A stretch of DNA of 64,000 bases from a candidate division Zixibacteria bacterium SM23_81 (GTDB lineage Bacteria; SM23-81). The notes under the pieces are model-generated. The model was not told the DNA's origin and searched no databases. It saw only the letters and a list, made by a program, of their open reading frames with translations. Position 1 is the first letter of the stretch. Each line of letters begins with the position of its first letter. Made by a program: the position numbers and the translations under genes. Positions 1 through 64,000 of the stretch are shown in pieces. The DNA lies in contig LJUY01000006.1 of the NCBI GenBank assembly GCA_001304015.1, positions 62,001 through 126,000 on the forward strand, read 5' to 3'.

Positions 1-3000
1 GCCTAATACACCTCTCCAGATCTCAGCGATCTTTTTTTCCATGGAACTACGTGGCGCGATGTAATCCAACTTCTCTATTTCGTGACCCTCGCTCAATTGA
101 CGCAAAAGCTGGTAATCAATTTTACCATTAGGAGTGAGAGGAATGGCATCAAGTGGAATAAATTGAGAGGGAATCATGTAATCAGGAAGCACCTCTCTCA
201 AGAAACGCCGTAAGGACAAAGAGGAGACAAGCTCGTCACAGATGATATATGCGATTAACCTTTTATCTCCCTGGCCAATATCGGATGTTACTACAACGCA
301 ATCTTTGATGACTTCATGCTTGGACAGCGCTGATTCTATCTCACCTAATTCAATACGAAATCCCCGGATCTTCACCTGCTGGTCGATGCGCCCCAAAAAC
401 TCGATGTTCCCATCGGGCAAATAGCGGGTCAAATCCCCTGTCTTGTACAAACGTGCGCCTGGCTTCTCATTGAAGACGTTGGGGACGAACTTCTCCGCTG
501 TCAACTCTGGATGCTTTAGATAACCCCTGGCCAGGCCCACACCTCCAATGTGCAATTCAGCCGGCACGCCAATGGGAACGGGTTGTAAATGGGCATCCAG
601 CAGAAAAACTTGCGTGTTGCTAATAGGCCGACCAATAGGTGGCGTTCGCCTATCTTCTGCGCATTCAGCTACGGTTGACCAGATGGTATCTTCGGTGGGA
701 CCATAGAGGTTAAAGATACGACGTCCCTTGATCCAGCGTGGAACGAGGTCTCCAGGACAGGCTTCTCCAGCTACATTGAGTATTCCCAACGCCGGTAATT
801 TCTCGGTCGGTAAGGCACCCAGAACCGATGGGGTGAGTACCATACAAGTTATGCTCAAATCTTGCATTAACTTTATCAGGGCGGGGCCGGGTAGCAGGGT
901 CTCCTCCTTCCCCAGGCAGAGCGTTGCTCCAACTCGCAAAGCCAAAACGATATCGAAGATTGATGCATCAAAACTAAAAGAAAAAAACTGCAGGACACGG
1001 TCGGTAGAGCCGAGCTTAAATGTCCTCATATGTGCGTCAGACACATTACATAGACCACCGTGCGTCACAAGGACGCCTTTGGGTTTACCCGTAGATCCCG
1101 AGGTGTAAATCACATAGGCCAGGTTGTCGGGCATCACACCGCTGATGGGATTCTTCTCGCTCAGTTCATGGATGGTGGCCCAATCTGTATCCAAGCAGAC
1201 CACACGTGCCCTATGCTCAGGCAATCCAGCGAGCAACTTTTCTTGAGTCAACAGCACCGGCACTTGGGAGTCTGACAGCATGAAGGCCAGGCGTTTCTTG
1301 GGATAGGCCGGGTCTAAGGGCATAAACGCTCCGCCAGCCTTGAGCACACCGAGTAGTCCCACTATCATCTCCAATGACCGCTCCATGCATATCCCCACGG
1401 GCACCTCTGGTCCCACGCCAAGATTCCGCAAGTGGTGCGCCAACTGATTGGCACGTGCATTCAAGGCACGATAGGTCAACTGCTCCCCTTCATAAACCAC
1501 ACCGATGGCGTCGGGCGTCCGCCCCACCTGATCTTCAAACAGATGGTGGAAACACGTATTCTGGGGATAATCCGCCCCGGTATCGTTCCATTCCACGAGC
1601 ATTTGGTGACGCTCTGTGGTTGAGAAAAGCGGAAGGTCCCAGATAGGCCGGTCTGGATGAGCAACAACGCCTTCCAGCAGAATCTGGTATTGTTTCGCCA
1701 TCCGGGCAATAGTGGCAGCATCAAATAAGTCTGTATTGTACTCCAACGACCCGATCAGCCCTTCTCCTGTATCCTTCACGATCAGAGTCAAGTCAAACTT
1801 CGCTGTTCCTGTGTGGACCTCCTCCGCGGAGCCAAACACCAGTCCCGGGAGCTCCACATCCTGCCTGGGAGCATCCTGCAGAACAAACATCACCTGAAAC
1901 AGCGGATTGCGGCTCATATCCCGCTCCGGCTGTATTTCCTCAACAAGTTTCTCAAAGGGCAGATCTTGATGAGCATAAGCCCTCAGTGCTTCTTGGCGCA
2001 CTCGATCTAACAATTCCCGAAAGGTTGGCCTTCCCGAGAGATCGGTCCGCATCACCAGTGTGTTGACGAAGAAGCCTATCAATCTCTCCAGCTCGGCCCG
2101 GTTACGATTGGCGATAACCGAGCCCACAACGATGTCTTCCTGGCCGCTATAACGAGCGAGCAAGGTCACGAAGACCGCCAGCAGAGTCATAAACAGACTG
2201 GTCCCTGAACGTTGACTCAGGGCTCTTAGATTTCCTCTCAGTTGAGAATCGATCTCAAGGTGCTCGATACTCCCCTGGAAGGTCTGAACTGCCGGTCGAG
2301 GACGATCAGTGGGAAGCTCCAGCACAGGGATATTGGCAAGATGATTCTTCCAGTAGGCCAGCTGTGCCTCCAACACATCTCCCTCTAAACAACGCCGTTG
2401 CCAAATAGCATAGTCTGCATACTGAATGGGCAGTTCGGTCAGCGGTGAGGGTTTTTTGGAAGAGAAAGCCTCGTAGAGTGCCGCCAACTCCCGAAAGATG
2501 ATTCCCAGAGACCAACCATCGGAGATAATGTGGTGCATGGTCACAAGCAACACATGCTCCTTTTCATCCAGACATAGGAGCTTGGCGCGCAGTAGCGGCC
2601 CACGGGTTAGGTTAAAAGTCCGCTTAGCCTCCTCAGCAGCCAGCCTTTGCAGCTCAGCCTCCTGTTCTGATCCCGGGAGTTCCCGAAGGGCAATCACTGG
2701 CAGGGTTAGGTTCTGAGCAGGGGTCACAACCTGAAATGGTTGTCCATCCAGCGCCACAAAAGCAGTCCGCAAGATTTCATGACGCCGCACGATTTCTCCG
2801 AGAGTCCGCTCGAGCGCCGCCACATCGAGCGAACCTCTCAGGCGCAAGTGCACAGGCATGTTGTAGAAAGGATTGTCAGAGACCAATTGTTCGAGAAACC
2901 ACAACCCCTGTTGGGAAAAGGAGGCCAACACGAACTTTCTATGTTCACCTAAAAGAGTGAGAATCTCTGCCTTACGTTTTGAAAGTTCCCTCCGCGAAGA

Positions 3001-3105
3001 TGGCGTGAGAACTCCTTCAGGTGCACGACAGTGTACTTTACCACTCTCGGTCCAGAGTTCTACTCCCTTTTGTAAAAGGTTGGCTAGAAAGCTAACGGTA
3101 TTCAT
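1..3105 (-). CDS. Nonribosomal peptide synthetase, TubC docking-C-A module (3' end cut by window edge)
   Basis: Second NRPS protein of the cluster; about 1035 residues are visible and the frame runs open off the left edge. Residues 1-50 look like a TubC-type N-terminal docking domain (LLQKGVELW, then CRAPEGVLTP and RKAEILTLL). A condensation domain follows, with its catalytic HHIISDG near residue 190. The adenylation domain starts near residue 540, with YTSGSTGKPKG near 666, NLYGPTEDT, and the catalytic Lys of PNGKIDY near 990. Only the beginning of the carrier domain is inside the window. The start ATG overlaps the stop of the upstream NRPS gene as ATGA, so translation is probably coupled. 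By-eye specificity residues are D-A-F-V-N-A-L-I-W; I do not recognise a substrate. The docking domain implies that it receives the peptide from the upstream one-module protein. Confidence 0.93.
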   Translation of the reverse strand, partial: MNTVSFLANLLQKGVELWTESGKVHCRAPEGVLTPSSRRELSKRKAEILTLLGEHRKFVLASFSQQGLWFLEQLVSDNPFYNMPVHLRLRGSLDVAALERTLGEIVRRHEILRTAFVALDGQPFQVVTPAQNLTLPVIALRELPGSEQEAELQRLAAEEAKRTFNLTRGPLLRAKLLCLDEKEHVLLVTMHHIISDGWSLGIIFRELAALYEAFSSKKPSPLTELPIQYADYAIWQRRCLEGDVLEAQLAYWKNHLANIPVLELPTDRPRPAVQTFQGSIEHLEIDSQLRGNLRALSQRSGTSLFMTLLAVFVTLLARYSGQEDIVVGSVIANRNRAELERLIGFFVNTLVMRTDLSGRPTFRELLDRVRQEALRAYAHQDLPFEKLVEEIQPERDMSRNPLFQVMFVLQDAPRQDVELPGLVFGSAEEVHTGTAKFDLTLIVKDTGEGLIGSLEYNTDLFDAATIARMAKQYQILLEGVVAHPDRPIWDLPLFSTTERHQMLVEWNDTGADYPQNTCFHHLFEDQVGRTPDAIGVVYEGEQLTYRALNARANQLAHHLRNLGVGPEVPVGICMERSLEMIVGLLGVLKAGGAFMPLDPAYPKKRLAFMLSDSQVPVLLTQEKLLAGLPEHRARVVCLDTDWATIHELSEKNPISGVMPDNLAYVIYTSGSTGKPKGVLVTHGGLCNVSDAHMRTFKLGSTDRVLQFFSFSFDASIFDIVLALRVGATLCLGKEETLLPGPALIKLMQDLSITCMVLTPSVLGALPTEKLPALGILNVAGEACPGDLVPRWIKGRRIFNLYGPTEDTIWSTVAECAEDRRTPPIGRPISNTQVFLLDAHLQPVPIGVPAELHIGGVGLARGYLKHPELTAEKFVPNVFNEKPGARLYKTGDLTRYLPDGNIEFLGRIDQQVKIRGFRIELGEIESALSKHEVIKDCVVVTSDIGQGDKRLIAYIICDELVSSLSLRRFLREVLPDYMIPSQFIPLDAIPLTPNGKIDYQLLRQLSEGHEIEKLDYIAPRSSMEKKIAEIWRGVLG

Positions 3106-6100
3106 AGCTCTAACTTCTCAAAGTCCTCACGAGAGGTGATGGTGTCGATTTCAGTAGCCGACTGAGCCTTGAGGATGTCTCCATTAGCCTGGGTAAAGCC
3201 GGCTATCGTGGGTGCCTCAAATACGCTACTGAGAGGAAGCTCCACCTTAAAGGTGTCTCGGATGTGGGACACCACCTGCATGGTAAGCAATGAGTGTCCT
3301 CCCAACTCAAAGAAATTATCGTGCACACCGACGCGTTCAACCCCGAGTACTTGGGCCCAGATTCTGGCCAGAATTTCCTCAACTGGATTTCGTGGAGCAA
3401 CAAAGTCCTTTTCCAATTCAGGTCTTATTCGCTCCGGTGCAGGAAGCCGCTGACGGTCTACCTTCTTGTTGGGCGTTAGGGGAAGCGCCTGCAGCATCAT
3501 GAAAGAAGAGGGAACCATATAATCTGGCAATTTCTTGCGCAGGAAACCACTCAATTCATTGATTGTGGGTGTCTGCTGCTGCTGTGGAACCACATAGGCC
3601 ACCAGGCGTTTGTCACCAGGCTGATCCTCCCGAGCCATAACAACGGTCTCTCGCACAGCAGGGTGTCCTACCAGTACAGTTTCAATTTCTCCCAACTCGA
3701 TGCGGAAACCGCGAACCTTTACCTGATAATCAAGGCGACCGATAAACTCGATGTTGCCGTCGGGCAGGTAGCGGGCCAGATCCCCAGTTTTGTACAGGCG
3801 CGCTCCCGGCTCCGCGCTGAAGGGGTTGGGGATGAACTGCTCAGCCGTCATCTCAGGGTAGTTCAGATAGCCTCGGGCAAGGCCAGCGCCGCCCAGGTAC
3901 AGTTCGCCAAGAACTCCAATGGGAACAGACTGGAGATGTCGGTCCTGTAGATAGACTTGCGTATTAGCGATGGGGCGGCCGATGGGCGGTGATCCCGTGG
4001 CCTCCCCCCTCACCAAGGCAAATGTAGAATAGGTGGTGTCTTCCGAGGGGCCGTAGAGATTAAAGACCTGTTGAATCGTGTTCTGCTGATAGATCTGCTG
4101 CACAAGATGTTTCTGGAGCGGTTCCCCAGCCAAGTTCACGGTGTGCACCGAGGCAGGGATGCTATCGGCTCTCACCAACTCGGCTATCGTGGAGGGAACC
4201 GTGTTGATCAGGGTTACATCATTGGCGGCGGGTAAAGTGCGCAAATGTAATGCATTCTTGACCAAAATAACCTTGCCACCCCAGCTCAGAGGCACAAACT
4301 GCTCAAAGATCGACAGGTCAAAGCAGATTGATGTAGACAGCAAGACGCTAGCAAAATCCTCTGGAGCAAAGACTTCTCTCGCCCAGTTCAACATCACCAC
4401 GGTGCTATGATGCTCGATACCCACCCCTTTAGGCCTGCCGGTAGACCCCGAGGTATAGAGCACGTAGGCCATGTTATTGGCTGTCACATCAGTGACGGGG
4501 GTTCGCGCGCTCTCGCGAGCAATAATCTCCCTATCTGCATCTAGGCATACCACACTTGTTTCCTCTTTGGAAAACCGATGAGCTAACCGCTGTTGGGTCA
4601 ATAGCACTGGTGCTTGGGTGTCCTCCAGCATGAAGGCCAGACGCTCTTTTGGATACCATGGATCAAATGGAACGTAGGCTCCACCGGCTTTGAGAATACC
4701 AAGTAGCCCCACCATCATCTCTACCGATCTCTCGACGCAAATACCCACTAATACCTCAGGCCCTACACCCAGCTTTTGCAGGTAGTGCGCCAGTTGATTG
4801 GCTTGGCTGTTTAGCTCTCGGTAGGTCAGCTGCTCATCTTCAAAAACCAAAGCGATGGCGTCCGGAGTCTGATCCACTTGATCTTCAAACAACTGATGGA
4901 TACACTTTTCCTCAGCATACTCTCTATGAGTGTCGTTCCAGTCTAATATCAACTGATGTCTCTCGGCCTCGGTCAGCAAAGACAATTCCGAAAGCCGTTG
5001 CTGTGGATTCTCTACAATGCCTTCCAAGAGGGTTTGCAAATGCCCCAGCATGCGAGCAATGGTAGCGTCGTTGAAGTAATGTCGATCGTATCCAATCTCC
5101 AGCAAAAGTTCTGGCTCTGAATATCCGGACAGTACCAAGGGATAATTCGTCTGACCGGTGAACCGAACTTCTCGCTTCTCCCAACCACCACCCTCCGCCT
5201 GCAAAATAGAATGAAATGTGAAGTTCTCGAACACTACCAGGCTTTCAAATAATGGTTTACCCGCGGGTATGTCACTCCATTCCATAATTCTTGGCAGTGG
5301 CGTGTGCTCATACTCTCGTAATGCCACCCACTGCGCCCGAAGTTCCTTCAACAATAGCAGTAACGACTTTTCAGGAGACAGGGATGCCCGCATTGGAAGG
5401 GTGTTGAGAAGTATTCCCACCATGGATTCAATTCCCTCCAGAGCCGAATGACGACAGGCTCTTGTGGCTCCAAAAACCACATCCTCTTCGCCGCTATAGC
5501 GGCTCAGGAGCAGGACCCAAGCTCCTTGTATGAGGGTGTTGAGGGTTAATTCATGTCGTTCAGCCAGGGATCGCAATGCTGTCGTCATGGTTTCCGTGAG
5601 TCGAATTCCTTTCTCTTTATAATCCCCTTTCTCAACAGACTTATCACCATGGACGCGGTCTACGACCAAAGGTGTGGGAGCGGTGAAGCCTTTGAGCGTA
5701 CGTCGCCAGAAAGTCTCTGCCTCAGTCAGGTCCTGTTCCTCCAGCCAATTGATGTAGTCCCGATAAGGAGGGGCATGTTTGAGGGACAAGTCCTGGTTCT
5801 GAGAAAAAGCTTCGTAAAAGGCAAAGATCTCTAACCAGAGTAAATAGGCAGATCGACCATCTAACAAGGCATGGTGCAAGGTCCAGATGAACCGGTAGTC
5901 GGCCTGGCCCACTCGAAAAAGCGCCAAGCGCACAAGGGGGGCCTCGGTGAGTTCGAAACTACGACATCGATCCGTCTGGAGATATGACAAGAGCCGGCTT
6001 TTCTGCTCCTCCGTAGGAAGATCCCGCCAGTCTTGTTCTTCGAATGGGAGGGTAACATGCGTGTGTACGTCCTGAAGAGGCTCCTTGAGCCCCTCCCAAC

Positions 6101-6308
6101 GGAAACTTGTTCTTAAGATGGCGTGCCGTTCCGCAACTCGCTGCCAGGCCCTCTTGAAGGCAGAGACGTTTAGGTCTTCATGGAAAGCACAGATAAACTG
6201 CACATGATATACGCCGGACTGTCGCGTATTTAGGCTATGGAAGAGCATGCCCTGCTGTACGGGTGAAAGGCGGTATGAATCTTCGATATTCTCTGTTTTC
6301 ATTCGCAT
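3102..6308 (-). CDS. Nonribosomal peptide synthetase, one C-A-PCP module
   Basis: A 1068-residue single-module NRPS. The condensation domain begins at the N-terminus (SPVQQGMLFHSL) with HHALLDG at residues 145-151. The adenylation domain has YTSGSTGRPKG and NLYGPSEDT. The carrier protein has LGGHSL, with the phosphopantetheine Ser near residue 1006. The A10 motif reads NKKVDR instead of the usual NGKxDR; the following Lys near 949 is present. By-eye specificity residues are D-L-F-N-N-A-L-T-Y, a code I recall as assigned to alanine or similarly small residues; treat that as a hypothesis. A short acidic tail (REDFEKLEL) could be the partner of the downstream TubC docking domain. An N-terminal condensation domain in the first protein suggests an acyl or aminoacyl donor from elsewhere. 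It follows the MbtH gene by about 120 bp. Confidence 0.95.
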   Translation of the reverse strand: MRMKTENIEDSYRLSPVQQGMLFHSLNTRQSGVYHVQFICAFHEDLNVSAFKRAWQRVAERHAILRTSFRWEGLKEPLQDVHTHVTLPFEEQDWRDLPTEEQKSRLLSYLQTDRCRSFELTEAPLVRLALFRVGQADYRFIWTLHHALLDGRSAYLLWLEIFAFYEAFSQNQDLSLKHAPPYRDYINWLEEQDLTEAETFWRRTLKGFTAPTPLVVDRVHGDKSVEKGDYKEKGIRLTETMTTALRSLAERHELTLNTLIQGAWVLLLSRYSGEEDVVFGATRACRHSALEGIESMVGILLNTLPMRASLSPEKSLLLLLKELRAQWVALREYEHTPLPRIMEWSDIPAGKPLFESLVVFENFTFHSILQAEGGGWEKREVRFTGQTNYPLVLSGYSEPELLLEIGYDRHYFNDATIARMLGHLQTLLEGIVENPQQRLSELSLLTEAERHQLILDWNDTHREYAEEKCIHQLFEDQVDQTPDAIALVFEDEQLTYRELNSQANQLAHYLQKLGVGPEVLVGICVERSVEMMVGLLGILKAGGAYVPFDPWYPKERLAFMLEDTQAPVLLTQQRLAHRFSKEETSVVCLDADREIIARESARTPVTDVTANNMAYVLYTSGSTGRPKGVGIEHHSTVVMLNWAREVFAPEDFASVLLSTSICFDLSIFEQFVPLSWGGKVILVKNALHLRTLPAANDVTLINTVPSTIAELVRADSIPASVHTVNLAGEPLQKHLVQQIYQQNTIQQVFNLYGPSEDTTYSTFALVRGEATGSPPIGRPIANTQVYLQDRHLQSVPIGVLGELYLGGAGLARGYLNYPEMTAEQFIPNPFSAEPGARLYKTGDLARYLPDGNIEFIGRLDYQVKVRGFRIELGEIETVLVGHPAVRETVVMAREDQPGDKRLVAYVVPQQQQTPTINELSGFLRKKLPDYMVPSSFMMLQALPLTPNKKVDRQRLPAPERIRPELEKDFVAPRNPVEEILARIWAQVLGVERVGVHDNFFELGGHSLLTMQVVSHIRDTFKVELPLSSVFEAPTIAGFTQANGDILKAQSATEIDTITSREDFEKLEL

Positions 6309-6428
6309 TTTCTCTCTCGGCTTGACCGATTTTGATGATCAGATGGAAACCAGATAGGGCGGCCAGCTGCTTTTTGTATACAGGAATTAAACCGCTCTCT
6401 TTTGTCGGTAACTCACAATTTTACCAAA

Positions 6429-7046
6429 CTATGCCTCTACAAACTCAAGATGCCCTTGACCTGTTAGGGTATTGAGATCAATGTCAGCGACACACTGGAC
6501 TTTAACGTAATTAAGCGTCAGACCCCCCACAAGATGAGCATTCCCAGTTTGGTTATCGAAATCGGCCTGGTTTAAATCGGTCGTACCATGATCAAGTCTA
6601 ACTCCCAGCTCTGTCCCCCCCCTTGTATCCGTGAACTTAACAAGGATATATCCTCGATCGATAGCTTCTCTAAAGAGTTTAACAGTCTTTTCAGGTCGCA
6701 GAGCTATTTCCACTGGATGATCGCCTTCTGAAAGAAATTGTCCCAAATCGTCCCTCGGGTCTTTCTTTTTATTTTTCTCTGCCTCATTTACTTTCAAGGC
6801 TTTTTCCTTATCTCCTTCCTCTCTCTTTTGGGCCATCTCCTCCATTTTCTTTCTGAGACTGAGTGGCCGCATATCCGTCCAGACTTTCTTTATGAAAGCC
6901 AGGCACTCATCTTTAGACCCACTTTGACCAACCTTTTTCCAGCCAAGAGGCGGATTTCCTTTATGCTCAAGCCAAATAGAATACTGCTCTTCTTGATTTA
7001 CGACGACTTCGTATGTCGTCGTGTCCTCCTGGTTGTCTCTATTCAT
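6429..7046 (-). CDS. MbtH-like protein fused to a C-terminal domain of unknown function
   Basis: Residues about 10-70 are an MbtH-like domain: NQEEQYSIW, the PPLGWKKVG segment, and WTDMRPLSLR. MbtH proteins bind and activate NRPS adenylation domains, and this one sits directly upstream of two NRPS genes. Ordinary MbtH proteins end near residue 70. This one continues through a charged Lys/Glu-rich linker (about 70-105) into a domain of roughly 100 residues containing FREAIDRGYILVKFTDTRGG and ending GQGHLEFVEA, which I do not recognise. The ATG at 7046 has a GGAGG eight bases upstream. A TTG at 7061 is in frame but lies across that ribosome site, so I reject it. Product length is 205 residues. 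Confidence 0.85.
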   Translation of the reverse strand: MNRDNQEDTTTYEVVVNQEEQYSIWLEHKGNPPLGWKKVGQSGSKDECLAFIKKVWTDMRPLSLRKKMEEMAQKREEGDKEKALKVNEAEKNKKKDPRDDLGQFLSEGDHPVEIALRPEKTVKLFREAIDRGYILVKFTDTRGGTELGVRLDHGTTDLNQADFDNQTGNAHLVGGLTLNYVKVQCVADIDLNTLTGQGHLEFVEA

Positions 7047-7358
7047 CTCGCCATCCTCCAAATGGAGCCGTCTATCGAATTCTTTGACAGCCTTTCCAGT
7101 GAGATGACACCCTACCTGATCTCTTTAGCTGCATTTCTCCAACGAAAGATAAAAAGGAAAGAGCGTCACCACTTTATCGACCTTGATTACGAAGTGCGCT
7201 CAGCGACCAGCTAGCGTGAAAGAGTTCAGTGACCCTGACAGCAGAAAAAGGACTACATTTCCGCAGGCTCTGGCAATTTATAGCAGATCAGGTAAGGCCC
7301 TTCCAATTTTCCACTGACTTCCTGGTGCGCCCATCTTCCCCGGATTCCCCTGAGCACT
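7047..7358. other. Intergenic leader before the MbtH-NRPS operon
   Basis: About 310 bp without a gene between the phosphodiesterase stop and the MbtH start. It holds a candidate sigma-70 promoter (listed separately) and a leader of roughly 220 nt. I see no clear terminator hairpin. A plus-strand open frame across this stretch has no recognisable product and starts inside the MbtH gene, so I do not call it. Confidence 0.5.
7277..7306 (-). promoter_or_regulatory. Candidate sigma-70 promoter for MbtH-NRPS
   Basis: On the minus strand: -35 TTGGAA (7301-7306), an 18-base spacer, and -10 TATAAA (7277-7282) preceded by TG with one base between, an extended -10. It points at the MbtH gene with a leader of about 220 nt. 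It would give the NRPS genes their own transcription start, separate from the phosphodiesterase/cysC genes. Confidence 0.4.
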
Positions 7359-8699
7359 TTACACAGCCACACGCCCATCTACATCCTGGGGCACGCGAAC
7401 GTCCATCATGCTCAGAATGGTGGGCATAAGATCCATAATCTCCACATCTTCCTGTACAGAGCGCCGACCCAGCACCAACAAAAAAGCATCATCGTAAGTG
7501 TGCATACCCACTAAGGCCGTTTTTTCAAACAACAAAGCTTTCTTAACATCCGCCTTGAGATCAAATCCATCAGTGGGAATGGCGATGAGATCTGCCGCCT
7601 GGAACAGACTATCCCCGTGATAAATCTCCTCCCTCCTCGCTACCTTCCGGATGACCCTCTCCCCTGTATCTGGGTTCCGAAGCTCTAGGAGACCCTCGGC
7701 TACCTCCCCTCTGACTCGATCATAATCAGAGGGGTCTACACTTCCCTTGGGTTCCCGCCCCTTCATGTTGATGTAGATGCGCCCGGGAAGGAGCGTGTAG
7801 GCTTTGGAGCTGGGATGAATATCCTGGAGGCTCTCAGGTGGATTCTCTCCGAATCTCAGCCATCCCTTCTCCAATAAATATCGACTGAGATTCACCTCTT
7901 TCTTAACGGTGCAAAAGCCGTGGTCGGACAACAGGATAAAGGTAACATCATCGTTCATCCTATTGTGGAACATACCTAGAATCTCGTCGATCTGCTCATA
8001 GTAATTCAGGAAGGGCGTTTTGTATTCGGGATGTTCCTGCTCCATATGCTCCCACATGAAGTGATTAATTCTATCGGTGCCCATAACATGGAGCTGAAAA
8101 TAATCCCAGGACTGGCGGTCCATGAAATAGGACACGGCCTGAATTCTCCTTTCCAAGGTAATGCGCAAGTCCTCCAAGAACTTGTCCAAGGATTCCCGGG
8201 CCTGGGCAGAATCCACGTCGATTCGGTAACCCATCTGTTCCAGCTGTCCAGCGATCTCCCTGGGGAATGTGGCCTTTTTCAGGTTGGTGGCCAAAAAGCC
8301 AGCCACCAATATTCCGTTTACGGATCTGACTGGATATGTGACCGGAACGTTGATGACCACGACCCTCTTTCCTCGTTCGCTGAGGATCTCCCACAGAGTC
8401 TTGCTGGTCATGTTCAAAGAGGTGGGTATGAACATCTCGTAGGAGCTAGGACGGTGATCCACGAAGCCGAAGATGCCATGCTTTCCCGGATTTTTCCCGG
8501 TCATGAAGGTGGACCAGGCCACTGAGGAGATGGTGGGTAATACGGATCTCATCCTGGTGAATGAGCCTTCTTCCACCATCTTGGCAAGGTGCGGAAGCCG
8601 TCCTTGGGACATCTGTGCTTCCAGGAAGCTATAAGGGACACCGTCGAGGCTGAGAACGAAAACGCGGCGTTTTTTTGGCCTAGTTCTAAAAAAAGCCAT
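7359..8699 (-). CDS. Alkaline phosphatase superfamily (type I phosphodiesterase-like) enzyme 1
   Basis: About 446 residues of the type I phosphodiesterase/nucleotide pyrophosphatase fold. Visible metal and catalytic sites: first Asp in VLSLDGVP, nucleophile region LPTISSVAWSTF (Ser at the position of the family Thr/Ser), DRINHF (Asp and His), LLSDHGF (Asp-His), and the late His in VGMHTYDDAF. All expected ligands are present, so it should be active. Family members hydrolyse or transfer phospho- and sulfo-esters; the substrate is unknown. I chose ATG 8699, with an AGAGGA upstream, over the in-frame ATG at 8720, which lacks a ribosome site. It lies 34 bp after cysC. No signal peptide or membrane segment is visible, so it is probably cytoplasmic. 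Confidence 0.85.
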   Translation of the reverse strand: MAFFRTRPKKRRVFVLSLDGVPYSFLEAQMSQGRLPHLAKMVEEGSFTRMRSVLPTISSVAWSTFMTGKNPGKHGIFGFVDHRPSSYEMFIPTSLNMTSKTLWEILSERGKRVVVINVPVTYPVRSVNGILVAGFLATNLKKATFPREIAGQLEQMGYRIDVDSAQARESLDKFLEDLRITLERRIQAVSYFMDRQSWDYFQLHVMGTDRINHFMWEHMEQEHPEYKTPFLNYYEQIDEILGMFHNRMNDDVTFILLSDHGFCTVKKEVNLSRYLLEKGWLRFGENPPESLQDIHPSSKAYTLLPGRIYINMKGREPKGSVDPSDYDRVRGEVAEGLLELRNPDTGERVIRKVARREEIYHGDSLFQAADLIAIPTDGFDLKADVKKALLFEKTALVGMHTYDDAFLLVLGRRSVQEDVEIMDLMPTILSMMDVRVPQDVDGRVAV

Positions 8700-8733
8700 G
8701 TCCTGTGTTCCTCTGCTCATTCAATCTGTGGAC

Positions 8734-9369
8734 TTAGAGATACCCGAGATCCTCTAGCCTTCTCTGGATCTTCTCTTCCTCTTCCTGGGAATAAACCTCA
8801 TCCTCCTCCAGCGAAGCCATCTGGTCTGCCACCGTTGACAGGGCCGGAACGTAACCCAATTCTTCTAGCTTCCGGATGACCGTATCTCGACATTCCTCTG
8901 GGCCAGTCTTATCGACCTTTAGGAGAACTTCTGGATGAAGCGGCTCTTCATAAGGATCGTCCACCCCAGTGAAGTCCTTAATCTCTCCCGCCCTGGCCTT
9001 CTTGTACATGCCCTTCACATCTCTTTGCTCACAGACCGCCACAGGGGCAGCCACAAAGACTTCCACAAAGTTGGTGGTCTCCCTTCTGGCATTGTCTCTT
9101 GCCTCTCTATATGGAGAGACAAAAGAAACCAGCACAGCTACCCCATTTCGACTTAACAGCTTGGCTACGAAAGTGACTCGCTCGATGTTTTTGTCTCGGT
9201 CCTCTTTGGAAAAACCCAAATCGCGGGTCAGGCTCTGTCTGACGATGTCTCCATCCAGACGCTCGACCCTCAAATTTCTCCTCTTCAACTCTTCGGCCAC
9301 CAAATCGGCCACCGTCGTCTTGCCGGAGCAGGGAAGCCCTGTGAACCACACGGTACATCCTGGTTGCAT
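8734..9369 (-). CDS. cysC: Adenylyl-sulfate kinase (APS kinase) with C-terminal tail
   Basis: Phosphorylates adenosine 5'-phosphosulfate to PAPS, the sulfuryl donor for sulfotransferases. Walker A is GLPCSGKTT at residues 10-18. The APS-binding segment (LDGDIVRQSLTRDLGFS), the ERVTFVAKLL helix and the lid region (GMYKKARAGEIKDFTGVDDPYE) are typical. The kinase core ends near residue 175. The last 35 residues form an acidic helix ending RLEDLGYL, not usual for CysC but resembling the tail of many alkaline-phosphatase-superfamily proteins. ATG 9369 has GGAGG eight bases upstream. The gene sits between two phosphodiesterase genes; the partner ATP sulfurylase is 4.5 kb upstream in the same direction. 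Confidence 0.96.
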   Translation of the reverse strand: MQPGCTVWFTGLPCSGKTTVADLVAEELKRRNLRVERLDGDIVRQSLTRDLGFSKEDRDKNIERVTFVAKLLSRNGVAVLVSFVSPYREARDNARRETTNFVEVFVAAPVAVCEQRDVKGMYKKARAGEIKDFTGVDDPYEEPLHPEVLLKVDKTGPEECRDTVIRKLEELGYVPALSTVADQMASLEEDEVYSQEEEEKIQRRLEDLGYL

Positions 9370-9388
9370 TTTAGGATCCTCCTTGAAC

Positions 9389-10774
9389 TTAGATGATAGA
9401 TTTTCCCTCCATATCTTCTGGAACTGGTAGATTGAAAATCCGAAGTATCGTCGGGGCGAGATCCATCAAATGCAGATGAGATACCTTGCCCCTGGGAAGT
9501 CCTGAGTTCTTCATAACAAATATGCCGTATTGCGAGTGATTGGCGTCGTCCGGTCCAGTATCGTTCTCAAAGGTGTGGATGTCTCCGAAGCCCACACTGC
9601 CCACGGAACGCCAAGATAGGTTCCCGAAGTAGATGATCAAATCTGGAGCCACGTTCTTCACCTGAGGATAGATATCCTGAGGCTTGAAGACACGGGTATT
9701 GATGTTCTCACCATTCTCATCCTCGATGGCCTCCAGCTTGGTAATGAGATGGTCGCGGAACTTCTCATAGTCTTGGGGTTCGATAACTCCCTGGGGCTCC
9801 CGGTTCTTTACATTGAGGAACAGCCGGCCATAATAACCCCCGGAGCCCCAGGCTTTGGTGTGAGGCCAGTCTATGTTATCGTGGCTCAGAGGAAAAACCT
9901 CCCTGGGAGGATTTTTCAATCGCAGATACCCTTCCCTCATGAGCCATTCGTTGATGCAAATCCCACCGTCCATACGTTGAGCGCCGTGATCGGAGACGAT
10001 GAAGATCACGGTCCGCTCGTCCACCTTGCTCACTATTCGACCAACCAGGCTGTCAACATACTGGTAATATTCCTTGAGAACACTCTTGTACGGTGAGTTT
10101 GGCTCATACTTTCTATGCTGCTCATCGAAATACTTCCAGAGGCCATGATGAATCCGATCGATGCCCATATCCACGAACATAAAAAAGTCCCATTCCTTGT
10201 TTACCAGAAGATGGTTCACAACCCGAAACCTGTTCTCGGTCATATCGTAAATCTGCTTGATGAGATCATCCTTGTCCTCTGTCCTGAACTTCTTCACGTC
10301 CAAGATGTACTCTCCCACCACATCTTCGATCTCCCTCTTCAACTCCTGCGGATAGGTATATTGGCAGTTTGTGTCCGGGGCCAGAAATCCGGATATCATA
10401 GAACCATTGAGAGGTTTCGGTGGATAGGTTTGAGGAACGCCAACCAGAACGCTTTTTTTGCCTGCTCGGGACAGTATGTCCCAAACTCGATCCTCCTTGA
10501 CCGCTTGAGAGGTAGCGAAGTACATCTCATCATAGGAATAGTTCTTCCGATTGCGAAAGCCATAGAAACCCAACACTCCAGGACTTTTGCTAGACACCAT
10601 AGAGGTCCAGGCTGGAACGGTAATGGGTGGTATTGTGCTCTCAAGTTCCCCATACACGCTCTGCTCTAGAATTGCTTTGAAATGAGGTAAATCATCAACC
10701 CAGCGGTCAAAGATCAGCTGAGGGGTAGCGCAATCCAGGCCTATGACCAGCACTTTCCTGCCGGTGTGAGGCAA
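9389..10774 (-). CDS. Alkaline phosphatase superfamily (type I phosphodiesterase-like) enzyme 2
   Basis: A 461-residue paralogue of the proteins at 7359 and 11062. Sites visible: VIGLDCAT (first Asp), IPPITVPAWTS (nucleophile Thr), GIDRIHHGLW (Asp and His), FIVSDHGAQ (Asp-His), and DANHSQYGIF (late His). All metal ligands are present. The family uses a Thr/Ser nucleophile and two metal ions on phosphodiester or sulfate-ester substrates; the substrate here is unknown. The start is TTG at 10774, supported by GGAG seven bases upstream; the nearby ATG is out of frame. It ends 19 bp before cysC, so the two are probably cotranscribed. No signal peptide is seen. Confidence 0.85.
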   Translation of the reverse strand: MPHTGRKVLVIGLDCATPQLIFDRWVDDLPHFKAILEQSVYGELESTIPPITVPAWTSMVSSKSPGVLGFYGFRNRKNYSYDEMYFATSQAVKEDRVWDILSRAGKKSVLVGVPQTYPPKPLNGSMISGFLAPDTNCQYTYPQELKREIEDVVGEYILDVKKFRTEDKDDLIKQIYDMTENRFRVVNHLLVNKEWDFFMFVDMGIDRIHHGLWKYFDEQHRKYEPNSPYKSVLKEYYQYVDSLVGRIVSKVDERTVIFIVSDHGAQRMDGGICINEWLMREGYLRLKNPPREVFPLSHDNIDWPHTKAWGSGGYYGRLFLNVKNREPQGVIEPQDYEKFRDHLITKLEAIEDENGENINTRVFKPQDIYPQVKNVAPDLIIYFGNLSWRSVGSVGFGDIHTFENDTGPDDANHSQYGIFVMKNSGLPRGKVSHLHLMDLAPTILRIFNLPVPEDMEGKSII

Positions 10775-11061
10775 AAAGCATCTCCTTTCATCAGATAGTT
10801 AAAAGAGTAACTCTCATCCTCTCAGAATTCACAAAACCTTCATTTTGCTCAGAAAACTCTAGCACACGCGACAAGTTACTCTAAAAAGGATTTCTTGCTT
10901 CTTATTTTCTTAACAAGCTTTCCTCGTTGTAAACCTTTCCCACCGATTCTCCGGTGCGACAAGAAAATCGAACCTCTTGTTTCTTCCCTGTGGCATGAAG
11001 GGTCTTTCTACGAAAACCTCGAGAACTTCCTAATGATCCAGCCAGGAAGTGAATATTCTGG

Positions 11062-12555
11062 TTATGGGCTAAAAGAATCCTGAAAAATCCCTTTGAGGAC
11101 TTTTCCATCAGTATCAATGGGAATGCCTATTTTTAACATATGAAGTATAGTTGGAAAGAGATCGACTATTTCCGCTCCAAAGAACTGCTTTCCCTTTTGT
11201 ATAATTTTGCCGTGTGCGATGAAAATACCCTCCAAACTGTGATCTCCAGAAGCCCAACCTGTCAATTCATATAATCTCTTTTTATATGGACTCGTGGCAT
11301 AGTTTTCGTAGGTGTGAAAAACCAAATCAGGTGCTAGGTCAGAAAAGGGACCATTGAAATATTCCTCACGGTAAAATACATCCCGAATGACGGCATGGTT
11401 GTTTTGAGGATCGCGGGTGTTCAACAAGGCCTGCTTTATAAAACTCCTTAATTTCTCATACTCTTCCCCCTGGCTTACAATACCCTCTGGCTCTCTGCCC
11501 CTTAAATTTACCTGTATCCCAACTTGCTGATCCCCAGCACAATAAGCCTTAGTGTTTTTCCAGGAAACTTGGCTTTTAGGAGAGAGTATCTTCCTTCGGC
11601 CCGATAAATTCCTTAGAACTTGGCGTCTAAGCTTGTGTATAAAGGGAATGTCCAGCGCTCGTAAGAAAGCGAGAGTTCTGGCTTTCCCCTTGCGGAACTT
11701 AAGCAGGTGGTGGGTCATCAACCAATCATTGACATCAAACTGCTTATGCGCCGACTGAAAACCGTGATCTGAGATAAGAATCAACACGGTGTCTTCATCC
11801 AACCTGGCTCGGATTTCTCCTATAGCACTGTCCAACATCATGAAAAATTCATCTATCAATGGCATATACTTTTTAGACTCTTCAGCATTGAATTCGGGAT
11901 GAGTACCATCGATATACTTCCACAAGCAATGTTGCACTCTATCTGGTCCGGTAAAAACGACTATACAAAAATCTGGCTGATAGAGGTCGAGAAGAAAAAG
12001 TGTCGCCTCTTTTCTTATTGTGGTCATTTTTTTCACGTCTTCAATGAGATCGCTCACTCTATTTTTGTACCACTTCCAGACTAGATTTATGGGGTAGTCT
12101 CCGATTTTCTCTTTAAGCTTCTTTCCCAGCTCCTCAGGATAGGTGAATGTGCTATTTGTACTCGGGGTAAGCATGCCCGAGATTAAAAAACCATTCACTG
12201 GCTGCGGTGGGTAAGTGAGGGGCACATTTATCACGCCAACCTTTTTGCTATTGCGACTTAAAATTCTCCATAAAGTCTCACTTTTCATTACTTTCGAATG
12301 GACAACCCTCTTTCGGTAAAAATCGGAAGAGTCAGGGATTCTAAATCCAAAAATGCTGTGTTTCCCGGGTTTTTTCCCGCTCATGAAGGAGGCCCAAGCT
12401 GCCATGGAATTTGGCGGAATTACAGATTTTAATTCACCAAAGGTCCCTGTTTTAATGAGCTCTGCCAAATTCGGCATTTTGCCCCTGGATATCATTGGGT
12501 CCAATATTTTGAATGTGGCTCCATCTAAACCAATAACCATCACTTTGCTCTTCAC
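11062..12555 (-). CDS. Alkaline phosphatase superfamily (type I phosphodiesterase-like) enzyme 3
   Basis: A 497-residue member of the same family. Sites visible: VIGLDGATF (first Asp), IPPNSMAAWASFMSG (Ser at the nucleophile position), GPDRVQHCLW (Asp and His), LISDHGFQ (Asp-His), and ASGDHSLEGIF (late His). A basic stretch around residues 295-330 (RKGKARTLAF, HKLRRQVLRN) is not seen in the other two. I start at GTG 12555, which has GGAGG just upstream and begins 22 bp after the upstream stop; a TTG at 12585 would overlap that gene. It follows a GT4 glycosyltransferase. A gap of about 290 bp with no gene separates it from enzyme 2. Confidence 0.85.
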   Translation of the reverse strand: MKSKVMVIGLDGATFKILDPMISRGKMPNLAELIKTGTFGELKSVIPPNSMAAWASFMSGKKPGKHSIFGFRIPDSSDFYRKRVVHSKVMKSETLWRILSRNSKKVGVINVPLTYPPQPVNGFLISGMLTPSTNSTFTYPEELGKKLKEKIGDYPINLVWKWYKNRVSDLIEDVKKMTTIRKEATLFLLDLYQPDFCIVVFTGPDRVQHCLWKYIDGTHPEFNAEESKKYMPLIDEFFMMLDSAIGEIRARLDEDTVLILISDHGFQSAHKQFDVNDWLMTHHLLKFRKGKARTLAFLRALDIPFIHKLRRQVLRNLSGRRKILSPKSQVSWKNTKAYCAGDQQVGIQVNLRGREPEGIVSQGEEYEKLRSFIKQALLNTRDPQNNHAVIRDVFYREEYFNGPFSDLAPDLVFHTYENYATSPYKKRLYELTGWASGDHSLEGIFIAHGKIIQKGKQFFGAEIVDLFPTILHMLKIGIPIDTDGKVLKGIFQDSFSP

Positions 12556-12577
12556 ATGTCCTCCATAGATGACCTTT

Positions 12578-13750
12578 TTATACAATAGCTCGATAAATAT
12601 CGATAACTCTTTCAGCGTTTCTTTTCCAAGTATGGTGCTTTCTTATATGCTCCATAATCTTAGATCCAAGCTCCTTCCGAAGCTTGGAATCATTAACCAG
12701 AATGAGGATTTTCTCTTTCAAGTCCTCTGCATCACCAGGATTTATCAAAATCCCATTTTTGCCATCCTCTATGACTTCTTGAACGGGTGCTGTACGCGGG
12801 GCAATCACCGGTTTCCCCATGGCCCCGTACTCAAAAATCTTAATTGGCGAACCATTCCAATTGGAGTTGGGCATCACACAAATATCCATTGCTGCAATAT
12901 GAGCGGGCACCGCCTCAAAGGGAATCCCACCGGTGAGCGTAAAATGTTCGCTTACGCCTCTGCCTTTTAAATTCTCTTCAAACTGCCTCCTATCCCTAAA
13001 GCGACCAACTACAAGAAAATGTAGTTCCTTCCTCTCTCTGATCAAATCCTGGGCCAATCTTATGAGAAGCTCTACGCCATGATGTTTGTGCATACTTCCC
13101 ACAAACCCAATGACTATTTTACCTCGCAGACTATATTTATTCCGAATGTCTTGGAAGGCACTGCTAGAATCAAACAATTCAGTATCTACACCATTTGGCA
13201 AGACATGTATCTTCCTTGAAGGAACCCCTCTTTTGACAAGATAATCCCTCATAACCCCAGATATAGTGATTATGGCATTCGTACATTTTTCAACTTTTCT
13301 TTGAATCAATGAGGCCAAGAATGAAAAGTGAGCTGGACCAAACCGACTTCTTGCCTCTATGGGGGCATTGATTTCCAGAATGTGGGGTATTTTGAGATCT
13401 CGCGCTATTGTTGAACTTGCCCAAAAAAAATAGGAATACCTTTCATAAATAAAGTCGGGGATCTCCCTCTTAAAAAAAGACTTATAAGAGCTTAAGAAAT
13501 TGTAGTTATAGTATATTTTGTACCCATCTCTCACCATCGAAGCAATAGATAGGGGTAAAATGTACTTCTGGTTTGAGAAAGACAATTTGGCTTGGCTTTC
13601 TCTTGTGCCTTGCCCAGCAATTATGGGGACGACCATATGTCCAAGTTTACGATATGCCTCTATTAAATTGACTATATGAGATGTCGATCCTGTATAAACA
13701 GAATTATCTATTCTTAGCCCTGGATTCCCAACAACATAAAGAATCTTCAT
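12578..13750 (-). CDS. GT4-family glycosyltransferase
   Basis: A 390-residue GT-B fold transferase. The N-terminal half opens MKILYVVGNPGLRIDN with a Gly-rich TGSTSHIVNLI loop. The C-terminal half has IVIGFVGSMHKHHGVELL and the donor-site segment KIFEYGAMGKPVIAP, with Glu in the EX7E-like region. Family members move a sugar from a nucleotide donor to a lipid-linked or glycan acceptor at the inner membrane face. The ATG at 13750 has only a weak ribosome site. It lies between the ATP sulfurylase gene and the phosphodiesterase genes, suggesting the sulfated or phosphorylated product is a glycan. Donor and linkage cannot be read from sequence. Confidence 0.88.
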   Translation of the reverse strand: MKILYVVGNPGLRIDNSVYTGSTSHIVNLIEAYRKLGHMVVPIIAGQGTRESQAKLSFSNQKYILPLSIASMVRDGYKIYYNYNFLSSYKSFFKREIPDFIYERYSYFFWASSTIARDLKIPHILEINAPIEARSRFGPAHFSFLASLIQRKVEKCTNAIITISGVMRDYLVKRGVPSRKIHVLPNGVDTELFDSSSAFQDIRNKYSLRGKIVIGFVGSMHKHHGVELLIRLAQDLIRERKELHFLVVGRFRDRRQFEENLKGRGVSEHFTLTGGIPFEAVPAHIAAMDICVMPNSNWNGSPIKIFEYGAMGKPVIAPRTAPVQEVIEDGKNGILINPGDAEDLKEKILILVNDSKLRKELGSKIMEHIRKHHTWKRNAERVIDIYRAIV

Positions 13751-13862
13751 GAGGTATCACTGCGTTTCCACTTATGGTTCAAGGTAACATTTTTAGGCAC
13801 AGCAGTTGCTTTGATTCCCCTGAATGCGGTGAGAGAACTTGCTTTTTCGACTTTCTCTGCCT

Positions 13863-15014
13863 CTATTCAACAAAGGGATCATCTGCGCTAGCCAAAACTT
13901 CCACTATTTCCGGTCTCATAATCTCCGAGGCCACCTCAGCGCCCTCGGTGATGATCCCCCGTATTTTGGTCCCGCTGGGAGTTAGCCACGAGTCTTTCTG
14001 GTGGGGACAGGTCTTAGCTGTGGCCATGTTCTCACAGGCTTGACAGTAAAAAGAGTGCTCGAAGAAGAGAGGTTGAATTCCTAGATCGGGAAAATCGGCG
14101 AAAATCCTGTGTGCGGCATAGGTATCGTAATAATCGCCAACGCCAGCGTGATCCCGTCCGATGATGTGATGGGTACAGCCGAAGTTCTTTCTGACTATGG
14201 CGTGGAAAATGGCCTCTTTGGGCCCCGCGTAGCGCATCTGCCATGGCAGAATGCTCATCACCACCCTGTTCTGAGGATAGAAGTCGTCGATGAGAGTCTG
14301 ATAGGCCTTTAGGATCAGCTCATCGGTAAAGTCGCCGCTTTTTTTTCTCCCGATAACTGGATTGATGAACAAACCGTCACAGATTTCCAAAGCACACTTC
14401 TGAATATATTCGTGGGCTCGGTGGGGCGGATTTCGCGTCTGAAAGGCTACCACCGTATCCCATCTCCTTTTCCGAAATAGATAGCGAGTCTCCTTGGGAG
14501 AGAGATTATAGCGCTTATATGGTATCCTGATGTCCTCCAGTAAATCCACAGCACCGCTCAAGAAGACATCGTGAAGGCCGAGGAATTTTTTCACTCCAGG
14601 ATGTTTTTCATCGTCGGTTCCGAAAACGCCCCTGGCGATTTTCAATTTGTCAAATCGATATTTCTCCTCTAAATGTAATAGGGCCAGAGGAATTCCGGCC
14701 TCATCCATAAGGGTGAGGGTTTGTCCTTCCTTCAAGAACCTGGCCTGAGATTCCTCCACGGCCAACAGAATGGGAATCGTCCAGGCCAGCCCTTTGGCCA
14801 AACGCCCCTCCTTGACCACAGATTCCACATCGGCGCTGCCCATGAATCCTTCCAGAGGACTGAAGACACCCCGAGCGAGATTCTGGACCTCAGAGACGGT
14901 CTCAGCAGACACGGTCAACTGAAACATTCCAGGAATCTCAGTCAGGATGTCTGCTCCTTTCTCTGGGCTCAATATTCGATTGACCAGTTTTCCACCATGA
15001 GGTTTAATCAACAA
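13863..15014 (-). CDS. sat: Sulfate adenylyltransferase (ATP sulfurylase)
   Basis: Makes APS from ATP and sulfate, the first step to PAPS. The single-chain Sat type is recognised by QTRNPPHRAHEY, GRDHAGVGDYYD, and the zinc-type cysteines of CQACENMATAKTCPHQ near residue 330. Length (383) is normal for bacterial Sat. The start is TTG at 15014, with GGAG eight bases upstream; the nearby ATG runs into a stop within four codons. No APS reductase genes are present, and the only partner in the window is CysC, so the pair more likely feeds PAPS to sulfation than to sulfate respiration. That is inference from context. Confidence 0.95.
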   Translation of the reverse strand: MLIKPHGGKLVNRILSPEKGADILTEIPGMFQLTVSAETVSEVQNLARGVFSPLEGFMGSADVESVVKEGRLAKGLAWTIPILLAVEESQARFLKEGQTLTLMDEAGIPLALLHLEEKYRFDKLKIARGVFGTDDEKHPGVKKFLGLHDVFLSGAVDLLEDIRIPYKRYNLSPKETRYLFRKRRWDTVVAFQTRNPPHRAHEYIQKCALEICDGLFINPVIGRKKSGDFTDELILKAYQTLIDDFYPQNRVVMSILPWQMRYAGPKEAIFHAIVRKNFGCTHHIIGRDHAGVGDYYDTYAAHRIFADFPDLGIQPLFFEHSFYCQACENMATAKTCPHQKDSWLTPSGTKIRGIITEGAEVASEIMRPEIVEVLASADDPFVE

Positions 15015-15101
15015 TATCCCATCTCCCTTCTATGTATGATTTCTAAAAACAGGTATAGGTCGAATCGAGCATATATTCTCCTCTTCAACTATCCCACCCG
15101 G

Positions 15102-16133
15102 CTATTGGGAGCTTCTTTTGAACACCCCCTCTCCCCAGGTGCCGGCGTAGACGACATGAGGAGTAAAGGGAGCCACCGCCAGGGCTTTGACATCTACTTC
15201 GGTGAGCCCCTCGTTCCACTGCGCCCAGTTCTGGCCTGCATCAGTGCTTCGATAAACTCCATTGTTGGTAGCGGCGTATAAGCAGTCGGTGTTAGAGGGA
15301 CTCATGCCGATCACCCTCACATCCCTGGTTCCTCCAAATCCTTTGACGACATTGGTCCACAGCCCGGCCGCATTGGTACTCTTGTAAACGCCCATGACGT
15401 TTGAACCGACATATAAAATATTCGGGTCGATGGGATTGATCAGAACCCATTGAATTCTCGCCGAGGGGCCATTTAGGTTAATCCCATTGTTGCCGACGGA
15501 CCAACTATCGCCGCCATCTTCACTTTTGTAAAAGTTATCGAATTTCCCTCCAGCGTAGACAATCTGGGAATTCTGGGGATGAACAGCCAAAGAGGCACGA
15601 TTGTAATAGAAGATATAAAACAAAGTGTCGGCGCCATTATAACTCCTGTTGATACCACCATCACACCCAATGAAGAGGGTGTCCGAATGAGTAGGGTCGG
15701 TGGCTATGCTGTAAATAGTGGGATCCACGAGACCCACCTTTTTCCCCTCCCAACTCTCGCCTCCATCCTCGCTTTTAAAAACTCCAGACCCGTAAGTGCC
15801 CACATACATTGTTTCCGGATGCAGCGCATCGAAAGCGATGGCGGATATCTGGGAATAAGTCCACCCACTGTCCAATCGCGTCCAAGTTTGGGCACCGTCG
15901 GTGCTTTTATAAAGACCACCCCAAGTACCACTGAAAATAATGTCGGAATTGCTGGGATGAACAGCTAAAAATCGCACAAAAAGATTCTCCAGACCAGAAT
16001 TAACCGCCGACCACTGATTTGAGTCAGAATCAGTGGGCGATTTTTTACCGCAGGATATGGCCAGGATACAAAAAAAGCACCCTAGGAGAAAAAACTTGGC
16101 GGCGATGGACCTGTCTGTCGAATATAGGTTCAT
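15102..16133 (-). CDS. Beta-propeller (BNR/Asp-box, YCF48-like) lipoprotein
   Basis: A 343-residue exported protein with a lipoprotein signal (hydrophobic segment then LAISC, lipobox Cys near residue 28). The body is a series of repeats with the Asp-box pattern S-x-D-G-G-x-x-W (KSTDGAQTW, KSEDGGESW, KSEDGGDSW, RSTDAGQNW) and intervening VHPSNSDIIFSGTW-type strands, as in sortilin/YCF48-like propellers. Such folds bind glycans or proteins at the surface; no catalytic residues are evident. ATG 16133 has AGGAG nine bases upstream. It ends 87 bp before sat. Confidence 0.85.
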   Translation of the reverse strand: MNLYSTDRSIAAKFFLLGCFFCILAISCGKKSPTDSDSNQWSAVNSGLENLFVRFLAVHPSNSDIIFSGTWGGLYKSTDGAQTWTRLDSGWTYSQISAIAFDALHPETMYVGTYGSGVFKSEDGGESWEGKKVGLVDPTIYSIATDPTHSDTLFIGCDGGINRSYNGADTLFYIFYYNRASLAVHPQNSQIVYAGGKFDNFYKSEDGGDSWSVGNNGINLNGPSARIQWVLINPIDPNILYVGSNVMGVYKSTNAAGLWTNVVKGFGGTRDVRVIGMSPSNTDCLYAATNNGVYRSTDAGQNWAQWNEGLTEVDVKALAVAPFTPHVVYAGTWGEGVFKRSSQ

Positions 16134-16163
16134 GACTCAGTTCTCCTTTGAAAACAGGAGTTC

Positions 16164-17645
16164 CTAATCCCCCTGGGTTGATGTCATATCATATAATCCA
16201 CCGTAAAGGTTCGTGAAGCTGGTCTCTATCACCGTGGGGAAAGTTCTCTTCATATAGTCTTTCAACTTTCCCTCCGGATCCATCAGCCATGGCCTGCCCA
16301 GGACCAACCACGCCCGCTGGTGACCTTGAACGCGCGCCGCGATCATCTTCTCATGGAAGCTAGGTGACCAAAAAGCTGTGTGGACGGTGAGTGGACCCTG
16401 GTAGTAGTATGTGAACGGCTTCAGGGGTGCGGCCAAGATTACATCTCCATCTTCAGAATGTGCGCTTATATATTGCGCAGCCCACCGATAGCGCGCTTTG
16501 GCGTGTCTATCTTGGAAGTAATGGCCGTGGACAGAATATAAAGTGACAACGACGACGACTCCCATGAGCCCCCACCGGATGATCCCCCTTCGTGGGGCCA
16601 GAAGGCCTCGGGTCAGGATGAGTCCATAGGCTGGCAAGGCCACTGAGGCATAACGTACATTATAGGAGATCTGTGGCCACACCAGAGATACCAGACACCC
16701 GCCCACGATGGGGGTTATCAGATAAAGCAGAATGAAAACCAGCCGCTCCCGATCCCGCCACAGAGATCGCAGACCCAGAGCAAAGATGGCTGCGAATAAA
16801 AGGGCTACTGGCAGAATCTGACTTAGGTAAGGTCGAAGGGTGCTCAGGGAGGCCGACCAGTGCAGCTCCGCTACAGAAGGGCCATAGCTAAATCCCAGGC
16901 TAAATGCAAAAAAAGTATAGGGAACTGAGAAAACTTGAAGAGGATTTCCGCCAGCTCCTTGGGTCAAGAAGACCACATACCGCCCACCCCCGAGGAGAAG
17001 ATAAACGATGGGCAGGACCATAATTGCTACAATTCCCAGGGAATAGCCAAATCGACGTATGACAGGGCGGTACGTCTTCAGGAATATAAAGAAGAATGCC
17101 ACTTGGCACAATAGGACGAAGATGGCATAATAATGTGTGTATATGGCCAATCCCATAGTTACAGCCCACCATACGCCTGGGCGACCCCTCTGCTCTTGAA
17201 GGAACTTGACGAAATATAGCGCCGATGCTGCGCTCAGCAAGATGAGCAGACTGTACATCCTGGCATCCTGGGAATACCAGATGTGAAATGGGGAGATGGC
17301 CAATAAAAAAGCGCACACAAGACCGTGTTTGGTATCCCAAAGGCTTCTCCCCAGCAGATAGGCAATCCCTAGGGTGGCTATCCCGAAAAGAGCTGGTAGC
17401 AATCTGATCATCACATCGCTGCGACCCAAGTAAAGCCAAAAATGAAGCAGGATGTGATACAGAACAGGCGTTTGGCAAAAGCGGATGGCTACTACCCCCA
17501 GGTCCCTGGCCGAGAGGCAGACACTATAAACTTCGTCATAAGAGAAACTCTGGCCACCCAGCCTCACGAGCCTGAGAACGGTGCCCAGCACCAAGATGAG
17601 CAACAGATAGATGCTCACACGCTTTTTGGGGATGGCTTCATTCAT
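16164..17645 (-). CDS. GT39-type membrane glycosyltransferase (ArnT/PMT-like)
   Basis: A 493-residue polytopic protein with about ten to twelve predicted membrane segments. The first loop carries the acidic motif FSYDEVYSV after RLVRLGGQS, the usual position of the catalytic Asp-Glu in GT39/GT83 enzymes. HIWYSQDARMYSLL is also typical. These enzymes take a sugar from polyprenyl-phosphate at the outer face of the inner membrane. The start overlaps the end of the upstream GT2 gene by eight bases. That gene is DPM1-like, so the pair may act in sequence: GT2 charges the lipid and GT39 uses it. Confidence 0.87.
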   Translation of the reverse strand: MNEAIPKKRVSIYLLLILVLGTVLRLVRLGGQSFSYDEVYSVCLSARDLGVVAIRFCQTPVLYHILLHFWLYLGRSDVMIRLLPALFGIATLGIAYLLGRSLWDTKHGLVCAFLLAISPFHIWYSQDARMYSLLILLSAASALYFVKFLQEQRGRPGVWWAVTMGLAIYTHYYAIFVLLCQVAFFFIFLKTYRPVIRRFGYSLGIVAIMVLPIVYLLLGGGRYVVFLTQGAGGNPLQVFSVPYTFFAFSLGFSYGPSVAELHWSASLSTLRPYLSQILPVALLFAAIFALGLRSLWRDRERLVFILLYLITPIVGGCLVSLVWPQISYNVRYASVALPAYGLILTRGLLAPRRGIIRWGLMGVVVVVTLYSVHGHYFQDRHAKARYRWAAQYISAHSEDGDVILAAPLKPFTYYYQGPLTVHTAFWSPSFHEKMIAARVQGHQRAWLVLGRPWLMDPEGKLKDYMKRTFPTVIETSFTNLYGGLYDMTSTQGD

Positions 17646-18384
17646 GAGTATTTTTCACCTCGGGGACTCTCTGTTGCATCTGTTCAATTCCCAGAAGGAT
17701 CTTCAACGCCGAGGCCACGTATCCCCACCCATCCCGCATAAATCGAGTTTTAGCCTGCCCCTTTTCTCGAGGTCGATACACCACGGGTATCTCGCCAACG
17801 GCCGCGGAGTCGCGAATGGCATTGTACATGAGGCGGAAATGAAAATCCCCATACCCATAAAAAATCCGATTCAGATCCCATCGATTCAACAGAGATCGTT
17901 TAACGGCCAGGAATCCATTGGTATTATCGGTTGTCTTCAGTCCCAAGGTAATCTTGAGAAACCAATTGATGGCCAGGCTGAATATGCGGGCCCGGGCGTT
18001 CCCCTGAAAACCCCCCAGGTGCAAGTAGCGAGAGCCACTGACCAAGTCGTATTCCCCCACCTTCAGGAGCAGCGCCGGCAGGTCTTCAGGATTATGGCTG
18101 AAATCGGCATCCATCAGAACCACAACATCCGCGTAAGATGCTTTAATACCTGCCTTTATCGCGGTGGCCAGACCCCTTTGGCCATTGCGCAAGACGAGCT
18201 TGACCTGACTCATAGTTGAGCAGTTCTGCCTGACGACATCCGCTGTTCCGTCTGGGCTGTCATCGTCCACCACCACGATCTGGTAGTCGATGCCGGAATC
18301 GGCCATGATGCGAGAGAGACTCTGGATCAGAGGGACGATGTTCTCCCTCTCATTGTATGTGGGTAGAATTACCGCAACATTCAT
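17638..18384 (-). CDS. Polyprenyl-phosphate hexose synthase-like GT2 (DPM1 type)
   Basis: A 248-residue soluble GT-A enzyme. It has ILPTYNERENI at the N-terminus, VVVDDDSPDGTADVV near residue 40, and the DXD-like VLMDADFSHNPEDLP near residue 90, all as in dolichyl/polyprenyl-phosphate mannose synthases. It lacks the C-terminal membrane segments of the longer family. It would transfer a hexose from a nucleotide sugar to polyprenyl phosphate on the cytoplasmic side. The start overlaps the stop of the DegT gene as ATGA, and its own end overlaps the GT39 start, so these three are tightly coupled. Confidence 0.9.
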   Translation of the reverse strand: MNVAVILPTYNERENIVPLIQSLSRIMADSGIDYQIVVVDDDSPDGTADVVRQNCSTMSQVKLVLRNGQRGLATAIKAGIKASYADVVVLMDADFSHNPEDLPALLLKVGEYDLVSGSRYLHLGGFQGNARARIFSLAINWFLKITLGLKTTDNTNGFLAVKRSLLNRWDLNRIFYGYGDFHFRLMYNAIRDSAAVGEIPVVYRPREKGQAKTRFMRDGWGYVASALKILLGIEQMQQRVPEVKNTHE

Positions 18385-19511
18385 AGTTTCTTAAATCCTA
18401 AAAAATTCTTGATCTCCTGGCAGACGAAGACAATTTGATCTTCCGTTAGGGTCGCAGATGAGGGCAGAGAGAGACCTTGCCCGTAAACGCGATCGGTGGT
18501 GGGAAACTCCTCCGACCACCTCCCCCGATAACATGGCTGACGATGAAGGGGATGAAAAAAACGCCTAGTGCCAACACCCGCTTTGCTCAAGTGCGCACCC
18601 AAGGCCCCGGGATCGTCCACCAAGATGTTGGTGAACCACGGCACGGCATCACAACGGGGGTCGCCAGCGGGAAAGCGGACAGTTTCCAATTCGGATAAGC
18701 ATGCCCTATACAGCTCAATGCTGTTTCGCTTTCTTTCCAAAATGTGATCCAGTCTGGTTAACTGGGCCAGGCCAAGAGCTGCCTGGAGGTCGGTGAAGCA
18801 AAAATTGTACCCGATGTGATGATGGATAAAAGTTCCCTTCTCCGTGCGCCCATGGTTTTTCAGAATTAAGCACCTTCGCTGGATCTGCTCATCATCGGTG
18901 GTGATCATTCCCCCCTGGCCGGTGGTGATGGTCTTATTCCCGTAAAAGGAAAAACAGCCCACAGCGCCCAAACCTCCCACATGTCGATCCTGGAATTTAG
19001 CCCCCACTCCTTGGGCGGCATCCTCGACGACGACGAGACCATGCCGTCTGGCAATGGCTAAGATGGCCTCCATGTCTGCCGATTGACCGTAAAGATGCAC
19101 TGGCATGAGAGCGCGAGTCCTGGAGGAGATCTTCTCCTCGACGCTGGCTGGGTCTATATTGAAGGTGTTCTCGTCGATGTCTGCCAGTACCGGCGTCGCA
19201 CCGGCCCATATCACCGAATTGGCTGTGGCGATGAAAGTCAGGTCTGGTATTATCACCTCATGGCCTGCTCCCACCCCAAGGGCTTTGAGACAGCAGTAGA
19301 GCCCGGCGGTGGCGTTGTTCACAGCAACGGCGTGACGACACCCAACCAGCTCAGCAAACTTCATCTCGAACAGATGAGTTTTCTCCCCCTCGATGAGCCA
19401 GGTGGACTCCACCACCTCAGCGAGCTGGCGGAGCTCTTCTTCACCAATCCAGGGCTCAATCTGCGGGATCACGCCTTCCTCATGGCCACCGATGTGCTTC
19501 TTTACCCCCAT
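18381..19511 (-). CDS. DegT/DnrJ/EryC1-family sugar aminotransferase
   Basis: A 376-residue PLP enzyme that aminates keto-sugar nucleotides. Family marks: VAVNNATAGLYCCLKALG, the DxAQ segment VVEDAAQGVGA, and the Schiff-base Lys in FSFYGNKTITTGQGG. Also typical are NHGRTEKG and YNFCFTDLQAALGLAQ. The substrate would be a 3-, 4- or 5-keto nucleotide sugar. The dehydratase-like epimerases at 23738 and 24817 are in the same direction and could supply it. Its stop overlaps the GT2 start. Confidence 0.92.
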   Translation of the reverse strand: MGVKKHIGGHEEGVIPQIEPWIGEEELRQLAEVVESTWLIEGEKTHLFEMKFAELVGCRHAVAVNNATAGLYCCLKALGVGAGHEVIIPDLTFIATANSVIWAGATPVLADIDENTFNIDPASVEEKISSRTRALMPVHLYGQSADMEAILAIARRHGLVVVEDAAQGVGAKFQDRHVGGLGAVGCFSFYGNKTITTGQGGMITTDDEQIQRRCLILKNHGRTEKGTFIHHHIGYNFCFTDLQAALGLAQLTRLDHILERKRNSIELYRACLSELETVRFPAGDPRCDAVPWFTNILVDDPGALGAHLSKAGVGTRRFFHPLHRQPCYRGRWSEEFPTTDRVYGQGLSLPSSATLTEDQIVFVCQEIKNFLGFKKL

Positions 19512-19525
19512 CTCTTTCGGGTTCC

Positions 19526-21379
19526 TTAAAAGTAATACCAGATGGTCCTGTAATCATCCAAGTTCTCACCCATCTCCTCAAGGCGTCTCAGATAGCTCAG
19601 GATGGGGACATCTACGTGGATGAAGCTATCCACTGGAGAGATGTTCCGCTCCCAGGGAAAAAATTCGTAGATTCGCCGACCATCTGGGGTCAACATGATC
19701 ACGTCGTGATCCTGCCAAGCGATAAGGTAGCTTTTTCCCAACCGGGGAACGTTGAAGACGGCGGCATCAGAGCGGACCATTCCCGAGAACAGCCGAACTT
19801 CCTCCCTTTTTTCCTGAAGCAGCCGAGCAATGGGAGCCCGGTAGGACTCCGTCTCCTCTTTTCCTTTGGCGACAAAGGTGTAGTAAGGTTCGATGCCTAT
19901 AACCCGCAATTGTCGTCGAAGAGCTGCGCTTTCAAACCTCCTACTGTTGTATGTGGTAAAGACCAGCTGATTGTACACCGGGATGCCCCTGCGACGAATT
20001 CTGGCCACAGCCATGACCATCTCTGGAGTCACCTCGTAGAGGTGCTCCACGTGGGTAACTACGACGATCTCCCTTTTAGCTGGCACGTGGTACTTGCCCA
20101 GCAGGCTCACCAGAGAGGCTGTGAACCTCTGAGGGATGGTAACCAGAAGCCGCGTTCCTAGCCGAATCCGCTCTACATGGTCAATCTCGCTGAGGTTTCT
20201 CAAAAGAGCGTCGAGCTTATTGTCGCTCATCACCAGGGGATCTCCACCGGTGACCAGCACCTCTCTAATGGCCGGATGGTTCCTGATCCAGGTGAGCGCC
20301 GCCCTTATCGCCTTTTGGGAAGCCAAGGCCCGAGGGCCCAGCACCTGATGAATCTCCCAATTTCTCTGGCAGTAAACGCAGATCTGCGGACAAGAGTTAT
20401 AAGGCTTAAAAGCCACAATCTGCGGATAGCGTCTGGTGATCAAATCCATGGGAGAGGTGTCATGCTCGCCCATATAGTCCGCGGAGAGTTCTCGATCCTT
20501 TTTATGCTGGATCATCCAACTTACATAGCTTTCCGGGGGAATAACCTGAGCCCTGATGGCGCGATCGTTTCGGTGGCTGTCAGTCCTGTCTAGCAGAGAT
20601 AAGTAAAATGGCGTAATGCCAAAAGGGAGGCCGTTGGCTCGGGCACGTGCAATCTGCCGGCCCTCTTCCTCGGTCAGTTCCACCAGGCAGTTCAGGGTTC
20701 GCTCATCTCGAATGACCTGTTGTAGATGCCAATGCCAATCATCCCAATCCTTCCTCCGGCTACTAAAATAGCGCAGGATCCGTTGTCTGTTTCGCTGGCG
20801 TCTCCTAACTACCTTGGGGTTCAGACCCGATGGATAGCGTGCCATGAACCTGTCCATAGAACGGTACATGCCATCTAGAAGTCGGGACCTCGCCTGAGCG
20901 GCTCTCCTCCCTCTCATGTCCAAGTAAGTCGGACGCCTCATATGGTCGTAGATGCCGGATTGGCCACTTATTCCCCGGAAAAGGTGGATCAGATCCTCCA
21001 CGAAATCCTCGGTCACCGACTGCAAAACCTCCACATCATCACCCCTAATTAGGTGATACAGATAATAGAGAGAACTCACACCGGTGACCTTTTCATTCCG
21101 TTTGGCCAGAATATTCCTGAACACGGCCAAGCACTCCCGTATGTTCGCTCGCTCCAGGTACTGGGTCTCTTTGAATCCCATCTCCAAAGCTCTCTGCTGG
21201 CTGTCCAGGAATTGATAGAGGCGACGGCGGGCTTCCTCGAGACTCCTGCTCCGGGATAGGATAGTGCAGATTTGCGGAGACGCATTCTTGAGCCGTTGTA
21301 GCAAGGACTTCTCCATCTGCATTGGTTCAGAAGAAGCTTGACCCACTTTGCTCTTGGTCGAAACCCCCGTTTCGGTCAC
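19526..21379 (-). CDS. KamA-family radical SAM 2,3-aminomutase-like protein
   Basis: A 617-residue radical SAM enzyme of the lysine 2,3-aminomutase family. The iron-sulfur motif is CPQICVYC within FKPYNSCPQIC. It is followed by VLVTGGDPL and IRLGTRLLVTIPQRFT, both typical of KamA. The C-terminal PLP-binding loop, normally PGGGGK, is shortened to VPRLGK, keeping the Lys. By eye, the two Asp residues that bind the lysine epsilon-amino group are Lys (VAKGK) and Asn (VFNVP) here. The first 130 residues are extra, helical and charged. I start at GTG 21379, with GGAGG seven bases upstream and 13 bp after the upstream stop; TTG 21427 would overlap. See findings for a possible glutamate specificity. 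Confidence 0.82.
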   Translation of the reverse strand: MTETGVSTKSKVGQASSEPMQMEKSLLQRLKNASPQICTILSRSRSLEEARRRLYQFLDSQQRALEMGFKETQYLERANIRECLAVFRNILAKRNEKVTGVSSLYYLYHLIRGDDVEVLQSVTEDFVEDLIHLFRGISGQSGIYDHMRRPTYLDMRGRRAAQARSRLLDGMYRSMDRFMARYPSGLNPKVVRRRQRNRQRILRYFSSRRKDWDDWHWHLQQVIRDERTLNCLVELTEEEGRQIARARANGLPFGITPFYLSLLDRTDSHRNDRAIRAQVIPPESYVSWMIQHKKDRELSADYMGEHDTSPMDLITRRYPQIVAFKPYNSCPQICVYCQRNWEIHQVLGPRALASQKAIRAALTWIRNHPAIREVLVTGGDPLVMSDNKLDALLRNLSEIDHVERIRLGTRLLVTIPQRFTASLVSLLGKYHVPAKREIVVVTHVEHLYEVTPEMVMAVARIRRRGIPVYNQLVFTTYNSRRFESAALRRQLRVIGIEPYYTFVAKGKEETESYRAPIARLLQEKREEVRLFSGMVRSDAAVFNVPRLGKSYLIAWQDHDVIMLTPDGRRIYEFFPWERNISPVDSFIHVDVPILSYLRRLEEMGENLDDYRTIWYYF

Positions 21380-21392
21380 GGTTTGTCCTCCG

Positions 21393-22475
21393 TTAGTTTC
21401 TGGGGCAATCGGAGACCTCGGGAACAAGGTTCTCTCCCCTGGAGACAGACTCGATGGAGGGTGCCAGCAGTCCCTTTTTCCGGGACATCATCCGAACCAA
21501 ACGGGTCAGACCGGTTCCATACGTGACTAGTCCGCTCACTAACAGCAAGGACCAGTAACATATCAAACGACTGGTGAGAATGGTGACACCTCTGAATGCC
21601 CTGGCTAACCCGATGAGGGAGAACAGGGAGAACTGAACGGCATCGATCTGTCCCACAGCGCCTGGCGTGATGGGAATAGTGGCCACTAAGTTGACCGTGA
21701 AAGAAACGAAAGCCACCCAGGGCCATGGCAGGGGATAGTCCAGGGCCATAAGCACCAGATACGTGACCAAAGCGTCACAGAACCATATGATCAGCGTGAG
21801 GAAAAACGCCAGGAGTATCCGCCCCCGGTTTCTGGCGATGAGTCGCACATTGTCCATCAACCGAAATATGAAAAAGATAAACCTTTGATACCTTGCCGAG
21901 GCAAATACACCCCGTAGCCTTTTCTCCGTTTTGGGCACGAAATACAGGAACATCAACAACAGGAGAAAACAGGAGAAGGTCACTTGATACAGGCTCAAGA
22001 TCCACCTGGGTAGCCCAAAGCTGAGGATGAAAAAGCTGAACACGAGGGAACAACTCAGGATAACAAACCCATCCAGGCCACGCTCCACGAAAATGCTGCC
22101 CAATCCGACTCGAAGGGAGATCTTCCGATCGCTTCTCAGCAGATATGCCCGGGCGACATCGCCAGCCCTGGCGGGCACAACAGCGCTGATGAACCAGCCG
22201 ACCAACAAATAGGAAAAAAGCGTGACGGAGGATAGCTTTTGATCCAAAGCCCCCAAGAGAAGCTTCCAACGCAGCGTGCGCACCGCAAAGGAAGAGTAAT
22301 ATAATGCAAAAGCAGCCACAATGAACCGTGGGTCCAGAGTCCGAAACTTCTCCCAGGACGCCTGGAAACCAGACAGCTTTAAGATGGCCAAAAAGGTCAC
22401 CACTCCCAAGGCGACCAGAGTGGCTGCCCGTCGCATGCTGACCTTCTTGGAAACTGGAAAAGCCCCTGTTGACAT
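21393..22475 (-). CDS. AglD/MprF-type membrane protein (lysylphosphatidylglycerol synthase TM family)
   Basis: A 360-residue integral membrane protein of the flippase-like family (UPF0104 / LPG_synthase_TM), with about eight hydrophobic segments. Marks: YYSSFAVRTLRW, SAVVPARAGDVARAYLL near residue 110, IFVERGLDG, and ITPGAVGQIDA near the C-terminus. In MprF the domain moves aminoacylated lipid; in archaeal AglD it is linked to dolichol-phosphate sugar transfer. Here it lies between an ATP-grasp ligase and a KamA-like enzyme. I start at ATG 22475, four bases after the ATP-grasp stop; TTG 22550 would overlap by 70 bp. Confidence 0.85.
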   Translation of the reverse strand: MSTGAFPVSKKVSMRRAATLVALGVVTFLAILKLSGFQASWEKFRTLDPRFIVAAFALYYSSFAVRTLRWKLLLGALDQKLSSVTLFSYLLVGWFISAVVPARAGDVARAYLLRSDRKISLRVGLGSIFVERGLDGFVILSCSLVFSFFILSFGLPRWILSLYQVTFSCFLLLLMFLYFVPKTEKRLRGVFASARYQRFIFFIFRLMDNVRLIARNRGRILLAFFLTLIIWFCDALVTYLVLMALDYPLPWPWVAFVSFTVNLVATIPITPGAVGQIDAVQFSLFSLIGLARAFRGVTILTSRLICYWSLLLVSGLVTYGTGLTRLVRMMSRKKGLLAPSIESVSRGENLVPEVSDCPRN

Positions 22476-22479
22476 CAGC

Positions 22480-23760
22480 TCAATTCCCACGATCGTACTC
22501 GCTGCCCCTCTCCACGGGATTGAAGGTCCCCCTGGTGATGAGACAGACAAATGGGTAAATCATCTCCACGACAAAGGGCAGCGGGTCTTCCAGCGCAAAA
22601 TCGTCATAGGATGTGTCACGCCGAAAAAATTTCAGGTAATCCAAAAGGACCCTATGCTGGCTTATGGGCCTTCTGAGATAGTCGCACAGGGCCCGCCAGT
22701 CGCCCCAAAGCCAGCGCGTCTTGACGCCCAGTGGATATTCTAATACGGGATCAACATCCCCATCCACGGCCATGCGATACAGCAAATAAGGGAAGTCAAC
22801 CCCAGAGGCGACACCCTGGTACAGCGAGCCCCAAAACCGCGGATTGATCTCCATGAGAACCGGCCCCCGGTCCTCGGTGAGAGTAAACTCAGCCTCGGCG
22901 ATGCCGTGCCATTCCAAGCGCTCCAGAACTTGATGGGCAATCTGCTCCATCGCGTCGTTCCTGACGCTGGTTCGCAACACCGCTGTGCCTCCCTCAATAG
23001 GGAACTCTCGCAAGAACTTGAAGGTGAATTTTGCGCGCAGTTTTCCCCGATTATACAACATGCATACCGAGTGTTTGGCACCCGCCACGTACTCCTGGAT
23101 AACGGGCGCATCTTCTGGCTGGAACCCAAATCGAGATGTCAGCTCCCCATAGGCCTCCTTTAGCTCCCTAGAGGAGTTCACGTAACGAAGTCCAAAGGCT
23201 CCGTGAGCTCGCCGCGGTTTGACCACTGCCGGATAGCTGAGCTCGTCAGCGATCTCCTCCAGCTCTTCTATCTGGCCAACATGGTAAGTTTTGGGGATGG
23301 GTATTCCCAACTGCTGGGCCAAAGCATAAAATCGATCCTTAGAATGAAGAGTCATAATCTGGTCGTAGTCGGGCAGAGGAACTTTCAATACAGGCGTCAA
23401 TCGGTCTCGATAGCGAGCGATGATGAAACCCTCCTCATGCATGGGCATTAGCACGCGACACCCGAACTCTCGAGCCTTCCGGGCCAGAGTTTCAATAAAC
23501 CGCTCCGGGTACAGGTATGGCGAGGGGTAGACGAATCGGCCATGACAATATCGAGAGTAAAAACACATAGACGGGGAAAAGCTATCTCCCGCCACGACCT
23601 TAATTCCTCTCCGGGATAGGCTCTTGAGGGCCGTATAGGCCATCCGATTTCTCCCAAAAGTGACCAGAGCGCTCACAATGGTGATACCCCCGGTGGGCAG
23701 ATCTCCTTTGCCCGAGAACTGAGAGAGGAGCTGAGATTCATGGGCCTGATGTGCCTCCAT
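22480..23760 (-). CDS. ATP-grasp ligase (carbamoyl-phosphate-synthase-like)
   Basis: About 426 residues. The ATP-grasp fold is shown by SYPAVVKPRRAHGAFGLRYV (ATP-binding Lys and loop), PVIQEYVAGAKHSVCML, and the Mg-binding LMEINPRFWGSL near residue 300. The N-terminal pre-ATP-grasp part is Rossmann-like (ITIVSALVTFGRNRMA). Such enzymes join a carboxylate to an amine, thiol or other acceptor. With a possible aminomutase and a glycan around it, attaching an amino acid to a sugar or lipid is an idea only. The start is uncertain: ATG 23760 (chosen) overlaps the upstream gene by 23 bp; ATG 23790 is also in frame. Confidence 0.78.
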   Translation of the reverse strand: MEAHQAHESQLLSQFSGKGDLPTGGITIVSALVTFGRNRMAYTALKSLSRRGIKVVAGDSFSPSMCFYSRYCHGRFVYPSPYLYPERFIETLARKAREFGCRVLMPMHEEGFIIARYRDRLTPVLKVPLPDYDQIMTLHSKDRFYALAQQLGIPIPKTYHVGQIEELEEIADELSYPAVVKPRRAHGAFGLRYVNSSRELKEAYGELTSRFGFQPEDAPVIQEYVAGAKHSVCMLYNRGKLRAKFTFKFLREFPIEGGTAVLRTSVRNDAMEQIAHQVLERLEWHGIAEAEFTLTEDRGPVLMEINPRFWGSLYQGVASGVDFPYLLYRMAVDGDVDPVLEYPLGVKTRWLWGDWRALCDYLRRPISQHRVLLDYLKFFRRDTSYDDFALEDPLPFVVEMIYPFVCLITRGTFNPVERGSEYDRGN

Positions 23761-24781
23761 GGTCAGGAGATTTGCCTTCCTCCCCACCATGCCAAACTTC
23801 TTCTTCCGTGGCCATCTTGGTCTCCCAGACCCAGCGACCACCGTTCTGCCGATACCAGTCGATGGTCCGTCCTAATCCCTCCTCAAGCGATATCTGAGGC
23901 CGCCAGTTAAACAGGGTCATGGCCTTAAAATAGCTGCAATTCAAGCGCTCCACGTCCAATGGACGGAGTCTGACCTTTTCAACCTGGATGTCAACTTGCT
24001 GTCGTTCCATAAGTCGAGCGATGATCTGGGCCAGCTCCTCCACAGACCAATCCCGTCCTTGTCCCAGGTTGACCACTTCACCCACGGCCTTATCGCACTG
24101 CATCAGCTCGATGGCCCCTTTGACAGCGTCGTCCACGTATGTCAAGTCTCTTCGGGCTTTCACGTTCCCCAGCTTCAGACGATTGCCCCTGTCCAGCTGC
24201 GTAATCAGCTCGGGGATGATGTAGGGGTGTGTTTCGCGAGGGCCATAAGTATTGAACTGGCGCAGGATAATGATGGGCAGATTTTGCTCCTTGTACAAAC
24301 TATAGCAGAGCCTATCGGCGGCCAGCTTGCTCACGGCGTAGGTGGAACAGGGCCTCAGGGGATGGTGTTCGTCCATGGGCACATATCGTGCGCTGCCATA
24401 AACCTCCGAGGAGGAATACTGGAGAACCCTCTGAACCCCGGCATCTTTGCAGGCCAACATCACGTTTAAAGCCCCAGTGGCGTTTACCTCAAAGAACTTG
24501 CGAGGTCGGTCGTAACAATGCGGGATGTAAGGCTCGGCGGCCAAATTGAACACGCAGTCAATTCCATTCTGGCGCATAATGTCATTCAGGTTCGGATCTA
24601 AGATATCACCTTCCAAAATCTCCACCCGATTCTCTACATCCTTCAGGTTGGATCTGTCCCCGCTGACGAAGTTGTCGTATACCACCACCTCCACGCCCTC
24701 TTTCAGCAGCTCCCTGACCAGCGTCGAGCCGATGAAACCGGCCCCCCCGGTCACCATGGCCTTTTTTCCCCTTAGCTCCAT
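23738..24781 (-). CDS. NAD-dependent nucleotide-sugar epimerase/dehydratase (SDR)
   Basis: A 347-residue extended SDR enzyme. The Rossmann motif is [12 protein letters not shown] near residue 10, Asp in VVYDNFVSGDRSNL binds NAD ribose, NLAAEPYIPHCYDRP is the active loop, and the catalytic Ser/Tyr/Lys are in YSSSEVYGS and STYAVSKLAADR. It also has RQFNTYGPRE. The family covers UDP-glucose epimerases and 4,6-dehydratases; I cannot choose between them. The start ATG 24781 has AGGG eight bases upstream. The last 20 residues are low in family likeness and overlap the start of the ATP-grasp gene. Confidence 0.88.
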   Translation of the reverse strand: MELRGKKAMVTGGAGFIGSTLVRELLKEGVEVVVYDNFVSGDRSNLKDVENRVEILEGDILDPNLNDIMRQNGIDCVFNLAAEPYIPHCYDRPRKFFEVNATGALNVMLACKDAGVQRVLQYSSSEVYGSARYVPMDEHHPLRPCSTYAVSKLAADRLCYSLYKEQNLPIIILRQFNTYGPRETHPYIIPELITQLDRGNRLKLGNVKARRDLTYVDDAVKGAIELMQCDKAVGEVVNLGQGRDWSVEELAQIIARLMERQQVDIQVEKVRLRPLDVERLNCSYFKAMTLFNWRPQISLEEGLGRTIDWYRQNGGRWVWETKMATEEEVWHGGEEGKSPDHGGTSGP

Positions 24782-24816
24782 CTTAAAATCCCTTATGCCA
24801 GTTTGTCCTTCAGACC

Positions 24817-25697
24817 TCAACAGGCTTCAGATTGACGCTTGCTGTAGTATTCGACGGTCCTCTGGATGCCCTCGTCTAAATCCACCTGCGGTTTCCAACC
24901 CAACTCCTTCTGGGCCTTGGTGCTATCCAGACAGATACGATGTATTTCCCCTAACCGCTCCGGGACATAGAGGGGTTCGATGTCCGTGGCCAAGTGGTTT
25001 TTCAGTGTGCCGAAAATCTCGTTCACGGAGACTTCCCATCCCCAACCCAGGTTCATGACCTGACCGTCGCCCCGCTCCATGGCCAGAAGGTTGGCCTCAA
25101 CGATGTCTCCCACGAAAACGTAGTCCCTGGTGTGAGTCCCATCCCCATAGATGGTGGGCCGCTTGCCCCGAAACAGTGCTTCGGTGAAGATGGCCACTAC
25201 CCCCGCCTCCCCATGGGGATCCTGCCGGGGTCCGTAGACGTTAGGATACCGCAGGATGGTATAGTTCAAGTGATAATTATAACGGTACAGATAGAGGTAA
25301 TGCTCCACGATGTGCTTGGTGATTCCATACTGGGACAGAGGCCGAATGGGATGGTCCTCGTCGGCGGGCAGATATTCTGGCTCTCCGTAGATGGCACCGC
25401 CCGTGGAGGCGTAAATTACCTTCTTGATCCCGTATACAGCACACAGCTGGATGAGGTTGATGGAACCCAAGACGTTGACCTGGGCATCGAACATTGGATC
25501 TTCAACGGACTTGCGCACATCTCTGCCAAGCCCGGATCTCGAATGTCCAACCGATAAAAGGTAGCCTTAGGATGGACGTTTTCCCTGAAGCCGGTGGAAA
25601 GATCGTCCACGATAACCACCTCATGTCCCTCAACGATAAGTCGATCTGCGATGTTGGAGCCTATAAAACCAGCTCCCCCCGTAACCAATACTTTCAT
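24817..25697 (-). pseudogene. Nucleotide-sugar epimerase (GalE-like), internal deletion and frameshift
   Basis: Two overlapping frames are halves of one GalE-like SDR gene. The first (ATG 25697, good GGGAGG site) gives [16 protein letters not shown] through [12 protein letters not shown]. The second frame resumes at about 25520 with DVRKSVEDP and continues through ASTGGAIYGEP, QYGITKH (catalytic Tyr and Lys), YPNVYGPRQ, and ends normally at 24817. The stretch expected between them (roughly 17-20 codons, including the HxAAQ segment that shapes the NAD/active site) is missing, and the frame is off by one. Either it is a true broken gene, or an assembly or consensus error removed about 50-60 bases. 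Codon use and neighbours are otherwise ordinary. Confidence 0.85.
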
Positions 25698-25713
25698 TCC
25701 GCCTCCCTGTTCA

Positions 25714-26574
25714 TCAACGGTTTGCGAGGAGACGGTTCTTGATGTAATCGCTCAATGCCTCCTCCCAGGGTCTCATCCAGTTCAATCCCAGCAGCTGCAA
25801 CATATAATTGCGAATGGCCTCCATTCTCGGCCTATGCGCTGGAAGCGGAAAGGCTTCGGAGCTCACTGGCTCCACGGAGCAGTTAGACCTATCGACCAAA
25901 TTTAAAACCTTTTGAGCGTATTCGAATCGGCTGCAACACCCCAGATTGGCCATGTGATAGGTGCCATACCATCCTGTTTCGACCAACTTCAAGATGCCCT
26001 GGGCCAGATCGTTCGTGTACGTGGGTGAACCGAATTTGTCATCGACTACCTGCAACTTTCGCCCCTGCTTGGCCAGGCTCACGATTTTGCCGACGAATTT
26101 CTTGTCTCGCACACCGCCGCCGAACATCCATCCGGCCCTGACTATATAATACTCCCTGAGCGAATCCCTGACAAACAGCTCACCTTGGTATTTTGCCTTG
26201 CTGTATTCACTGCTGGGATGAGGTGTGTCGAACTCGGTATAGGGTTCGTTCTTGGCCCCGTCAAATACAGAACCCGTGCTGAGATAAACCATACAGGCGG
26301 CGTAACGTGCGCAGGCCAGGGCTACATTCTTGGCACCAATAGCATTGGTCAAATAGGCTTCGTCCTTCATCTCCTGGCAACCATCTACATTGGTCAAGGC
26401 AGCCAGGTGCAGGACCAAATCCGGTTTGTTCTCCTCGATGATGGCAAAAACGGCCCTGGGGTCTCTGACGTCCAGCTCCTGCAAGTCCGTGGCCACAACC
26501 TGGTGTTTCTTCGCAAAAACCGGACACAGATCGCCACCAAGCATGCCCTTAGCACCTGTTACCAAAACTTGCAT
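25714..26574 (-). CDS. dTDP-4-dehydrorhamnose reductase-like (RfbD/RmlD family)
   Basis: A 286-residue SDR enzyme of the RmlD type. Marks: [12 protein letters not shown] at the N-terminus, [31 protein letters not shown], the catalytic Thr/Tyr/Lys in [10 protein letters not shown] and [12 protein letters not shown], and RAGWMFGGG. RmlD reduces dTDP-4-keto-rhamnose to dTDP-L-rhamnose. No rmlA, rmlB or rmlC gene is in the window, so the substrate may differ; sugar reductases with this fold act on several keto-sugars. ATG 26574 follows GAGGAGG closely. The frameshifted epimerase begins 16 bp after its stop. Confidence 0.85.
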
Positions 26575-26600
26575 ACATCCTCCTCATGCATATCAAGGAA

Positions 26601-26990
26601 TTACAGGTAGCCCAACATCTCGAGGCGTTCCTCCAAATCCTTTGCTTCTTAAGAAACCTCTCTGGTCGTTGTACTAAGACTCAACAACCACCGGAGAGCG
26701 CCAACGTTGAACTGAAAGGCACCTCCCCCCCGAGGCGTTTGAAAACCATGGGCCGATAAGACCAGCAAGCTAGTATGTTCTGAGAACAACTTGAACACCT
26801 TTCCGATGAATCGATGTGCCCCGCTTGCAGTAAAACTTGCTGACCATCAGAACTTTCATCTGAGTAAGCTCGCCCCGTGAAAATAACCAGCAAGATGCAC
26901 TCTCAACAAATCCATAACGGTGGGCGCGATGCCCATGAGGCTGGGATCCTCCACGGCCACCTCTCGTTGGGATTGGCCATCATGAATTCA
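26601..26990 (-). pseudogene. Relic of a fourth alkaline-phosphatase-superfamily gene
   Basis: Two C-terminal fragments of the phosphodiesterase family remain in a non-coding stretch. At 26856-26990 one frame reads REVAVEDPSLMGIAPTVMDL then a stop after GASLLR, matching the family ending (DLAPTVL..). At 26601-26645 another reads DLEERLEMLGYL then a stop, matching the acidic C-terminal helix of the family. Stops and frame changes lie between them and no N-terminal half is visible upstream. The remainder of the gap to 27219 holds nothing I recognise. Confidence 0.55.
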
Positions 26991-27219
26991 CCTTTTTGGG
27001 GTGCTCTCTGAAGACCCCTGTATAGGTCGGGCAGATCTCTACCGAGTTCCCCCTACAGCCGAATGGCTTCTTTTAGAGACAAGTGGCAGATCTTAGAAAC
27101 AGGGAGTCATATCGGCTTCAAACGTATAGCTAGTGAGCACCTCCTTCGACGGAGAGTCCTTCGATGTTTGAGCTGGTAAGCTTTTTTAAGAACCTTTCAT
27201 TTCGGCAAATACGATATAA

Positions 27220-28686
27220 TTATATCAGGTTCCCTAAAACATCCAGTCTCGACTTCCCTCTCAGAAACCAAGTTTTAAGCGACCTAAGGGGACCCCCAAA
27301 GAGTAAGTTCAAGCTGATCAGCACAACGCTGTATAGAACGACGGCTGAGGGGATAATGACCAGCAGTCCGTAACTGTTCCCTAGAAGGGCCAAAAAGACG
27401 GCCAGAAACAGGCTGGATACAATGGGCTTCCAGATCACTCCAGGGAGGGATACCGGAAAGACATTTCTGGAGACAACTGTGTAATAGAGGACGGCGGAGA
27501 CGACGTGGCCGGCCACCGCCGCCACACCTGCACCCATAAGCCCTAATCTCTGAATAAATATAACGCTGAGAGGAAAAATATAGGCCACCTCAACCACGGT
27601 GATGACCAGTTGTTTCCTTTGCAAATTGCTGGCCAGCAAGACGGGCCCGAGAATTCTGCTGAAACACATGGGAACTAAGATCCATCCCAGCACACGCATC
27701 ACCGGGGCCGCCGTCACGAATTCCGGCCTATACACCAGCAGGATGCGGTCGGCCAGGAAAAAAAAGCCCAAGGCCAATGGAAGGGCCAAGGAGATGAGAA
27801 ACTCGATGGCGCGCTGGGCATATTGTTTGAATATGGCCAAGTTCGTCCGGTATGTCCTGGACAAGACAGGATAGACCGCCTGTTTGAGACTTACGGAGAT
27901 GAGCATAAAGATATAGCTCAATTGAAAAACTGCGTTGTACAATCCTACCTCAACTTCTCCCTGCAACTTGGACAAGACGATGACGTTCAGCCTCAAAAAG
28001 ATGACGTTGAAAACGCTGATGCCCAAAAATGTAGGGGCGACTTTGAGTAACTTTCGACAAAAACTCAGGTCGATGACCCAGGAGGGTCTGGGAAAATAGC
28101 GATAGATGAAATACCACTCTATCACTAACAAGGCCAATTGGATGATGGCCAGTAATGCGACGATTTCTATCAGACCGTAACCCCGTCGCAACAGCAGCCA
28201 GATCAACCCAACCTTGGCCAGACTCGTTAAAGCGAAGGCATAGGTGATGAACTGCATGCGCTCGAAGGCTTGAAATATGGCCTCGCAAACCTGGCTCATG
28301 GTAAAGGGAATTAGAGCTAATCCCAAAATATAACTGGCTTTGATCACATGGGAGGAATAGCCTAACAGGTGAACCAGCAGTGCCCAGATACCCACAGAGG
28401 CCAGAGACGCCATCAGAACGATGAGGTTACTGTTGACCAGGTATCTGTCGAAATGCGGCTTGTTCTTGGCCACTTCTCGAACGATGATACCGCCCAGGCC
28501 AAACATGGCAGGCACCTGGAAGATGATGAAAAGAGTGTAGACCAGGGAAAACTGACCGAAGACCAAAACGCCTAGGTGACGAGCGATGAGAATTAAGATC
28601 ACAAAGTTGGCCGCTCTCTTTATCATTAAAGCGCTCGTTATGGCGACGGAGTTTCTGGCCAGTCTGCCGACCGTGGACAATTTCAC
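27220..28686 (-). CDS. wzx: Polysaccharide flippase (Wzx/MATE-like)
   Basis: A 488-residue polytopic membrane protein with 12-14 predicted hydrophobic segments, of the polysaccharide biosynthesis (Wzx/RfbX) family. N-terminal marks are NSVAITSALMIKRAANFVIL and ARHLGVLVFGQFSLVYTLF. It should flip an undecaprenyl-linked repeat unit to the periplasmic face. I start at GTG 28686 with GAGG eight bases upstream; it overlaps the stop of a small upstream frame as GTGA. TTG 28728 is less likely. It follows the Wzy-like gene. Confidence 0.88.
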   Translation of the reverse strand: MKLSTVGRLARNSVAITSALMIKRAANFVILILIARHLGVLVFGQFSLVYTLFIIFQVPAMFGLGGIIVREVAKNKPHFDRYLVNSNLIVLMASLASVGIWALLVHLLGYSSHVIKASYILGLALIPFTMSQVCEAIFQAFERMQFITYAFALTSLAKVGLIWLLLRRGYGLIEIVALLAIIQLALLVIEWYFIYRYFPRPSWVIDLSFCRKLLKVAPTFLGISVFNVIFLRLNVIVLSKLQGEVEVGLYNAVFQLSYIFMLISVSLKQAVYPVLSRTYRTNLAIFKQYAQRAIEFLISLALPLALGFFFLADRILLVYRPEFVTAAPVMRVLGWILVPMCFSRILGPVLLASNLQRKQLVITVVEVAYIFPLSVIFIQRLGLMGAGVAAVAGHVVSAVLYYTVVSRNVFPVSLPGVIWKPIVSSLFLAVFLALLGNSYGLLVIIPSAVVLYSVVLISLNLLFGGPLRSLKTWFLRGKSRLDVLGNLI

Positions 28687-28823
28687 TGGTATATCCTCTT
28701 CGATGTACCAACGTTCAATGGGAACCAAGTAAAACTATCGAAGGCCTTCACAGCACTTCTATATCCTTTCCTCCAACTCGGAAAACCCAGCTGCCTCTTA
28801 GACAAGTATCTAAATTTATACAT
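28683..28823 (-). CDS. Possible small protein between wzy and wzx (46 aa)
   Basis: A short frame fills the wzy-wzx gap. It is basic and aromatic-rich (MYKFRYLSKRQLGFPSWRKG at the N-terminus) and its TGA overlaps the wzx GTG, a coupling pattern seen elsewhere in this cluster. A longer form could start at GTG 28874 inside the end of wzy. The ribosome site is weak. It could be a real small protein, a leader that couples wzx translation, or the remnant of a transferase. I do not recognise it. Confidence 0.3.
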   Translation of the reverse strand: MYKFRYLSKRQLGFPSWRKGYRSAVKAFDSFTWFPLNVGTSKRIYQ

Positions 28824-28854
28824 CACAGATTCCACAGCTCCCTGGCTTTCACTC

Positions 28855-30351
28855 CTATCGGTGTGTTTTCTCACCTTCGATCTGGAGCATTCGTTCTTCC
28901 TCAGATATCTTTGCGCTGGCCATCACCAGACCAGATAATAGCCAAAAAATGGTTTCACCACTCCCCAGCCAACAAGGAGATGGCAACCAGACAATCCACC
29001 TGGCGAACAGCCCAGCCAAGATGCCGATGTTGAGACAAACGAAAAATATATGATTGGTTTTGAGGTTTCTCAGACCCTGCAAGAAAATGGAGCTCAGTAA
29101 CCAGAGGAGGATCAGTAATCCCAGAATGCCCGTCTCGACGGCCGCAATCAGATAGGTATTGTGCAATTGAAAGAGAGGAATACGTTTTAAGGAGATGAAA
29201 AGATGCTGGACTTTCCCGTGATTTCTGGCCCCCACGCCCAGCAAAGGATGGGCTTTGATTATCCTGATGGCCCTCTGATTTTGGACCATCCGTTCTTCAA
29301 TCGGTTCGCCTGGTGGCTCACTGGCGAGCCGGGACTCTATTAAAGCGAAAAAGCTCATACCGACACCTATTAAAATGATGGCTACCAAGCCTATGGTCAT
29401 AAGAGTCCGCAGACTGACGAGTTTAACTCGAAAAATGAGAAGAAAAAGCAAGACCATGGCTCCCAAAAAGCCAATCCAGCCAGCGCGGCTCATGGTCAAC
29501 ACCAACACAATCAAGGCGCAGGTGAAGACCAAACTATTGGCCAGTTTGTACCTTGGCCTGATGTTAGTAAAAAGTAGGGTTATGGATAGGGGCATAAGCG
29601 ACACCACGTACTTGGCCAATTTGCCTGTGGTTCCCAGGGTTGCCCCCGGCCTCACTACGTCGGCATAATAGCCATGAGTCAAATAATAAGAGCGTAGCTC
29701 CCTTTCTCCGAAGATATAGAGACCCAGATTCAGTCCCAGTAACCTCTGGGCGAAGGCGAGGAGGCTTTGCAAAAAAAGCCCTGACAGCAAAAGTATGAGA
29801 ACGAAGGAAATGTCTTTTTTACTCCTAAAATGGTTTGCCACATAAAAATATAACAGAATTGCCTTGAAGATATGAATGGTTTCGAAAAGGGCCAGGTAAG
29901 GATCCTGGGCCGGGATCATGCTTAAAGCACTGATGCCCACCAGGCTCAATGCGGGGATGGTGATTTTGGGGAAGAAGTGGAAACTTCCGCTCTTCTTGAT
30001 AAGCAGTTCATATATCCAAATCAGGTACAAGACTATCAGAATGATGTCCAGATCACCAAAAGCTAAGCCTCCTACGCCATACTCATAATAGCGTCGGAAG
30101 AAATGGGTGGCGGAGTGGATAGGGAGGATGAAAATCAACAGGCCCTGAAAGAAACGTTTGAACCTGCCCGTCAAGATAGCGATGAACAGGATAATAGGTC
30201 CACCAATGAGGTAATATGTGAATTTGACAGGGAGCTTGAATATTATCAGCACAAATATTCCGAAAAATATTCCTACTAAAGCGGCAAATAACATCCGCTC
30301 TATTTTTGGTTGATTTATCTCCGTAATCCCTCTGGCTAACTCGTTCAACAC
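28855..30351 (-). CDS. O-antigen polymerase/ligase family membrane protein (Wzy/WaaL-like)
   Basis: A 498-residue protein with about ten to twelve membrane segments and a large periplasmic loop (around residues 320-395), as in Wzy_C proteins. The loop ends with IKAHPLLGVGARNHG and FQLHNTYLIAAVETGILGLL, which match the O-antigen ligase/polymerase signature. It would polymerise flipped repeat units or ligate the glycan to an acceptor. Beside WecA, Wzx, Wzz and Wza it is most likely the polymerase. The start is GTG 30351 with GAGG nine bases upstream. Confidence 0.86.
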   Translation of the reverse strand: MLNELARGITEINQPKIERMLFAALVGIFFGIFVLIIFKLPVKFTYYLIGGPIILFIAILTGRFKRFFQGLLIFILPIHSATHFFRRYYEYGVGGLAFGDLDIILIVLYLIWIYELLIKKSGSFHFFPKITIPALSLVGISALSMIPAQDPYLALFETIHIFKAILLYFYVANHFRSKKDISFVLILLLSGLFLQSLLAFAQRLLGLNLGLYIFGERELRSYYLTHGYYADVVRPGATLGTTGKLAKYVVSLMPLSITLLFTNIRPRYKLANSLVFTCALIVLVLTMSRAGWIGFLGAMVLLFLLIFRVKLVSLRTLMTIGLVAIILIGVGMSFFALIESRLASEPPGEPIEERMVQNQRAIRIIKAHPLLGVGARNHGKVQHLFISLKRIPLFQLHNTYLIAAVETGILGLLILLWLLSSIFLQGLRNLKTNHIFFVCLNIGILAGLFARWIVWLPSPCWLGSGETIFWLLSGLVMASAKISEEERMLQIEGEKTHR

Positions 30352-30607
30352 TGCTACTGACCTCGCTTTTATCCAGGGGGAACCGTGGCTTTTCTTCCGG
30401 CATCGCCTCAGTGATTTTATTTGATCGGAGAAAAGTTCACTGCCTCAAGAACGTCGTTTATGAATATTGCTGGGCGTCCAGCTACATTGAAGATCACCTA
30501 CTCCGAGCCAAGCACATCAATCCGGCGTTAAGATCTTCCTATGCTTTTATGCCCGCAATCGTTAACGTAACAATTGTGCCTACCTTAATCTATTAACTTT
30601 TTACCCT

Positions 30608-31657
30608 CTAACGCATTATACGCTTTAGCAGATCAATCCACCATTTTCTCTTTATAAAGGCAATTATCGATCCCGAAGCAATAATTATGGCCGTTGCACC
30701 ACTATTACGGGAAAAAGTGAGGACAATGCCGATAAGTCCCAAGACCAATGTCATTGCAAACAGTACCAGCACAGCTTTTCTTTTGTTAAAGCCATAGCTT
30801 AGAAGCCGATGATGGATGTGCTCCTTATCTGGGGAGAAAATGTTGAGCCCTCTTCTTAGGCGGCGGGTGATAGCCGTAGCAGTGTCATAGACCGGGACAC
30901 CCAGGCAAAGAAATGTAATTATAAGTACATTGAACACTAGGCCCTTACGGGATCCGATGATGGCTAAACTGGCGAGAAGAAAACCCAAGAGCATGCTGCC
31001 ATTATCGCCCAAAAAAACCTTTCCTTTCTGTGATAGGTTAATTCGGAGAAAGGAAAGCGTAACTCCAGCTAGAGCAGCTATCAGGATAGAAAAATCCACG
31101 CTCCCAGAGACCAGTGCAATGGGGAGCAAAATAAGGCTAGTTATAGCAATGATGCCAGTGGCTAAGCCATCCAGGCCATCGATGAGGTTCATCGCATTGA
31201 TAAATCCCAAAAACCAGAATAAGCTGATGGGAATAGTGAGCCAACCAAGGTGAAATGCTCCTCCAAAGGGATTACTAAGTATATCAATCCTGAATCCCAT
31301 GCCAATGGCCACGAGGCAAATTGCTATCTGTCCTAGGAGCTTCCATTGGGCACCAATATTTCTTTTGTCATCGTAAATCCCAAGTAGGAGCAAGAGAGCT
31401 CCGAGAGAAGACAGCATTATTACCTTTGAGCCTATCTCCTGGTAAAGATGTGGAGCAATAGAGAGAACCAGAAAGAGCGAGATAAAAAATGCGAGATAGA
31501 TGGCGACACCACCACTACAAGGTATTGCCTGTTGGTGCATCTTCCGAGGATTAGGGTAGTCTACGATTTCAAGCCTGCTGCCTATCCAGCGTGCGAACGG
31601 CATCGAAATCCAAACTAAGAATAACGCCAACATCAAGGAGAGTAAGGATTCTATCAT
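30608..31657 (-). CDS. WecA/MraY-like UDP-HexNAc-1-phosphate polyprenyl transferase
   Basis: A 349-residue polytopic enzyme of the GT-PNPT family with about ten membrane segments. Catalytic motifs: NPRKMHQQAIPCSGG, NAMNLIDGLDGLATG (Asp pair), KVFLGDNGSMLLGF, and the WecA-type SPDKEHIHHRLL loop. It transfers HexNAc-1-phosphate to undecaprenyl phosphate and would start the lipid-linked unit. ATG 31657 has GGAG six bases upstream. A strong promoter lies 126-154 bases upstream. Note that a second type of initiating enzyme is encoded at 62113. Confidence 0.93.
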   Translation of the reverse strand: MIESLLSLMLALFLVWISMPFARWIGSRLEIVDYPNPRKMHQQAIPCSGGVAIYLAFFISLFLVLSIAPHLYQEIGSKVIMLSSLGALLLLLGIYDDKRNIGAQWKLLGQIAICLVAIGMGFRIDILSNPFGGAFHLGWLTIPISLFWFLGFINAMNLIDGLDGLATGIIAITSLILLPIALVSGSVDFSILIAALAGVTLSFLRINLSQKGKVFLGDNGSMLLGFLLASLAIIGSRKGLVFNVLIITFLCLGVPVYDTATAITRRLRRGLNIFSPDKEHIHHRLLSYGFNKRKAVLVLFAMTLVLGLIGIVLTFSRNSGATAIIIASGSIIAFIKRKWWIDLLKRIMR

Positions 31658-31782
31658 TTAAAACTCCGCTGGAAATCACTTACGCTAATTCCAGGTTGAC
31701 CCAGCCATAGTCTCAGGTCTTTCATACACAGCTAATGTCATGATAGTTCTGATGTTGAAATACCCAATAACCACGAAAATAC

Positions 31783-31811
31783 ACTATAGCGAAGAATCAT
31801 GGAGCTGACAA
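31783..31811 (-). promoter_or_regulatory. Sigma-70 promoter for wecA-like gene
   Basis: Minus strand: -35 TTGTCA (31806-31811), 17-base spacer, -10 TATAGT (31783-31788), five of six matches in each box. The leader to the wecA start is about 120 nt. Three copies of CCAATAA (plus-strand reading; 31764, 31832, 31862) surround it and might be binding sites. Confidence 0.6.
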
Positions 31812-31901
31812 ATTATTGCGTTCGTATGCAGCCAATAACCGAAGACAAGGATAACTCATAACCAATAATTGCCGTACATAGGGTTTCAGATGTATGCTAT
31901 T

Positions 31902-33005
31902 TTAAGCCTTATGGTTCTTGTAAATCTTCAAATATTTGGCGGCTACATCATCCCACCTGTATCTCTCCTTGGCTCTTTGATAACCCCTTTCCGAATAGAG
32001 AGCAATGATATCGACATTATTCAAAAGCCATCGAAGCTTTTCTTCTAAGTCGTCAAAATCATTTTCCCTATATGCTAAAGCGCTATTGGCTATTGTCACC
32101 AGATTCTCTGGGATACCGTTTACTAAACAACAAACTTTCGATCCCATTGCTGCCAATAATGATGGAGAGGTACCTTCAACCATAGAAGCAGATACATAAA
32201 TCAAACTGTTTTTGAGCAAACTGTCATAGACCCGCCCATATTGATAGCCCAGAAACATAATATGAGGAGTAGCTGACTTTTTAAGAGAATTCACATATTC
32301 CTTGTTATAAGGAGCATCGCCTACGATGACCAACGGGTAGGCCGTATTGAGTCTTTTGTAAACTTTGATCAAGTTATGAACGCCCTTTTCTGGTACTAAT
32401 CTGCCGACATACAGCAGGTACTTTTTCCTTCGCAAGCCAAATCTCAGATATGAATCATCCGTTTCCTCAAGAAGCTTGGCCCCATAGGGAATATAGGCCA
32501 TATTGTAGTCAAACTTCCTTGCAAAGTAATCTCTGACAACTTGCGAATCACACACTACGTTATCCGATGCCTTCGTGGTGAACCACATGACAAATTCTAA
32601 AAACATTTTCGCAAATTGTCCCCACTTATCTCTATTCCATTCAATCCCATCTACAGTCACAGTGATATTAACTTTTCTCTTGAATAACTTGATTAACGGT
32701 ATAAAAATAGAGCCTCCAGGATTGTAGAGATGAACGCAATCAACTTGTCTGCAAAATAAAATCAAATGCAAGGTAGAGAACAGAGTGTGTGTGAGCGTCT
32801 CCAGACTTTTTGTGGGAATGGACCTGATGTAAATAAGTCTGACACCTTTATAAGTTGGCCTATGCTCTTTATATTGGGAATATCTACAATACACTGTAAC
32901 ACTGTGCCCTGCCTTCACAAATCTTTGAGCTGTTTCTTCCACGCAGGTTTCAAAACCACCGTAATTTGCTGGAATCCCTCTTATGCCATATATGACGATA
33001 TTCAT
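31902..33005 (-). CDS. GT4-family glycosyltransferase (DUF1972/rhamnosyltransferase-like)
   Basis: A 367-residue GT-B enzyme. The N-terminus MNIVIYGIRGIPANYGGFET is the DUF1972 signature found in exopolysaccharide rhamnosyl- and galactosyltransferases. CVHLYNPGGSIF and VTVDGIEWNRDKW are also characteristic. The C-terminal donor-binding half has KYLLYVGRLVPEKGVHNLI and YVSASMVEGTSPSLLAAMG (Glu of the EX7E motif). It should add a sugar to the lipid-linked repeat. I start at ATG 33005 rather than TTG 33032, since MNIVIYG is the family start. Confidence 0.9.
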   Translation of the reverse strand: MNIVIYGIRGIPANYGGFETCVEETAQRFVKAGHSVTVYCRYSQYKEHRPTYKGVRLIYIRSIPTKSLETLTHTLFSTLHLILFCRQVDCVHLYNPGGSIFIPLIKLFKRKVNITVTVDGIEWNRDKWGQFAKMFLEFVMWFTTKASDNVVCDSQVVRDYFARKFDYNMAYIPYGAKLLEETDDSYLRFGLRRKKYLLYVGRLVPEKGVHNLIKVYKRLNTAYPLVIVGDAPYNKEYVNSLKKSATPHIMFLGYQYGRVYDSLLKNSLIYVSASMVEGTSPSLLAAMGSKVCCLVNGIPENLVTIANSALAYRENDFDDLEEKLRWLLNNVDIIALYSERGYQRAKERYRWDDVAAKYLKIYKNHKA

Positions 33006-33204
33006 TATCCTTCCCAATGCCCTCTCAGCCAAAAAGAGGGATGTCTCTCACATTCTCTTGAACAGGGCCCAAACCACATATCACTAGCCAAAACTCTAAC
33101 AATACGTAACATGTATAAACAACTCCCTGAGCATAACACTTAAACATAGCTATCGTGATAGAGATAACCATATCGTGTTTCTTCTAAACAAGTCTTGAAC
33201 TGCT

Positions 33205-33232
33205 AATCTATGATTTTCTACCCCTGCGTCAA
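33205..33232 (-). promoter_or_regulatory. Weak candidate sigma-70 promoter before the GT4 gene
   Basis: Minus strand: -35 TTGACG (33227-33232), 16-base spacer, -10 TAGATT (33205-33210), about 200 bases before the GT4 start at 33005. The -10 box is poor, so this is tentative. The 258-bp gap holds nothing else I recognise. Confidence 0.27.
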
Positions 33233-33263
33233 GAAGCTTGCCCTAAGAAGATCGATACCACCT

Positions 33264-34481
33264 TTATGAACATGCTTCTTGGTAGACTTTCATCAATCTC
33301 CGATAGTGAACCCTGGGACTATATTCCTTTTCCACCATTTGCCTCCCGTTCTTACCCATCTCCGTAATCAGAGACGGATGAGAAAGGAGAAAGTCTATCT
33401 TTTCCTTCAAGTCGTTATCATCCTTAAGATCAAAAAGCAAGCCCGTCTCTCCGTCGATGAGCATTTCAGGTATTCCGCCGATATTTGAACCGATAACTGG
33501 TTTACCACTAGCAAAAGCCTCAAGTATGGACATAGGAGCGTTTTCAAACCATTCCGATGGGAAAATTATAAAAAGAGCATTTCTGAAGATGTCCTTTAAT
33601 TCTTGTCCTGTTTTATAACCTTCAAAGACAACGTTATGAATTCCACATTCTCTAGCATAAGTCTCATACTCTGCCCTCAACGGTCCCTCGCCCACTATTT
33701 TTATGCGGGCATCAAGACCCCTTGCTGCCTTAAGCAAAGTCATAACTCCCTTTTGTTTAGAAAGTATTCCTGCAAAGAGTATATAGTCACCTTGATTATA
33801 GCTGGGTTCAAAAGCAGCAATATTCACAAAGTTAGGAATGTGCACCAATTTCTCTTCTTCTATTCCAATTTCAACATGTTTCTTGAGGCAAAAAAGGCTG
33901 GGGCAAATAAAGAAGTCTATATTTTTTGTATAGATGTCGAGCATATTATGGAACTTTGCCTCAGTCCAATGGAATAGACTTTGAACCAATGAACCTCTTG
34001 CGCAACGGTGTTTAAGGATTCGGTGTTTACCCCATGAGAGACATTCGTTGCATATGAACCCATCTCTATAAAAAGTGTATCTTGGACACCCAAGTTTATA
34101 ATCATGAAGAGTCAAAACTGTAGGAATCCCTTTCTTCTTCAACACATTGAGGACTGAGGGACATACCCTATTATAGATATTGTGAGCATGCGCTATATCA
34201 ACTTCATAGTCAGTGAGAAGTCCCCTCAGCTTCTTATTGTTAGAAAGGGAATACAGCATCCGAAATGCGGTCTCTGCTTTTTTTCCTATACTCTGCTCCG
34301 CATCAAAACTCATCGATTTGCCAAAGTAGGATGAAAACTGCGATGGTATATTCCTCTGATCTTGAATTGAGAAATGAAGTACATTATGCCCGTGCTCTGC
34401 CAAAAGCTTTGACACCTCGAAATAACAACGATCAGCCCCGCCTTTCACAAAGTGATAATTATTCAGTTGCAAAATATTCAT
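33264..34481 (-). CDS. GT4-family glycosyltransferase
   Basis: A 405-residue GT-B enzyme. It opens MNILQLNNYHFVKGGADRCY (Gly-Gly acceptor loop), with VDIAHAHNIYNRVCPSVLN and a Cys-rich segment near residue 140 (LGCPRYTFYRDGFICNECL) common in one GT4 subgroup. The donor half has ILFAGILSKQKGVMTLLKAA and SILEAFASGKPVIGSNIGG with the EX7E Glu residues. ATG 34481 has GGAG eight bases upstream. It lies in its own gap-flanked position (about 290 bp upstream, 258 bp downstream), so it may have its own transcript. Sugar and linkage are unknown. Confidence 0.9.
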   Translation of the reverse strand: MNILQLNNYHFVKGGADRCYFEVSKLLAEHGHNVLHFSIQDQRNIPSQFSSYFGKSMSFDAEQSIGKKAETAFRMLYSLSNNKKLRGLLTDYEVDIAHAHNIYNRVCPSVLNVLKKKGIPTVLTLHDYKLGCPRYTFYRDGFICNECLSWGKHRILKHRCARGSLVQSLFHWTEAKFHNMLDIYTKNIDFFICPSLFCLKKHVEIGIEEEKLVHIPNFVNIAAFEPSYNQGDYILFAGILSKQKGVMTLLKAARGLDARIKIVGEGPLRAEYETYARECGIHNVVFEGYKTGQELKDIFRNALFIIFPSEWFENAPMSILEAFASGKPVIGSNIGGIPEMLIDGETGLLFDLKDDNDLKEKIDFLLSHPSLITEMGKNGRQMVEKEYSPRVHYRRLMKVYQEACS

Positions 34482-34773
34482 TCACGAAACTCCCAGATAT
34501 ACCCCCAGTGATACAAAAGGCTCCCCTGGCACAGCGGTATTTGCTTTCTCTTCACATATCCAAATGATGGGAGTCCGCGTTACGGGGTGGCAATAGATAT
34601 CAACAATTAGATCCGTAGTGAGGAATCGCCTCCAGCTGGAGACCCGGTATTTCAGGTGGGCTTCCCAGCTCTATGAGTTATGCGTCTGGGAAGATCATTG
34701 GTCAGGAACCATATTCTCTTACCCACTCCGGCAACCAGCAAACACCTTCAACTAAGACCTGCCTTAGGCTCGC

Positions 34774-35526
34774 TTAAAGCCGCCTATAAATTCGCTTAGG
34801 AATCACGTATTGCCGTCTGTTCAAAACCACGCCCAACACGGTTGCCTTAGAGTCACTGAGAGTACTCTGCGCTCTCCGAACTACCTCCCAACGCGTCTTT
34901 CCAGCCTGAACCACTAAGACGACTCCGTCCATCAGACGACTGAGGATGACGGCATCGACGTAATTCAGCACAGGGCAGGAGTCAAGCAAAACGTATGAAT
35001 AATCCCGATTCCACGTCGTCAGAGCCTCCTTGAGATGAGGAGAGCTCAACAGCCGCGAGGGCTCCTCGGCGGGCTGTCCCGAGGTGACCACGAAGAGACC
35101 GCGGGAATCGGTTTGCTTGATCACCTCAGTTCCCGAGGCTGTCCCGGCAAGCAGTTCGACCAAGCCTCCCTTGCGTTCCAGACCGAAGATGTCGTGCAGC
35201 ACAGGATTTCGCAGATTGGCGTCCACCAGCAACACGTTCTCCTGGCCGCCCTGGGTGAGGGCACGGGCAAACTGAGCGCAGACCGAGGACGACCCCTCGC
35301 CGCGAACGGAGCTGGTGATGAGAATTGCTTTGACTTTGAGGTCGGGATTCCTCAAATTGATGGCGCTGCACATCTTCTGGTATTCCTCGGCGACGGCCGG
35401 AGGTGCCAGTTTGTCCGCTACTGGGCGAACCGGAGACTCGACGGGAGATGGCTGAAGAGCACCATCGCCTCCAACAACGCCTCTTTCCTTCTCAGCCTTC
35501 TTCAGGGCTTCGTAGATCTTACTCAT
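34774..35526 (-). CDS. CpsD/CapB-family (XrtA-associated type) P-loop protein, degenerate Walker A
   Basis: A 250-residue relative of bacterial tyrosine kinases. The N-terminus MSKIYEALKKAEKER is typical of the exosortase-associated autokinase group. The fold follows: ILITSSVRGEGSSSV at the Walker A position, VLLVDANLRNP (Walker A') and YVLLDSCPVL (Walker B). The invariant Walker A Lys (GEGKS/T) is Ser here, the DxPP of Walker B is DSCP, and the C-terminus has one Tyr instead of a Tyr cluster. It may be a regulatory pseudokinase for the Wzz protein at 37081. The start overlaps the end of the ExeA-SPOR gene by eight bases. Confidence 0.85.
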   Translation of the reverse strand: MSKIYEALKKAEKERGVVGGDGALQPSPVESPVRPVADKLAPPAVAEEYQKMCSAINLRNPDLKVKAILITSSVRGEGSSSVCAQFARALTQGGQENVLLVDANLRNPVLHDIFGLERKGGLVELLAGTASGTEVIKQTDSRGLFVVTSGQPAEEPSRLLSSPHLKEALTTWNRDYSYVLLDSCPVLNYVDAVILSRLMDGVVLVVQAGKTRWEVVRRAQSTLSDSKATVLGVVLNRRQYVIPKRIYRRL

Positions 35527-37063
35527 TCCCTGCTCCTAGAGAGTCGGTAATTTGAGAAGTCATCACGTCCATCTCAGCCAGTTCCCCCTGCTCACCTTCG
35601 TTGACCTCTTTAATAAGAAGAGGCTTTGCATAGTCAAATGTGCCAAATGCCATAAAGCGTTGGGCATCTCGGAGAGCTACATCCCTGTCTGGATACTTGC
35701 CCACCATCACTCGCAGCCAGCGACCCGTTTCGGGAAACTGTACCGGCACGATGAACACCGGCTTGAAGCCGTTCTGCTTCATGATCTGCTCCAGTCTCTT
35801 GGCTCTGCTCAACTCTTCAAAAGAGGCCACGTGCACCGAGTAAAATGTGCCCTGGTCAGTTTCCCTCAATTTCTCACCTATTTCCTTTTCGCTCAATCTC
35901 CCCCCCATCTCCTTCCCATCCAAGCTCCCATCTATTTCCTTCTCATCCAATCTCTCACTTATCTCCCTTTCGCTGCCCTTGGCCAACTGGGCTGGGAACG
36001 TTGCCCTTTCTTCTCCCAGGCTCTGGGTAAGCATCGATGCCGACATGGTCACAGGCTTTGGTCCTGCATCTACGGAGCGTTTACTCCCATGTCCCCCCAA
36101 TAATAATGGCATACTCAAGAGCACTGCCACCAGCAAAAGTCCAGACGCCACCGTGGTGGTGCGAAAGATGCGAGGTATCCATGTAAAGAGCTTCCTGTTC
36201 TCTTTTGGAGCAACCTTGACGACAGGTTCGGCCTCCTGTGCATGGGCGGATGTAAAATCCCAGGTTGTGAGATCCTCTACGGCCTCGTCGATGATCGGGG
36301 CACCAATTTTCCTTTTTTCATAGAGATAGCCCAAAAGCATCGCGGTATCACAGATTTTATTTATGAGACGAGGAATCCCCTGGGACCATCGGTTGATTTT
36401 CTCCATAGCCTCCGCGTCAAAAATGGAGTCAGCCAGCATACCAGCGACTCTTAACCGGTGCTGGATATACTCAACAACCTCCTGGCGATTGAGAGGACGG
36501 ATATGATATTGGGAGCTGATTCTCTGACGAAGTTGTCGAAGCTGGGGCATGGCCAACTTGGCTGCGAGCTCCGGCTGCCCCACCAGAATGATCTGAAGCA
36601 GTTTCTCCCGATCTGTCTCCAGGTTGGACAACATCCGGATCTCCTCCAGGAGACGAAAACTCAGGTTATGGGCCTCATCCACGATGAGCACGGCGTTGGC
36701 TCCCGAGGAGAATTGCCGGAGAAGAAATGCGTTCAGATCCAGCAGAAGTTCAGCCTTGGTCCTGGCCTTGGATTCGATGCCAAAATCAGCGATCAACAAA
36801 CTCAACAGTCCCTTGGCTGTGAGGTAGGTGCTGAAGATAACGGCCGTCTTGGTGCTTGAGTCCAATCCATTGAGCAGGGCATGGACCAAAGTGGTTTTGC
36901 CGGTGCCCACCTCTCCGGTGATGACCACAAATCCCCGACGCTCTTGGACCCCATACTGAATGTGGGCCAAAGCCTCCCTGTGGTGAGGACTGGGAAAGAG
37001 AAACCTCGGGTCGGGCGTCACATTGAAGGGTTTCTCCCTTAAACCATAGAATTTCTCATACAT
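35519..37063 (-). CDS. ExeA/GspA-like AAA ATPase with membrane anchor and SPOR domain
   Basis: A 514-residue protein. Residues 1-270 are an ExeA-type AAA ATPase of the kind found in exosortase/EPS loci: FYGLREKPFNVTPDPRFLF, Walker A ITGEVGTGKTT, Walker B AVLIVDEAHN, and QRISSQYHIRPL. A membrane segment (TVASGLLLVAVLLSMPLLL) follows near 310. After it come four degenerate nine-residue repeats (EISERLDEK, EIDGSLDGK, EMGGRLSEK, EIGEKLRET) and a C-terminal SPOR domain (FYSVHVASFEELSRAKRL.. GRWLRVMVGKYP), which binds denuded peptidoglycan in known cases. It could couple cytoplasmic ATP use to the wall near the export complex. ATG 37063 has AGGG upstream. Confidence 0.87.
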   Translation of the reverse strand: MYEKFYGLREKPFNVTPDPRFLFPSPHHREALAHIQYGVQERRGFVVITGEVGTGKTTLVHALLNGLDSSTKTAVIFSTYLTAKGLLSLLIADFGIESKARTKAELLLDLNAFLLRQFSSGANAVLIVDEAHNLSFRLLEEIRMLSNLETDREKLLQIILVGQPELAAKLAMPQLRQLRQRISSQYHIRPLNRQEVVEYIQHRLRVAGMLADSIFDAEAMEKINRWSQGIPRLINKICDTAMLLGYLYEKRKIGAPIIDEAVEDLTTWDFTSAHAQEAEPVVKVAPKENRKLFTWIPRIFRTTTVASGLLLVAVLLSMPLLLGGHGSKRSVDAGPKPVTMSASMLTQSLGEERATFPAQLAKGSEREISERLDEKEIDGSLDGKEMGGRLSEKEIGEKLRETDQGTFYSVHVASFEELSRAKRLEQIMKQNGFKPVFIVPVQFPETGRWLRVMVGKYPDRDVALRDAQRFMAFGTFDYAKPLLIKEVNEGEQGELAEMDVMTSQITDSLGAGNE

Positions 37064-37080
37064 CGGGGCGTCCCTCGAAC

Positions 37081-38529
37081 CTAATCCTGCTTCATATCGG
37101 GAATAGAGGCCAAAACAGGAAGGCCAAGATAGTGCTCCACATCCTCGCTGGTTCTCAAGGAGTGATCCAAATACTCCAGCGCGAAGGCCAACCCAAATCC
37201 CCCCACGAGTCCTATGAGAAAGCCGCTGAAGATAAGCAGTTTCCTTTGGGGTTTGACAGGTTTGAGGGGCAAGGTGGCTGGGCTAATCACTGAGACATTG
37301 ACGATGCGGCGATCGCTGGCCTCAGAAATCCTGGCCTCTTCCCTCTTGAGCATCAACATGGAATAGACTTCTTTGTGATTCTCAATGGCCCTCTGCAGCT
37401 GTTCGATGGTCAGTTCCTTCTCCGGAAGGGCTCTTACCTGCTTATACAACATGGTGACGGTGGTGCGCAACGCGTCCTCTTCCGCGCGTAGTGCCTCCAA
37501 GGAAGACTCTTCCAGCTCGATCACTTTTTCCACCTCTATCCTCAGATCGGCCTCTCCCAGAGCGATTTCTCTCCTCAGCTGTAAGACCTCCCGATGATCC
37601 TCCGTATATTTCGTAAGAAGCTCGTTGAGGCGCAACCGAAGGTCAATGAATCGATCGTGGAGCTCGGAGATGATCTTTTCCTCTCTCATCTCCAGAGAGG
37701 GAATCAGAGGTTGGAGGGGAGAAGACATGAAATCACGAATTTTGCTTAATTTCGTTTCCTTGCTGATGATGTCTTTTCGTACCTCCGTCAAGGAGGTCTC
37801 AAACTCGTTAAGCTTCCTGAGGAGCATTTTCGACTGCTCGTCATAGGACAGCACCGCCTCTTGCTGCCGATAATTTCTCAACGCTGACTCCAGCTCATCC
37901 AGATTGCGCTTGGCCAACTCGATCTGCTCATCGAAGAAATCAACCGCCCCCCTGGTCCGATAGATCATGGCCCGATAGTCGATATACGCCTCGGCTACGG
38001 TATTAGTCACTTCTATAGCCTGTTGGGGATCCTGAGAGCGATACCGGATCTGGATAACGTCAGACCTCTTGACGGGCTCGGCAATGACGCTCCTCCGTAG
38101 TGCCATAATTTTCCTTAGACGGCTTTTTTCGGTATCCCCTTCCCCACCCTCGACACGAGAGGTGCTGTCCTGGGAAGTCTCTTGCGAGGCAGAAGGTTCT
38201 TGAGTCAAGGCTTTCTGATCAAGTCTATCCACCACTGCTTCTAGCACGGCTCGACTTGTAATTAACTCAATTTCGGAGTTAATAGCCTCCTCTAACTCTA
38301 ATGCTCTCAATGAAGGAAGCCAGGGAGCCATCTTAAGCTCCGATTCACTCACTCCCCTGTTGATGAGAACTTTGGCAGAGGCCTCATAGACGGGCTTGGT
38401 TAGGAAAACCCCTATGGTAACCGTGGCTACTGTGGCAACTAAAACGAAGATGATCATCTTTTGCCGCTTGAAGACGACAAAGAGTATATCTCTTACTGAT
38501 ACGATTTCGCCTGGCGTTTTCTCAGCCAT
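37081..38529 (-). CDS. Wzz/GumC-type polysaccharide chain-length determinant
   Basis: A 482-residue inner membrane protein of the PCP-2a/GumC type. It has a first membrane segment near residue 25 (MIIFVLVATVATVTIGVFL), a Wzz domain (KPVYEASAKVLI), long periplasmic coiled coil (about residues 190-390, rich in Leu/Glu heptads), a GNVR-like segment, and a second membrane segment near 440 (KLLIFSGFLIGLVGGFGLA). It controls polymer length and bridges to the Wza-like exporter. It has no kinase domain; the separate P-loop protein at 34774 would fill that role. I start at ATG 38529 (GGAG eight bases upstream), after the stop of the wza-like gene. Confidence 0.9.
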   Translation of the reverse strand: MAEKTPGEIVSVRDILFVVFKRQKMIIFVLVATVATVTIGVFLTKPVYEASAKVLINRGVSESELKMAPWLPSLRALELEEAINSEIELITSRAVLEAVVDRLDQKALTQEPSASQETSQDSTSRVEGGEGDTEKSRLRKIMALRRSVIAEPVKRSDVIQIRYRSQDPQQAIEVTNTVAEAYIDYRAMIYRTRGAVDFFDEQIELAKRNLDELESALRNYRQQEAVLSYDEQSKMLLRKLNEFETSLTEVRKDIISKETKLSKIRDFMSSPLQPLIPSLEMREEKIISELHDRFIDLRLRLNELLTKYTEDHREVLQLRREIALGEADLRIEVEKVIELEESSLEALRAEEDALRTTVTMLYKQVRALPEKELTIEQLQRAIENHKEVYSMLMLKREEARISEASDRRIVNVSVISPATLPLKPVKPQRKLLIFSGFLIGLVGGFGLAFALEYLDHSLRTSEDVEHYLGLPVLASIPDMKQD

Positions 38530-38551
38530 AGCCTTCTCTCCTAAAGATCCA

Positions 38552-39328
38552 TCACCAGCGCCCACGACGCTCGGGATGCAAAGTATCATACCCTTTCAGG
38601 TAAAAATCCATGGGGGGCATTAGCTTGGTAAAAAACTGGTCCAGAAACGTGTTCAACTGGGCGATAAAGGTATTGGGCACGTAGACGATCTCGTTGCCCT
38701 GCAATAGGGAATCATCTCCTAATCTCCCCCCTGCCACAGCCCGGGTTAGGTTCACCCTGCTGGCCACTGGTACCCCCTGGGCGTTCTTTTTAATTAGGAT
38801 AATGCTACTGAGTTTGGCCGTGTGCTTAAATCCAGAGGCCATGGAGATGGCCCCCAGGACAGTTGTCCCCTGGGGATTCAAGGGATATCCCCCGGGATCG
38901 GCCACCTCCCCCAAAACGTAAACCACCTTCCCTCCAACTTCCCGGACGATGACCGTTACGTCAGGATCCCTGACGATCTCAGAATACTTCTCTGTAATTA
39001 ACTGGTCCAGTTGCGTTGGGGTCATCCCAACTACAAGGACGTCGCCCAGGCGAGGTAGGGTAATTCGACCGTCTGGCCTGATGGTCAGGGTTTCGTTCAA
39101 GTTTTCATTATAAAAGAACTTCACATCGACCACGTCCCCGTATCCCATTCTGTATTCCGGAATAGAGTCCGGCTTGGCGGATGGCTTGGCGGCAAACACC
39201 TTCTCTTTCTCAAGGAGAGGCTCTTCCTCTGGAACAGGTGCGCGCCCGCGCAATCGCACGCAGGCAAGAAGCACAAGTGATACAATTAACAACCAGACGG
39301 CTGAAAACCTCGCTGCTCTGTGAAACAC
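38552..39328 (-). CDS. Polysaccharide export outer membrane lipoprotein (Wza-like)
   Basis: A 258-residue lipoprotein with a lipobox (IVSLVLLAC, Cys near 22). The Poly_export domain is shown by YRMGYGDVVDVKFFYN and IRPDGRITLPRLGDV, followed by a SLBB domain (VYVLGEVADPGGYPLN). It lacks the long C-terminal helix region of E. coli Wza, and ends with a short basic tail. It should form part of the outer membrane export channel with the Wzz protein. The start is GTG 39328 with AGGGG seven bases upstream. The next gene starts 22 bp after its stop. Confidence 0.92.
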   Translation of the reverse strand: MFHRAARFSAVWLLIVSLVLLACVRLRGRAPVPEEEPLLEKEKVFAAKPSAKPDSIPEYRMGYGDVVDVKFFYNENLNETLTIRPDGRITLPRLGDVLVVGMTPTQLDQLITEKYSEIVRDPDVTVIVREVGGKVVYVLGEVADPGGYPLNPQGTTVLGAISMASGFKHTAKLSSIILIKKNAQGVPVASRVNLTRAVAGGRLGDDSLLQGNEIVYVPNTFIAQLNTFLDQFFTKLMPPMDFYLKGYDTLHPERRGRW

Positions 39329-39367
39329 GCGACAACCCCTTTTTAGATAACCGGAAGCTTCTTCCCT

Positions 39368-40330
39368 TCAGACATCTTGCCGTTTTTGAAACCAATGAAC
39401 AAACAGCGGTATACCTTTCTCAATGGGCACCTTGGGGGCATATCCCAGGAGCTGGTGAGCTTTCTCTATGTGGGCACAGGTTTTGCGCACATCGCCGGGT
39501 TGTTCAGCGAGGTTCTTAATCTGAGCCCGACGAGACAAGCTCTGTTCGATGAGAGCGATCATTCGATGTAATGGCACAGACTGAGAGTCACCCAGATTGA
39601 AGATCTCAAAATCGAAATCGGCCTCGAGAGCGGCTATGAGCCCGTCGACGATATCGTCAATGTATGTGTAGTCACGCTCCGAGCTGCCATCTCCGAAAAC
39701 GGGCACCTCCTGGCCCTCCCAGATCAACCGGGTGAACTTGTGAATGGCCATTTCTGGCCGTTGGCGAGGTCCATACACAGTAAAAAACCTCAAACATCCC
39801 ACAGACATGCCATACAGTTGGTGATACGCCCAAGCCAAGAGCTCTCCTGTTCTCTTGGTCACTGCATAGACCGATTGGGGTGTATCCACACGATCAGTTT
39901 CCCGCGAGGGAAAGGAATTGCCAGCTCCATAAACAGAGGAGGAGGAACCGAAGAGAAACTTGGGCACTCTGTATTGGCGCACCATCTCCAGGACGTTTAA
40001 GGTCCCCTGAATGTTCACTTTTTCGTAAAGATCAGGCACCTGAAGGGAGGGCCTCACCCCTGGTCTGGCCGCCAGATGAACCATGACTTCTACAGGATTC
40101 TGAGCCAATAGGCGCGATAGAAGGTCCTGATCTCTGATATCCCCTTCTACAAGCTTATAGTTCGGGGCTTTTAGAGCCTGGGTTACATTCTCCCGTTTGA
40201 TCTGAGGATCATAGTAATCGTCGAAATTGTCCAGACAGATAACGGAAAAGCCTCTGTCCAGTAATCGCTCGGCGAGATGTGAGCCGATAAAACCCGCGCC
40301 GCCAGTGATAAAAACCCCTTGAAAACGCAT
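39368..40330 (-). CDS. UDP-glucuronate 4-epimerase-like SDR enzyme
   Basis: A 320-residue extended SDR enzyme. [17 protein letters not shown] is the NAD site. LDNFDDYYDPQIKRENV is the segment typical of UDP-glucuronate epimerases (CapI/LspL type). HLAARPGVRPSLQVP is the active loop, and the catalytic residues are in FGSSSSVYG and SVYAVTKRTGE. RFFTVYGPRQRPEMAI also fits that group. It would make UDP-galacturonate for an acidic polymer. It is the first gene of the wza-wzz-ATPase-kinase group and has a leader of about 320 nt with a structured element. Confidence 0.88.
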   Translation of the reverse strand: MRFQGVFITGGAGFIGSHLAERLLDRGFSVICLDNFDDYYDPQIKRENVTQALKAPNYKLVEGDIRDQDLLSRLLAQNPVEVMVHLAARPGVRPSLQVPDLYEKVNIQGTLNVLEMVRQYRVPKFLFGSSSSVYGAGNSFPSRETDRVDTPQSVYAVTKRTGELLAWAYHQLYGMSVGCLRFFTVYGPRQRPEMAIHKFTRLIWEGQEVPVFGDGSSERDYTYIDDIVDGLIAALEADFDFEIFNLGDSQSVPLHRMIALIEQSLSRRAQIKNLAEQPGDVRKTCAHIEKAHQLLGYAPKVPIEKGIPLFVHWFQKRQDV

Positions 40331-40656
40331 GGAATCTTTGAACCTCCGCAGATCCTCAGGAGACGGTCATTAAAAAAAGCGAGCTGATCAGTCCGAGGCT
40401 GTAACTCACCAAAATTTAAGGACATGTCCTATTGGAGCAAATTATATGCCGGGTTTTGGATGAAAGCCGGAAAAATGCCCCGCACGGGCCAACTGCCCCG
40501 ACCGGGGTTGGGCAATATCCTCGATCTTGGCCGGCATACTCTTGCTCCGGAGGAATCCTCCCACCTGACAGGAGCTTGCAACGGTTCTTGCAATTTGCAA
40601 AATTTACTTTCTTCCTCCAGCAGCAGAGTCGGCCAGAACTCCAGTCTGGTAGCCTC
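40331..40656. other. Leader/intergenic region before the export operon
   Basis: About 326 bp without a gene. It contains a 115-bp inverted-repeat element (listed separately), a 12-bp palindrome AGGACATGTCCT at 40419-40430, and a short CCAGA/TCTGG hairpin near the end of the PorV-like gene. No convincing sigma-70 or sigma-54 promoter was found. Confidence 0.5.
40434..40548 (-). repeat. 115-nt inverted-repeat element with nested hairpins
   Basis: Outer arms GGAGCAA/TTGCTCC (40434-40440 and 40542-40548) and TATGCCGG/CCGGCATA (40445-40452 and 40531-40538) pair across the element. Inside are two GC-rich hairpins, CCCCGGTCGGGG and GCCCGTGCGGGGC on the minus strand, plus a GCC..GGC stem. On the minus strand it lies in the leader of the epimerase/wza operon. 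It could be a cis-acting RNA or a small mobile repeat; it matches no riboswitch consensus that I know. Confidence 0.5.
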
Positions 40657-41700
40657 TTAAAAGTTGACGGCGACGCTCAATCGATGACTGTTGCCCAGCT
40701 CGTAGCCCACGAAAGCATAGTCTACTTTCGCCATGTACATCTTCACCCCAGCGCCAGCAGTGAATTCGCCGACATCCGCCCCTCCCCTCAGAAAAAGCAT
40801 GTCCTTAAATGAGTACTCACCCCCATAGTGAAATTCCTGACCATATTGGTCATCCAACTCTGCAGCCAATGTAATGGTGCTGGAGAAGGCGGCAATGTCT
40901 TGCGTAAATGCCAAGCCATATCGAAGGTTCTCCACCACCTTGTCTTCATAATTAGATGGCTCTCCTTCCTCCGTAACCGTATCCCAAGCCACCTTAGTAC
41001 CCAAATTTTGGATCCCGAACCCCAAGGAAAGAAATCGAGCCGAGGACCCCTCTGCCTGCGAGGTCAAACTGACCCGCAGCAGCGCGCCCAGATCTATCCC
41101 CTGGCCCGTCCCCGTTCTGGTATCCAGTTTATGAGAGAGAAATTTGCCGCTGGCTCCCACAGAGAACTCCAAAGGGAGCACGACAGGAGTGAGGCCACCG
41201 CCTAGGTAAAAATCGAAATCGAACCGTTTTCCGAAGGAAAAGATGTATGCTTGTTCCGTGTCGCTGAAATATCCATCAGCCTGGCCAGTGGACCTCCACT
41301 CGGGATGAGCTTGGCCTATACGGTCCGAGCTCGTTCCCTGCAATTCATTGTACTTAGGAATATCATCAATGCCCAGACGGATCCAGCTTAATCCCAAACC
41401 GAAACCCCACCCCACAGGCATTGAAAGAGCTAGGGCATCGAAATTGGCCAGCGCATCGAACATTGACACGTGAGTGACGCTGATCTCGGGCCCGGCCAGA
41501 AAGGAGAGGCCCGCGGGATTCCAGTAATTGGCGGTAGCGTCGTTGGCCACAGCTACATAGGCTCCTCCCATAGCCAAGGCTCGTGCTCCTACTCCTTCCG
41601 AGAGAAACTCCCCGGCATATTTGCCAGCCTGCGCCCCATGTGGAAAGATCAACAAAAACAACAACACCACCGTCTCTAGAGCAACCCCTTTTCTGATCAT
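40657..41700 (-). CDS. PorV/PorQ-family outer membrane beta-barrel protein
   Basis: A 347-residue protein with a signal peptide (VLLFLLIFPHGAQA). The N-terminus has the PorV/PorQ (UPF0164) signature GARALAMGGAYVAVANDATA followed by YWNPAGLSFL. The rest is alternating amphipathic strands ending in a terminal aromatic residue (LSVAVNF), as in outer membrane barrels. In Bacteroidetes, PorV is the shuttle and attachment partner of the C25 sortase PorU in type IX secretion. Here it directly follows a C25-family gene. ATG 41700 has GGAGAG upstream. Confidence 0.85.
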   Translation of the reverse strand: MIRKGVALETVVLLFLLIFPHGAQAGKYAGEFLSEGVGARALAMGGAYVAVANDATANYWNPAGLSFLAGPEISVTHVSMFDALANFDALALSMPVGWGFGLGLSWIRLGIDDIPKYNELQGTSSDRIGQAHPEWRSTGQADGYFSDTEQAYIFSFGKRFDFDFYLGGGLTPVVLPLEFSVGASGKFLSHKLDTRTGTGQGIDLGALLRVSLTSQAEGSSARFLSLGFGIQNLGTKVAWDTVTEEGEPSNYEDKVVENLRYGLAFTQDIAAFSSTITLAAELDDQYGQEFHYGGEYSFKDMLFLRGGADVGEFTAGAGVKMYMAKVDYAFVGYELGNSHRLSVAVNF

Positions 41701-41793
41701 GGTCAACTCTCCGTTAAAGTTACTGTGCTTGAGACTAAATGACCTGCCAACTCTTTTGTGTGCAACACGCAGCTACAATCCCCCGGGGGTGCT

Positions 41794-44700
41794 CTATTCC
41801 AATTTGGCCATTTTACCCACTATGGGAGTCACTTTTTCTCCGTTGCCACTAGTGACAGTCAGCTTGTAATAGTATACCCCATTGGCCACCCTATCCCCAT
41901 CGTTGTCACGTCCATCCCAGATGACCTCCACATAACCAGGACCCACATTGCGATACTGGCGGTTCCAAACAAGCCTGCCCCGCACGGTGTAAACTCTGAT
42001 TGTCACCACGTCTGCAGGCAAATCCGAAGCTACCACGAAAGCGATCACCGTCTCCGTTCGAAAGGGATTGGGATGGTTGGCCACAAAGGGGATTTCAAAA
42101 CCTGCGGTGACCTTGAAAAAGATGGTGTCCGCCGATGAATTTCCAAAGCAGTCATAAGCCTTGACCACCAATGTGTCCGAGCCGACGCTCAGCTCGGGCA
42201 TATAAGTGACCATGCAGAGATTTCCACTCTGTGGTGAACAGGCGCTGGAGTAATCGGCGTCGGCCACGGGGATACCGTTTAAGGTAATTTGCACAGGGCG
42301 ATTTATGATGTCCACGCCGTTCTCGTCCTCCACGGTTGCCGAAATGATGGGATTCGATGAGATGTAATCGCCATTGGCGAAAGATTGGCCCTCCACATTG
42401 ATCTGAACCTCAGGCGGTATATGGTCGTCCAGAATGAAGAGTCCGAACATGCCTAAATGGGGCACTGAGACCCGCACCATGGCCGAATCCGCTATCACAT
42501 CTTGATCTGGCAACAACACCCATTTTTCCATTTCCTGCAAGAGATAGCAGATTTTCAGTTCGTTTTCTGCAACGGCCAATTGGATCAGGCTGTCCTCGGG
42601 ATGATAATGGAAAGCAACGGTGGCCGGAGAACCGAGGACTAAGGTGCTATCAGCGAGGGTTAGACTATATACATGGTGGCTGCTGTTCTTTAGAGTCGCG
42701 AAAATTAAACCCGGTTGTTCTAAGGAAGAAGGGTTATATTTCTGGAAATATGGGGACGAATCTGCATCTTGATCAGCTATGTAGAGGAGACAGCCTTGGG
42801 TAATGGCCCCAGCCGTAATATGACAGGTGACATTACCTTGACTATGAGAAACGGGGGCGTTATTCCCTCTGATCGTGGTCCCATGTTGGGGTGTGACCAA
42901 AAAGAGGTCCGAGAAATATTGCTGGGCTCTGTTGTCGTATGCTAGAGCATCCTCGGCCTCCATCATCACGTAGATATAATGTGGCTCGCCGGGCCCTTCC
43001 CAAGGCACTTCCGCCAATGCGGAATCTTCTGCCGAAACGACCGAAATCAATTGGGGAGTTCCTATGAGGTCGTTGGAATCGGGATGGTCGTCATAGAAAG
43101 ATACGATCACTGAATCCACATCCCCCACGCCTTTGTTGCGCACCCAGCAACCGATCCAGAGTTGATTGTCCTTAACGAAGAGGAAGATGTCCCTTTTAGC
43201 TACCGTGAGATTGGGGATTTGCTGAACTTGATATACTTTCAACGGGCTTTCGTAGACGTGGGTTGAGGATCCCCCCCCCACTCCCCCGTATTTCACAACG
43301 ATCCGGTAGTAAATAAAGGTCCCCCCCTGAGCGCTGATGGCTTCATCCGTCTTATATGTGACGCCATCTATCGTGGACATGGGCCGGCGATTGAATAGCA
43401 ATTCTCTCTGGAATCCCCAGATGCACGTCACAGTGTCCGGGCCATCTGAATCAAGACCGGGACCCACCTCGACATCGGCGAAAACATGAGTTTCAGCCCA
43501 TGCAATGGGCCTCTCGGGCTCGTGCCAAATGCTTTCCAGGTGGGGAGTCTCTAGACTCATCGGGGCCCAGCCGATGGCATCTGAATCTTGGTTCCAGAAG
43601 TAGGCGGTGACGTTTTTTCTGCCTGGAGTGAGTACGTAGAAAGGATGCTCGGGAATTGTGTCGGGGGGAAGGATCTGGCGGCCAAACTGACCATTGTTCA
43701 CCGAGATAGTATCTTGGGAAAGGGGAATTCTGGGAGAGAAGACCATGTCTAACGGCGAAATACCCGTTGTGTCAGCCTGCCACCCGGTGGTGTCGCTATC
43801 GCAGAAGGCAACCTGAACGTTCCCAGCTAAGTTCCCAGTGATAGTCCCTTGGACCGATACGGCCTCTCCCAAGGGCAGGGAGTTATGTGCCAGCTCCAAA
43901 GAGAGTTGGTGCTCCGGCAGGCCTATCTTCATGGCTGGATCGCCAAACAGATTGAAGACGTCTACCAATTCTCTGGAGATATAGCGCAACCCCAGCTTTC
44001 CCTGAGTGGCGATAATCCCCAGATGCCGCTCTCCATCCTTGAAGATAGCTTCAAAGAGATACTGGCCCAACAAATTGTCTGCATGCGCCCAAGCCACTCC
44101 CGATGAGCCGAAGTGAGCGATCACTCCCTTCCCCTCAGCCCGAAAAATCTCCTCCCCGAGAGAGCTGTACCAGGGATTATCAAAATAGCCACAGAAACAG
44201 GTGAGGCTAAACACCACTGGCAATCTCCGTGGGTTGTTCAACAGGGGCACGTGCTCCAGCAAGAAGAAATTGGCATCGAACCAAACGCTGCCGCCCCCAT
44301 GGCCCGTAAAGGCAGCCAGGGCAACGCCTTCATCCCACTGCGCGATGAGATCCTGAGTTGTGCCGTGGTGGATCGAGCCCGGAGCAGTATAGATACGCGG
44401 TGTCTCGTAACAGGGCGGGATAAAGGCGCTGTCCAGGATGACAGCTTCACTTTCGAAAGTGGATCCTTCGCCGGCCAGCAATTGAATCCTCTTTCTCCAA
44501 GGTCCGATTTCCGGATTGGTCTCATACTGGAGAAGCTTGTCCACCACTAAGTCGGCATCGGCTTTCGTGCTGATGGGGAACCGGCCGATGGCCATATCGG
44601 GCAACTGATCTTGGCCCACTATGCATACCAGACGGTTATCGGCGGCAGAGACACCCCAGGCGATGGTCCAAGCCATCATGGTGGGCACAAAGCATTTCTC

Positions 44701-46914
44701 CCGCCAGTATGTCTGGCGGGTGACGGGTTTCTCGTATCCCCATGATGTATCGCCTACCAAAAGCACATAAACAGGAGCTGGCTTTTGCCAATTTTCATAA
44801 GCGTATCGTAGAAAATCCCGAATTGCCTCAGGGCTGAGAACACCGTCGTTGAACTCATCGTAGATGTCCTGCACCCGTGCAACTTTCACCCGGAGCCCCT
44901 GCGACTCACGATGCATGGCCAGGGGCAGAATGCTCTCGTAGAAATCAGAATGCACGATGATGATATAATCGGCCCCGTTAGCCAGGGATCGCAGATTGGA
45001 AGCCTTGTTGCCAGAGATGCCGGAGGGCAATAACAGCTTGTTCTTTGTCAGAGCCACATAGCGCGTGGGACGAACCACCCGATCTTGAAACCTTAGGGTG
45101 TAGCTTATGCTGTCCTGGCTTACCTGGAAATTAACTATTTTCTGGCCAGCCAGATCGAACAGCTCGATGTCGCTGCTACTAAAGCCTGACACCCGAAACT
45201 CGTAGAGGCCCAGCTCTCCATCCTCTGGTGGGCCGAATTCCAAGTAATCATCCTGAGCTCTATATCCATGCCAATAGTCAATTTGATACCAGTTCAAGTA
45301 GATCTCGTCTACGGCACCGGCGTCAGTATCTCCCTCGTTCTTGATTTTTAGAAGGTTTCTTCCCTCCCACAACAAGGAGTTTGGCAAGCCAGTTCCACGA
45401 TAGATGTGCTCTTCCTGGTCGTTCCAATAGGCCGTTTCCAGTTTAACGCCATTAAGTCGAATAGTAGTATGGTGATTTGGGCGCATGTGCGGAAAGGTTA
45501 TGCCTCGTAGCCGCACCTCGATATCGCACGTGGCAGTGGCACTGGTATCCAAGGCCGACAGATTAAAGCTGTACTCTAAGGAATCGCCGGCGGCAATTTT
45601 TTCCCATAGCCATCGGTCGATGCTCTCATCGCTTATTTGGCTTAAGCGTTGAAAACTTAAGTCTTCTTCCTTGCGATAGGTGGCTTTATAGCTAAAGGGA
45701 ATAATAAGGCTATCTGGGTCCTCCTCCATGAGTCCGCCATCTTGCTCCACCATTCTTAACCCAATGCCACCGCTGGAGACCAACCAGTACACGTTTGCAT
45801 CCGTATAGGGAGAGAAATGGTGCTTCTCCCCATGATACACTTCGCCCCAAAACTGAATATGATCTCCGACATTAAACTGGCCATCCCGAGCTCCGTGAAC
45901 GTAGATGGGAATCTGTTCACCTCGATTATACATCTTCACCCTTTTAGGATCGATGGCCGAGACAGCCACGCCTTGGCTCTGCAGATACTCATAGCTTAAG
46001 GAGTAAATTCCGTCTTCTCTCACGATAATCCTATAGGCTGTGGAATCCCCGTAGGGCGTTTCCGTTTCCACCCCCATAATTTTAGGTAAAGTGGCACGGT
46101 GGCGACGCCAGCGTTTTGAGGATTCATAATTTGGCAGGACATTTTTGAGGATAGATTCGAAGCGATTCTCCGCAAACGTCGCCAAACTCGGTTCGTCAAA
46201 ATCACGAGGTACGGTGGGTGAGGCGCCCATAAAGTTCAGTCGTAGGGTGAGACGCTGGTGAAACATCAGGTCCCCGGTAACGGGATTGAACTGAAAGGGG
46301 CAGATCTCTAATTGCGCCACTCGCTGATCCCTGATAAATGCGGTTTGAGTTACCTCTGCGACCTGCTGTGGAGAAAAGGCATTTCGCCTGTAGTGTTGCT
46401 CATCTTTATAAAATTCAGTGGTCGTAAAGGGTTCGCCCGTAGCTGTCTTAGATACAACCCGTCTTGGAGCTGGATATACATTATAGCCAACACTTCGCTT
46501 GGTCTCTGTATGCACCACCTCTAGACTCACATCCCCCTCCACAGGGATGCCCAACATCACCACTCTGGTGGGCAACTGTGGCTTCCCCTCCTCCTGGGTG
46601 ATAGCGGCTCCGTCCAGGCTTAGATGATGGTAGAACCGGCCTTCTACCTCCTCTACGCGGGAGCTGAATCCCGAGTGGAAAACCTCAATTTCTATACCCT
46701 TTTCGTCGCAACGTATGATGCGTAACGTCTGGGGATCCTTTTGCCTCTCGAGTGTCTCCGTCAACAACCTCTTTGTCCCAGCTGAACGGTTCCCTCGTTC
46801 TTCGGCGACAGAACGGATTTGTTGTGAAAAGGCAGAAGAAAACAGTCCGCATAGCATCAAAGCCGCTAATAGTCCCTTGCGCCCGCAGTTATATATCCTC
46901 CAACTCCATCTCAT
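41794..46914 (-). CDS. Giant C25 (gingipain/PorU-like) protease with FlgD-like C-terminal domain
   Basis: A 1706-residue exported protein. The signal peptide ends near residue 31 (LCGLFSSAFS). A C25 propeptide-like region follows (LPTRVVMLGIPVEGDVSLEV). The peptidase region has VYVLLVGDTSWGY, the catalytic His in AFTGHGGGSVW near 872, and the catalytic Cys in FSLTCFCGYFDNP near 905. Beyond it are Ig-like domains. The last 90 residues are a FlgD-type sorting domain (HPNPFRTETVIAF, VYTVRGRLVW, WDGRDNDG, GVYYYKLT). P. gingivalis PorU is a C25 sortase with a retained C-terminal domain, so this may be a PorU counterpart; a surface protease is the alternative. I start at ATG 46914 (GGAG eight bases upstream), not TTG 47076, because only this start gives a signal peptide. 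Confidence 0.87.
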   Translation of the reverse strand: MRWSWRIYNCGRKGLLAALMLCGLFSSAFSQQIRSVAEERGNRSAGTKRLLTETLERQKDPQTLRIIRCDEKGIEIEVFHSGFSSRVEEVEGRFYHHLSLDGAAITQEEGKPQLPTRVVMLGIPVEGDVSLEVVHTETKRSVGYNVYPAPRRVVSKTATGEPFTTTEFYKDEQHYRRNAFSPQQVAEVTQTAFIRDQRVAQLEICPFQFNPVTGDLMFHQRLTLRLNFMGASPTVPRDFDEPSLATFAENRFESILKNVLPNYESSKRWRRHRATLPKIMGVETETPYGDSTAYRIIVREDGIYSLSYEYLQSQGVAVSAIDPKRVKMYNRGEQIPIYVHGARDGQFNVGDHIQFWGEVYHGEKHHFSPYTDANVYWLVSSGGIGLRMVEQDGGLMEEDPDSLIIPFSYKATYRKEEDLSFQRLSQISDESIDRWLWEKIAAGDSLEYSFNLSALDTSATATCDIEVRLRGITFPHMRPNHHTTIRLNGVKLETAYWNDQEEHIYRGTGLPNSLLWEGRNLLKIKNEGDTDAGAVDEIYLNWYQIDYWHGYRAQDDYLEFGPPEDGELGLYEFRVSGFSSSDIELFDLAGQKIVNFQVSQDSISYTLRFQDRVVRPTRYVALTKNKLLLPSGISGNKASNLRSLANGADYIIIVHSDFYESILPLAMHRESQGLRVKVARVQDIYDEFNDGVLSPEAIRDFLRYAYENWQKPAPVYVLLVGDTSWGYEKPVTRQTYWREKCFVPTMMAWTIAWGVSAADNRLVCIVGQDQLPDMAIGRFPISTKADADLVVDKLLQYETNPEIGPWRKRIQLLAGEGSTFESEAVILDSAFIPPCYETPRIYTAPGSIHHGTTQDLIAQWDEGVALAAFTGHGGGSVWFDANFFLLEHVPLLNNPRRLPVVFSLTCFCGYFDNPWYSSLGEEIFRAEGKGVIAHFGSSGVAWAHADNLLGQYLFEAIFKDGERHLGIIATQGKLGLRYISRELVDVFNLFGDPAMKIGLPEHQLSLELAHNSLPLGEAVSVQGTITGNLAGNVQVAFCDSDTTGWQADTTGISPLDMVFSPRIPLSQDTISVNNGQFGRQILPPDTIPEHPFYVLTPGRKNVTAYFWNQDSDAIGWAPMSLETPHLESIWHEPERPIAWAETHVFADVEVGPGLDSDGPDTVTCIWGFQRELLFNRRPMSTIDGVTYKTDEAISAQGGTFIYYRIVVKYGGVGGGSSTHVYESPLKVYQVQQIPNLTVAKRDIFLFVKDNQLWIGCWVRNKGVGDVDSVIVSFYDDHPDSNDLIGTPQLISVVSAEDSALAEVPWEGPGEPHYIYVMMEAEDALAYDNRAQQYFSDLFLVTPQHGTTIRGNNAPVSHSQGNVTCHITAGAITQGCLLYIADQDADSSPYFQKYNPSSLEQPGLIFATLKNSSHHVYSLTLADSTLVLGSPATVAFHYHPEDSLIQLAVAENELKICYLLQEMEKWVLLPDQDVIADSAMVRVSVPHLGMFGLFILDDHIPPEVQINVEGQSFANGDYISSNPIISATVEDENGVDIINRPVQITLNGIPVADADYSSACSPQSGNLCMVTYMPELSVGSDTLVVKAYDCFGNSSADTIFFKVTAGFEIPFVANHPNPFRTETVIAFVVASDLPADVVTIRVYTVRGRLVWNRQYRNVGPGYVEVIWDGRDNDGDRVANGVYYYKLTVTSGNGEKVTPIVGKMAKLE

Positions 46915-47534
46915 CTTTGCATCTCCATCTTTTCGATATTCAGCTTGGTCCTCTGCGCTCTCATGACCTGGTAGTATGAACTGGCAGGAGCAAAGAAAAT
47001 ACCGCCGAAACTCCTTTCTCACCATACCATTGTTCCCTGAACACCTGTACCTTGCCCCCGTAAGGAAAAGGGCCAATGGTAGGATTGAGGTCTTGGTCTC
47101 GACGGTCTGCCAGACATCATCCCTTCAATCCCAATCAAGTAAATCAAAACTCGAAATCCCAGATAGGATTTAGACAGGATGTCGATTGTTTTTTCCGAAC
47201 CCGTTAGCGAACCCTCTTCGCGGCTCTCCTCCTTTTAAATGGTAAGAAGAAGTGAAGTTCCTCGCGGCTCATATCGTCCGATCCATACAAATTTAAATAT
47301 AACATATTTGTCCTTCTATTGTCAAGGTCAAATCTTCAATATTTGTTTATAAATCCAGCCAAATCCACACTATCGACTCCTTGCAGGAAGTGCAATTGAC
47401 TCAGTGCCCCGCAAAACTCATGCCGAGAGATAAAAATTCTCCCGCATCTCTCGGTTTATAATTGTTGACCTCTCGTATTTACATATAACCAAAGCATTTG
47501 CACGGCTGAGAAGAACTCTTGAAACCCAAACAGC
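46915..47534. other. Long AT-rich gap upstream of the C25 protease gene
   Basis: About 620 bp without a supported gene. It contains a near-consensus sigma-70 promoter at 47297-47325 and an AT-rich stretch around it. A minus-strand frame continues upstream of the protease start to 47076 but lacks family likeness and codes no export signal. The rest shows no repeat or terminator I would defend. Confidence 0.5.
47297..47325 (-). promoter_or_regulatory. Sigma-70 promoter for the C25 protease/PorV genes
   Basis: Minus strand: -35 TTGACA (47320-47325, perfect), 17-base spacer, -10 TTATAT (47297-47302, four of six). It points at the protease gene with a leader of about 375 nt. Nothing else on the minus strand lies between. 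Confidence 0.6.
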
Positions 47535-47987
47535 TCAATAGATCACCGTGAGCCGATACAAAAAGAGCACCACAACCGCCGATTCCAAAATCCACGGCCA
47601 GGGCTGCTCATAGCTGCCTACCACCGTTGCCTTGCCCCAATATCCAGTATCCTTCCAAAGAGCCATGGTGAATTTCTTCTTGGAGACAGGCCAGAATATT
47701 TGTTGTCCGATATCGCTGGGCAGATCGGCCAGCATGTGAGCCACTAAGCTGATTAAGGCAAACAGAGCCAGATGCGGCGAGAACGGCATTAAAAGAGCGC
47801 TGACAATCAAGGCGAAAAGAAGAGTATGGGTAATGGAACAGTGAAAATCGTCCTTAGCCAAGCCAGCCTTGATGGCAAACACATCGAAATTGGGCAAAAA
47901 ATGGGTGATCAGCACCGTTAATATGACGCTAGGTCGCCAATCAAAGGAGGCAATAAATAGGCTCAGTCCCACATGTCCAAACTGCAT
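47535..47987 (-). CDS. YdjM-like membrane-bound metal-dependent hydrolase
   Basis: A 150-residue membrane protein of the YdjM/DUF457-like family. The His/Asp motifs are in THFLPNFDVFA, FHCSITHTLLFA and AHMLADLPSD, spaced between hydrophobic segments as in that family of predicted metal-dependent hydrolases. The substrate is unknown. I start at ATG 47987, which has a long GAGGAGGAG ribosome site; TTG 48047 would overlap the upstream gene. It is the last gene of the lipid-handling group. Confidence 0.75.
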   Translation of the reverse strand: MQFGHVGLSLFIASFDWRPSVILTVLITHFLPNFDVFAIKAGLAKDDFHCSITHTLLFALIVSALLMPFSPHLALFALISLVAHMLADLPSDIGQQIFWPVSKKKFTMALWKDTGYWGKATVVGSYEQPWPWILESAVVVLFLYRLTVIY

Positions 47988-48043
47988 AGCTCCTCCTCTA
48001 CTGGAGCCCCCTGTGAGGTGGAAAGAGTGAACTAGGTTATATC

Positions 48044-48643
48044 TCAAGCTTTCGCTTCAGGGTGCTTCCCCAATGCTTTCGATTTTCGCCTCCGGCGATT
48101 GATGGTGTCCCCACAAGCGCGGTAGGCCAGAGCCAAAGCGGACCGTATCTGTTTCTTGTTCCGGAAGACTGAAATCACCATCAGCAGGATGAGTGAGACA
48201 ACGATGAAGACTGGCGGTATGTGCCAGTGTCCTCCCAGTTGAGCCAACAAATAATAGCGGGGAGCACGTCCCACGAATATGGCTGCCAGGTAACCCGCTC
48301 GATTGTAACCGCTGGCGATGGCTAAAAAACGAAAGGGGTCAAAGGGGATAGGAGTGAAGGCAGCCACTACCATCGAGATAAAGGCAATCCTGTTGAAGAA
48401 TGCAGCACACTTTCTATAAAAGCCGCTCTCTTGGAAGGCACGCACCTTCCTTTGTTTGATGAGCAGCAGGAAAAGAGAATAATCAATTAAACCCGCCATG
48501 CAGGAGGCCACCCCACCCACAACCGCCACCACTATCGGGTCGTGAAACTCACCCATGTAGATCACTGTGGGCGGCGTTGGCAATGGGAAGAAGGTACAGG
48601 CTACCGTCATATAAAAAAAATAACCGATCAGGCTCCCCGACAT
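48044..48643 (-). CDS. VTT-domain (DedA-like) membrane protein
   Basis: A 199-residue membrane protein with about five hydrophobic segments. VTT/SNARE-associated features are seen in LPTPPTVIYMGE, AFTPIPFDPFRFLAIASGYN (Pro-rich re-entrant loop) and GRAPRYYLLAQLGG. Some DedA-family proteins recycle undecaprenyl phosphate across the membrane; this one lacks the strongly conserved acidic residues I would look for, so transport of a lipid carrier is only a possibility. The C-terminus is strongly basic (RRRRKSK). ATG 48643 has GGAG nine bases upstream. Confidence 0.75.
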   Translation of the reverse strand: MSGSLIGYFFYMTVACTFFPLPTPPTVIYMGEFHDPIVVAVVGGVASCMAGLIDYSLFLLLIKQRKVRAFQESGFYRKCAAFFNRIAFISMVVAAFTPIPFDPFRFLAIASGYNRAGYLAAIFVGRAPRYYLLAQLGGHWHIPPVFIVVSLILLMVISVFRNKKQIRSALALAYRACGDTINRRRRKSKALGKHPEAKA

Positions 48644-48692
48644 TACTTCACTCTCCAAAAGGCCACTTCATCCCCTCCTGGTAAAGACCCAA

Positions 48693-49856
48693 TCAACGTG
48701 AGCTGATGCGAAGCCACCAAGTTGGCTTTCTGGACATGGTAAAAACCTTCTGAGGACATGTCCTCATACAAAGAAAACAACGACCACATTTGGCATAATC
48801 GATCCTGACATGACCCATCAGCTCCAGGGCTTGTCGAGGGCAAGTCGCTACGCACTGATCACAGCTTACGCACCTCTCCGGATTAACTTTCGGTTTTGCC
48901 ACATAGAGGTCCGAGAACTTTTTCAAAAAAGGTCTAATGTCATAATCATAACGGCTCAGCAGGAAGGTACCCAAGCGATACTGCAGTTGAGCCCAGATAA
49001 GGATTGCTTTGCCCCCAAAAGGTCGTTTGAACGGTCGAGAAACGGCTTCCAGGTCCTCCCCCCTAATCTCGATCTGTTTCAATTCATTGATGCCCAGCCT
49101 CGCCTGGCCTGCTAACTGCAGATGTTTCACCTCGTCAGCGCTAAATCCCATAACGGCGGATCCCACGGTGTCCACAGCCACCACATCCTCTCCTGCCAGG
49201 ATGAGGTTCATCTCAACGGGGCTTCCTATGGTCGGGCCCATTCCCTCCATGCCCACAATGCCATCCACGATGACCAGGTTGGGCTTCACTAAGCGATTGA
49301 GATCGACCAGGGCATAGTGCAATCCGCTCATATGCATCTTCCACTTTTCCCTCTGCGGCAAAACCCCCATCATGTTCTTCATGCCCAAGGTCGTTCCTGT
49401 AGACATGTGGGTCTTCAGTACCGGGAGGCTGATGATGTAGTCGGCCTCCAAGGCAGAACGAGCGACGCCCACCTCCTTCAGGTTCGTGGCCCCCTGTATT
49501 TTGACGCCGACAATCTCGTCTCGATCTAGATCTCTCACCTCCACGCCGTCCAGAGCCTCCCGTAAGCCCAGTAGCTCATAGATCTCCTCTGTATCGTATT
49601 GGTTGCCTGAGGCTTCCCCCACCACCGGATGGCCCCCCGCTTCGCGAACCAGCTCAACGACCCGTTTGATAATCTCAAAGTTTGTGGTGGTGCCCACCAC
49701 AGAGGGCTCCTCTCGTATGAAATTGGGCTTGATCAATACCTTATCGCCCGGTTTAATCCTTCCGGACAGGCCGCCGATGAGCTTGGTGGCCTTGGAGACG
49801 GCGTCCCCGATGGCACCTTCGACTCGCACGATGGATACCACGGTCTCTTTCTTCAT
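48693..49856 (-). CDS. DUF362 protein with C-terminal 2[4Fe-4S] ferredoxin domain
   Basis: A 387-residue protein. Residues 1-270 are DUF362: VLIKPNFIREEPS, GEASGNQYDTEE, LPVLKTHMSTGTTLGMKNMMG, and VVDGIVGMEGMGPTIG. The last 60 residues carry two ferredoxin motifs, CVSCDQCVATCP and CGRCFLCMRTCP. DUF362 proteins are widespread in anaerobes and often have such ferredoxin tails; their reaction is not settled. Their presence suggests an anaerobic or facultative host. The gene lies between the PAP2 phosphatase and the VTT protein. Confidence 0.88.
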   Translation of the reverse strand: MKKETVVSIVRVEGAIGDAVSKATKLIGGLSGRIKPGDKVLIKPNFIREEPSVVGTTTNFEIIKRVVELVREAGGHPVVGEASGNQYDTEEIYELLGLREALDGVEVRDLDRDEIVGVKIQGATNLKEVGVARSALEADYIISLPVLKTHMSTGTTLGMKNMMGVLPQREKWKMHMSGLHYALVDLNRLVKPNLVIVDGIVGMEGMGPTIGSPVEMNLILAGEDVVAVDTVGSAVMGFSADEVKHLQLAGQARLGINELKQIEIRGEDLEAVSRPFKRPFGGKAILIWAQLQYRLGTFLLSRYDYDIRPFLKKFSDLYVAKPKVNPERCVSCDQCVATCPRQALELMGHVRIDYAKCGRCFLCMRTCPQKVFTMSRKPTWWLRISSR

Positions 49857-49910
49857 TCTCGGCCCCCAGGGGAAAATTTGTCAACTCTGTAAGAGATCCT
49901 TTTTCACCTC

Positions 49911-50783
49911 TTATTTTCGAAACGCAGCCTCTCGAACGTCTCTTCTTGACCTTTGCAGAATCCAAAGGCCTATGAGAAATCCGACCAGCCCCACCAGCAC
50001 TCCCGACAGGACATCTACGGCATAGTGGAAACGACCATAGACGGTTGAGACGAGAAGCCCGATGATCACCGGCAGGAGACCATGAAAAAGCACTCGCTGA
50101 TGTCGATAGGCCGCTATGAGAACCACCACAGCCACAGCAACGTGGGAGCTGGGAAAAGCGCCACCACGAATAGTTCCCAGACCCTCTACGAAATAGACGA
50201 ACCAAGTAAATGGGCCCCCCTTCAAGGGCTCCGGGTGCAGATGGATCATGGTAATCCAAGGACCTTCTGCTGGCAGGAAGATGAAGATCAAAAAGCAAAT
50301 GTAAAAGGCGATGCCAGCTGTGAGCAACAGCTCACTAAGCTCCTCCTGCTTGTTCTTAAAATACAGCACCAGGCCCACAAACGGGATCAGGAAGTAAAAA
50401 GAGGCGAAGCAGAACATCAACATCTCGGTCAGCCAAGGTCGCGCAAATTGCCCCAGCCAGACGGTGGGATGGACGCCAAAGATGGCGTAATCCAAGGCAA
50501 TAAGGGCTTGGTGAAATCTCTCAGGGGTGACCATGTCCGCCAGATAGCCGATCTCCTCGAAACCGAAGATGAAAAATAGACCGGGATACCACTCCCGACA
50601 AAAACGGACCAATTCACTTCTCATCCTCCTGGCCAGAAATACCAAACCCACGATGAGGGCGATGATGCAGAGGTGAAGGAATATAAAAGCCCATGGACGA
50701 CTCAGATTCCCATTAAAAAAGGCGACGAGGACACTTAAGAGGAGAAGGTACCCAATTGTTATCGCATCGATGGGACGAAACAT
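49911..50783 (-). CDS. PAP2-family membrane phosphatase/phosphotransferase
   Basis: A 290-residue polytopic protein of the PAP2_3 (inositolphosphotransferase/Aur1-like) type, with six or more membrane segments. The acid phosphatase motifs are GGAFPSSHVAVAV near residue 210 (catalytic His) and YGRFHYAVDVLSG near 250. The first motif may be FKNKQ-E region but is weak. Related enzymes remove phosphate from undecaprenyl pyrophosphate or phosphatidate, or exchange lipid head groups. It is the second gene of the lipid group, 76 bp after the kinase-like gene. Confidence 0.85.
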   Translation of the reverse strand: MFRPIDAITIGYLLLLSVLVAFFNGNLSRPWAFIFLHLCIIALIVGLVFLARRMRSELVRFCREWYPGLFFIFGFEEIGYLADMVTPERFHQALIALDYAIFGVHPTVWLGQFARPWLTEMLMFCFASFYFLIPFVGLVLYFKNKQEELSELLLTAGIAFYICFLIFIFLPAEGPWITMIHLHPEPLKGGPFTWFVYFVEGLGTIRGGAFPSSHVAVAVVVLIAAYRHQRVLFHGLLPVIIGLLVSTVYGRFHYAVDVLSGVLVGLVGFLIGLWILQRSRRDVREAAFRK

Positions 50784-50858
50784 CGTTCCTTCCTGGAAAC
50801 CTCGAGAATATCGCCCTTGACTTCAAGGAGATGGGAATTACAGGTGGACTCGGATTCA

Positions 50859-51794
50859 TCAATTGTGGGTGCCCTTGGGCACACGAATCCCCAGGGCGCG
50901 AGGCAACAGTTTGATTTTCAGGTGGGTACTCTCCTGAACGGACTCGCCGTCGACTTGGACTGGCATGGGTAAGTCCGATAAAATTTCCAGAGCGTCAGTG
51001 CGATAAGTGACCCATTGCGGCATCCGGTCGATGCAACCCACGAAAAGTTTGGGCCAATGATAGAAGGCCTGGAGAAAGTTGAGATTATGGATAATGCATA
51101 CGTCTAAAAGTCCATCATCGGGCTCGGCTTGAGGAGCTATAATGGCTCCGCCGCCGAACTGAGTCGAGTTGGCCACAGTAACCAATAGAGGAATTACCGT
51201 GAGTTGGTGATCATCGAACCTCAAGTGCATCAACGAAGGCTTATGTTTAAAAAAACCCTTAATAGCTACATAAAAGTAGGGCAACACACCACGTCGGTTG
51301 GCCCATCTCTCCTCAAAGATCTTGACCAACAGTGCATCGTAGCCTATGCCAGCGGTTCCTAAAAAAAATCGATCATTCATCGCGCCCACGTCCACCTCTC
51401 GCGTGTCTCCATGAATGATCGTCTTGCAGGCCTCACTCATCTTAAGGGGGATGCCGAATTCCCGTGCCAAGCCGTTGCCGGAGCCAGCTGGAACTATTCC
51501 CAATGGCACTCCGCTGTTCACCAGACCGCATACAACCTCATTGATAGTGCCATCTCCGCCCACAGCCACAACCATATCGAATCCTTCAGCAACAGCTTCT
51601 CGAGCCAGAAGAGTTGCCTCTCCCACCTTACCTTGACAGATCACTTGAGATTCAATGCCGTGCGCGGCGAAGATCCTGTTCAAATCCGAGATGTCATCCT
51701 GAGGGTGTCTGCCTCGACCAGATATAGGATTAACGATGACTCTGGCTTTCAATTTCTCTTTAAGAAAAGGGTTATTATACAACGAATCATACAA
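50859..51794 (-). CDS. Diacylglycerol kinase-family lipid kinase
   Basis: About 300 residues with the DAGK catalytic domain: ARVIVNPISGRGR, the nucleotide motif VVAVGGDGTINEV near residue 80, and VPAGSGNGLAREFG. The C-terminal half has FGGGAIIAPQAEPDDGLLDV, typical of YegS/DgkB-like kinases that phosphorylate membrane lipids. The start is unclear: only TTG codons are in frame (51794, 51782, 51752), none with a good ribosome site. The 12-bp sequence GATTCGTTGTAT is repeated directly at the 5' end, so the first residues may be a recent duplication. Confidence 0.87.
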   Translation of the reverse strand: MYDSLYNNPFLKEKLKARVIVNPISGRGRHPQDDISDLNRIFAAHGIESQVICQGKVGEATLLAREAVAEGFDMVVAVGGDGTINEVVCGLVNSGVPLGIVPAGSGNGLAREFGIPLKMSEACKTIIHGDTREVDVGAMNDRFFLGTAGIGYDALLVKIFEERWANRRGVLPYFYVAIKGFFKHKPSLMHLRFDDHQLTVIPLLVTVANSTQFGGGAIIAPQAEPDDGLLDVCIIHNLNFLQAFYHWPKLFVGCIDRMPQWVTYRTDALEILSDLPMPVQVDGESVQESTHLKIKLLPRALGIRVPKGTHN

Positions 51795-51972
51795 CGAATC
51801 GAAACCATATAAGGATCTCGCTCGTCAGTGACAGGACTCCGACGATTGCCGGACAAAGACAAAAGCTCCACAGCTTAATTGAAATGCCTAACACAATTTT
51901 GCTCAAAAGTCAATAGAAAAATAAAAATTTTTCCTTCAACAAACCGCCGCCTCCTCCTCGCCTAGAGATAAA

Positions 51973-51995
51973 AAAAGGGGATATGATCCCCTTTT
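51973..51995 (-). terminator. Rho-independent terminator after the GGDEF-like gene
   Basis: A perfect 10-bp stem (AAAAGGGGAT / ATCCCCTTTT) with a 3-base loop. On the minus strand it is followed by a run of T (seven in a row including the stem end). It lies 56 bases after the stop of the gene at 52051 and before the lipid-kinase gene, so it closes that transcript. The symmetric A/T flanks may let it work on both strands. Confidence 0.8.
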
Positions 51996-52050
51996 CTAAC
52001 AGAACACGTCATCAATTCACATGGAAAAGATGCCAAAAACCAATGATCTC

Positions 52051-52635
52051 TCAGTTGGAAGTTCGACTTCCCAGAACAGATGACCCACTATTCAGCGGAG
52101 AACTGGCCACCTGAAGGAGATCATCTTGGTCGCTCCCGTCTTCGGGAAAGGAGGCGATGCCGATATTTACGGCCTCCCCTTTTAGCAACTCGAGGTCTTC
52201 GGACAGCGAAGTTTCCGCAATCTTTTCCCTCAACCTCTCCGCCAGGTGAAAAGCACCCTCCTTCGGCGTTTCGGTGAGGATTAAAGCCAGGCGATTTTTA
52301 CCCAGGGAAGTCAGAATGTCCGTCGCTCGGACGGTGTCCTCGATGAGATGACCCATGCTTTTGAGCGCCTCAGCCCTTCTCCGAGAACTCTGATCCGCCA
52401 GTGCAGAGCTCACATCGATCAGCACCAAAGATAGAAACTCGCAGTAACGCTCCGCTCTGCGCAACTCCTGAGCGAACCTTTTCTCAAAGTAACCTTGTGA
52501 ATACATATTGGTTACCTCGTCAAATTGGCTCCTCTGCTCTAGAAACGAGATGCGCCTTCTCAACGATTCGTTTTCCGACCTTAGCTTCCGGAGTTCTTCC
52601 TCAAACTCCCGCTTATTGCTCCCAGACAATTCCAT
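52051..52635 (-). CDS. Coiled-coil protein with degenerate GGDEF domain
   Basis: A 194-residue protein. Residues 5-40 are a coiled coil (EELRKLRSENESLRRRISFL). Then follows the GGDEF fold: FDEVTNMYSQGYFEKRFAQE, LSLVLIDVSS, and IGIASFPEDG. The catalytic GGDEF loop is replaced by LGKNRLALIL, so it should not make cyclic di-GMP. It could be a GTP/c-di-GMP sensor or scaffold. ATG 52635 has GAGGGG six bases upstream. It forms a single-gene transcript with a sigma-54 promoter upstream and a terminator downstream, next to PrsR. Confidence 0.82.
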   Translation of the reverse strand: MELSGSNKREFEEELRKLRSENESLRRRISFLEQRSQFDEVTNMYSQGYFEKRFAQELRRAERYCEFLSLVLIDVSSALADQSSRRRAEALKSMGHLIEDTVRATDILTSLGKNRLALILTETPKEGAFHLAERLREKIAETSLSEDLELLKGEAVNIGIASFPEDGSDQDDLLQVASSPLNSGSSVLGSRTSN

Positions 52636-53039
52636 TGGTAACCCCTCATGTTAGGGCTATGGCACATCTCTATCCCAGGATAGTAACCGCCCCAATTATC
52701 GATGGACGGCTCGAGATCCAAAGATGTAGAAACCGCTTTCTTCGCTTCGCTGGGAGATTCTCCTCCAAGAAAACTCTGAGCCCAATCTTACTCTTAGTAA
52801 ATTGGCAAACACTGTGCCAACTTCTTATAGATAAAGAGGTTTTTCTAGATACTTCTTTCTAAGGCTTGACCATGTAAAAACTAGCGAGCCGCACTTATTT
52901 GTCCGATCGCCTTGCGGCAATTGCACACTCCCATTCATGGAGCAAAAGTGTTTAAATAACCGACAGACGCTTCCTCAATTTGGGGTGAAATTCTTTGAAA
53001 TAAAGCACTTAAGTTTGTACAAGAATCCGACAAGGAGGA
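52636..53039. other. Intergenic region between prsR and the GGDEF-like gene
   Basis: About 400 bp without a gene. It holds a near-consensus sigma-54 promoter at 52805-52819 and about 220 bp upstream of it where activator sites would be expected. I see no terminator hairpin after prsR and no clear long dyad for PrsR binding. Confidence 0.5.
52805..52819 (-). promoter_or_regulatory. Sigma-54 promoter before the GGDEF-like gene
   Basis: Minus strand reads TGGCAC, five bases, TTGC, with GG and GC ten bases apart as the -24/-12 rule requires. It points at the gene starting at 52635, with a leader of roughly 160 nt. The neighbouring gene at 53040 encodes a sigma-54 activator (PrsR). Confidence 0.75.
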
Positions 53040-54407
53040 TTATTTCATGTCTTCCTTGTCTATTTGGTGCTTTTCCAACAGATCGTACAGGGTGGCTCGG
53101 CTTATCGCCAACTCCCGGGCTGCTCGAGAGATGTTTCCTCGATTTCTGATCAGAGCTTCCCGGATGAAGTTCCTTTCTAGCTTCTTCTTCGCCTGTCTGA
53201 GAGTTAATCTACCACCCTTCTCCAGCAATTGCAGATCCAAGTCCTCGGGGACCACCAGATTGCCTCTAGCCATGATGACAGCCCGTTTCACCCTGTTCTC
53301 CAGTTCTCGCACGTTACCCGGCCATTTGTAGGTCTGCAACTGCAGAAGAGCCTCTGTGCTATACCGCTTTAAGTTCTTGCCATACTCTTTGTTAAAATGG
53401 CTCAGGAAGGAATTTGCCAATAGCACGATATCCTCTCCTCGATCCCGCAAGGGAGGCAGGGAAATGGAAACCACACTCAGTCGGTAGTACAGATCTTCCC
53501 GGAATGTATTCTTCTCCATTTCCTCCTGCAGATTTTTATTGGTGGCAGCGATGATTCGGACATCGAGCTCGATGGGCTCTCGCCCCCCTACTCGTTCGAT
53601 CTCTCTTTCCTGCAAAAACCGCAGAATCTTCACCTGAAGGGCCAGGGTAAGTTCCGCGATCTCGTCCAGAAATAGGGTCCCTCCGTCGGCCAGTTCAAAC
53701 TTGCCCTTCCTGCGTCCCACTGCTCCTGTAAAGGCACCTTTTTCATAGCCGAACAGCTCGCTTTCCAGCAAATTTTCAGGAATGGCACCACAATTAATTG
53801 GAGTGAAAGGCTTGTTTTTCCGCAAGCTTTGCCGATGAATCGCCCTGGCCATCACCTCCTTACCTGTGCCACTTTCACCATAGATTAATACGGTTGCGTT
53901 GGTGGTGGCCACCCGATCGACGATGTCAAAGACATTCAACATCTGAGGACAGTTGCCGATGATCCCGTGGAACTTTCGCTCCTCCTGTAATTTCTCCGTG
54001 AGGAGTTCATTCTCGCGCTCGAGCTTTCGTATGTAAATGGCTCGGTTAATGATGACCTTAATTTCTGGGAGATCGATGGGCTTGGTGAAGTAATCATAAG
54101 CCCCCATCTGAATGGCCTTCAGGGCCAGGTGCTTGGTTTCATTGCCCGTGATCATGATCACCTTGGACTTGGAATCCAGCTCCATAGTTTTGCGGAGCAC
54201 CTCGAAACCCTCTTCGTCCTGTCCAATGGGGGAAAGGCTGATATCCAGAGCAACAACTTGGGGCTCCTGCTCTCGGATTATCTCCATGGCTCGAGCACCA
54301 TCACCGGCCGAGAGTACCTCGTAACTATCGTTTAGTGCCCACATCAACTGATCGCGGATTCCCTGGTCGTCATCAACGACAAGGATTTTATCTCTCGCTA
54401 TTTTCAT
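53040..54407 (-). CDS. prsR: Sigma-54-dependent response regulator PrsR (PEP-CTERM/exosortase type)
   Basis: A 455-residue NtrC-type regulator. The receiver domain (ILVVDDDQGIRDQL, phospho-acceptor Asp in VVALDISLSP) is followed by an AAA domain with Walker A GESGTGKEV, the sigma-54-contact loop ELFGYEKGAFTGA, and ADGGTLFLDEIAEL. The C-terminal Fis-type helix-turn-helix includes RGNISRAARELAISRATLYD. The receiver's LSPIGQDEEGFEVL and overall layout match PrsR of exosortase systems. The start overlaps the prsK stop as ATGA. In known systems PrsR with sigma-54 switches on PEP-CTERM and exopolysaccharide genes. Confidence 0.9.
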   Translation of the reverse strand: MKIARDKILVVDDDQGIRDQLMWALNDSYEVLSAGDGARAMEIIREQEPQVVALDISLSPIGQDEEGFEVLRKTMELDSKSKVIMITGNETKHLALKAIQMGAYDYFTKPIDLPEIKVIINRAIYIRKLERENELLTEKLQEERKFHGIIGNCPQMLNVFDIVDRVATTNATVLIYGESGTGKEVMARAIHRQSLRKNKPFTPINCGAIPENLLESELFGYEKGAFTGAVGRRKGKFELADGGTLFLDEIAELTLALQVKILRFLQEREIERVGGREPIELDVRIIAATNKNLQEEMEKNTFREDLYYRLSVVSISLPPLRDRGEDIVLLANSFLSHFNKEYGKNLKRYSTEALLQLQTYKWPGNVRELENRVKRAVIMARGNLVVPEDLDLQLLEKGGRLTLRQAKKKLERNFIREALIRNRGNISRAARELAISRATLYDLLEKHQIDKEDMK

Positions 54408-56566
54408 CCCCCCCCATCTTGAGACCCGCCAGTGGAATTAGGGTGATTGACCGGCAGCCGAATCAGGAAAATGGTACCCTGGCCTTCTTTGCTTCTGACC
54501 TCGATATGGCCTCCATGAGCCTCCACAGCCTCTTTGCACTGGTAAAGACCGATGCCCAATCCTTTCTCTTTGGTGGTCTGAAACGGTCTGAAAAGTTTGT
54601 GCTTCACAAAACTATCGCCCATACCAGTGCCCGTATCGGCCACTTCAACTTCAACAAACTGCAAAGTTTCACCGGCAGTTGGCAGAGATCCATCTTTCCA
54701 AAGCTTGGTTGATACCCGCAGAGTACCCTCTTTGCCCATGGCCTCTAGGGCGTTGACGATGAGGTTCCTCAGAATTCGTTCGGCATAATCCCGGTCGACG
54801 TTGACCAGAGGCAGAGGGTGAAGGTCTTCTATATACTGAATGCCCGCCATCTGGCTTCCCCTGATCTTAGAGATAACCCCTCGAACGATGTTGTTGAAAT
54901 CCTGAGGTTGAGGGTTCAACTGGAGATCTTTGGGCATGGTGGTCATCCGGTTCATCAAACCCTTCATTTTCTCCACAGTCCCGGCGATGGTGGTCAGCAT
55001 GCTCTCTCGAAACTCGGGTTTCTCCATTTTGGTTCCGGCGTTCTGAAGCAGCATGGACAAGGAGGAAACCAGATTCTTCAGATCGTGAACCACAAAGGAA
55101 GAGATCTTGTTTATGAACTCCCACTCCTTGGAGAGGACTAACTCTTCGCTCAGCTTGAGGTTCAGGATAGCCACGGAGAGATGATTGCCAATCGCTTCCA
55201 GAAGCTCCAAGTCCACGCTGGAAAGAAGATCTCCAGATTTCCTCGGGCCCAGTACCAAAAGCCCTACCAGTTTCCTCTTAGTAATCAATGGCACCACCAC
55301 AGTGAAACCCAGGCTTCTTAAGCGGTCACGCTGGGATTGAACTTCAGACACTGGGCTTTCGCTAAACCGACTGTCCTCTAGGGTAATAGGCTGGCTCAGG
55401 ATAAACAGCCAGTCCAAAAACTCGCTCTTTTCAGAAATCCGAAAGTCCTTGGTAGGCACGTTTTGGGCCTCGGCTAGCAAGAAATCTCCTTGAGTATCCC
55501 ATTGTAATAGAACAGCAGCGCTGCACACGTTCAGAGTGTCCATCACCATATGCAGGAATCCAGGGAGAAAATCCTCCAGACTTAATAAGCTGGCTAGCTC
55601 CTCGCTAAACCGAAGCCACTGTTCCCGATAGTCGTATCGGCCTTTGTAAAAATTTCTGTCGATAAAAACCCTGAGTCTCCTCTTTAGCGAGCCTGAGACC
55701 AACAAGACCAAGAGCAGAATGAGCATCACGAAAGCCGCCAGGATGGTGAGGAATAGATTCAAATTGCCGCCGATAACCTTAACGAGTTTTCCCACCACTC
55801 CGACGAGAATTAAATATGCCCCCACAAGAAGCAAGATCGCCGATGAGTAAACGGCTCCCCTACCGACGTAAATTTCCACCTGAAACAGGCCATAGCGCAC
55901 GATGTCGTAGGCTATGAACAACCCTGCCAGAGTGATGACCGCCGAGCCCACGAGCAGGGCCGCTGAAGGAATCCGAGAATATAGCAGACCCTGACTACAT
56001 AAGAAGATAGCATAGACAAGCCCGCCCATGAGACCGTAGAGGGTATGGCGCCCTTCCTTCTGACGAGCATTCCGGTAAGTATTCTCCAAGACAATGAGCA
56101 TGGCCACCACAGAGAGCAGGAGATAGATGAGAAACCAGCGACCTAATGTCCCGAAGCGAATGGCTTGGAGAAAGGGCGGCTGGGCATCCGCAGGGATATA
56201 GACCAAACGGTCTGTGGGCAGGAAGGCCATAAAGCTGACTCCCACCACGAGAAGGAGGAGCAAATATCTCAAACCTTTTCGTATAATGGTCTCGGGATTG
56301 GGTTGCATCAAAAGGAGGCTGATCAGCAACCAGGTAAGGGGCAAGAAAGAAACCCCCACTAAAGAGAACTTGTACCAAAACAGCACTCGACTCTGCACGG
56401 AGCTTGCCAGACACACCAAGTAGCCGAGTGTGATGATGATGATGCATAGGAGGCCGCATCCAAAAGCCCGGCTGATTGGGGACTTGGGATTTTTCCTCAT
56501 GACCAGTACCGAGAGGAGGATGGCCATCATGATATTGGTCATGGGTATAAGGAGGAAAGGATTCAT
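54404..56566 (-). CDS. prsK: Membrane histidine kinase PrsK (PEP-CTERM/exosortase type)
   Basis: A 720-residue sensor kinase. Residues 1-290 hold about eight to nine membrane segments of the kind in PrsK. A GAF-like domain follows (about 310-470). The phosphorylation box has VVHDLKNLVSSL with His near residue 492. The ATPase domain has ILRNLIVNALEAMG (N box), VADTGTGM, and GLGIGLYQCKEAVEAHGG. It should phosphorylate PrsR, encoded next with an ATGA overlap. Its own start overlaps the stop of the TPR gene the same way. The signal is unknown. Confidence 0.9.
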   Translation of the reverse strand: MNPFLLIPMTNIMMAILLSVLVMRKNPKSPISRAFGCGLLCIIIITLGYLVCLASSVQSRVLFWYKFSLVGVSFLPLTWLLISLLLMQPNPETIIRKGLRYLLLLLVVGVSFMAFLPTDRLVYIPADAQPPFLQAIRFGTLGRWFLIYLLLSVVAMLIVLENTYRNARQKEGRHTLYGLMGGLVYAIFLCSQGLLYSRIPSAALLVGSAVITLAGLFIAYDIVRYGLFQVEIYVGRGAVYSSAILLLVGAYLILVGVVGKLVKVIGGNLNLFLTILAAFVMLILLLVLLVSGSLKRRLRVFIDRNFYKGRYDYREQWLRFSEELASLLSLEDFLPGFLHMVMDTLNVCSAAVLLQWDTQGDFLLAEAQNVPTKDFRISEKSEFLDWLFILSQPITLEDSRFSESPVSEVQSQRDRLRSLGFTVVVPLITKRKLVGLLVLGPRKSGDLLSSVDLELLEAIGNHLSVAILNLKLSEELVLSKEWEFINKISSFVVHDLKNLVSSLSMLLQNAGTKMEKPEFRESMLTTIAGTVEKMKGLMNRMTTMPKDLQLNPQPQDFNNIVRGVISKIRGSQMAGIQYIEDLHPLPLVNVDRDYAERILRNLIVNALEAMGKEGTLRVSTKLWKDGSLPTAGETLQFVEVEVADTGTGMGDSFVKHKLFRPFQTTKEKGLGIGLYQCKEAVEAHGGHIEVRSKEGQGTIFLIRLPVNHPNSTGGSQDGGG

Positions 56567-58071
56567 TTCGTCCTCTGTCTCAGTCTCTCCATCCGTTCAA
56601 GGGCAATCTGGGCCAGCTGGCTGCGGGGAGATTTCTCAACCAGCCTCCTATAGGCTTTAAGAGCTTCATCGGGGTATTCCAGATGGGTCTCGTACATTTC
56701 TCCAATCCGCAATAGGGAAAACAACACCTGTGGGCTCAGAGGGTGGTTCTCCACCAGGACTTCCAAAGCGGCAATGGCATCTTCCCATTGCTCCATCATT
56801 TCATGACACTGGGCGATATACCATTGCCCGTAAGCCGCTTGAGGAGAATCAGGATTTCTCGCTATAAACCTATCATAGTCTCTTAAGGCCTGAGAGTAAG
56901 CGCTGGTGGCTAACTCGCGATCTGAAAACTTTATATAGTGATCCAAAATATGATGGGGCACTTGGAGGGCTTCAGGGGAATTTGGGTAGTTTTCCATAAT
57001 CCACCGAAACTCGTTTAGGGCCCTATCCCATTCTCCCTCCACTTCGTAAGTGAGGGCAAGGTAGTACTGAGCGCGGGCACCGATAGCCGCCTGCTCAGGA
57101 AAGTCGGAAATAACCCCCTTGAATTCCTCCCGAGACATGGCCAGCTCCCCCCGCTGCAAGTGGATTTTGCCCATGCCCAGGTGCACCCGGCTTAGTTTCC
57201 TGGCATCGGGATACCTCTCAAGCATATCGGTATAGATCTTCATGGCCTGAGCCGGGTCGTTGAGTTTTTCCTGGTAGAGCTCAGCCATGGTAAAGGAAGC
57301 CTCTGGAGGCTCTGTGCTATCCCCATGCGCCACCAGTGGCGCCAAGGCGGTTATGGCTTCGCGCCAGTGCTCTTGGCTCAGATAGCTGGACACAATCTGA
57401 TTTTGGGCAAATTGGGCCGAGAGGGTATTGGGCCACTCCTGCACCACTCCTGAGAGATATTCCCGGGCTTTCTGAAAATGCCGGTCAGCCTCGGCTTTTT
57501 CTCGCTGTTCCCGATAGACCTGAGCGATGTAGACGGGCACTCGTAAAATATTCACATCGGGCTGATTGGGCGTCCCTGTGAAAGGGGGGTAGTTGTGCAG
57601 CAAAATATGGAAGGCAGAAACGGCATGTCCCCATTTCCCAATTTTCTGGTAGCTTAAGCCAATATAGTACTGCGCCCTAGAGCTTAACACCTGCTCAGCA
57701 GCATAATCGCGAACCACACCTTGATACTCAACTATGGCGGAGTCAAATTGCCCTTCCTGGAAAAAGAGATCGGCGACATTCATCTGGCTGGTCCCCGTTA
57801 AAGCCAACAGCTCGCCACGCAGCTTTTCTGATCTGTGCCCTTCGGTTCTCAGAGAGGCAACCGGGTATCTAACCAATATGTGCCGAAAAGACTCTCTGGC
57901 CTGTCTATAATCCGAAGGCCCAGCACCGCGTGGATTCACCTGTATGTTCTGGTACAGTTTATTGGCTCGATAAAACATCCTCTCGGCGAGATATCGATCT
58001 TTTATCCCCTTCACGTCAGAACAATGCGCAAATAGAAAAAGCAACAACACAAAGGACAGAGGTCTTCCCAT
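56563..58071 (-). CDS. TPR-repeat lipoprotein (PrsT-like position)
   Basis: A 502-residue lipoprotein with a short signal ending LFAHC (Cys near residue 17). The rest is tetratricopeptide repeats (for example AQYYIGLSYQKIGKWGHAV, AQYYLALTYEVEGEWDRAL, GQWYIAQCHEMMEQWEDAI), similar to BamD/YfgC-type and PEP-CTERM TPR proteins. Exosortase loci carry a longer TPR lipoprotein (PrsT) beside prsK/prsR; this one is shorter, so I do not use the name. I start at ATG 58071 because it gives a proper lipoprotein signal; upstream in-frame starts do not. Its stop overlaps the prsK start. Confidence 0.82.
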   Translation of the reverse strand: MGRPLSFVLLLFLFAHCSDVKGIKDRYLAERMFYRANKLYQNIQVNPRGAGPSDYRQARESFRHILVRYPVASLRTEGHRSEKLRGELLALTGTSQMNVADLFFQEGQFDSAIVEYQGVVRDYAAEQVLSSRAQYYIGLSYQKIGKWGHAVSAFHILLHNYPPFTGTPNQPDVNILRVPVYIAQVYREQREKAEADRHFQKAREYLSGVVQEWPNTLSAQFAQNQIVSSYLSQEHWREAITALAPLVAHGDSTEPPEASFTMAELYQEKLNDPAQAMKIYTDMLERYPDARKLSRVHLGMGKIHLQRGELAMSREEFKGVISDFPEQAAIGARAQYYLALTYEVEGEWDRALNEFRWIMENYPNSPEALQVPHHILDHYIKFSDRELATSAYSQALRDYDRFIARNPDSPQAAYGQWYIAQCHEMMEQWEDAIAALEVLVENHPLSPQVLFSLLRIGEMYETHLEYPDEALKAYRRLVEKSPRSQLAQIALERMERLRQRTK

Positions 58072-58249
58072 TCTCAGATCGCATTGTATTTTATCGATAA
58101 GATAATCCAAAAACACAGCAAAGACCCATTTATATTTGGGCAATAAAAAAAGGATTTGCATTCCCGGATTGATCAATCTCACGGGCTACCACATTCTACT
58201 TCCATTTCCTCGGTGAAGGGAGACTCCTCTCGAGGGCCAAAGGCCAATG

Positions 58250-59092
58250 CTATGGGGTGCCTTCTGCAACACCCAAATAGAGTGCGGTGAGGGCGCCTAC
58301 AATCACGAAGTTGACCAGCAAGGTGACTACTACTCCCAAACCTAGGAGAAAAACGACGATTTCAGGGCTGAATTTGGCAACCATCAGGGGAGCTCTCCCA
58401 GCTGCGACATCCACAATCCAGGAGAAGAAAGCTGGTATGGCGATGATCAGAAAAGTGACCCCGAAATTGCTCTTGGCCAGTGAAAAACTTCCTGTTAGAG
58501 CAGTCCAAATGTTTCGCTTTCCCAATACCACCTGAGGCGTGGTGAAGGCAAATGGAGTCATGATCACGACGTTGCAAAGGAAACCCGCAAGCCTTAGAAG
58601 CCGATGTGAATGAGCCCCCCACATTAAAATCTCTGGAGCCATAAATCGAAAGAGCCGGGTCATAAGAAACACCAGCGACCATTCCACCGCCCCAAGGACG
58701 AAAAGGGGCAGCATGCATCGCAAGGCCTGGTAAAAGCTTCTCCTCGCTTGAACCGTCTCGCTGCGATACTTCGCGGCGAACATGAGGGTGGCAGTCCCGA
58801 TGACCAACCAGCTGACCAGCAGGCTCAACCAGCGGTTGGCCCCAAAGAAGAGCGTGGGCAAAACGACGAAGTTATGTGGATAGTGAAGGGCCGGCTCGCC
58901 ATAAAGGCGCTCCATCAAAGGAACCAGCACTTGCGAAAACGGAGGGACAAAAAACAGGATGAGAGCGGTGAGGATAACGCTTTGCAGAAGGGTAAAAAGG
59001 AAAAACGGCAAAAAAATTGAGATCTTCTTCGCAGATCTCAGGCTCTGGATCCAGGTCCAAATGAGGATGTTGATCCTCTCGACGACGCGCAT
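58250..59092 (-). CDS. Polytopic membrane protein of unknown function
   Basis: A 280-residue integral membrane protein with about six hydrophobic segments: near residues 25, 80, 130, 170, 220 and 255. No catalytic motif is apparent. A long amphipathic stretch (EILMWGAHSHRLLRLAG) lies in the middle. It resembles in general layout the DUF975/YIP1-like membrane-scaffold proteins, but I do not claim membership. ATG 59092 has GGAGG five bases upstream. It lies 34 bp after the upstream gene and is probably cotranscribed with it and with the TPR gene. Confidence 0.7.
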   Translation of the reverse strand: MRVVERINILIWTWIQSLRSAKKISIFLPFFLFTLLQSVILTALILFFVPPFSQVLVPLMERLYGEPALHYPHNFVVLPTLFFGANRWLSLLVSWLVIGTATLMFAAKYRSETVQARRSFYQALRCMLPLFVLGAVEWSLVFLMTRLFRFMAPEILMWGAHSHRLLRLAGFLCNVVIMTPFAFTTPQVVLGKRNIWTALTGSFSLAKSNFGVTFLIIAIPAFFSWIVDVAAGRAPLMVAKFSPEIVVFLLGLGVVVTLLVNFVIVGALTALYLGVAEGTP

Positions 59093-59126
59093 GGCATCCT
59101 CCGGGCCCACTGTATCCAGAAAGGCC

Positions 59127-59792
59127 CTATTCTCCCTGTCCCACTTCCATTTTCCCTACATACCGATTAAGCGCCTTCAGGGTGGCGAAAATCACGCTTC
59201 TTTTCAAGTCGCTTCCAATAATAGCGCTACCAGTAATCCTGATCTCCTCCCGAGGCTTCAGCAGACTGAGGATCGTTACGATGACCTCCTCCTGTCCCAG
59301 AGGAACGACCTTCAAATCCTCCAGTACCGGGGATTGGTCAGGAGGCAGAAATTTCTCGACGGCTCTTAAAGCGGCTTCGGCAACCAACCTCATCTGGTTC
59401 TGCGTGGAGCTTGGGCCCGATGCCACCCCAGTGGATACAACTCCGTCCCTCTCAATCTCCACCTGTGCTTCAGCTGCCACACCGGTTACGGTTAGATTGA
59501 TGCCGCGAAATTTCAATCGAGCAGTGGGTCTCTCTTGTGGGGGCTTGCCTGACTTCCGCATTTGTGCTACGCTGACTCGTTTGTGGTCGATGCGTATTCC
59601 CAGCTGCGTGGCCAGCATCGATTCGATGTCCCTCACTATCTGTTTCGGCATTCTTTCGGCATCCCCTAGAATATGGATTTCCTCAATTTCTCCTTCTTTG
59701 GTGAGGGAAACGTAAGCGGACAGGACGCCTTTCACCTGATGTATGAGTTCCTCGATGTGCTCTCGATCGCTTTGCGTTCTCGCGTCCTGCAC
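59127..59792 (-). CDS. Conserved protein of unknown function
   Basis: A 221-residue soluble protein. It begins with a charged helix (DREHIEELIHQVKGVLSAYV), then EIHILGDAERMPKQIVRDIE and GIRIDHKRVSVAQ, a pattern I have seen in uncharacterised bacterial proteins. The second half (about 95-215) has TARLKFRGINLTVTG, MRLVAEAALRAVEKFLP and IRITGSAIIGSDLKR, perhaps two alternating alpha/beta modules. No signal peptide or membrane segment. The start is GTG 59792 with AGGAG eight bases upstream. I do not know its role. Confidence 0.72.
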   Translation of the reverse strand: MQDARTQSDREHIEELIHQVKGVLSAYVSLTKEGEIEEIHILGDAERMPKQIVRDIESMLATQLGIRIDHKRVSVAQMRKSGKPPQERPTARLKFRGINLTVTGVAAEAQVEIERDGVVSTGVASGPSSTQNQMRLVAEAALRAVEKFLPPDQSPVLEDLKVVPLGQEEVIVTILSLLKPREEIRITGSAIIGSDLKRSVIFATLKALNRYVGKMEVGQGE

Positions 59793-59823
59793 AGCTCATG
59801 CTCCTGGAAAAGGAACTATTCGC

Positions 59824-61125
59824 TCACGGGCCTGATGGAGTGATCGCGTCCACTTCGTTACTACCTGCACATAGAGATCCTTGGTCATAGACGAAGATGC
59901 TGTAGAAATAATGAGTGGATAAATCGAGGCGAGAATCGGTGAGCGATGTGGTTTGAATATCGTTGAAAAGCTCGATGGGATTCGAGGAAATATCAACAGG
60001 GGAGGATAAGTCCCGATACACGATGTAATGGTCGAAGTCCGCCTCCTGGCTGCGAGTCCATTTCAGTTCAATTTGCGCCGTGGTTGAATCATCGGGAGAA
60101 AGCTGGACCGAGGCGATGACAAGAGTCACTGGCTCAGGCGCCTTCTGAATTGTCAACGTCTTCACAGAGGTCCTTTCCTCAGAATTATTTCCTGCTTCGT
60201 CCCGAAATCGAGCCTTCACAGAAGCCTCGATGACCTCAAGCCCACTGGGGACCACAAAGTTCAGCTCATAGGTGCCATCCTCGACGAACTGGTCACCATG
60301 AGTGCCATCATCGAAGAGCTGCATCCCCGTCACGACGTTGCCGATGTCGATCTCAGCCCGACCCTGCGTCTCGCCCGTCTCAACGGAAAAGTGAATGAGA
60401 TCCCCTGGCGAGAGCACTGTATCTGTTGGGGAAAAGACGAGAGCGTTGATGCTGGCCCGTGTGTCCAAGAGAATGGAATCCCAATGAAAACCAGAGGTCT
60501 CGTTATCGTCCAAATCCCTGACTTTCAAATAAACCCATTTCTGTCCATCCACAGATGTCAGATGCCAGCTTTTATTCGGTGCGAAAGGCTCCCAAGAGGC
60601 TTCTGTAAACAGAGAATCGTTGGCCAACAACATATACCTGGCTCCTTCGGGTGCGGATACATTCAGGGTAACCGAGGTGGATGTGGTGTACTTGTCACCA
60701 TCATTAATTGCAATGGTGAAGCCATTGGGAGTAGCGGCAATCTCTTGAGAGTACTGTCCTATAAAGCCATGGTTGACGACCACACAGACACGGTATCGAT
60801 AGGTGCGACCGTTTCTCAATCCACGATCCACATAGCTCTTGGTGGTGGTGGAATCGATGATGGCGAAATCGCCATCAATAGAGTCTTTACGAGCAATACG
60901 ATACCACTTGACGACGGTCGTATCGCTAAGTTCCCAGCTCAAATGGACGGTCCTATCCCCCACTCCGATAGATAGATTGTGGGGAACAGGAGGCCAGGAG
61001 GCCTGGCCTGAATCCAATGGGTTTAGATAGATCACCGGCCCATGATCTTTTTCACAATTGCTGAAGAACAACAGAGCCACACCAAATGTGATCAGAAGTG
61101 CCCCTCGCCCCACCGCCTTTTTCAT
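59824..61125 (-). CDS. Fibronectin type III-domain lipoprotein
   Basis: A 433-residue exported lipoprotein (LLFFSNC lipobox, Cys near residue 24). It contains an FN3 domain near residues 45-135 (VPHNLSIGVGDRTVHLSWEL, GRTYRYRVCVV), an Ig-like segment in the middle, and a second FN3-like domain at the C-terminus (ELKWTRSQEADFDHYIVYRD, THYFYSIFVYD). No catalytic residues are seen, so it is probably a surface or periplasmic binding or scaffold protein. ATG 61125 has GGAGG five bases upstream. It ends 31 bp before the next gene. Confidence 0.83.
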   Translation of the reverse strand: MKKAVGRGALLITFGVALLFFSNCEKDHGPVIYLNPLDSGQASWPPVPHNLSIGVGDRTVHLSWELSDTTVVKWYRIARKDSIDGDFAIIDSTTTKSYVDRGLRNGRTYRYRVCVVVNHGFIGQYSQEIAATPNGFTIAINDGDKYTTSTSVTLNVSAPEGARYMLLANDSLFTEASWEPFAPNKSWHLTSVDGQKWVYLKVRDLDDNETSGFHWDSILLDTRASINALVFSPTDTVLSPGDLIHFSVETGETQGRAEIDIGNVVTGMQLFDDGTHGDQFVEDGTYELNFVVPSGLEVIEASVKARFRDEAGNNSEERTSVKTLTIQKAPEPVTLVIASVQLSPDDSTTAQIELKWTRSQEADFDHYIVYRDLSSPVDISSNPIELFNDIQTTSLTDSRLDLSTHYFYSIFVYDQGSLCAGSNEVDAITPSGP

Positions 61126-61152
61126 GGTCACCTCCGTGCCAACCTCATAACT

Positions 61153-61899
61153 TTAGAAGCGTTGGGTAAGCAGAAGTTTGGTTTGACCTTGGTGTACCTG
61201 CCCTGTAATGAGTGGAGTGGCCCGCTCGTAAATATCCTCCTTGTATCGGGGAAAAAAGAAAACCGCTTCCAGCACGTTGTAGGCCCAGAGAACGGCCGTC
61301 GCCACGGTAAAGGCGGTCCTTATTTCAAAGGCTTCATCAGCCTCACGAGCTGCCTTTTCCATCTCCCTACGAAGCCGAGGGATGTCATCGACAACCCTGG
61401 CTCGGCGGTATTGGGAGAGCGCCTGTTCATAATCGTCCTTCGCGTCCTCATAGTTCTTGTATGCGTCAACAGTGGCAAGGATAGATGTCGTGTTAAGGAT
61501 CCCTAAAATTACTCCTTTTGTTTTCCTGTTGGAGTAAAATTGACCCCAGCCAGGAAATAATAAAGAGCGCCATGCTGCTTTGAATCGCGATTTGGAAACG
61601 AGCTTGATGTACAGACTATTTTGCCGATCTCCCACCAAAGTGACCTTGGTAGACCAAGTTTCGTAGCCCCGCTTCAAGGCCTTAACCTTATAGGTACCCA
61701 CCAAACCGAAGGGCAACTGACAAGGGGTATGACCCACGAAGTCATAATCGCCCTCTATATAAACCAAGGCTCCCGAAGGTTTCGAGTATAGTGAAAAAGC
61801 GCCGCCTGAGGGTGTAACCGCGCCCTCCTCTTGTGCCAAAGCCATGGACGCGAATACGACGACGCTCATCGTCATCAGGATACAAAACGCTTTGCTCAT
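61153..61899 (-). CDS. PEGA-domain exported protein (DUF5683-like)
   Basis: A 248-residue protein with a signal peptide (MTMSVVVFASMALA). A PEGA domain follows (SLYSKPSGALVYIEGDYD, VKALKRGYETW). Then comes a DUF5683-like region: WRSLLFPGWGQFYSNRKTKG and a hydrophobic segment GVILGILNTTSIL, a charged coiled stretch (EQALSQYRRAR, REMEKAAREADEAF), and a second hydrophobic segment near 215. PEGA domains are surface or envelope modules of FCB-group bacteria. The start is ATG 61899 (GGAGG ten bases upstream) or GTG 61905. A promoter at 62016-62044 serves it. Confidence 0.83.
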   Translation of the reverse strand: MSKAFCILMTMSVVVFASMALAQEEGAVTPSGGAFSLYSKPSGALVYIEGDYDFVGHTPCQLPFGLVGTYKVKALKRGYETWSTKVTLVGDRQNSLYIKLVSKSRFKAAWRSLLFPGWGQFYSNRKTKGVILGILNTTSILATVDAYKNYEDAKDDYEQALSQYRRARVVDDIPRLRREMEKAAREADEAFEIRTAFTVATAVLWAYNVLEAVFFFPRYKEDIYERATPLITGQVHQGQTKLLLTQRF

Positions 61900-61991
61900 G
61901 GACACCATTCCCTCCACTCGCAGCTACCAGTTTTATTCATCCTAAAGTTGCATCCCTCAAGGCAGAGTCCTGAACATTCCCCCCATACTTA

Positions 61992-62011
61992 GACTTACTT
62001 CGACTTACTTC
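61992..62011. repeat. Two adjacent copies of GACTTACTTC
   Basis: Perfect 10-bp direct repeat at 61992-62001 and 62002-62011. It lies immediately downstream of the -10 box of the promoter at 62016-62044, around the expected transcription start of the PEGA/FN3 genes, so it may be an operator. Confidence 0.5.
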
Positions 62012-62015
62012 AATC

Positions 62016-62044
62016 AAGTTATCATCTTTTCTTGACATTGTCAA
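62016..62044 (-). promoter_or_regulatory. Sigma-70 promoter for the PEGA/FN3 gene group
   Basis: Minus strand: -35 TTGACA (62039-62044, perfect), 17-base spacer, -10 TAACTT (62016-62021, weak). The leader to the PEGA start is about 110 nt. It may start the run of genes from 61899 towards the TPR lipoprotein and prsK/prsR. Confidence 0.5.
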
Positions 62045-62112
62045 GGGAATAATTCTGCTGCGCTCTGGGAGGAAATGAAGCCAATAGCAAGATAGCTCAC
62101 CGTTTCTGGTTC

Positions 62113-63105
62113 TTAATAGATCCCCTTTCTGCAAATGACAACCACAATGGTCTTGAGCAGTATCTTCAAATCGTGGCCCAAGGATTTGCTATCTACATAT
62201 TTTAAATCATAATCCAGTTTGGAATAGACATCCTCCATGCAGGTATCATAGCCGCCCATCACCTGAGCCAAACCAGTCAATCCGGGTTTTACCTTCAATC
62301 TCTCTTCGTATCGAGAGATGGTGCCCACGAATTGGTCAACAAAATAGGGTCGCTCGGGCCGAGGCCCAACCAGGCTCATGTCACCTTTGAGAACATTGAA
62401 CAGCTGCGGTAGCTCATCTGCCCGGATGGCCCTGAGTAGTTTACCCACTTTGGTGATTCGTGGATCATTCCTCTTGGCCCAGACCGGCCCGCTTTTCTTC
62501 TCGGCATCCTCTCGCATGGAACGAAACTTATAGACGACGAAAAGTCGCCCGTAGGCGTTCTTCTTCCGTCTATCCCCATTCCTTCGATCCCCGTTTAGCC
62601 TGTAAGAATTTCTGCGGCGGTCGCCATTACGCCTTTCTTGACCAACTCGCATCTGTTTGAATAGCACACTGCCAGGGGAATCGAGCTTAACTAATATGGG
62701 CACCAGCAAGAAAAAAGGTGAAGTGAGAATGAGCCCTAGGATGGCACCGATGATGTCGACGCCCCTCCTCATAGCCTCACCACAACGGCTCCTCAAATCG
62801 ATGGAACAGGTGCCCTTGAGAACTGAATCGGGAACGAGGAAGAAGACTATCAGGGAAGAGATCAGGAAGGAAGGAGAGAGAATTAATCGGCCGAAAAAAG
62901 TTTTTACGCCGACCAATGTCCTTCCCATGGGGTGCCGGTTCTCTTTCCACGTTGGATGCTGCCCCAAGGGCAGAAATGTCCTCCCAGGACAAGAGGATCC
63001 TTTAACCGCGTGGCCAGTTTTAGTCTCGGGCACATTTAGGACTTTGATATCGTTTTGGGAAGTAAACGGGCTTTGATACCTTTCCCTGACTGAGGTTTTT
63101 TTCAT
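62113..63105 (-). CDS. Bacterial sugar transferase (polyprenyl-phosphate hexose-1-phosphate transferase)
   Basis: About 330 residues. The conserved C-terminal catalytic domain (WbaP/WcaJ/EpsL type) spans residues 110-330: RGVDIIGAILGLILTSPFFL, YKFRSMREDAEKKSGP, DELPQLFNVLKGDMSLVGPR and KPGLTGLAQVMGG. It puts a sugar-1-phosphate on undecaprenyl phosphate. An Arg/Asn/Asp-rich insertion (RRNGDRRRNSYRLNGDRR) sits before YKFRSM, a form I associate with exosortase-linked loci. Residues 1-75 are unlike the family, with one extra membrane segment near 80. I start at ATG 63105; GTG 63156 lies only about 11 bases from the sigma-54 transcription start. It is the second initiating enzyme in the window. 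Confidence 0.88.
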   Translation of the reverse strand: MKKTSVRERYQSPFTSQNDIKVLNVPETKTGHAVKGSSCPGRTFLPLGQHPTWKENRHPMGRTLVGVKTFFGRLILSPSFLISSLIVFFLVPDSVLKGTCSIDLRSRCGEAMRRGVDIIGAILGLILTSPFFLLVPILVKLDSPGSVLFKQMRVGQERRNGDRRRNSYRLNGDRRNGDRRKKNAYGRLFVVYKFRSMREDAEKKSGPVWAKRNDPRITKVGKLLRAIRADELPQLFNVLKGDMSLVGPRPERPYFVDQFVGTISRYEERLKVKPGLTGLAQVMGGYDTCMEDVYSKLDYDLKYVDSKSLGHDLKILLKTIVVVICRKGIY

Positions 63106-63178
63106 GTTCCACGCTTTATACTTCAAGTCTCCGACCCCCTTTAAAGTGGAGACCACGCTATAACTGTATTTTTTTAGT

Positions 63179-63193
63179 GCAAAGTCTATGCCA
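63179..63193 (-). promoter_or_regulatory. Sigma-54 promoter before the sugar transferase
   Basis: Minus strand reads TGGCAT, five bases, TTGCA, with GG and GC ten bases apart. The start site would fall near 63167, giving a 60-nt leader to ATG 63105. It is the second such element within 11 kb of the prsK/prsR genes. Confidence 0.72.
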
Positions 63194-63283
63194 AGCTTCG
63201 TTGCTCCAGCCTTTCCACAGAAGCTAAAATCAACATGGCCAGAAAGGCGCTTGTGACGCGCATCTAGAAGAATACGCTAACAT

Positions 63284-63316
63284 AAAAAATGCGGGACCCA
63301 GAAAATAGGATCCCGC
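63284..63316 (-). terminator. Rho-independent terminator after the sorting-domain gene
   Basis: Minus strand: GCGGGATCC, an 8-base loop, GGGTCCCGC (one G-T pair), then a run of six T. It lies about 135 bases after the stop of the gene at 63452 and upstream of the sugar-transferase promoter. Confidence 0.75.
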
Positions 63317-63352
63317 TTGCTGTGAAATACCCCGGCCAATGAGAAAAAAAAC

Positions 63353-63374
63353 GCACTAAAAGTGCAATTTTTTT
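63353..63374. terminator. Small bidirectional terminator-like hairpin
   Basis: GCACT-AAA-AGTGC flanked by a run of A before and a run of T after on the plus strand. On the minus strand it lies between the gene at 63452 and the stronger terminator. The stem is only five pairs. Confidence 0.4.
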
Positions 63375-63451
63375 CATATATCCTGCTTAATGTTGCACCG
63401 TACTGACTCGAATGCCGACACCTCCAGGTGAATCGGATGGAAGATTGAGGG

Positions 63452-64000
63452 TCAACGGATGACCGTTATCTTCTTCACATCGAGGAAATCCCCACACCAC
63501 ATTTGGCAGAAATAGACGCCACTGGCCACAGCCATACCTATATCATCGGTACCATCCCAAGAAACCTGATGGAGACCTGGATCTGCTGAGTCGTCCACCA
63601 ACGTGCGCACCTTCTGGCCTTGGACGTTGAAAATAGCCAGAACCACTCGATTCGCCTCAGGAGTTTGATAGCTTAAAGTCGTGTTAGCATTGAAGGGATT
63701 GGGGTAGTTCTGATGCAGTTGGTATTCTATGGGCCTTTCCCCTAGTGCGGGCTGGCACAAGACCTCCTCGGACTCGAGAGAAAGGGGCCCCTCCTCTTGG
63801 TAGGCATTGACCCCAGCTACGCGAAGCCTGTAGTAATGGCCTCCGTCAGCCTCAACCACGTAAGATGTGTCTGTGGTTGTATCTACCAGTTGATAAGCCT
63901 CTTCATCCACGGAAAGGTATATATGATAATATGCGACCGTTGTCTCGGCATTGGCTGGGGGTTGCCACCGAAAGCCTATCTGGTAATCGTCATCTACAGC
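63452..64000 (-). CDS. Secreted protein C-terminus: FN3-like plus type IX-style sorting domain (5' end outside window)
   Basis: Only the last 182 residues are visible; the frame is open to the right edge. The first part is FN3-like (IGFRWQPPANAETTVAYY, YYRLRVAGVNAYQ). The last 85 residues are a FlgD-like sorting domain with the hallmark YQLHQNYPNPFNANTTLSYQ, then FNVQGQKVRTLV, HQVSWDGTDDIG and GVYFCQMW. Such domains direct export by type IX-like secretion in FCB bacteria. A terminator follows it. Confidence 0.88.
   Translation of the reverse strand, partial: AVDDDYQIGFRWQPPANAETTVAYYHIYLSVDEEAYQLVDTTTDTSYVVEADGGHYYRLRVAGVNAYQEEGPLSLESEEVLCQPALGERPIEYQLHQNYPNPFNANTTLSYQTPEANRVVLAIFNVQGQKVRTLVDDSADPGLHQVSWDGTDDIGMAVASGVYFCQMWCGDFLDVKKITVIR

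Follow-up and report, generated by a model that had tools for sequence, protein, structure and literature searches.

The sulfate-activation genes of the window (the whole stretch of DNA analysed, 64 kb) belong to an operon that recurs in genomes of many phyla, with the order sat, PDE2, cysC, PDE1 and with or without copies of PDE3; the PDE genes encode proteins of the alkaline-phosphatase (AlkP) superfamily. We tentatively propose that this operon is a conserved cytosolic module of sulfate activation and sulfation, in which PDE2 and PDE1 would consume PAPS, most likely as sulfotransferases; here it is the catalytic step that we infer. The initial annotation had raised the possibility of an unrecognised sulfation system. 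This remains the best reading; the linkage proves to be conserved and includes fusions of Sat with PDE2.

All six genes of the locus lie on the minus strand within 7.6 kb (positions 7359-15014). Their coordinates agree with the initial annotation, which had described sat, cysC, three alkaline-phosphatase-superfamily paralogues and one GT4 as co-directional. The sat gene (13863..15014; 383 aa) encodes a homodimeric-type ATP sulfurylase, the enzyme that makes APS. It matches PF01747 (1.2e-93) and PF14306, has the PUA_2 and ATP-sulfurylase domains, scores 526 bits against PRK04149 (cut-off 387), is also above the cut-off of sopT, and keeps the motifs QTRNPPHRAHE and GRDHAGVG intact. The cysC gene (8734..9369; 211 aa; PF01583, 1e-62) encodes an APS kinase, which converts APS to PAPS, with the Walker A P-loop FTGLPCSGKTT and scores of 227 bits against the equivalog model apsK (TIGR00455; cut-off 138.7) and 249 bits against PRK00889 (cut-off 244). 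CysC-like enzymes can belong to another pathway, as do the CDP-phosphoramidate kinases of the Campylobacter capsule, but such an assignment is not favoured here, since the APS-kinase equivalog is passed and a bona fide Sat is encoded alongside. Upstream of cysC lies its core partner PDE2 (9389..10774; 461 aa; PF01663, 3.4e-49) and downstream the second core paralogue, PDE1 (7359..8720; 453 aa; PF01663, 1.6e-47), with gaps of only 19 and 13 bp between PDE2, cysC and PDE1. The remaining two genes, PDE3 (11062..12585; 507 aa; PF01663, 2.5e-39) and a GT4 glycosyltransferase (12578..13750; 390 aa; PF13692/PF00534/PF13439), overlap by 8 bp. The GT4 is a local addition outside the conserved core; the sister locus (L051) has a weakly similar glycosyltransferase upstream of PDE2. 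The same window also holds a Wzx/Wzy/Wzz cluster.

The three PDEs are NPP-like members of PF01663, scoring above the cut-off and carrying a Ser/Thr nucleophile with D/D/H and D/H/H ligands. Sequence comparison bore out the earlier observation that their metal ligands are complete and their nucleophiles Ser, Thr and Ser (PTISSVAW in PDE1, PPITVPAW in PDE2 and PPNSMAAW in PDE3). Among PDE2 orthologues, which share 41-82% identity, the ligand and nucleophile set D14, T52, D206, H210, D262, H263 and H413 is conserved, and the Ser nucleophile and ligands of PDE1 are conserved as well. PDE2 has in addition its own invariant Arg74, Arg76, Arg164 and Arg317 and a near-invariant Trp388-Arg389, a set that, judged from the sequences, would fit a strongly anionic substrate. 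The removal of sulfate, one of the roles initially considered for these enzymes, is unlikely: Thr and Ser nucleophiles sit in an NPP-type metal site, the formylglycine signature C/S-x-P-x-R is absent at the nucleophile, and PF00884 stays below its cut-off for all three proteins, which rules out formylglycine sulfatases. Structure prediction, which the initial annotation had proposed, was run for PDE1 and PDE2 and gave an NPP fold for both. The AF2 model of PDE2 (pLDDT 81.9, pTM 0.88) aligns with ENPP5 over 332 residues (VIA Z 29.6, rmsd 3.3) and that of PDE1 (pLDDT 92.3, pTM 0.90) with XaNPP 7n1s over 336 residues (VIA Z 30.4, rmsd 3.3). The structure searches returned NPP-type relatives only, which indicates the fold and not the function. 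Hydropathy revealed no membrane segment or signal peptide in either protein. In the tree, PDE1 and PDE2 fall into two distinct groups of orthologues, PDE1 being a clade of its own with a support of 100. The PDE3 group stands apart from them with a branch support of only 63, its copy number varies, and further paralogues are found on contigs C61 and C83 of this genome.

A neighbourhood survey of the sat-cysC-phosphodiesterase set, also suggested initially, shows that the linkage extends far beyond this genome. In 116 sampled genomes, 12 of about 57 cysC genes have a PF01663 gene within ~2 kb, against a chance expectation of ~2% from gene density (binomial p ~1e-9); this enrichment and the recurring gene order rule out ordinary chance adjacency. 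We then have 80 PDE2 loci from Chloroflexota, Zixiibacteriota, Planctomycetota, Methylomirabilota, Acidobacteriota, Eisenbacteria, Actinomycetota and others, mostly in draft MAGs that are not phylogenetically independent sets, of which 46 have cysC and/or sat within 10 kb. Of 37 cysC genes on the same strand as PDE2, 35 are downstream of it, 22 of them within 100 bp. PDE1 and PDE2 are each one clade travelling with cysC, although PDE1 does not always adjoin the core. In seven Chloroflexota-type loci, L102 among them and one of them partial, Sat and PDE2 form one polypeptide, with the Sat motifs intact. In 34 of the 80 loci, many from Poribacteria, neither sat nor a strong cysC lies within 10 kb, with the invariant residues unchanged, and the PDE2 reaction may therefore not require local synthesis of PAPS. 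Across loci, genes for glycosyltransferases, a Wzx-type flippase and sugar modification are found near the operon, and a Na/sulfate symporter flanks it in two cases (L098 and L162).

Which protein uses the PAPS? To our knowledge, PAPS-dependent sulfation is thought to be the work of P-loop sulfotransferases. A PF13469 search found none in the 64-kb window, and CysC is the only P-loop protein of the operon. The earlier statement that no sulfotransferase is recognisable is thus correct within the window and fails in its neighbourhood: of the two PF13469 proteins that the genome encodes, both outside the window, one (L013:9928-10968) lies 9 kb past the window edge on the same contig. A canonical sulfotransferase nearby had been named as grounds for rejecting the idea, and formally this genome has one. 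That gene and the cluster are 16 kb apart and on opposite strands, and the sister genome (G001), where the operon is retained at 74-82% identity, yielded no PF13469/PF00685 protein. About half of the operon genomes, this one included, have P-loop sulfotransferases, and such a gene is nearby in only 2/80 PDE2 loci. A known PAPS consumer was not found in 17/46 operon genomes, compared with 2/36 cysC genomes without the linkage (Fisher p 0.001); the sulfotransferase families covered by this count were PF13469 and PF00685, a PF01507 match was counted if it exceeded 80 bits, and the thresholds were chosen after the data were seen. These apparently consumer-free genomes include a closed chromosome of Ktedonobacterales (CP126532.1; L131/G141) and a 7.3-Mb genome (G133) whose operon reads PDE2-sat-cysC-PDE1-cysQ (L114). 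PF03567 and PF19798 gave no match in 20 genomes, the control genomes being silent too. Since many of these genomes show no known consumer of activated sulfate, the PDEs may represent a sulfotransferase of a kind not yet recognised.

These data also bear on readings in which the PDEs have another task. They could be phosphodiester or phosphoalcohol transferases or hydrolases acting on the same envelope glycan, with sat and cysC feeding a distant P-loop sulfotransferase such as the canonical one 16 kb away. PF01663 also covers GPI ethanolamine-phosphate transferases, and PDE3-like proteins occur elsewhere in the genome without cysC, which fits such a role. We consider it unlikely, given the Sat-PDE2 fusion, the tight spacing of the operon and the common travel of both clades with cysC, and given that the P-loop enzyme is found neither in the 17 genomes also devoid of PF01507 nor in the sister genome. 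That the operon serves sulfate assimilation by the PAPS reductase route, with accessory PDEs, is very improbable. Sat and CysC do take part in the assimilatory pathway and 11/46 operon genomes have a strong PF01507 match, but this match is missing in the other 35, compared with 12/36 control cysC genomes (p 1.3e-4). In the present genome, a draft that is 92.6% complete, the only match to PF01507 (PAPS reductase/CysD) has 20.5 bits, below the cut-off of 22.5.

The fold itself suggests a further possibility. In enzymes with the NPP fold, the usual target is the alpha-phosphorus of nucleotides, and so PDE2 could simply hydrolyse APS, PAPS or PPi. It would then act as a pyrophosphatase or an APS/PAPS hydrolase and pull sulfate activation forward or regulate it, the sulfotransferase being unlinked or still unrecognised. 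Sat-PDE2 fusions recall the Sat-APS kinase-pyrophosphatase fusions of eukaryotic microbes, and this genome has its two P-loop sulfotransferases elsewhere. Still, 13/80 loci have PDE2 with cysC but no sat within 10 kb (among them the anammox loci L122, L128 and L167), another reason would be needed for the second conserved paralogue, PDE1, and 17/46 operon genomes show no known PAPS consumer; we hold this explanation to be improbable. A nucleotide-processing fold linked to PAPS synthesis could also point to the removal or recycling of PAP (3'-phosphoadenosine 5'-phosphate), the by-product of sulfation, as had been suggested at first. As the main job of the PDEs this is quite improbable, since other genes in some homologous operons would serve it: a CysQ, above its cut-off, directly follows PDE1 in L114, and PHP bisphosphatase-like genes adjoin cysC or PDE2 in six others (L140, L127, L110, L104, L154 and L059). 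The scores of the PHP genes stay below the curated cut-off set for the bisphosphatase family, and 2yb1 is a top PDB match for the two tested (L140 and L059). PAP recycling would, moreover, leave the PAP-producing step unexplained in apparently consumer-free genomes.

In the sulfation module that we propose, Sat would make APS and CysC would turn it into PAPS, two steps backed by strong family membership, and PDE2 and PDE1 would be the dedicated PAPS consumers. They would most likely transfer the sulfuryl group, rather than hydrolyse PAPS, to a hydroxyl of a cell-envelope glycan or glycolipid precursor, using the di-metal site and Thr52 of PDE2 or the equivalent Ser of PDE1. Where the gene exists, CysQ or a PHP bisphosphatase could clear the PAP released. 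With more reserve, we suggest that PDE2 and PDE1 could be PAPS-dependent sulfotransferases with an alkaline-phosphatase (NPP) fold, a new class spanning many phyla and in some of them fused to ATP sulfurylase, which would couple activation and transfer. The evidence for this function is indirect: the fusion, the PAP-phosphatase-type genes of some operons and the apparent lack of other consumers.

If true, this would be a second, unrelated fold for PAPS-dependent sulfation and a new enzyme class, related neither to the P-loop enzymes nor to the arylsulfate sulfotransferases. It would explain how PAPS is used in bacteria that make it but have no recognised sulfotransferase or PAPS reductase. The identity of the makers of sulfated polymers in environmental granules is an open question, noted for anammox granules (PMC7356697). 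The Sat-PDE2 fusion and the operons of Ktedonobacterales and Caldithrix-like bacteria offer compact, testable gene sets. In the open-licence papers searched, we found no AlkP-fold PAPS sulfotransferase and no account of this operon.

Several known systems share parts of this arrangement. PDE1 and PDE2 have the fold and the seven metal and nucleophile residues of the NPP/ENPP family, but show only ~14-17% identity to solved NPPs, with no solved structure clearly similar in sequence. They also differ in their lack of a signal peptide or membrane segment by hydropathy, in the Arg/Trp set of PDE2 and in their partnership with PAPS synthesis. Clusters of the ascamycin/nucleocidin type include a cysC (acmB), sulfate adenylyltransferase genes (acmA/acmW), a sulfotransferase (acmK) and a "sulfatase" of 480 aa (acmG), whose disruption abolishes the sulfamoylated product (PMC4257720). 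The similarity lies in genes for APS/PAPS synthesis that stand beside a gene annotated as "sulfatase", AcmG and PDE2 being likened by description only; unlike here, the cluster has its own sulfotransferase and makes a nucleoside antibiotic rather than being an envelope operon. Canonical loci of PAPS-dependent sulfation, such as Caur_2113-Caur_2114 of Chloroflexus aurantiacus, where Sat/CysC is encoded beside a P-loop sulfotransferase (PMC3150298), resemble the present operon in co-encoding Sat and APS kinase, and genes of the CysQ/PHP type for PAP removal occur in some loci. The difference is that here the P-loop sulfotransferase is replaced by at least two proteins of the AlkP superfamily, one of which is fused to Sat in some genomes.

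The six genes of the cluster are present as the initial annotation described them, in a draft genome of 3.07 Mb that is 92.6% complete (candidate division Zixibacteria bacterium SM23_81, G000), and Sat and CysC score above curated family cut-offs. All are transcribed from the minus strand of the window (contig C9, 62001-126000) in the order Sat, GT4, PDE3, PDE2, CysC, PDE1, where PDE1 to PDE3 are paralogues of the alkaline phosphatase superfamily (PF01663), with gaps of 19 and 13 bp along PDE2-cysC-PDE1. The closest relative of the operon lies on a Candidatus Zixiibacteriota contig (locus L088, sister genome G001; 82% identity for PDE2, 74% for PDE1). Upstream stand a beta-propeller protein, then glycosyltransferases and a Wzx/Wzy/Wzz-type polysaccharide cluster. 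This glycan region includes a KamA-family radical SAM protein of 633 aa with a long N-terminal extension (window 19526-21427), above cut-off for TIGR00238 and below it for its top equivalog, glutamate 2,3-aminomutase. Downstream are an MbtH-domain gene and NRPS genes. Among the NRPS-region stretches (window 1-7061, L013:17449-19818 and L014:1821-5105) we also noted an extra C-terminal extension on the MbtH domain, a 4'-phosphopantetheinyl-transferase-like ORF of 232 aa, judged by eye, and an alpha/beta hydrolase pair resembling, below cut-off, exosortase-A-system hydrolases 1 and 2.

The linkage of sat, cysC and PDE genes is conserved well outside this genome, as its recurring order and gene fusions show. 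Among some 57 cysC genes in 116 sampled genomes, 12 stand no more than about 2 kb from a PF01663 gene, where gene density alone would predict roughly 2%. Fetched neighbourhoods have the order sat-PDE2-cysC-PDE1 in genomes G004, G027, G045, G102, G105 and G107, often trailed by one to four PDE3-like genes, and partial or rearranged versions in G001 (at a contig end), G017, G043, G080 and G101. The best 80 loci in a scan of about 85,000 species genomes with a PDE2 alignment come from roughly twelve phyla, and 46 of these loci have cysC and/or sat within 10 kb of PDE2. Of the 37 cysC genes in these best loci that share the strand of PDE2, 35 are downstream of it, 22 of them less than 100 bp away. 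Seven loci, mostly of Chloroflexota, encode Sat and PDE2 as a single ORF of about 865 aa with intact Sat motifs (one is truncated by a contig end). The linkage is real, and ancient or widely transferred; our search of open-licence literature turned up no account of it.

The three PDE types are resolved as distinct in the tree: the PDE1 sequences group together with support of 100, as do the PDE2 sequences, and the PDE3 group reaches only 63. PDE1 and PDE2 are homologous across their full length, and seven ligand/nucleophile positions are kept in nearly all of 149 sequences; PDE2 adds invariant Arg74, Arg76, Arg164 and Arg317 and a near-invariant Trp388-Arg389. We found no sequence-close solved structure. 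The AlphaFold models (pLDDT 81.9 for PDE2, 92.3 for PDE1) align best with nucleotide pyrophosphatase/phosphodiesterase (NPP) enzymes: ENPP5 for PDE2 (Z 29.6, rmsd 3.3, 332 residues) and Xanthomonas NPP for PDE1 (Z 30.4, rmsd 3.3, 336 residues). Hydropathy gave no membrane segment in either protein, except in 1 of 25 PDE1 sequences over threshold, so both probably share the cytosol with PAPS.

Are there other consumers of this PAPS? The initial annotation saw no sulfotransferase in the window and held that a canonical one nearby but outside it would refute a new sulfation system. Searching all of G000 with PF13469 returned two proteins, both canonical sulfotransferases. The one on contig C9 (C9:51928-52968, L013:9928-10968; 126 bits, with LIGAQRSGTTL loop and IHIVRDGRDV motif) lies 9.0 kb beyond the window edge and 16.4 kb from PDE1. 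The objection therefore holds formally in G000, but this gene is in a separate transcription unit, on the opposite strand to the cluster and adjoining a methyltransferase and a GDSL hydrolase. The other is on C27 (L002:1270-2226). In the sister genome G001 no PF13469 or PF00685 protein was found. G000 also has a second cysC directly adjoining a Na/sulfate symporter (PF00939; L062:9589-11620), among T9SS-secreted proteins and with no sulfotransferase or PDE near. Contigs C61 and C83 (loci L063, L064) encode further PDE3-like proteins, the C61 one next to a GT4-like gene, with no sat or cysC on the fetched stretches of either contig.

More broadly, we compared 46 operon genomes (12 from the sample of relatives and 34 via loci, one duplicate excluded) with 36 controls having cysC without a neighbouring PDE. 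PF01507 (PAPS reductase/CysD) was counted only above 80 bits, and PF13469 or PF00685 at E up to 1e-3. A search for these three families, the last two covering some but not all sulfotransferase families, found nothing in 17 of the 46 operon genomes vs 2 of the 36 controls (Fisher p 0.001), and strong PF01507 is present in 11 vs 24 (p 1.3e-4), with thresholds fixed after viewing the data and genomes that are mostly drafts and not independent. Among the 17 are a closed chromosome, CP126532.1 (locus L131 of genome G141), and the 7.3-Mb genome G133, whose operon (L114) reads PDE2-sat-cysC-PDE1-cysQ. A P-loop sulfotransferase is present in 2 of the 80 best PDE2 loci.

Several operons carry accessory genes. 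CysQ, above its curated cut-off, immediately follows PDE1 in L114, and PHP-domain genes belong to operons L140, L127, L110, L104, L154 and L059, with another about 5 kb from PDE2 in L108. Two PHP proteins compared with the PDB matched 2yb1 (E 3e-45 and 5e-35), the Chromobacterium 3',5'-nucleotide bisphosphate phosphatase; with the L059 protein, 9etk ranked slightly higher. Three PHP proteins were scanned with NCBIfam, and their top model was 3',5'-nucleoside bisphosphate phosphatase, under its cut-off. PAP formation is therefore expected, at least in these operons. Others carry a Na/sulfate symporter (L098, L162) or a TauE permease (L124).

The steps from sulfate to APS by Sat and from APS to PAPS by CysC are secure by family. 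For the step after PAPS we infer PDE2 and PDE1, on the basis of the fusions, the operon structure, the PAP-phosphatase-type genes and the many genomes without a known consumer. These enzymes could hydrolyze PAPS or move its sulfuryl group onto a glycan or lipid acceptor; we favour transfer as a hypothesis, since making PAPS only to hydrolyze it would be futile. Cross-reactivity between phosphoryl and sulfuryl transfer is a known trait of AlkP-superfamily enzymes. In the opposite reading they may instead react as NPP enzymes do, at the alpha-phosphorus of APS or PAPS or with PPi, and thereby pull Sat. The 34 of the 80 best loci with PDE2 away from sat and cysC, many from Poribacteria, have the same invariant residues, so that either PAPS is made elsewhere in those cells or the shared substrate is another compound. 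Poribacterial loci (L116, L125, L130, L134, L136, L142, L148, L150, L153, L155, L158) show another conserved neighbourhood, with an S58 peptidase, a FemAB-like acetyltransferase, a sulfatase-family cluster and a PhyH dioxygenase, and no sat or cysC nearby. In anammox and related planctomycetes a kdsA-like gene, identified by eye, precedes PDE2 (L122, L128; also L118, L149); cysC follows PDE2 with no sat nearby in L122, L128 and L167, the last without the kdsA-like gene. If sulfuryl transfer by the PDEs is true, they would constitute a new sulfotransferase class, and we hypothesize that the system as a whole is a form of the known PAPS-dependent sulfation.
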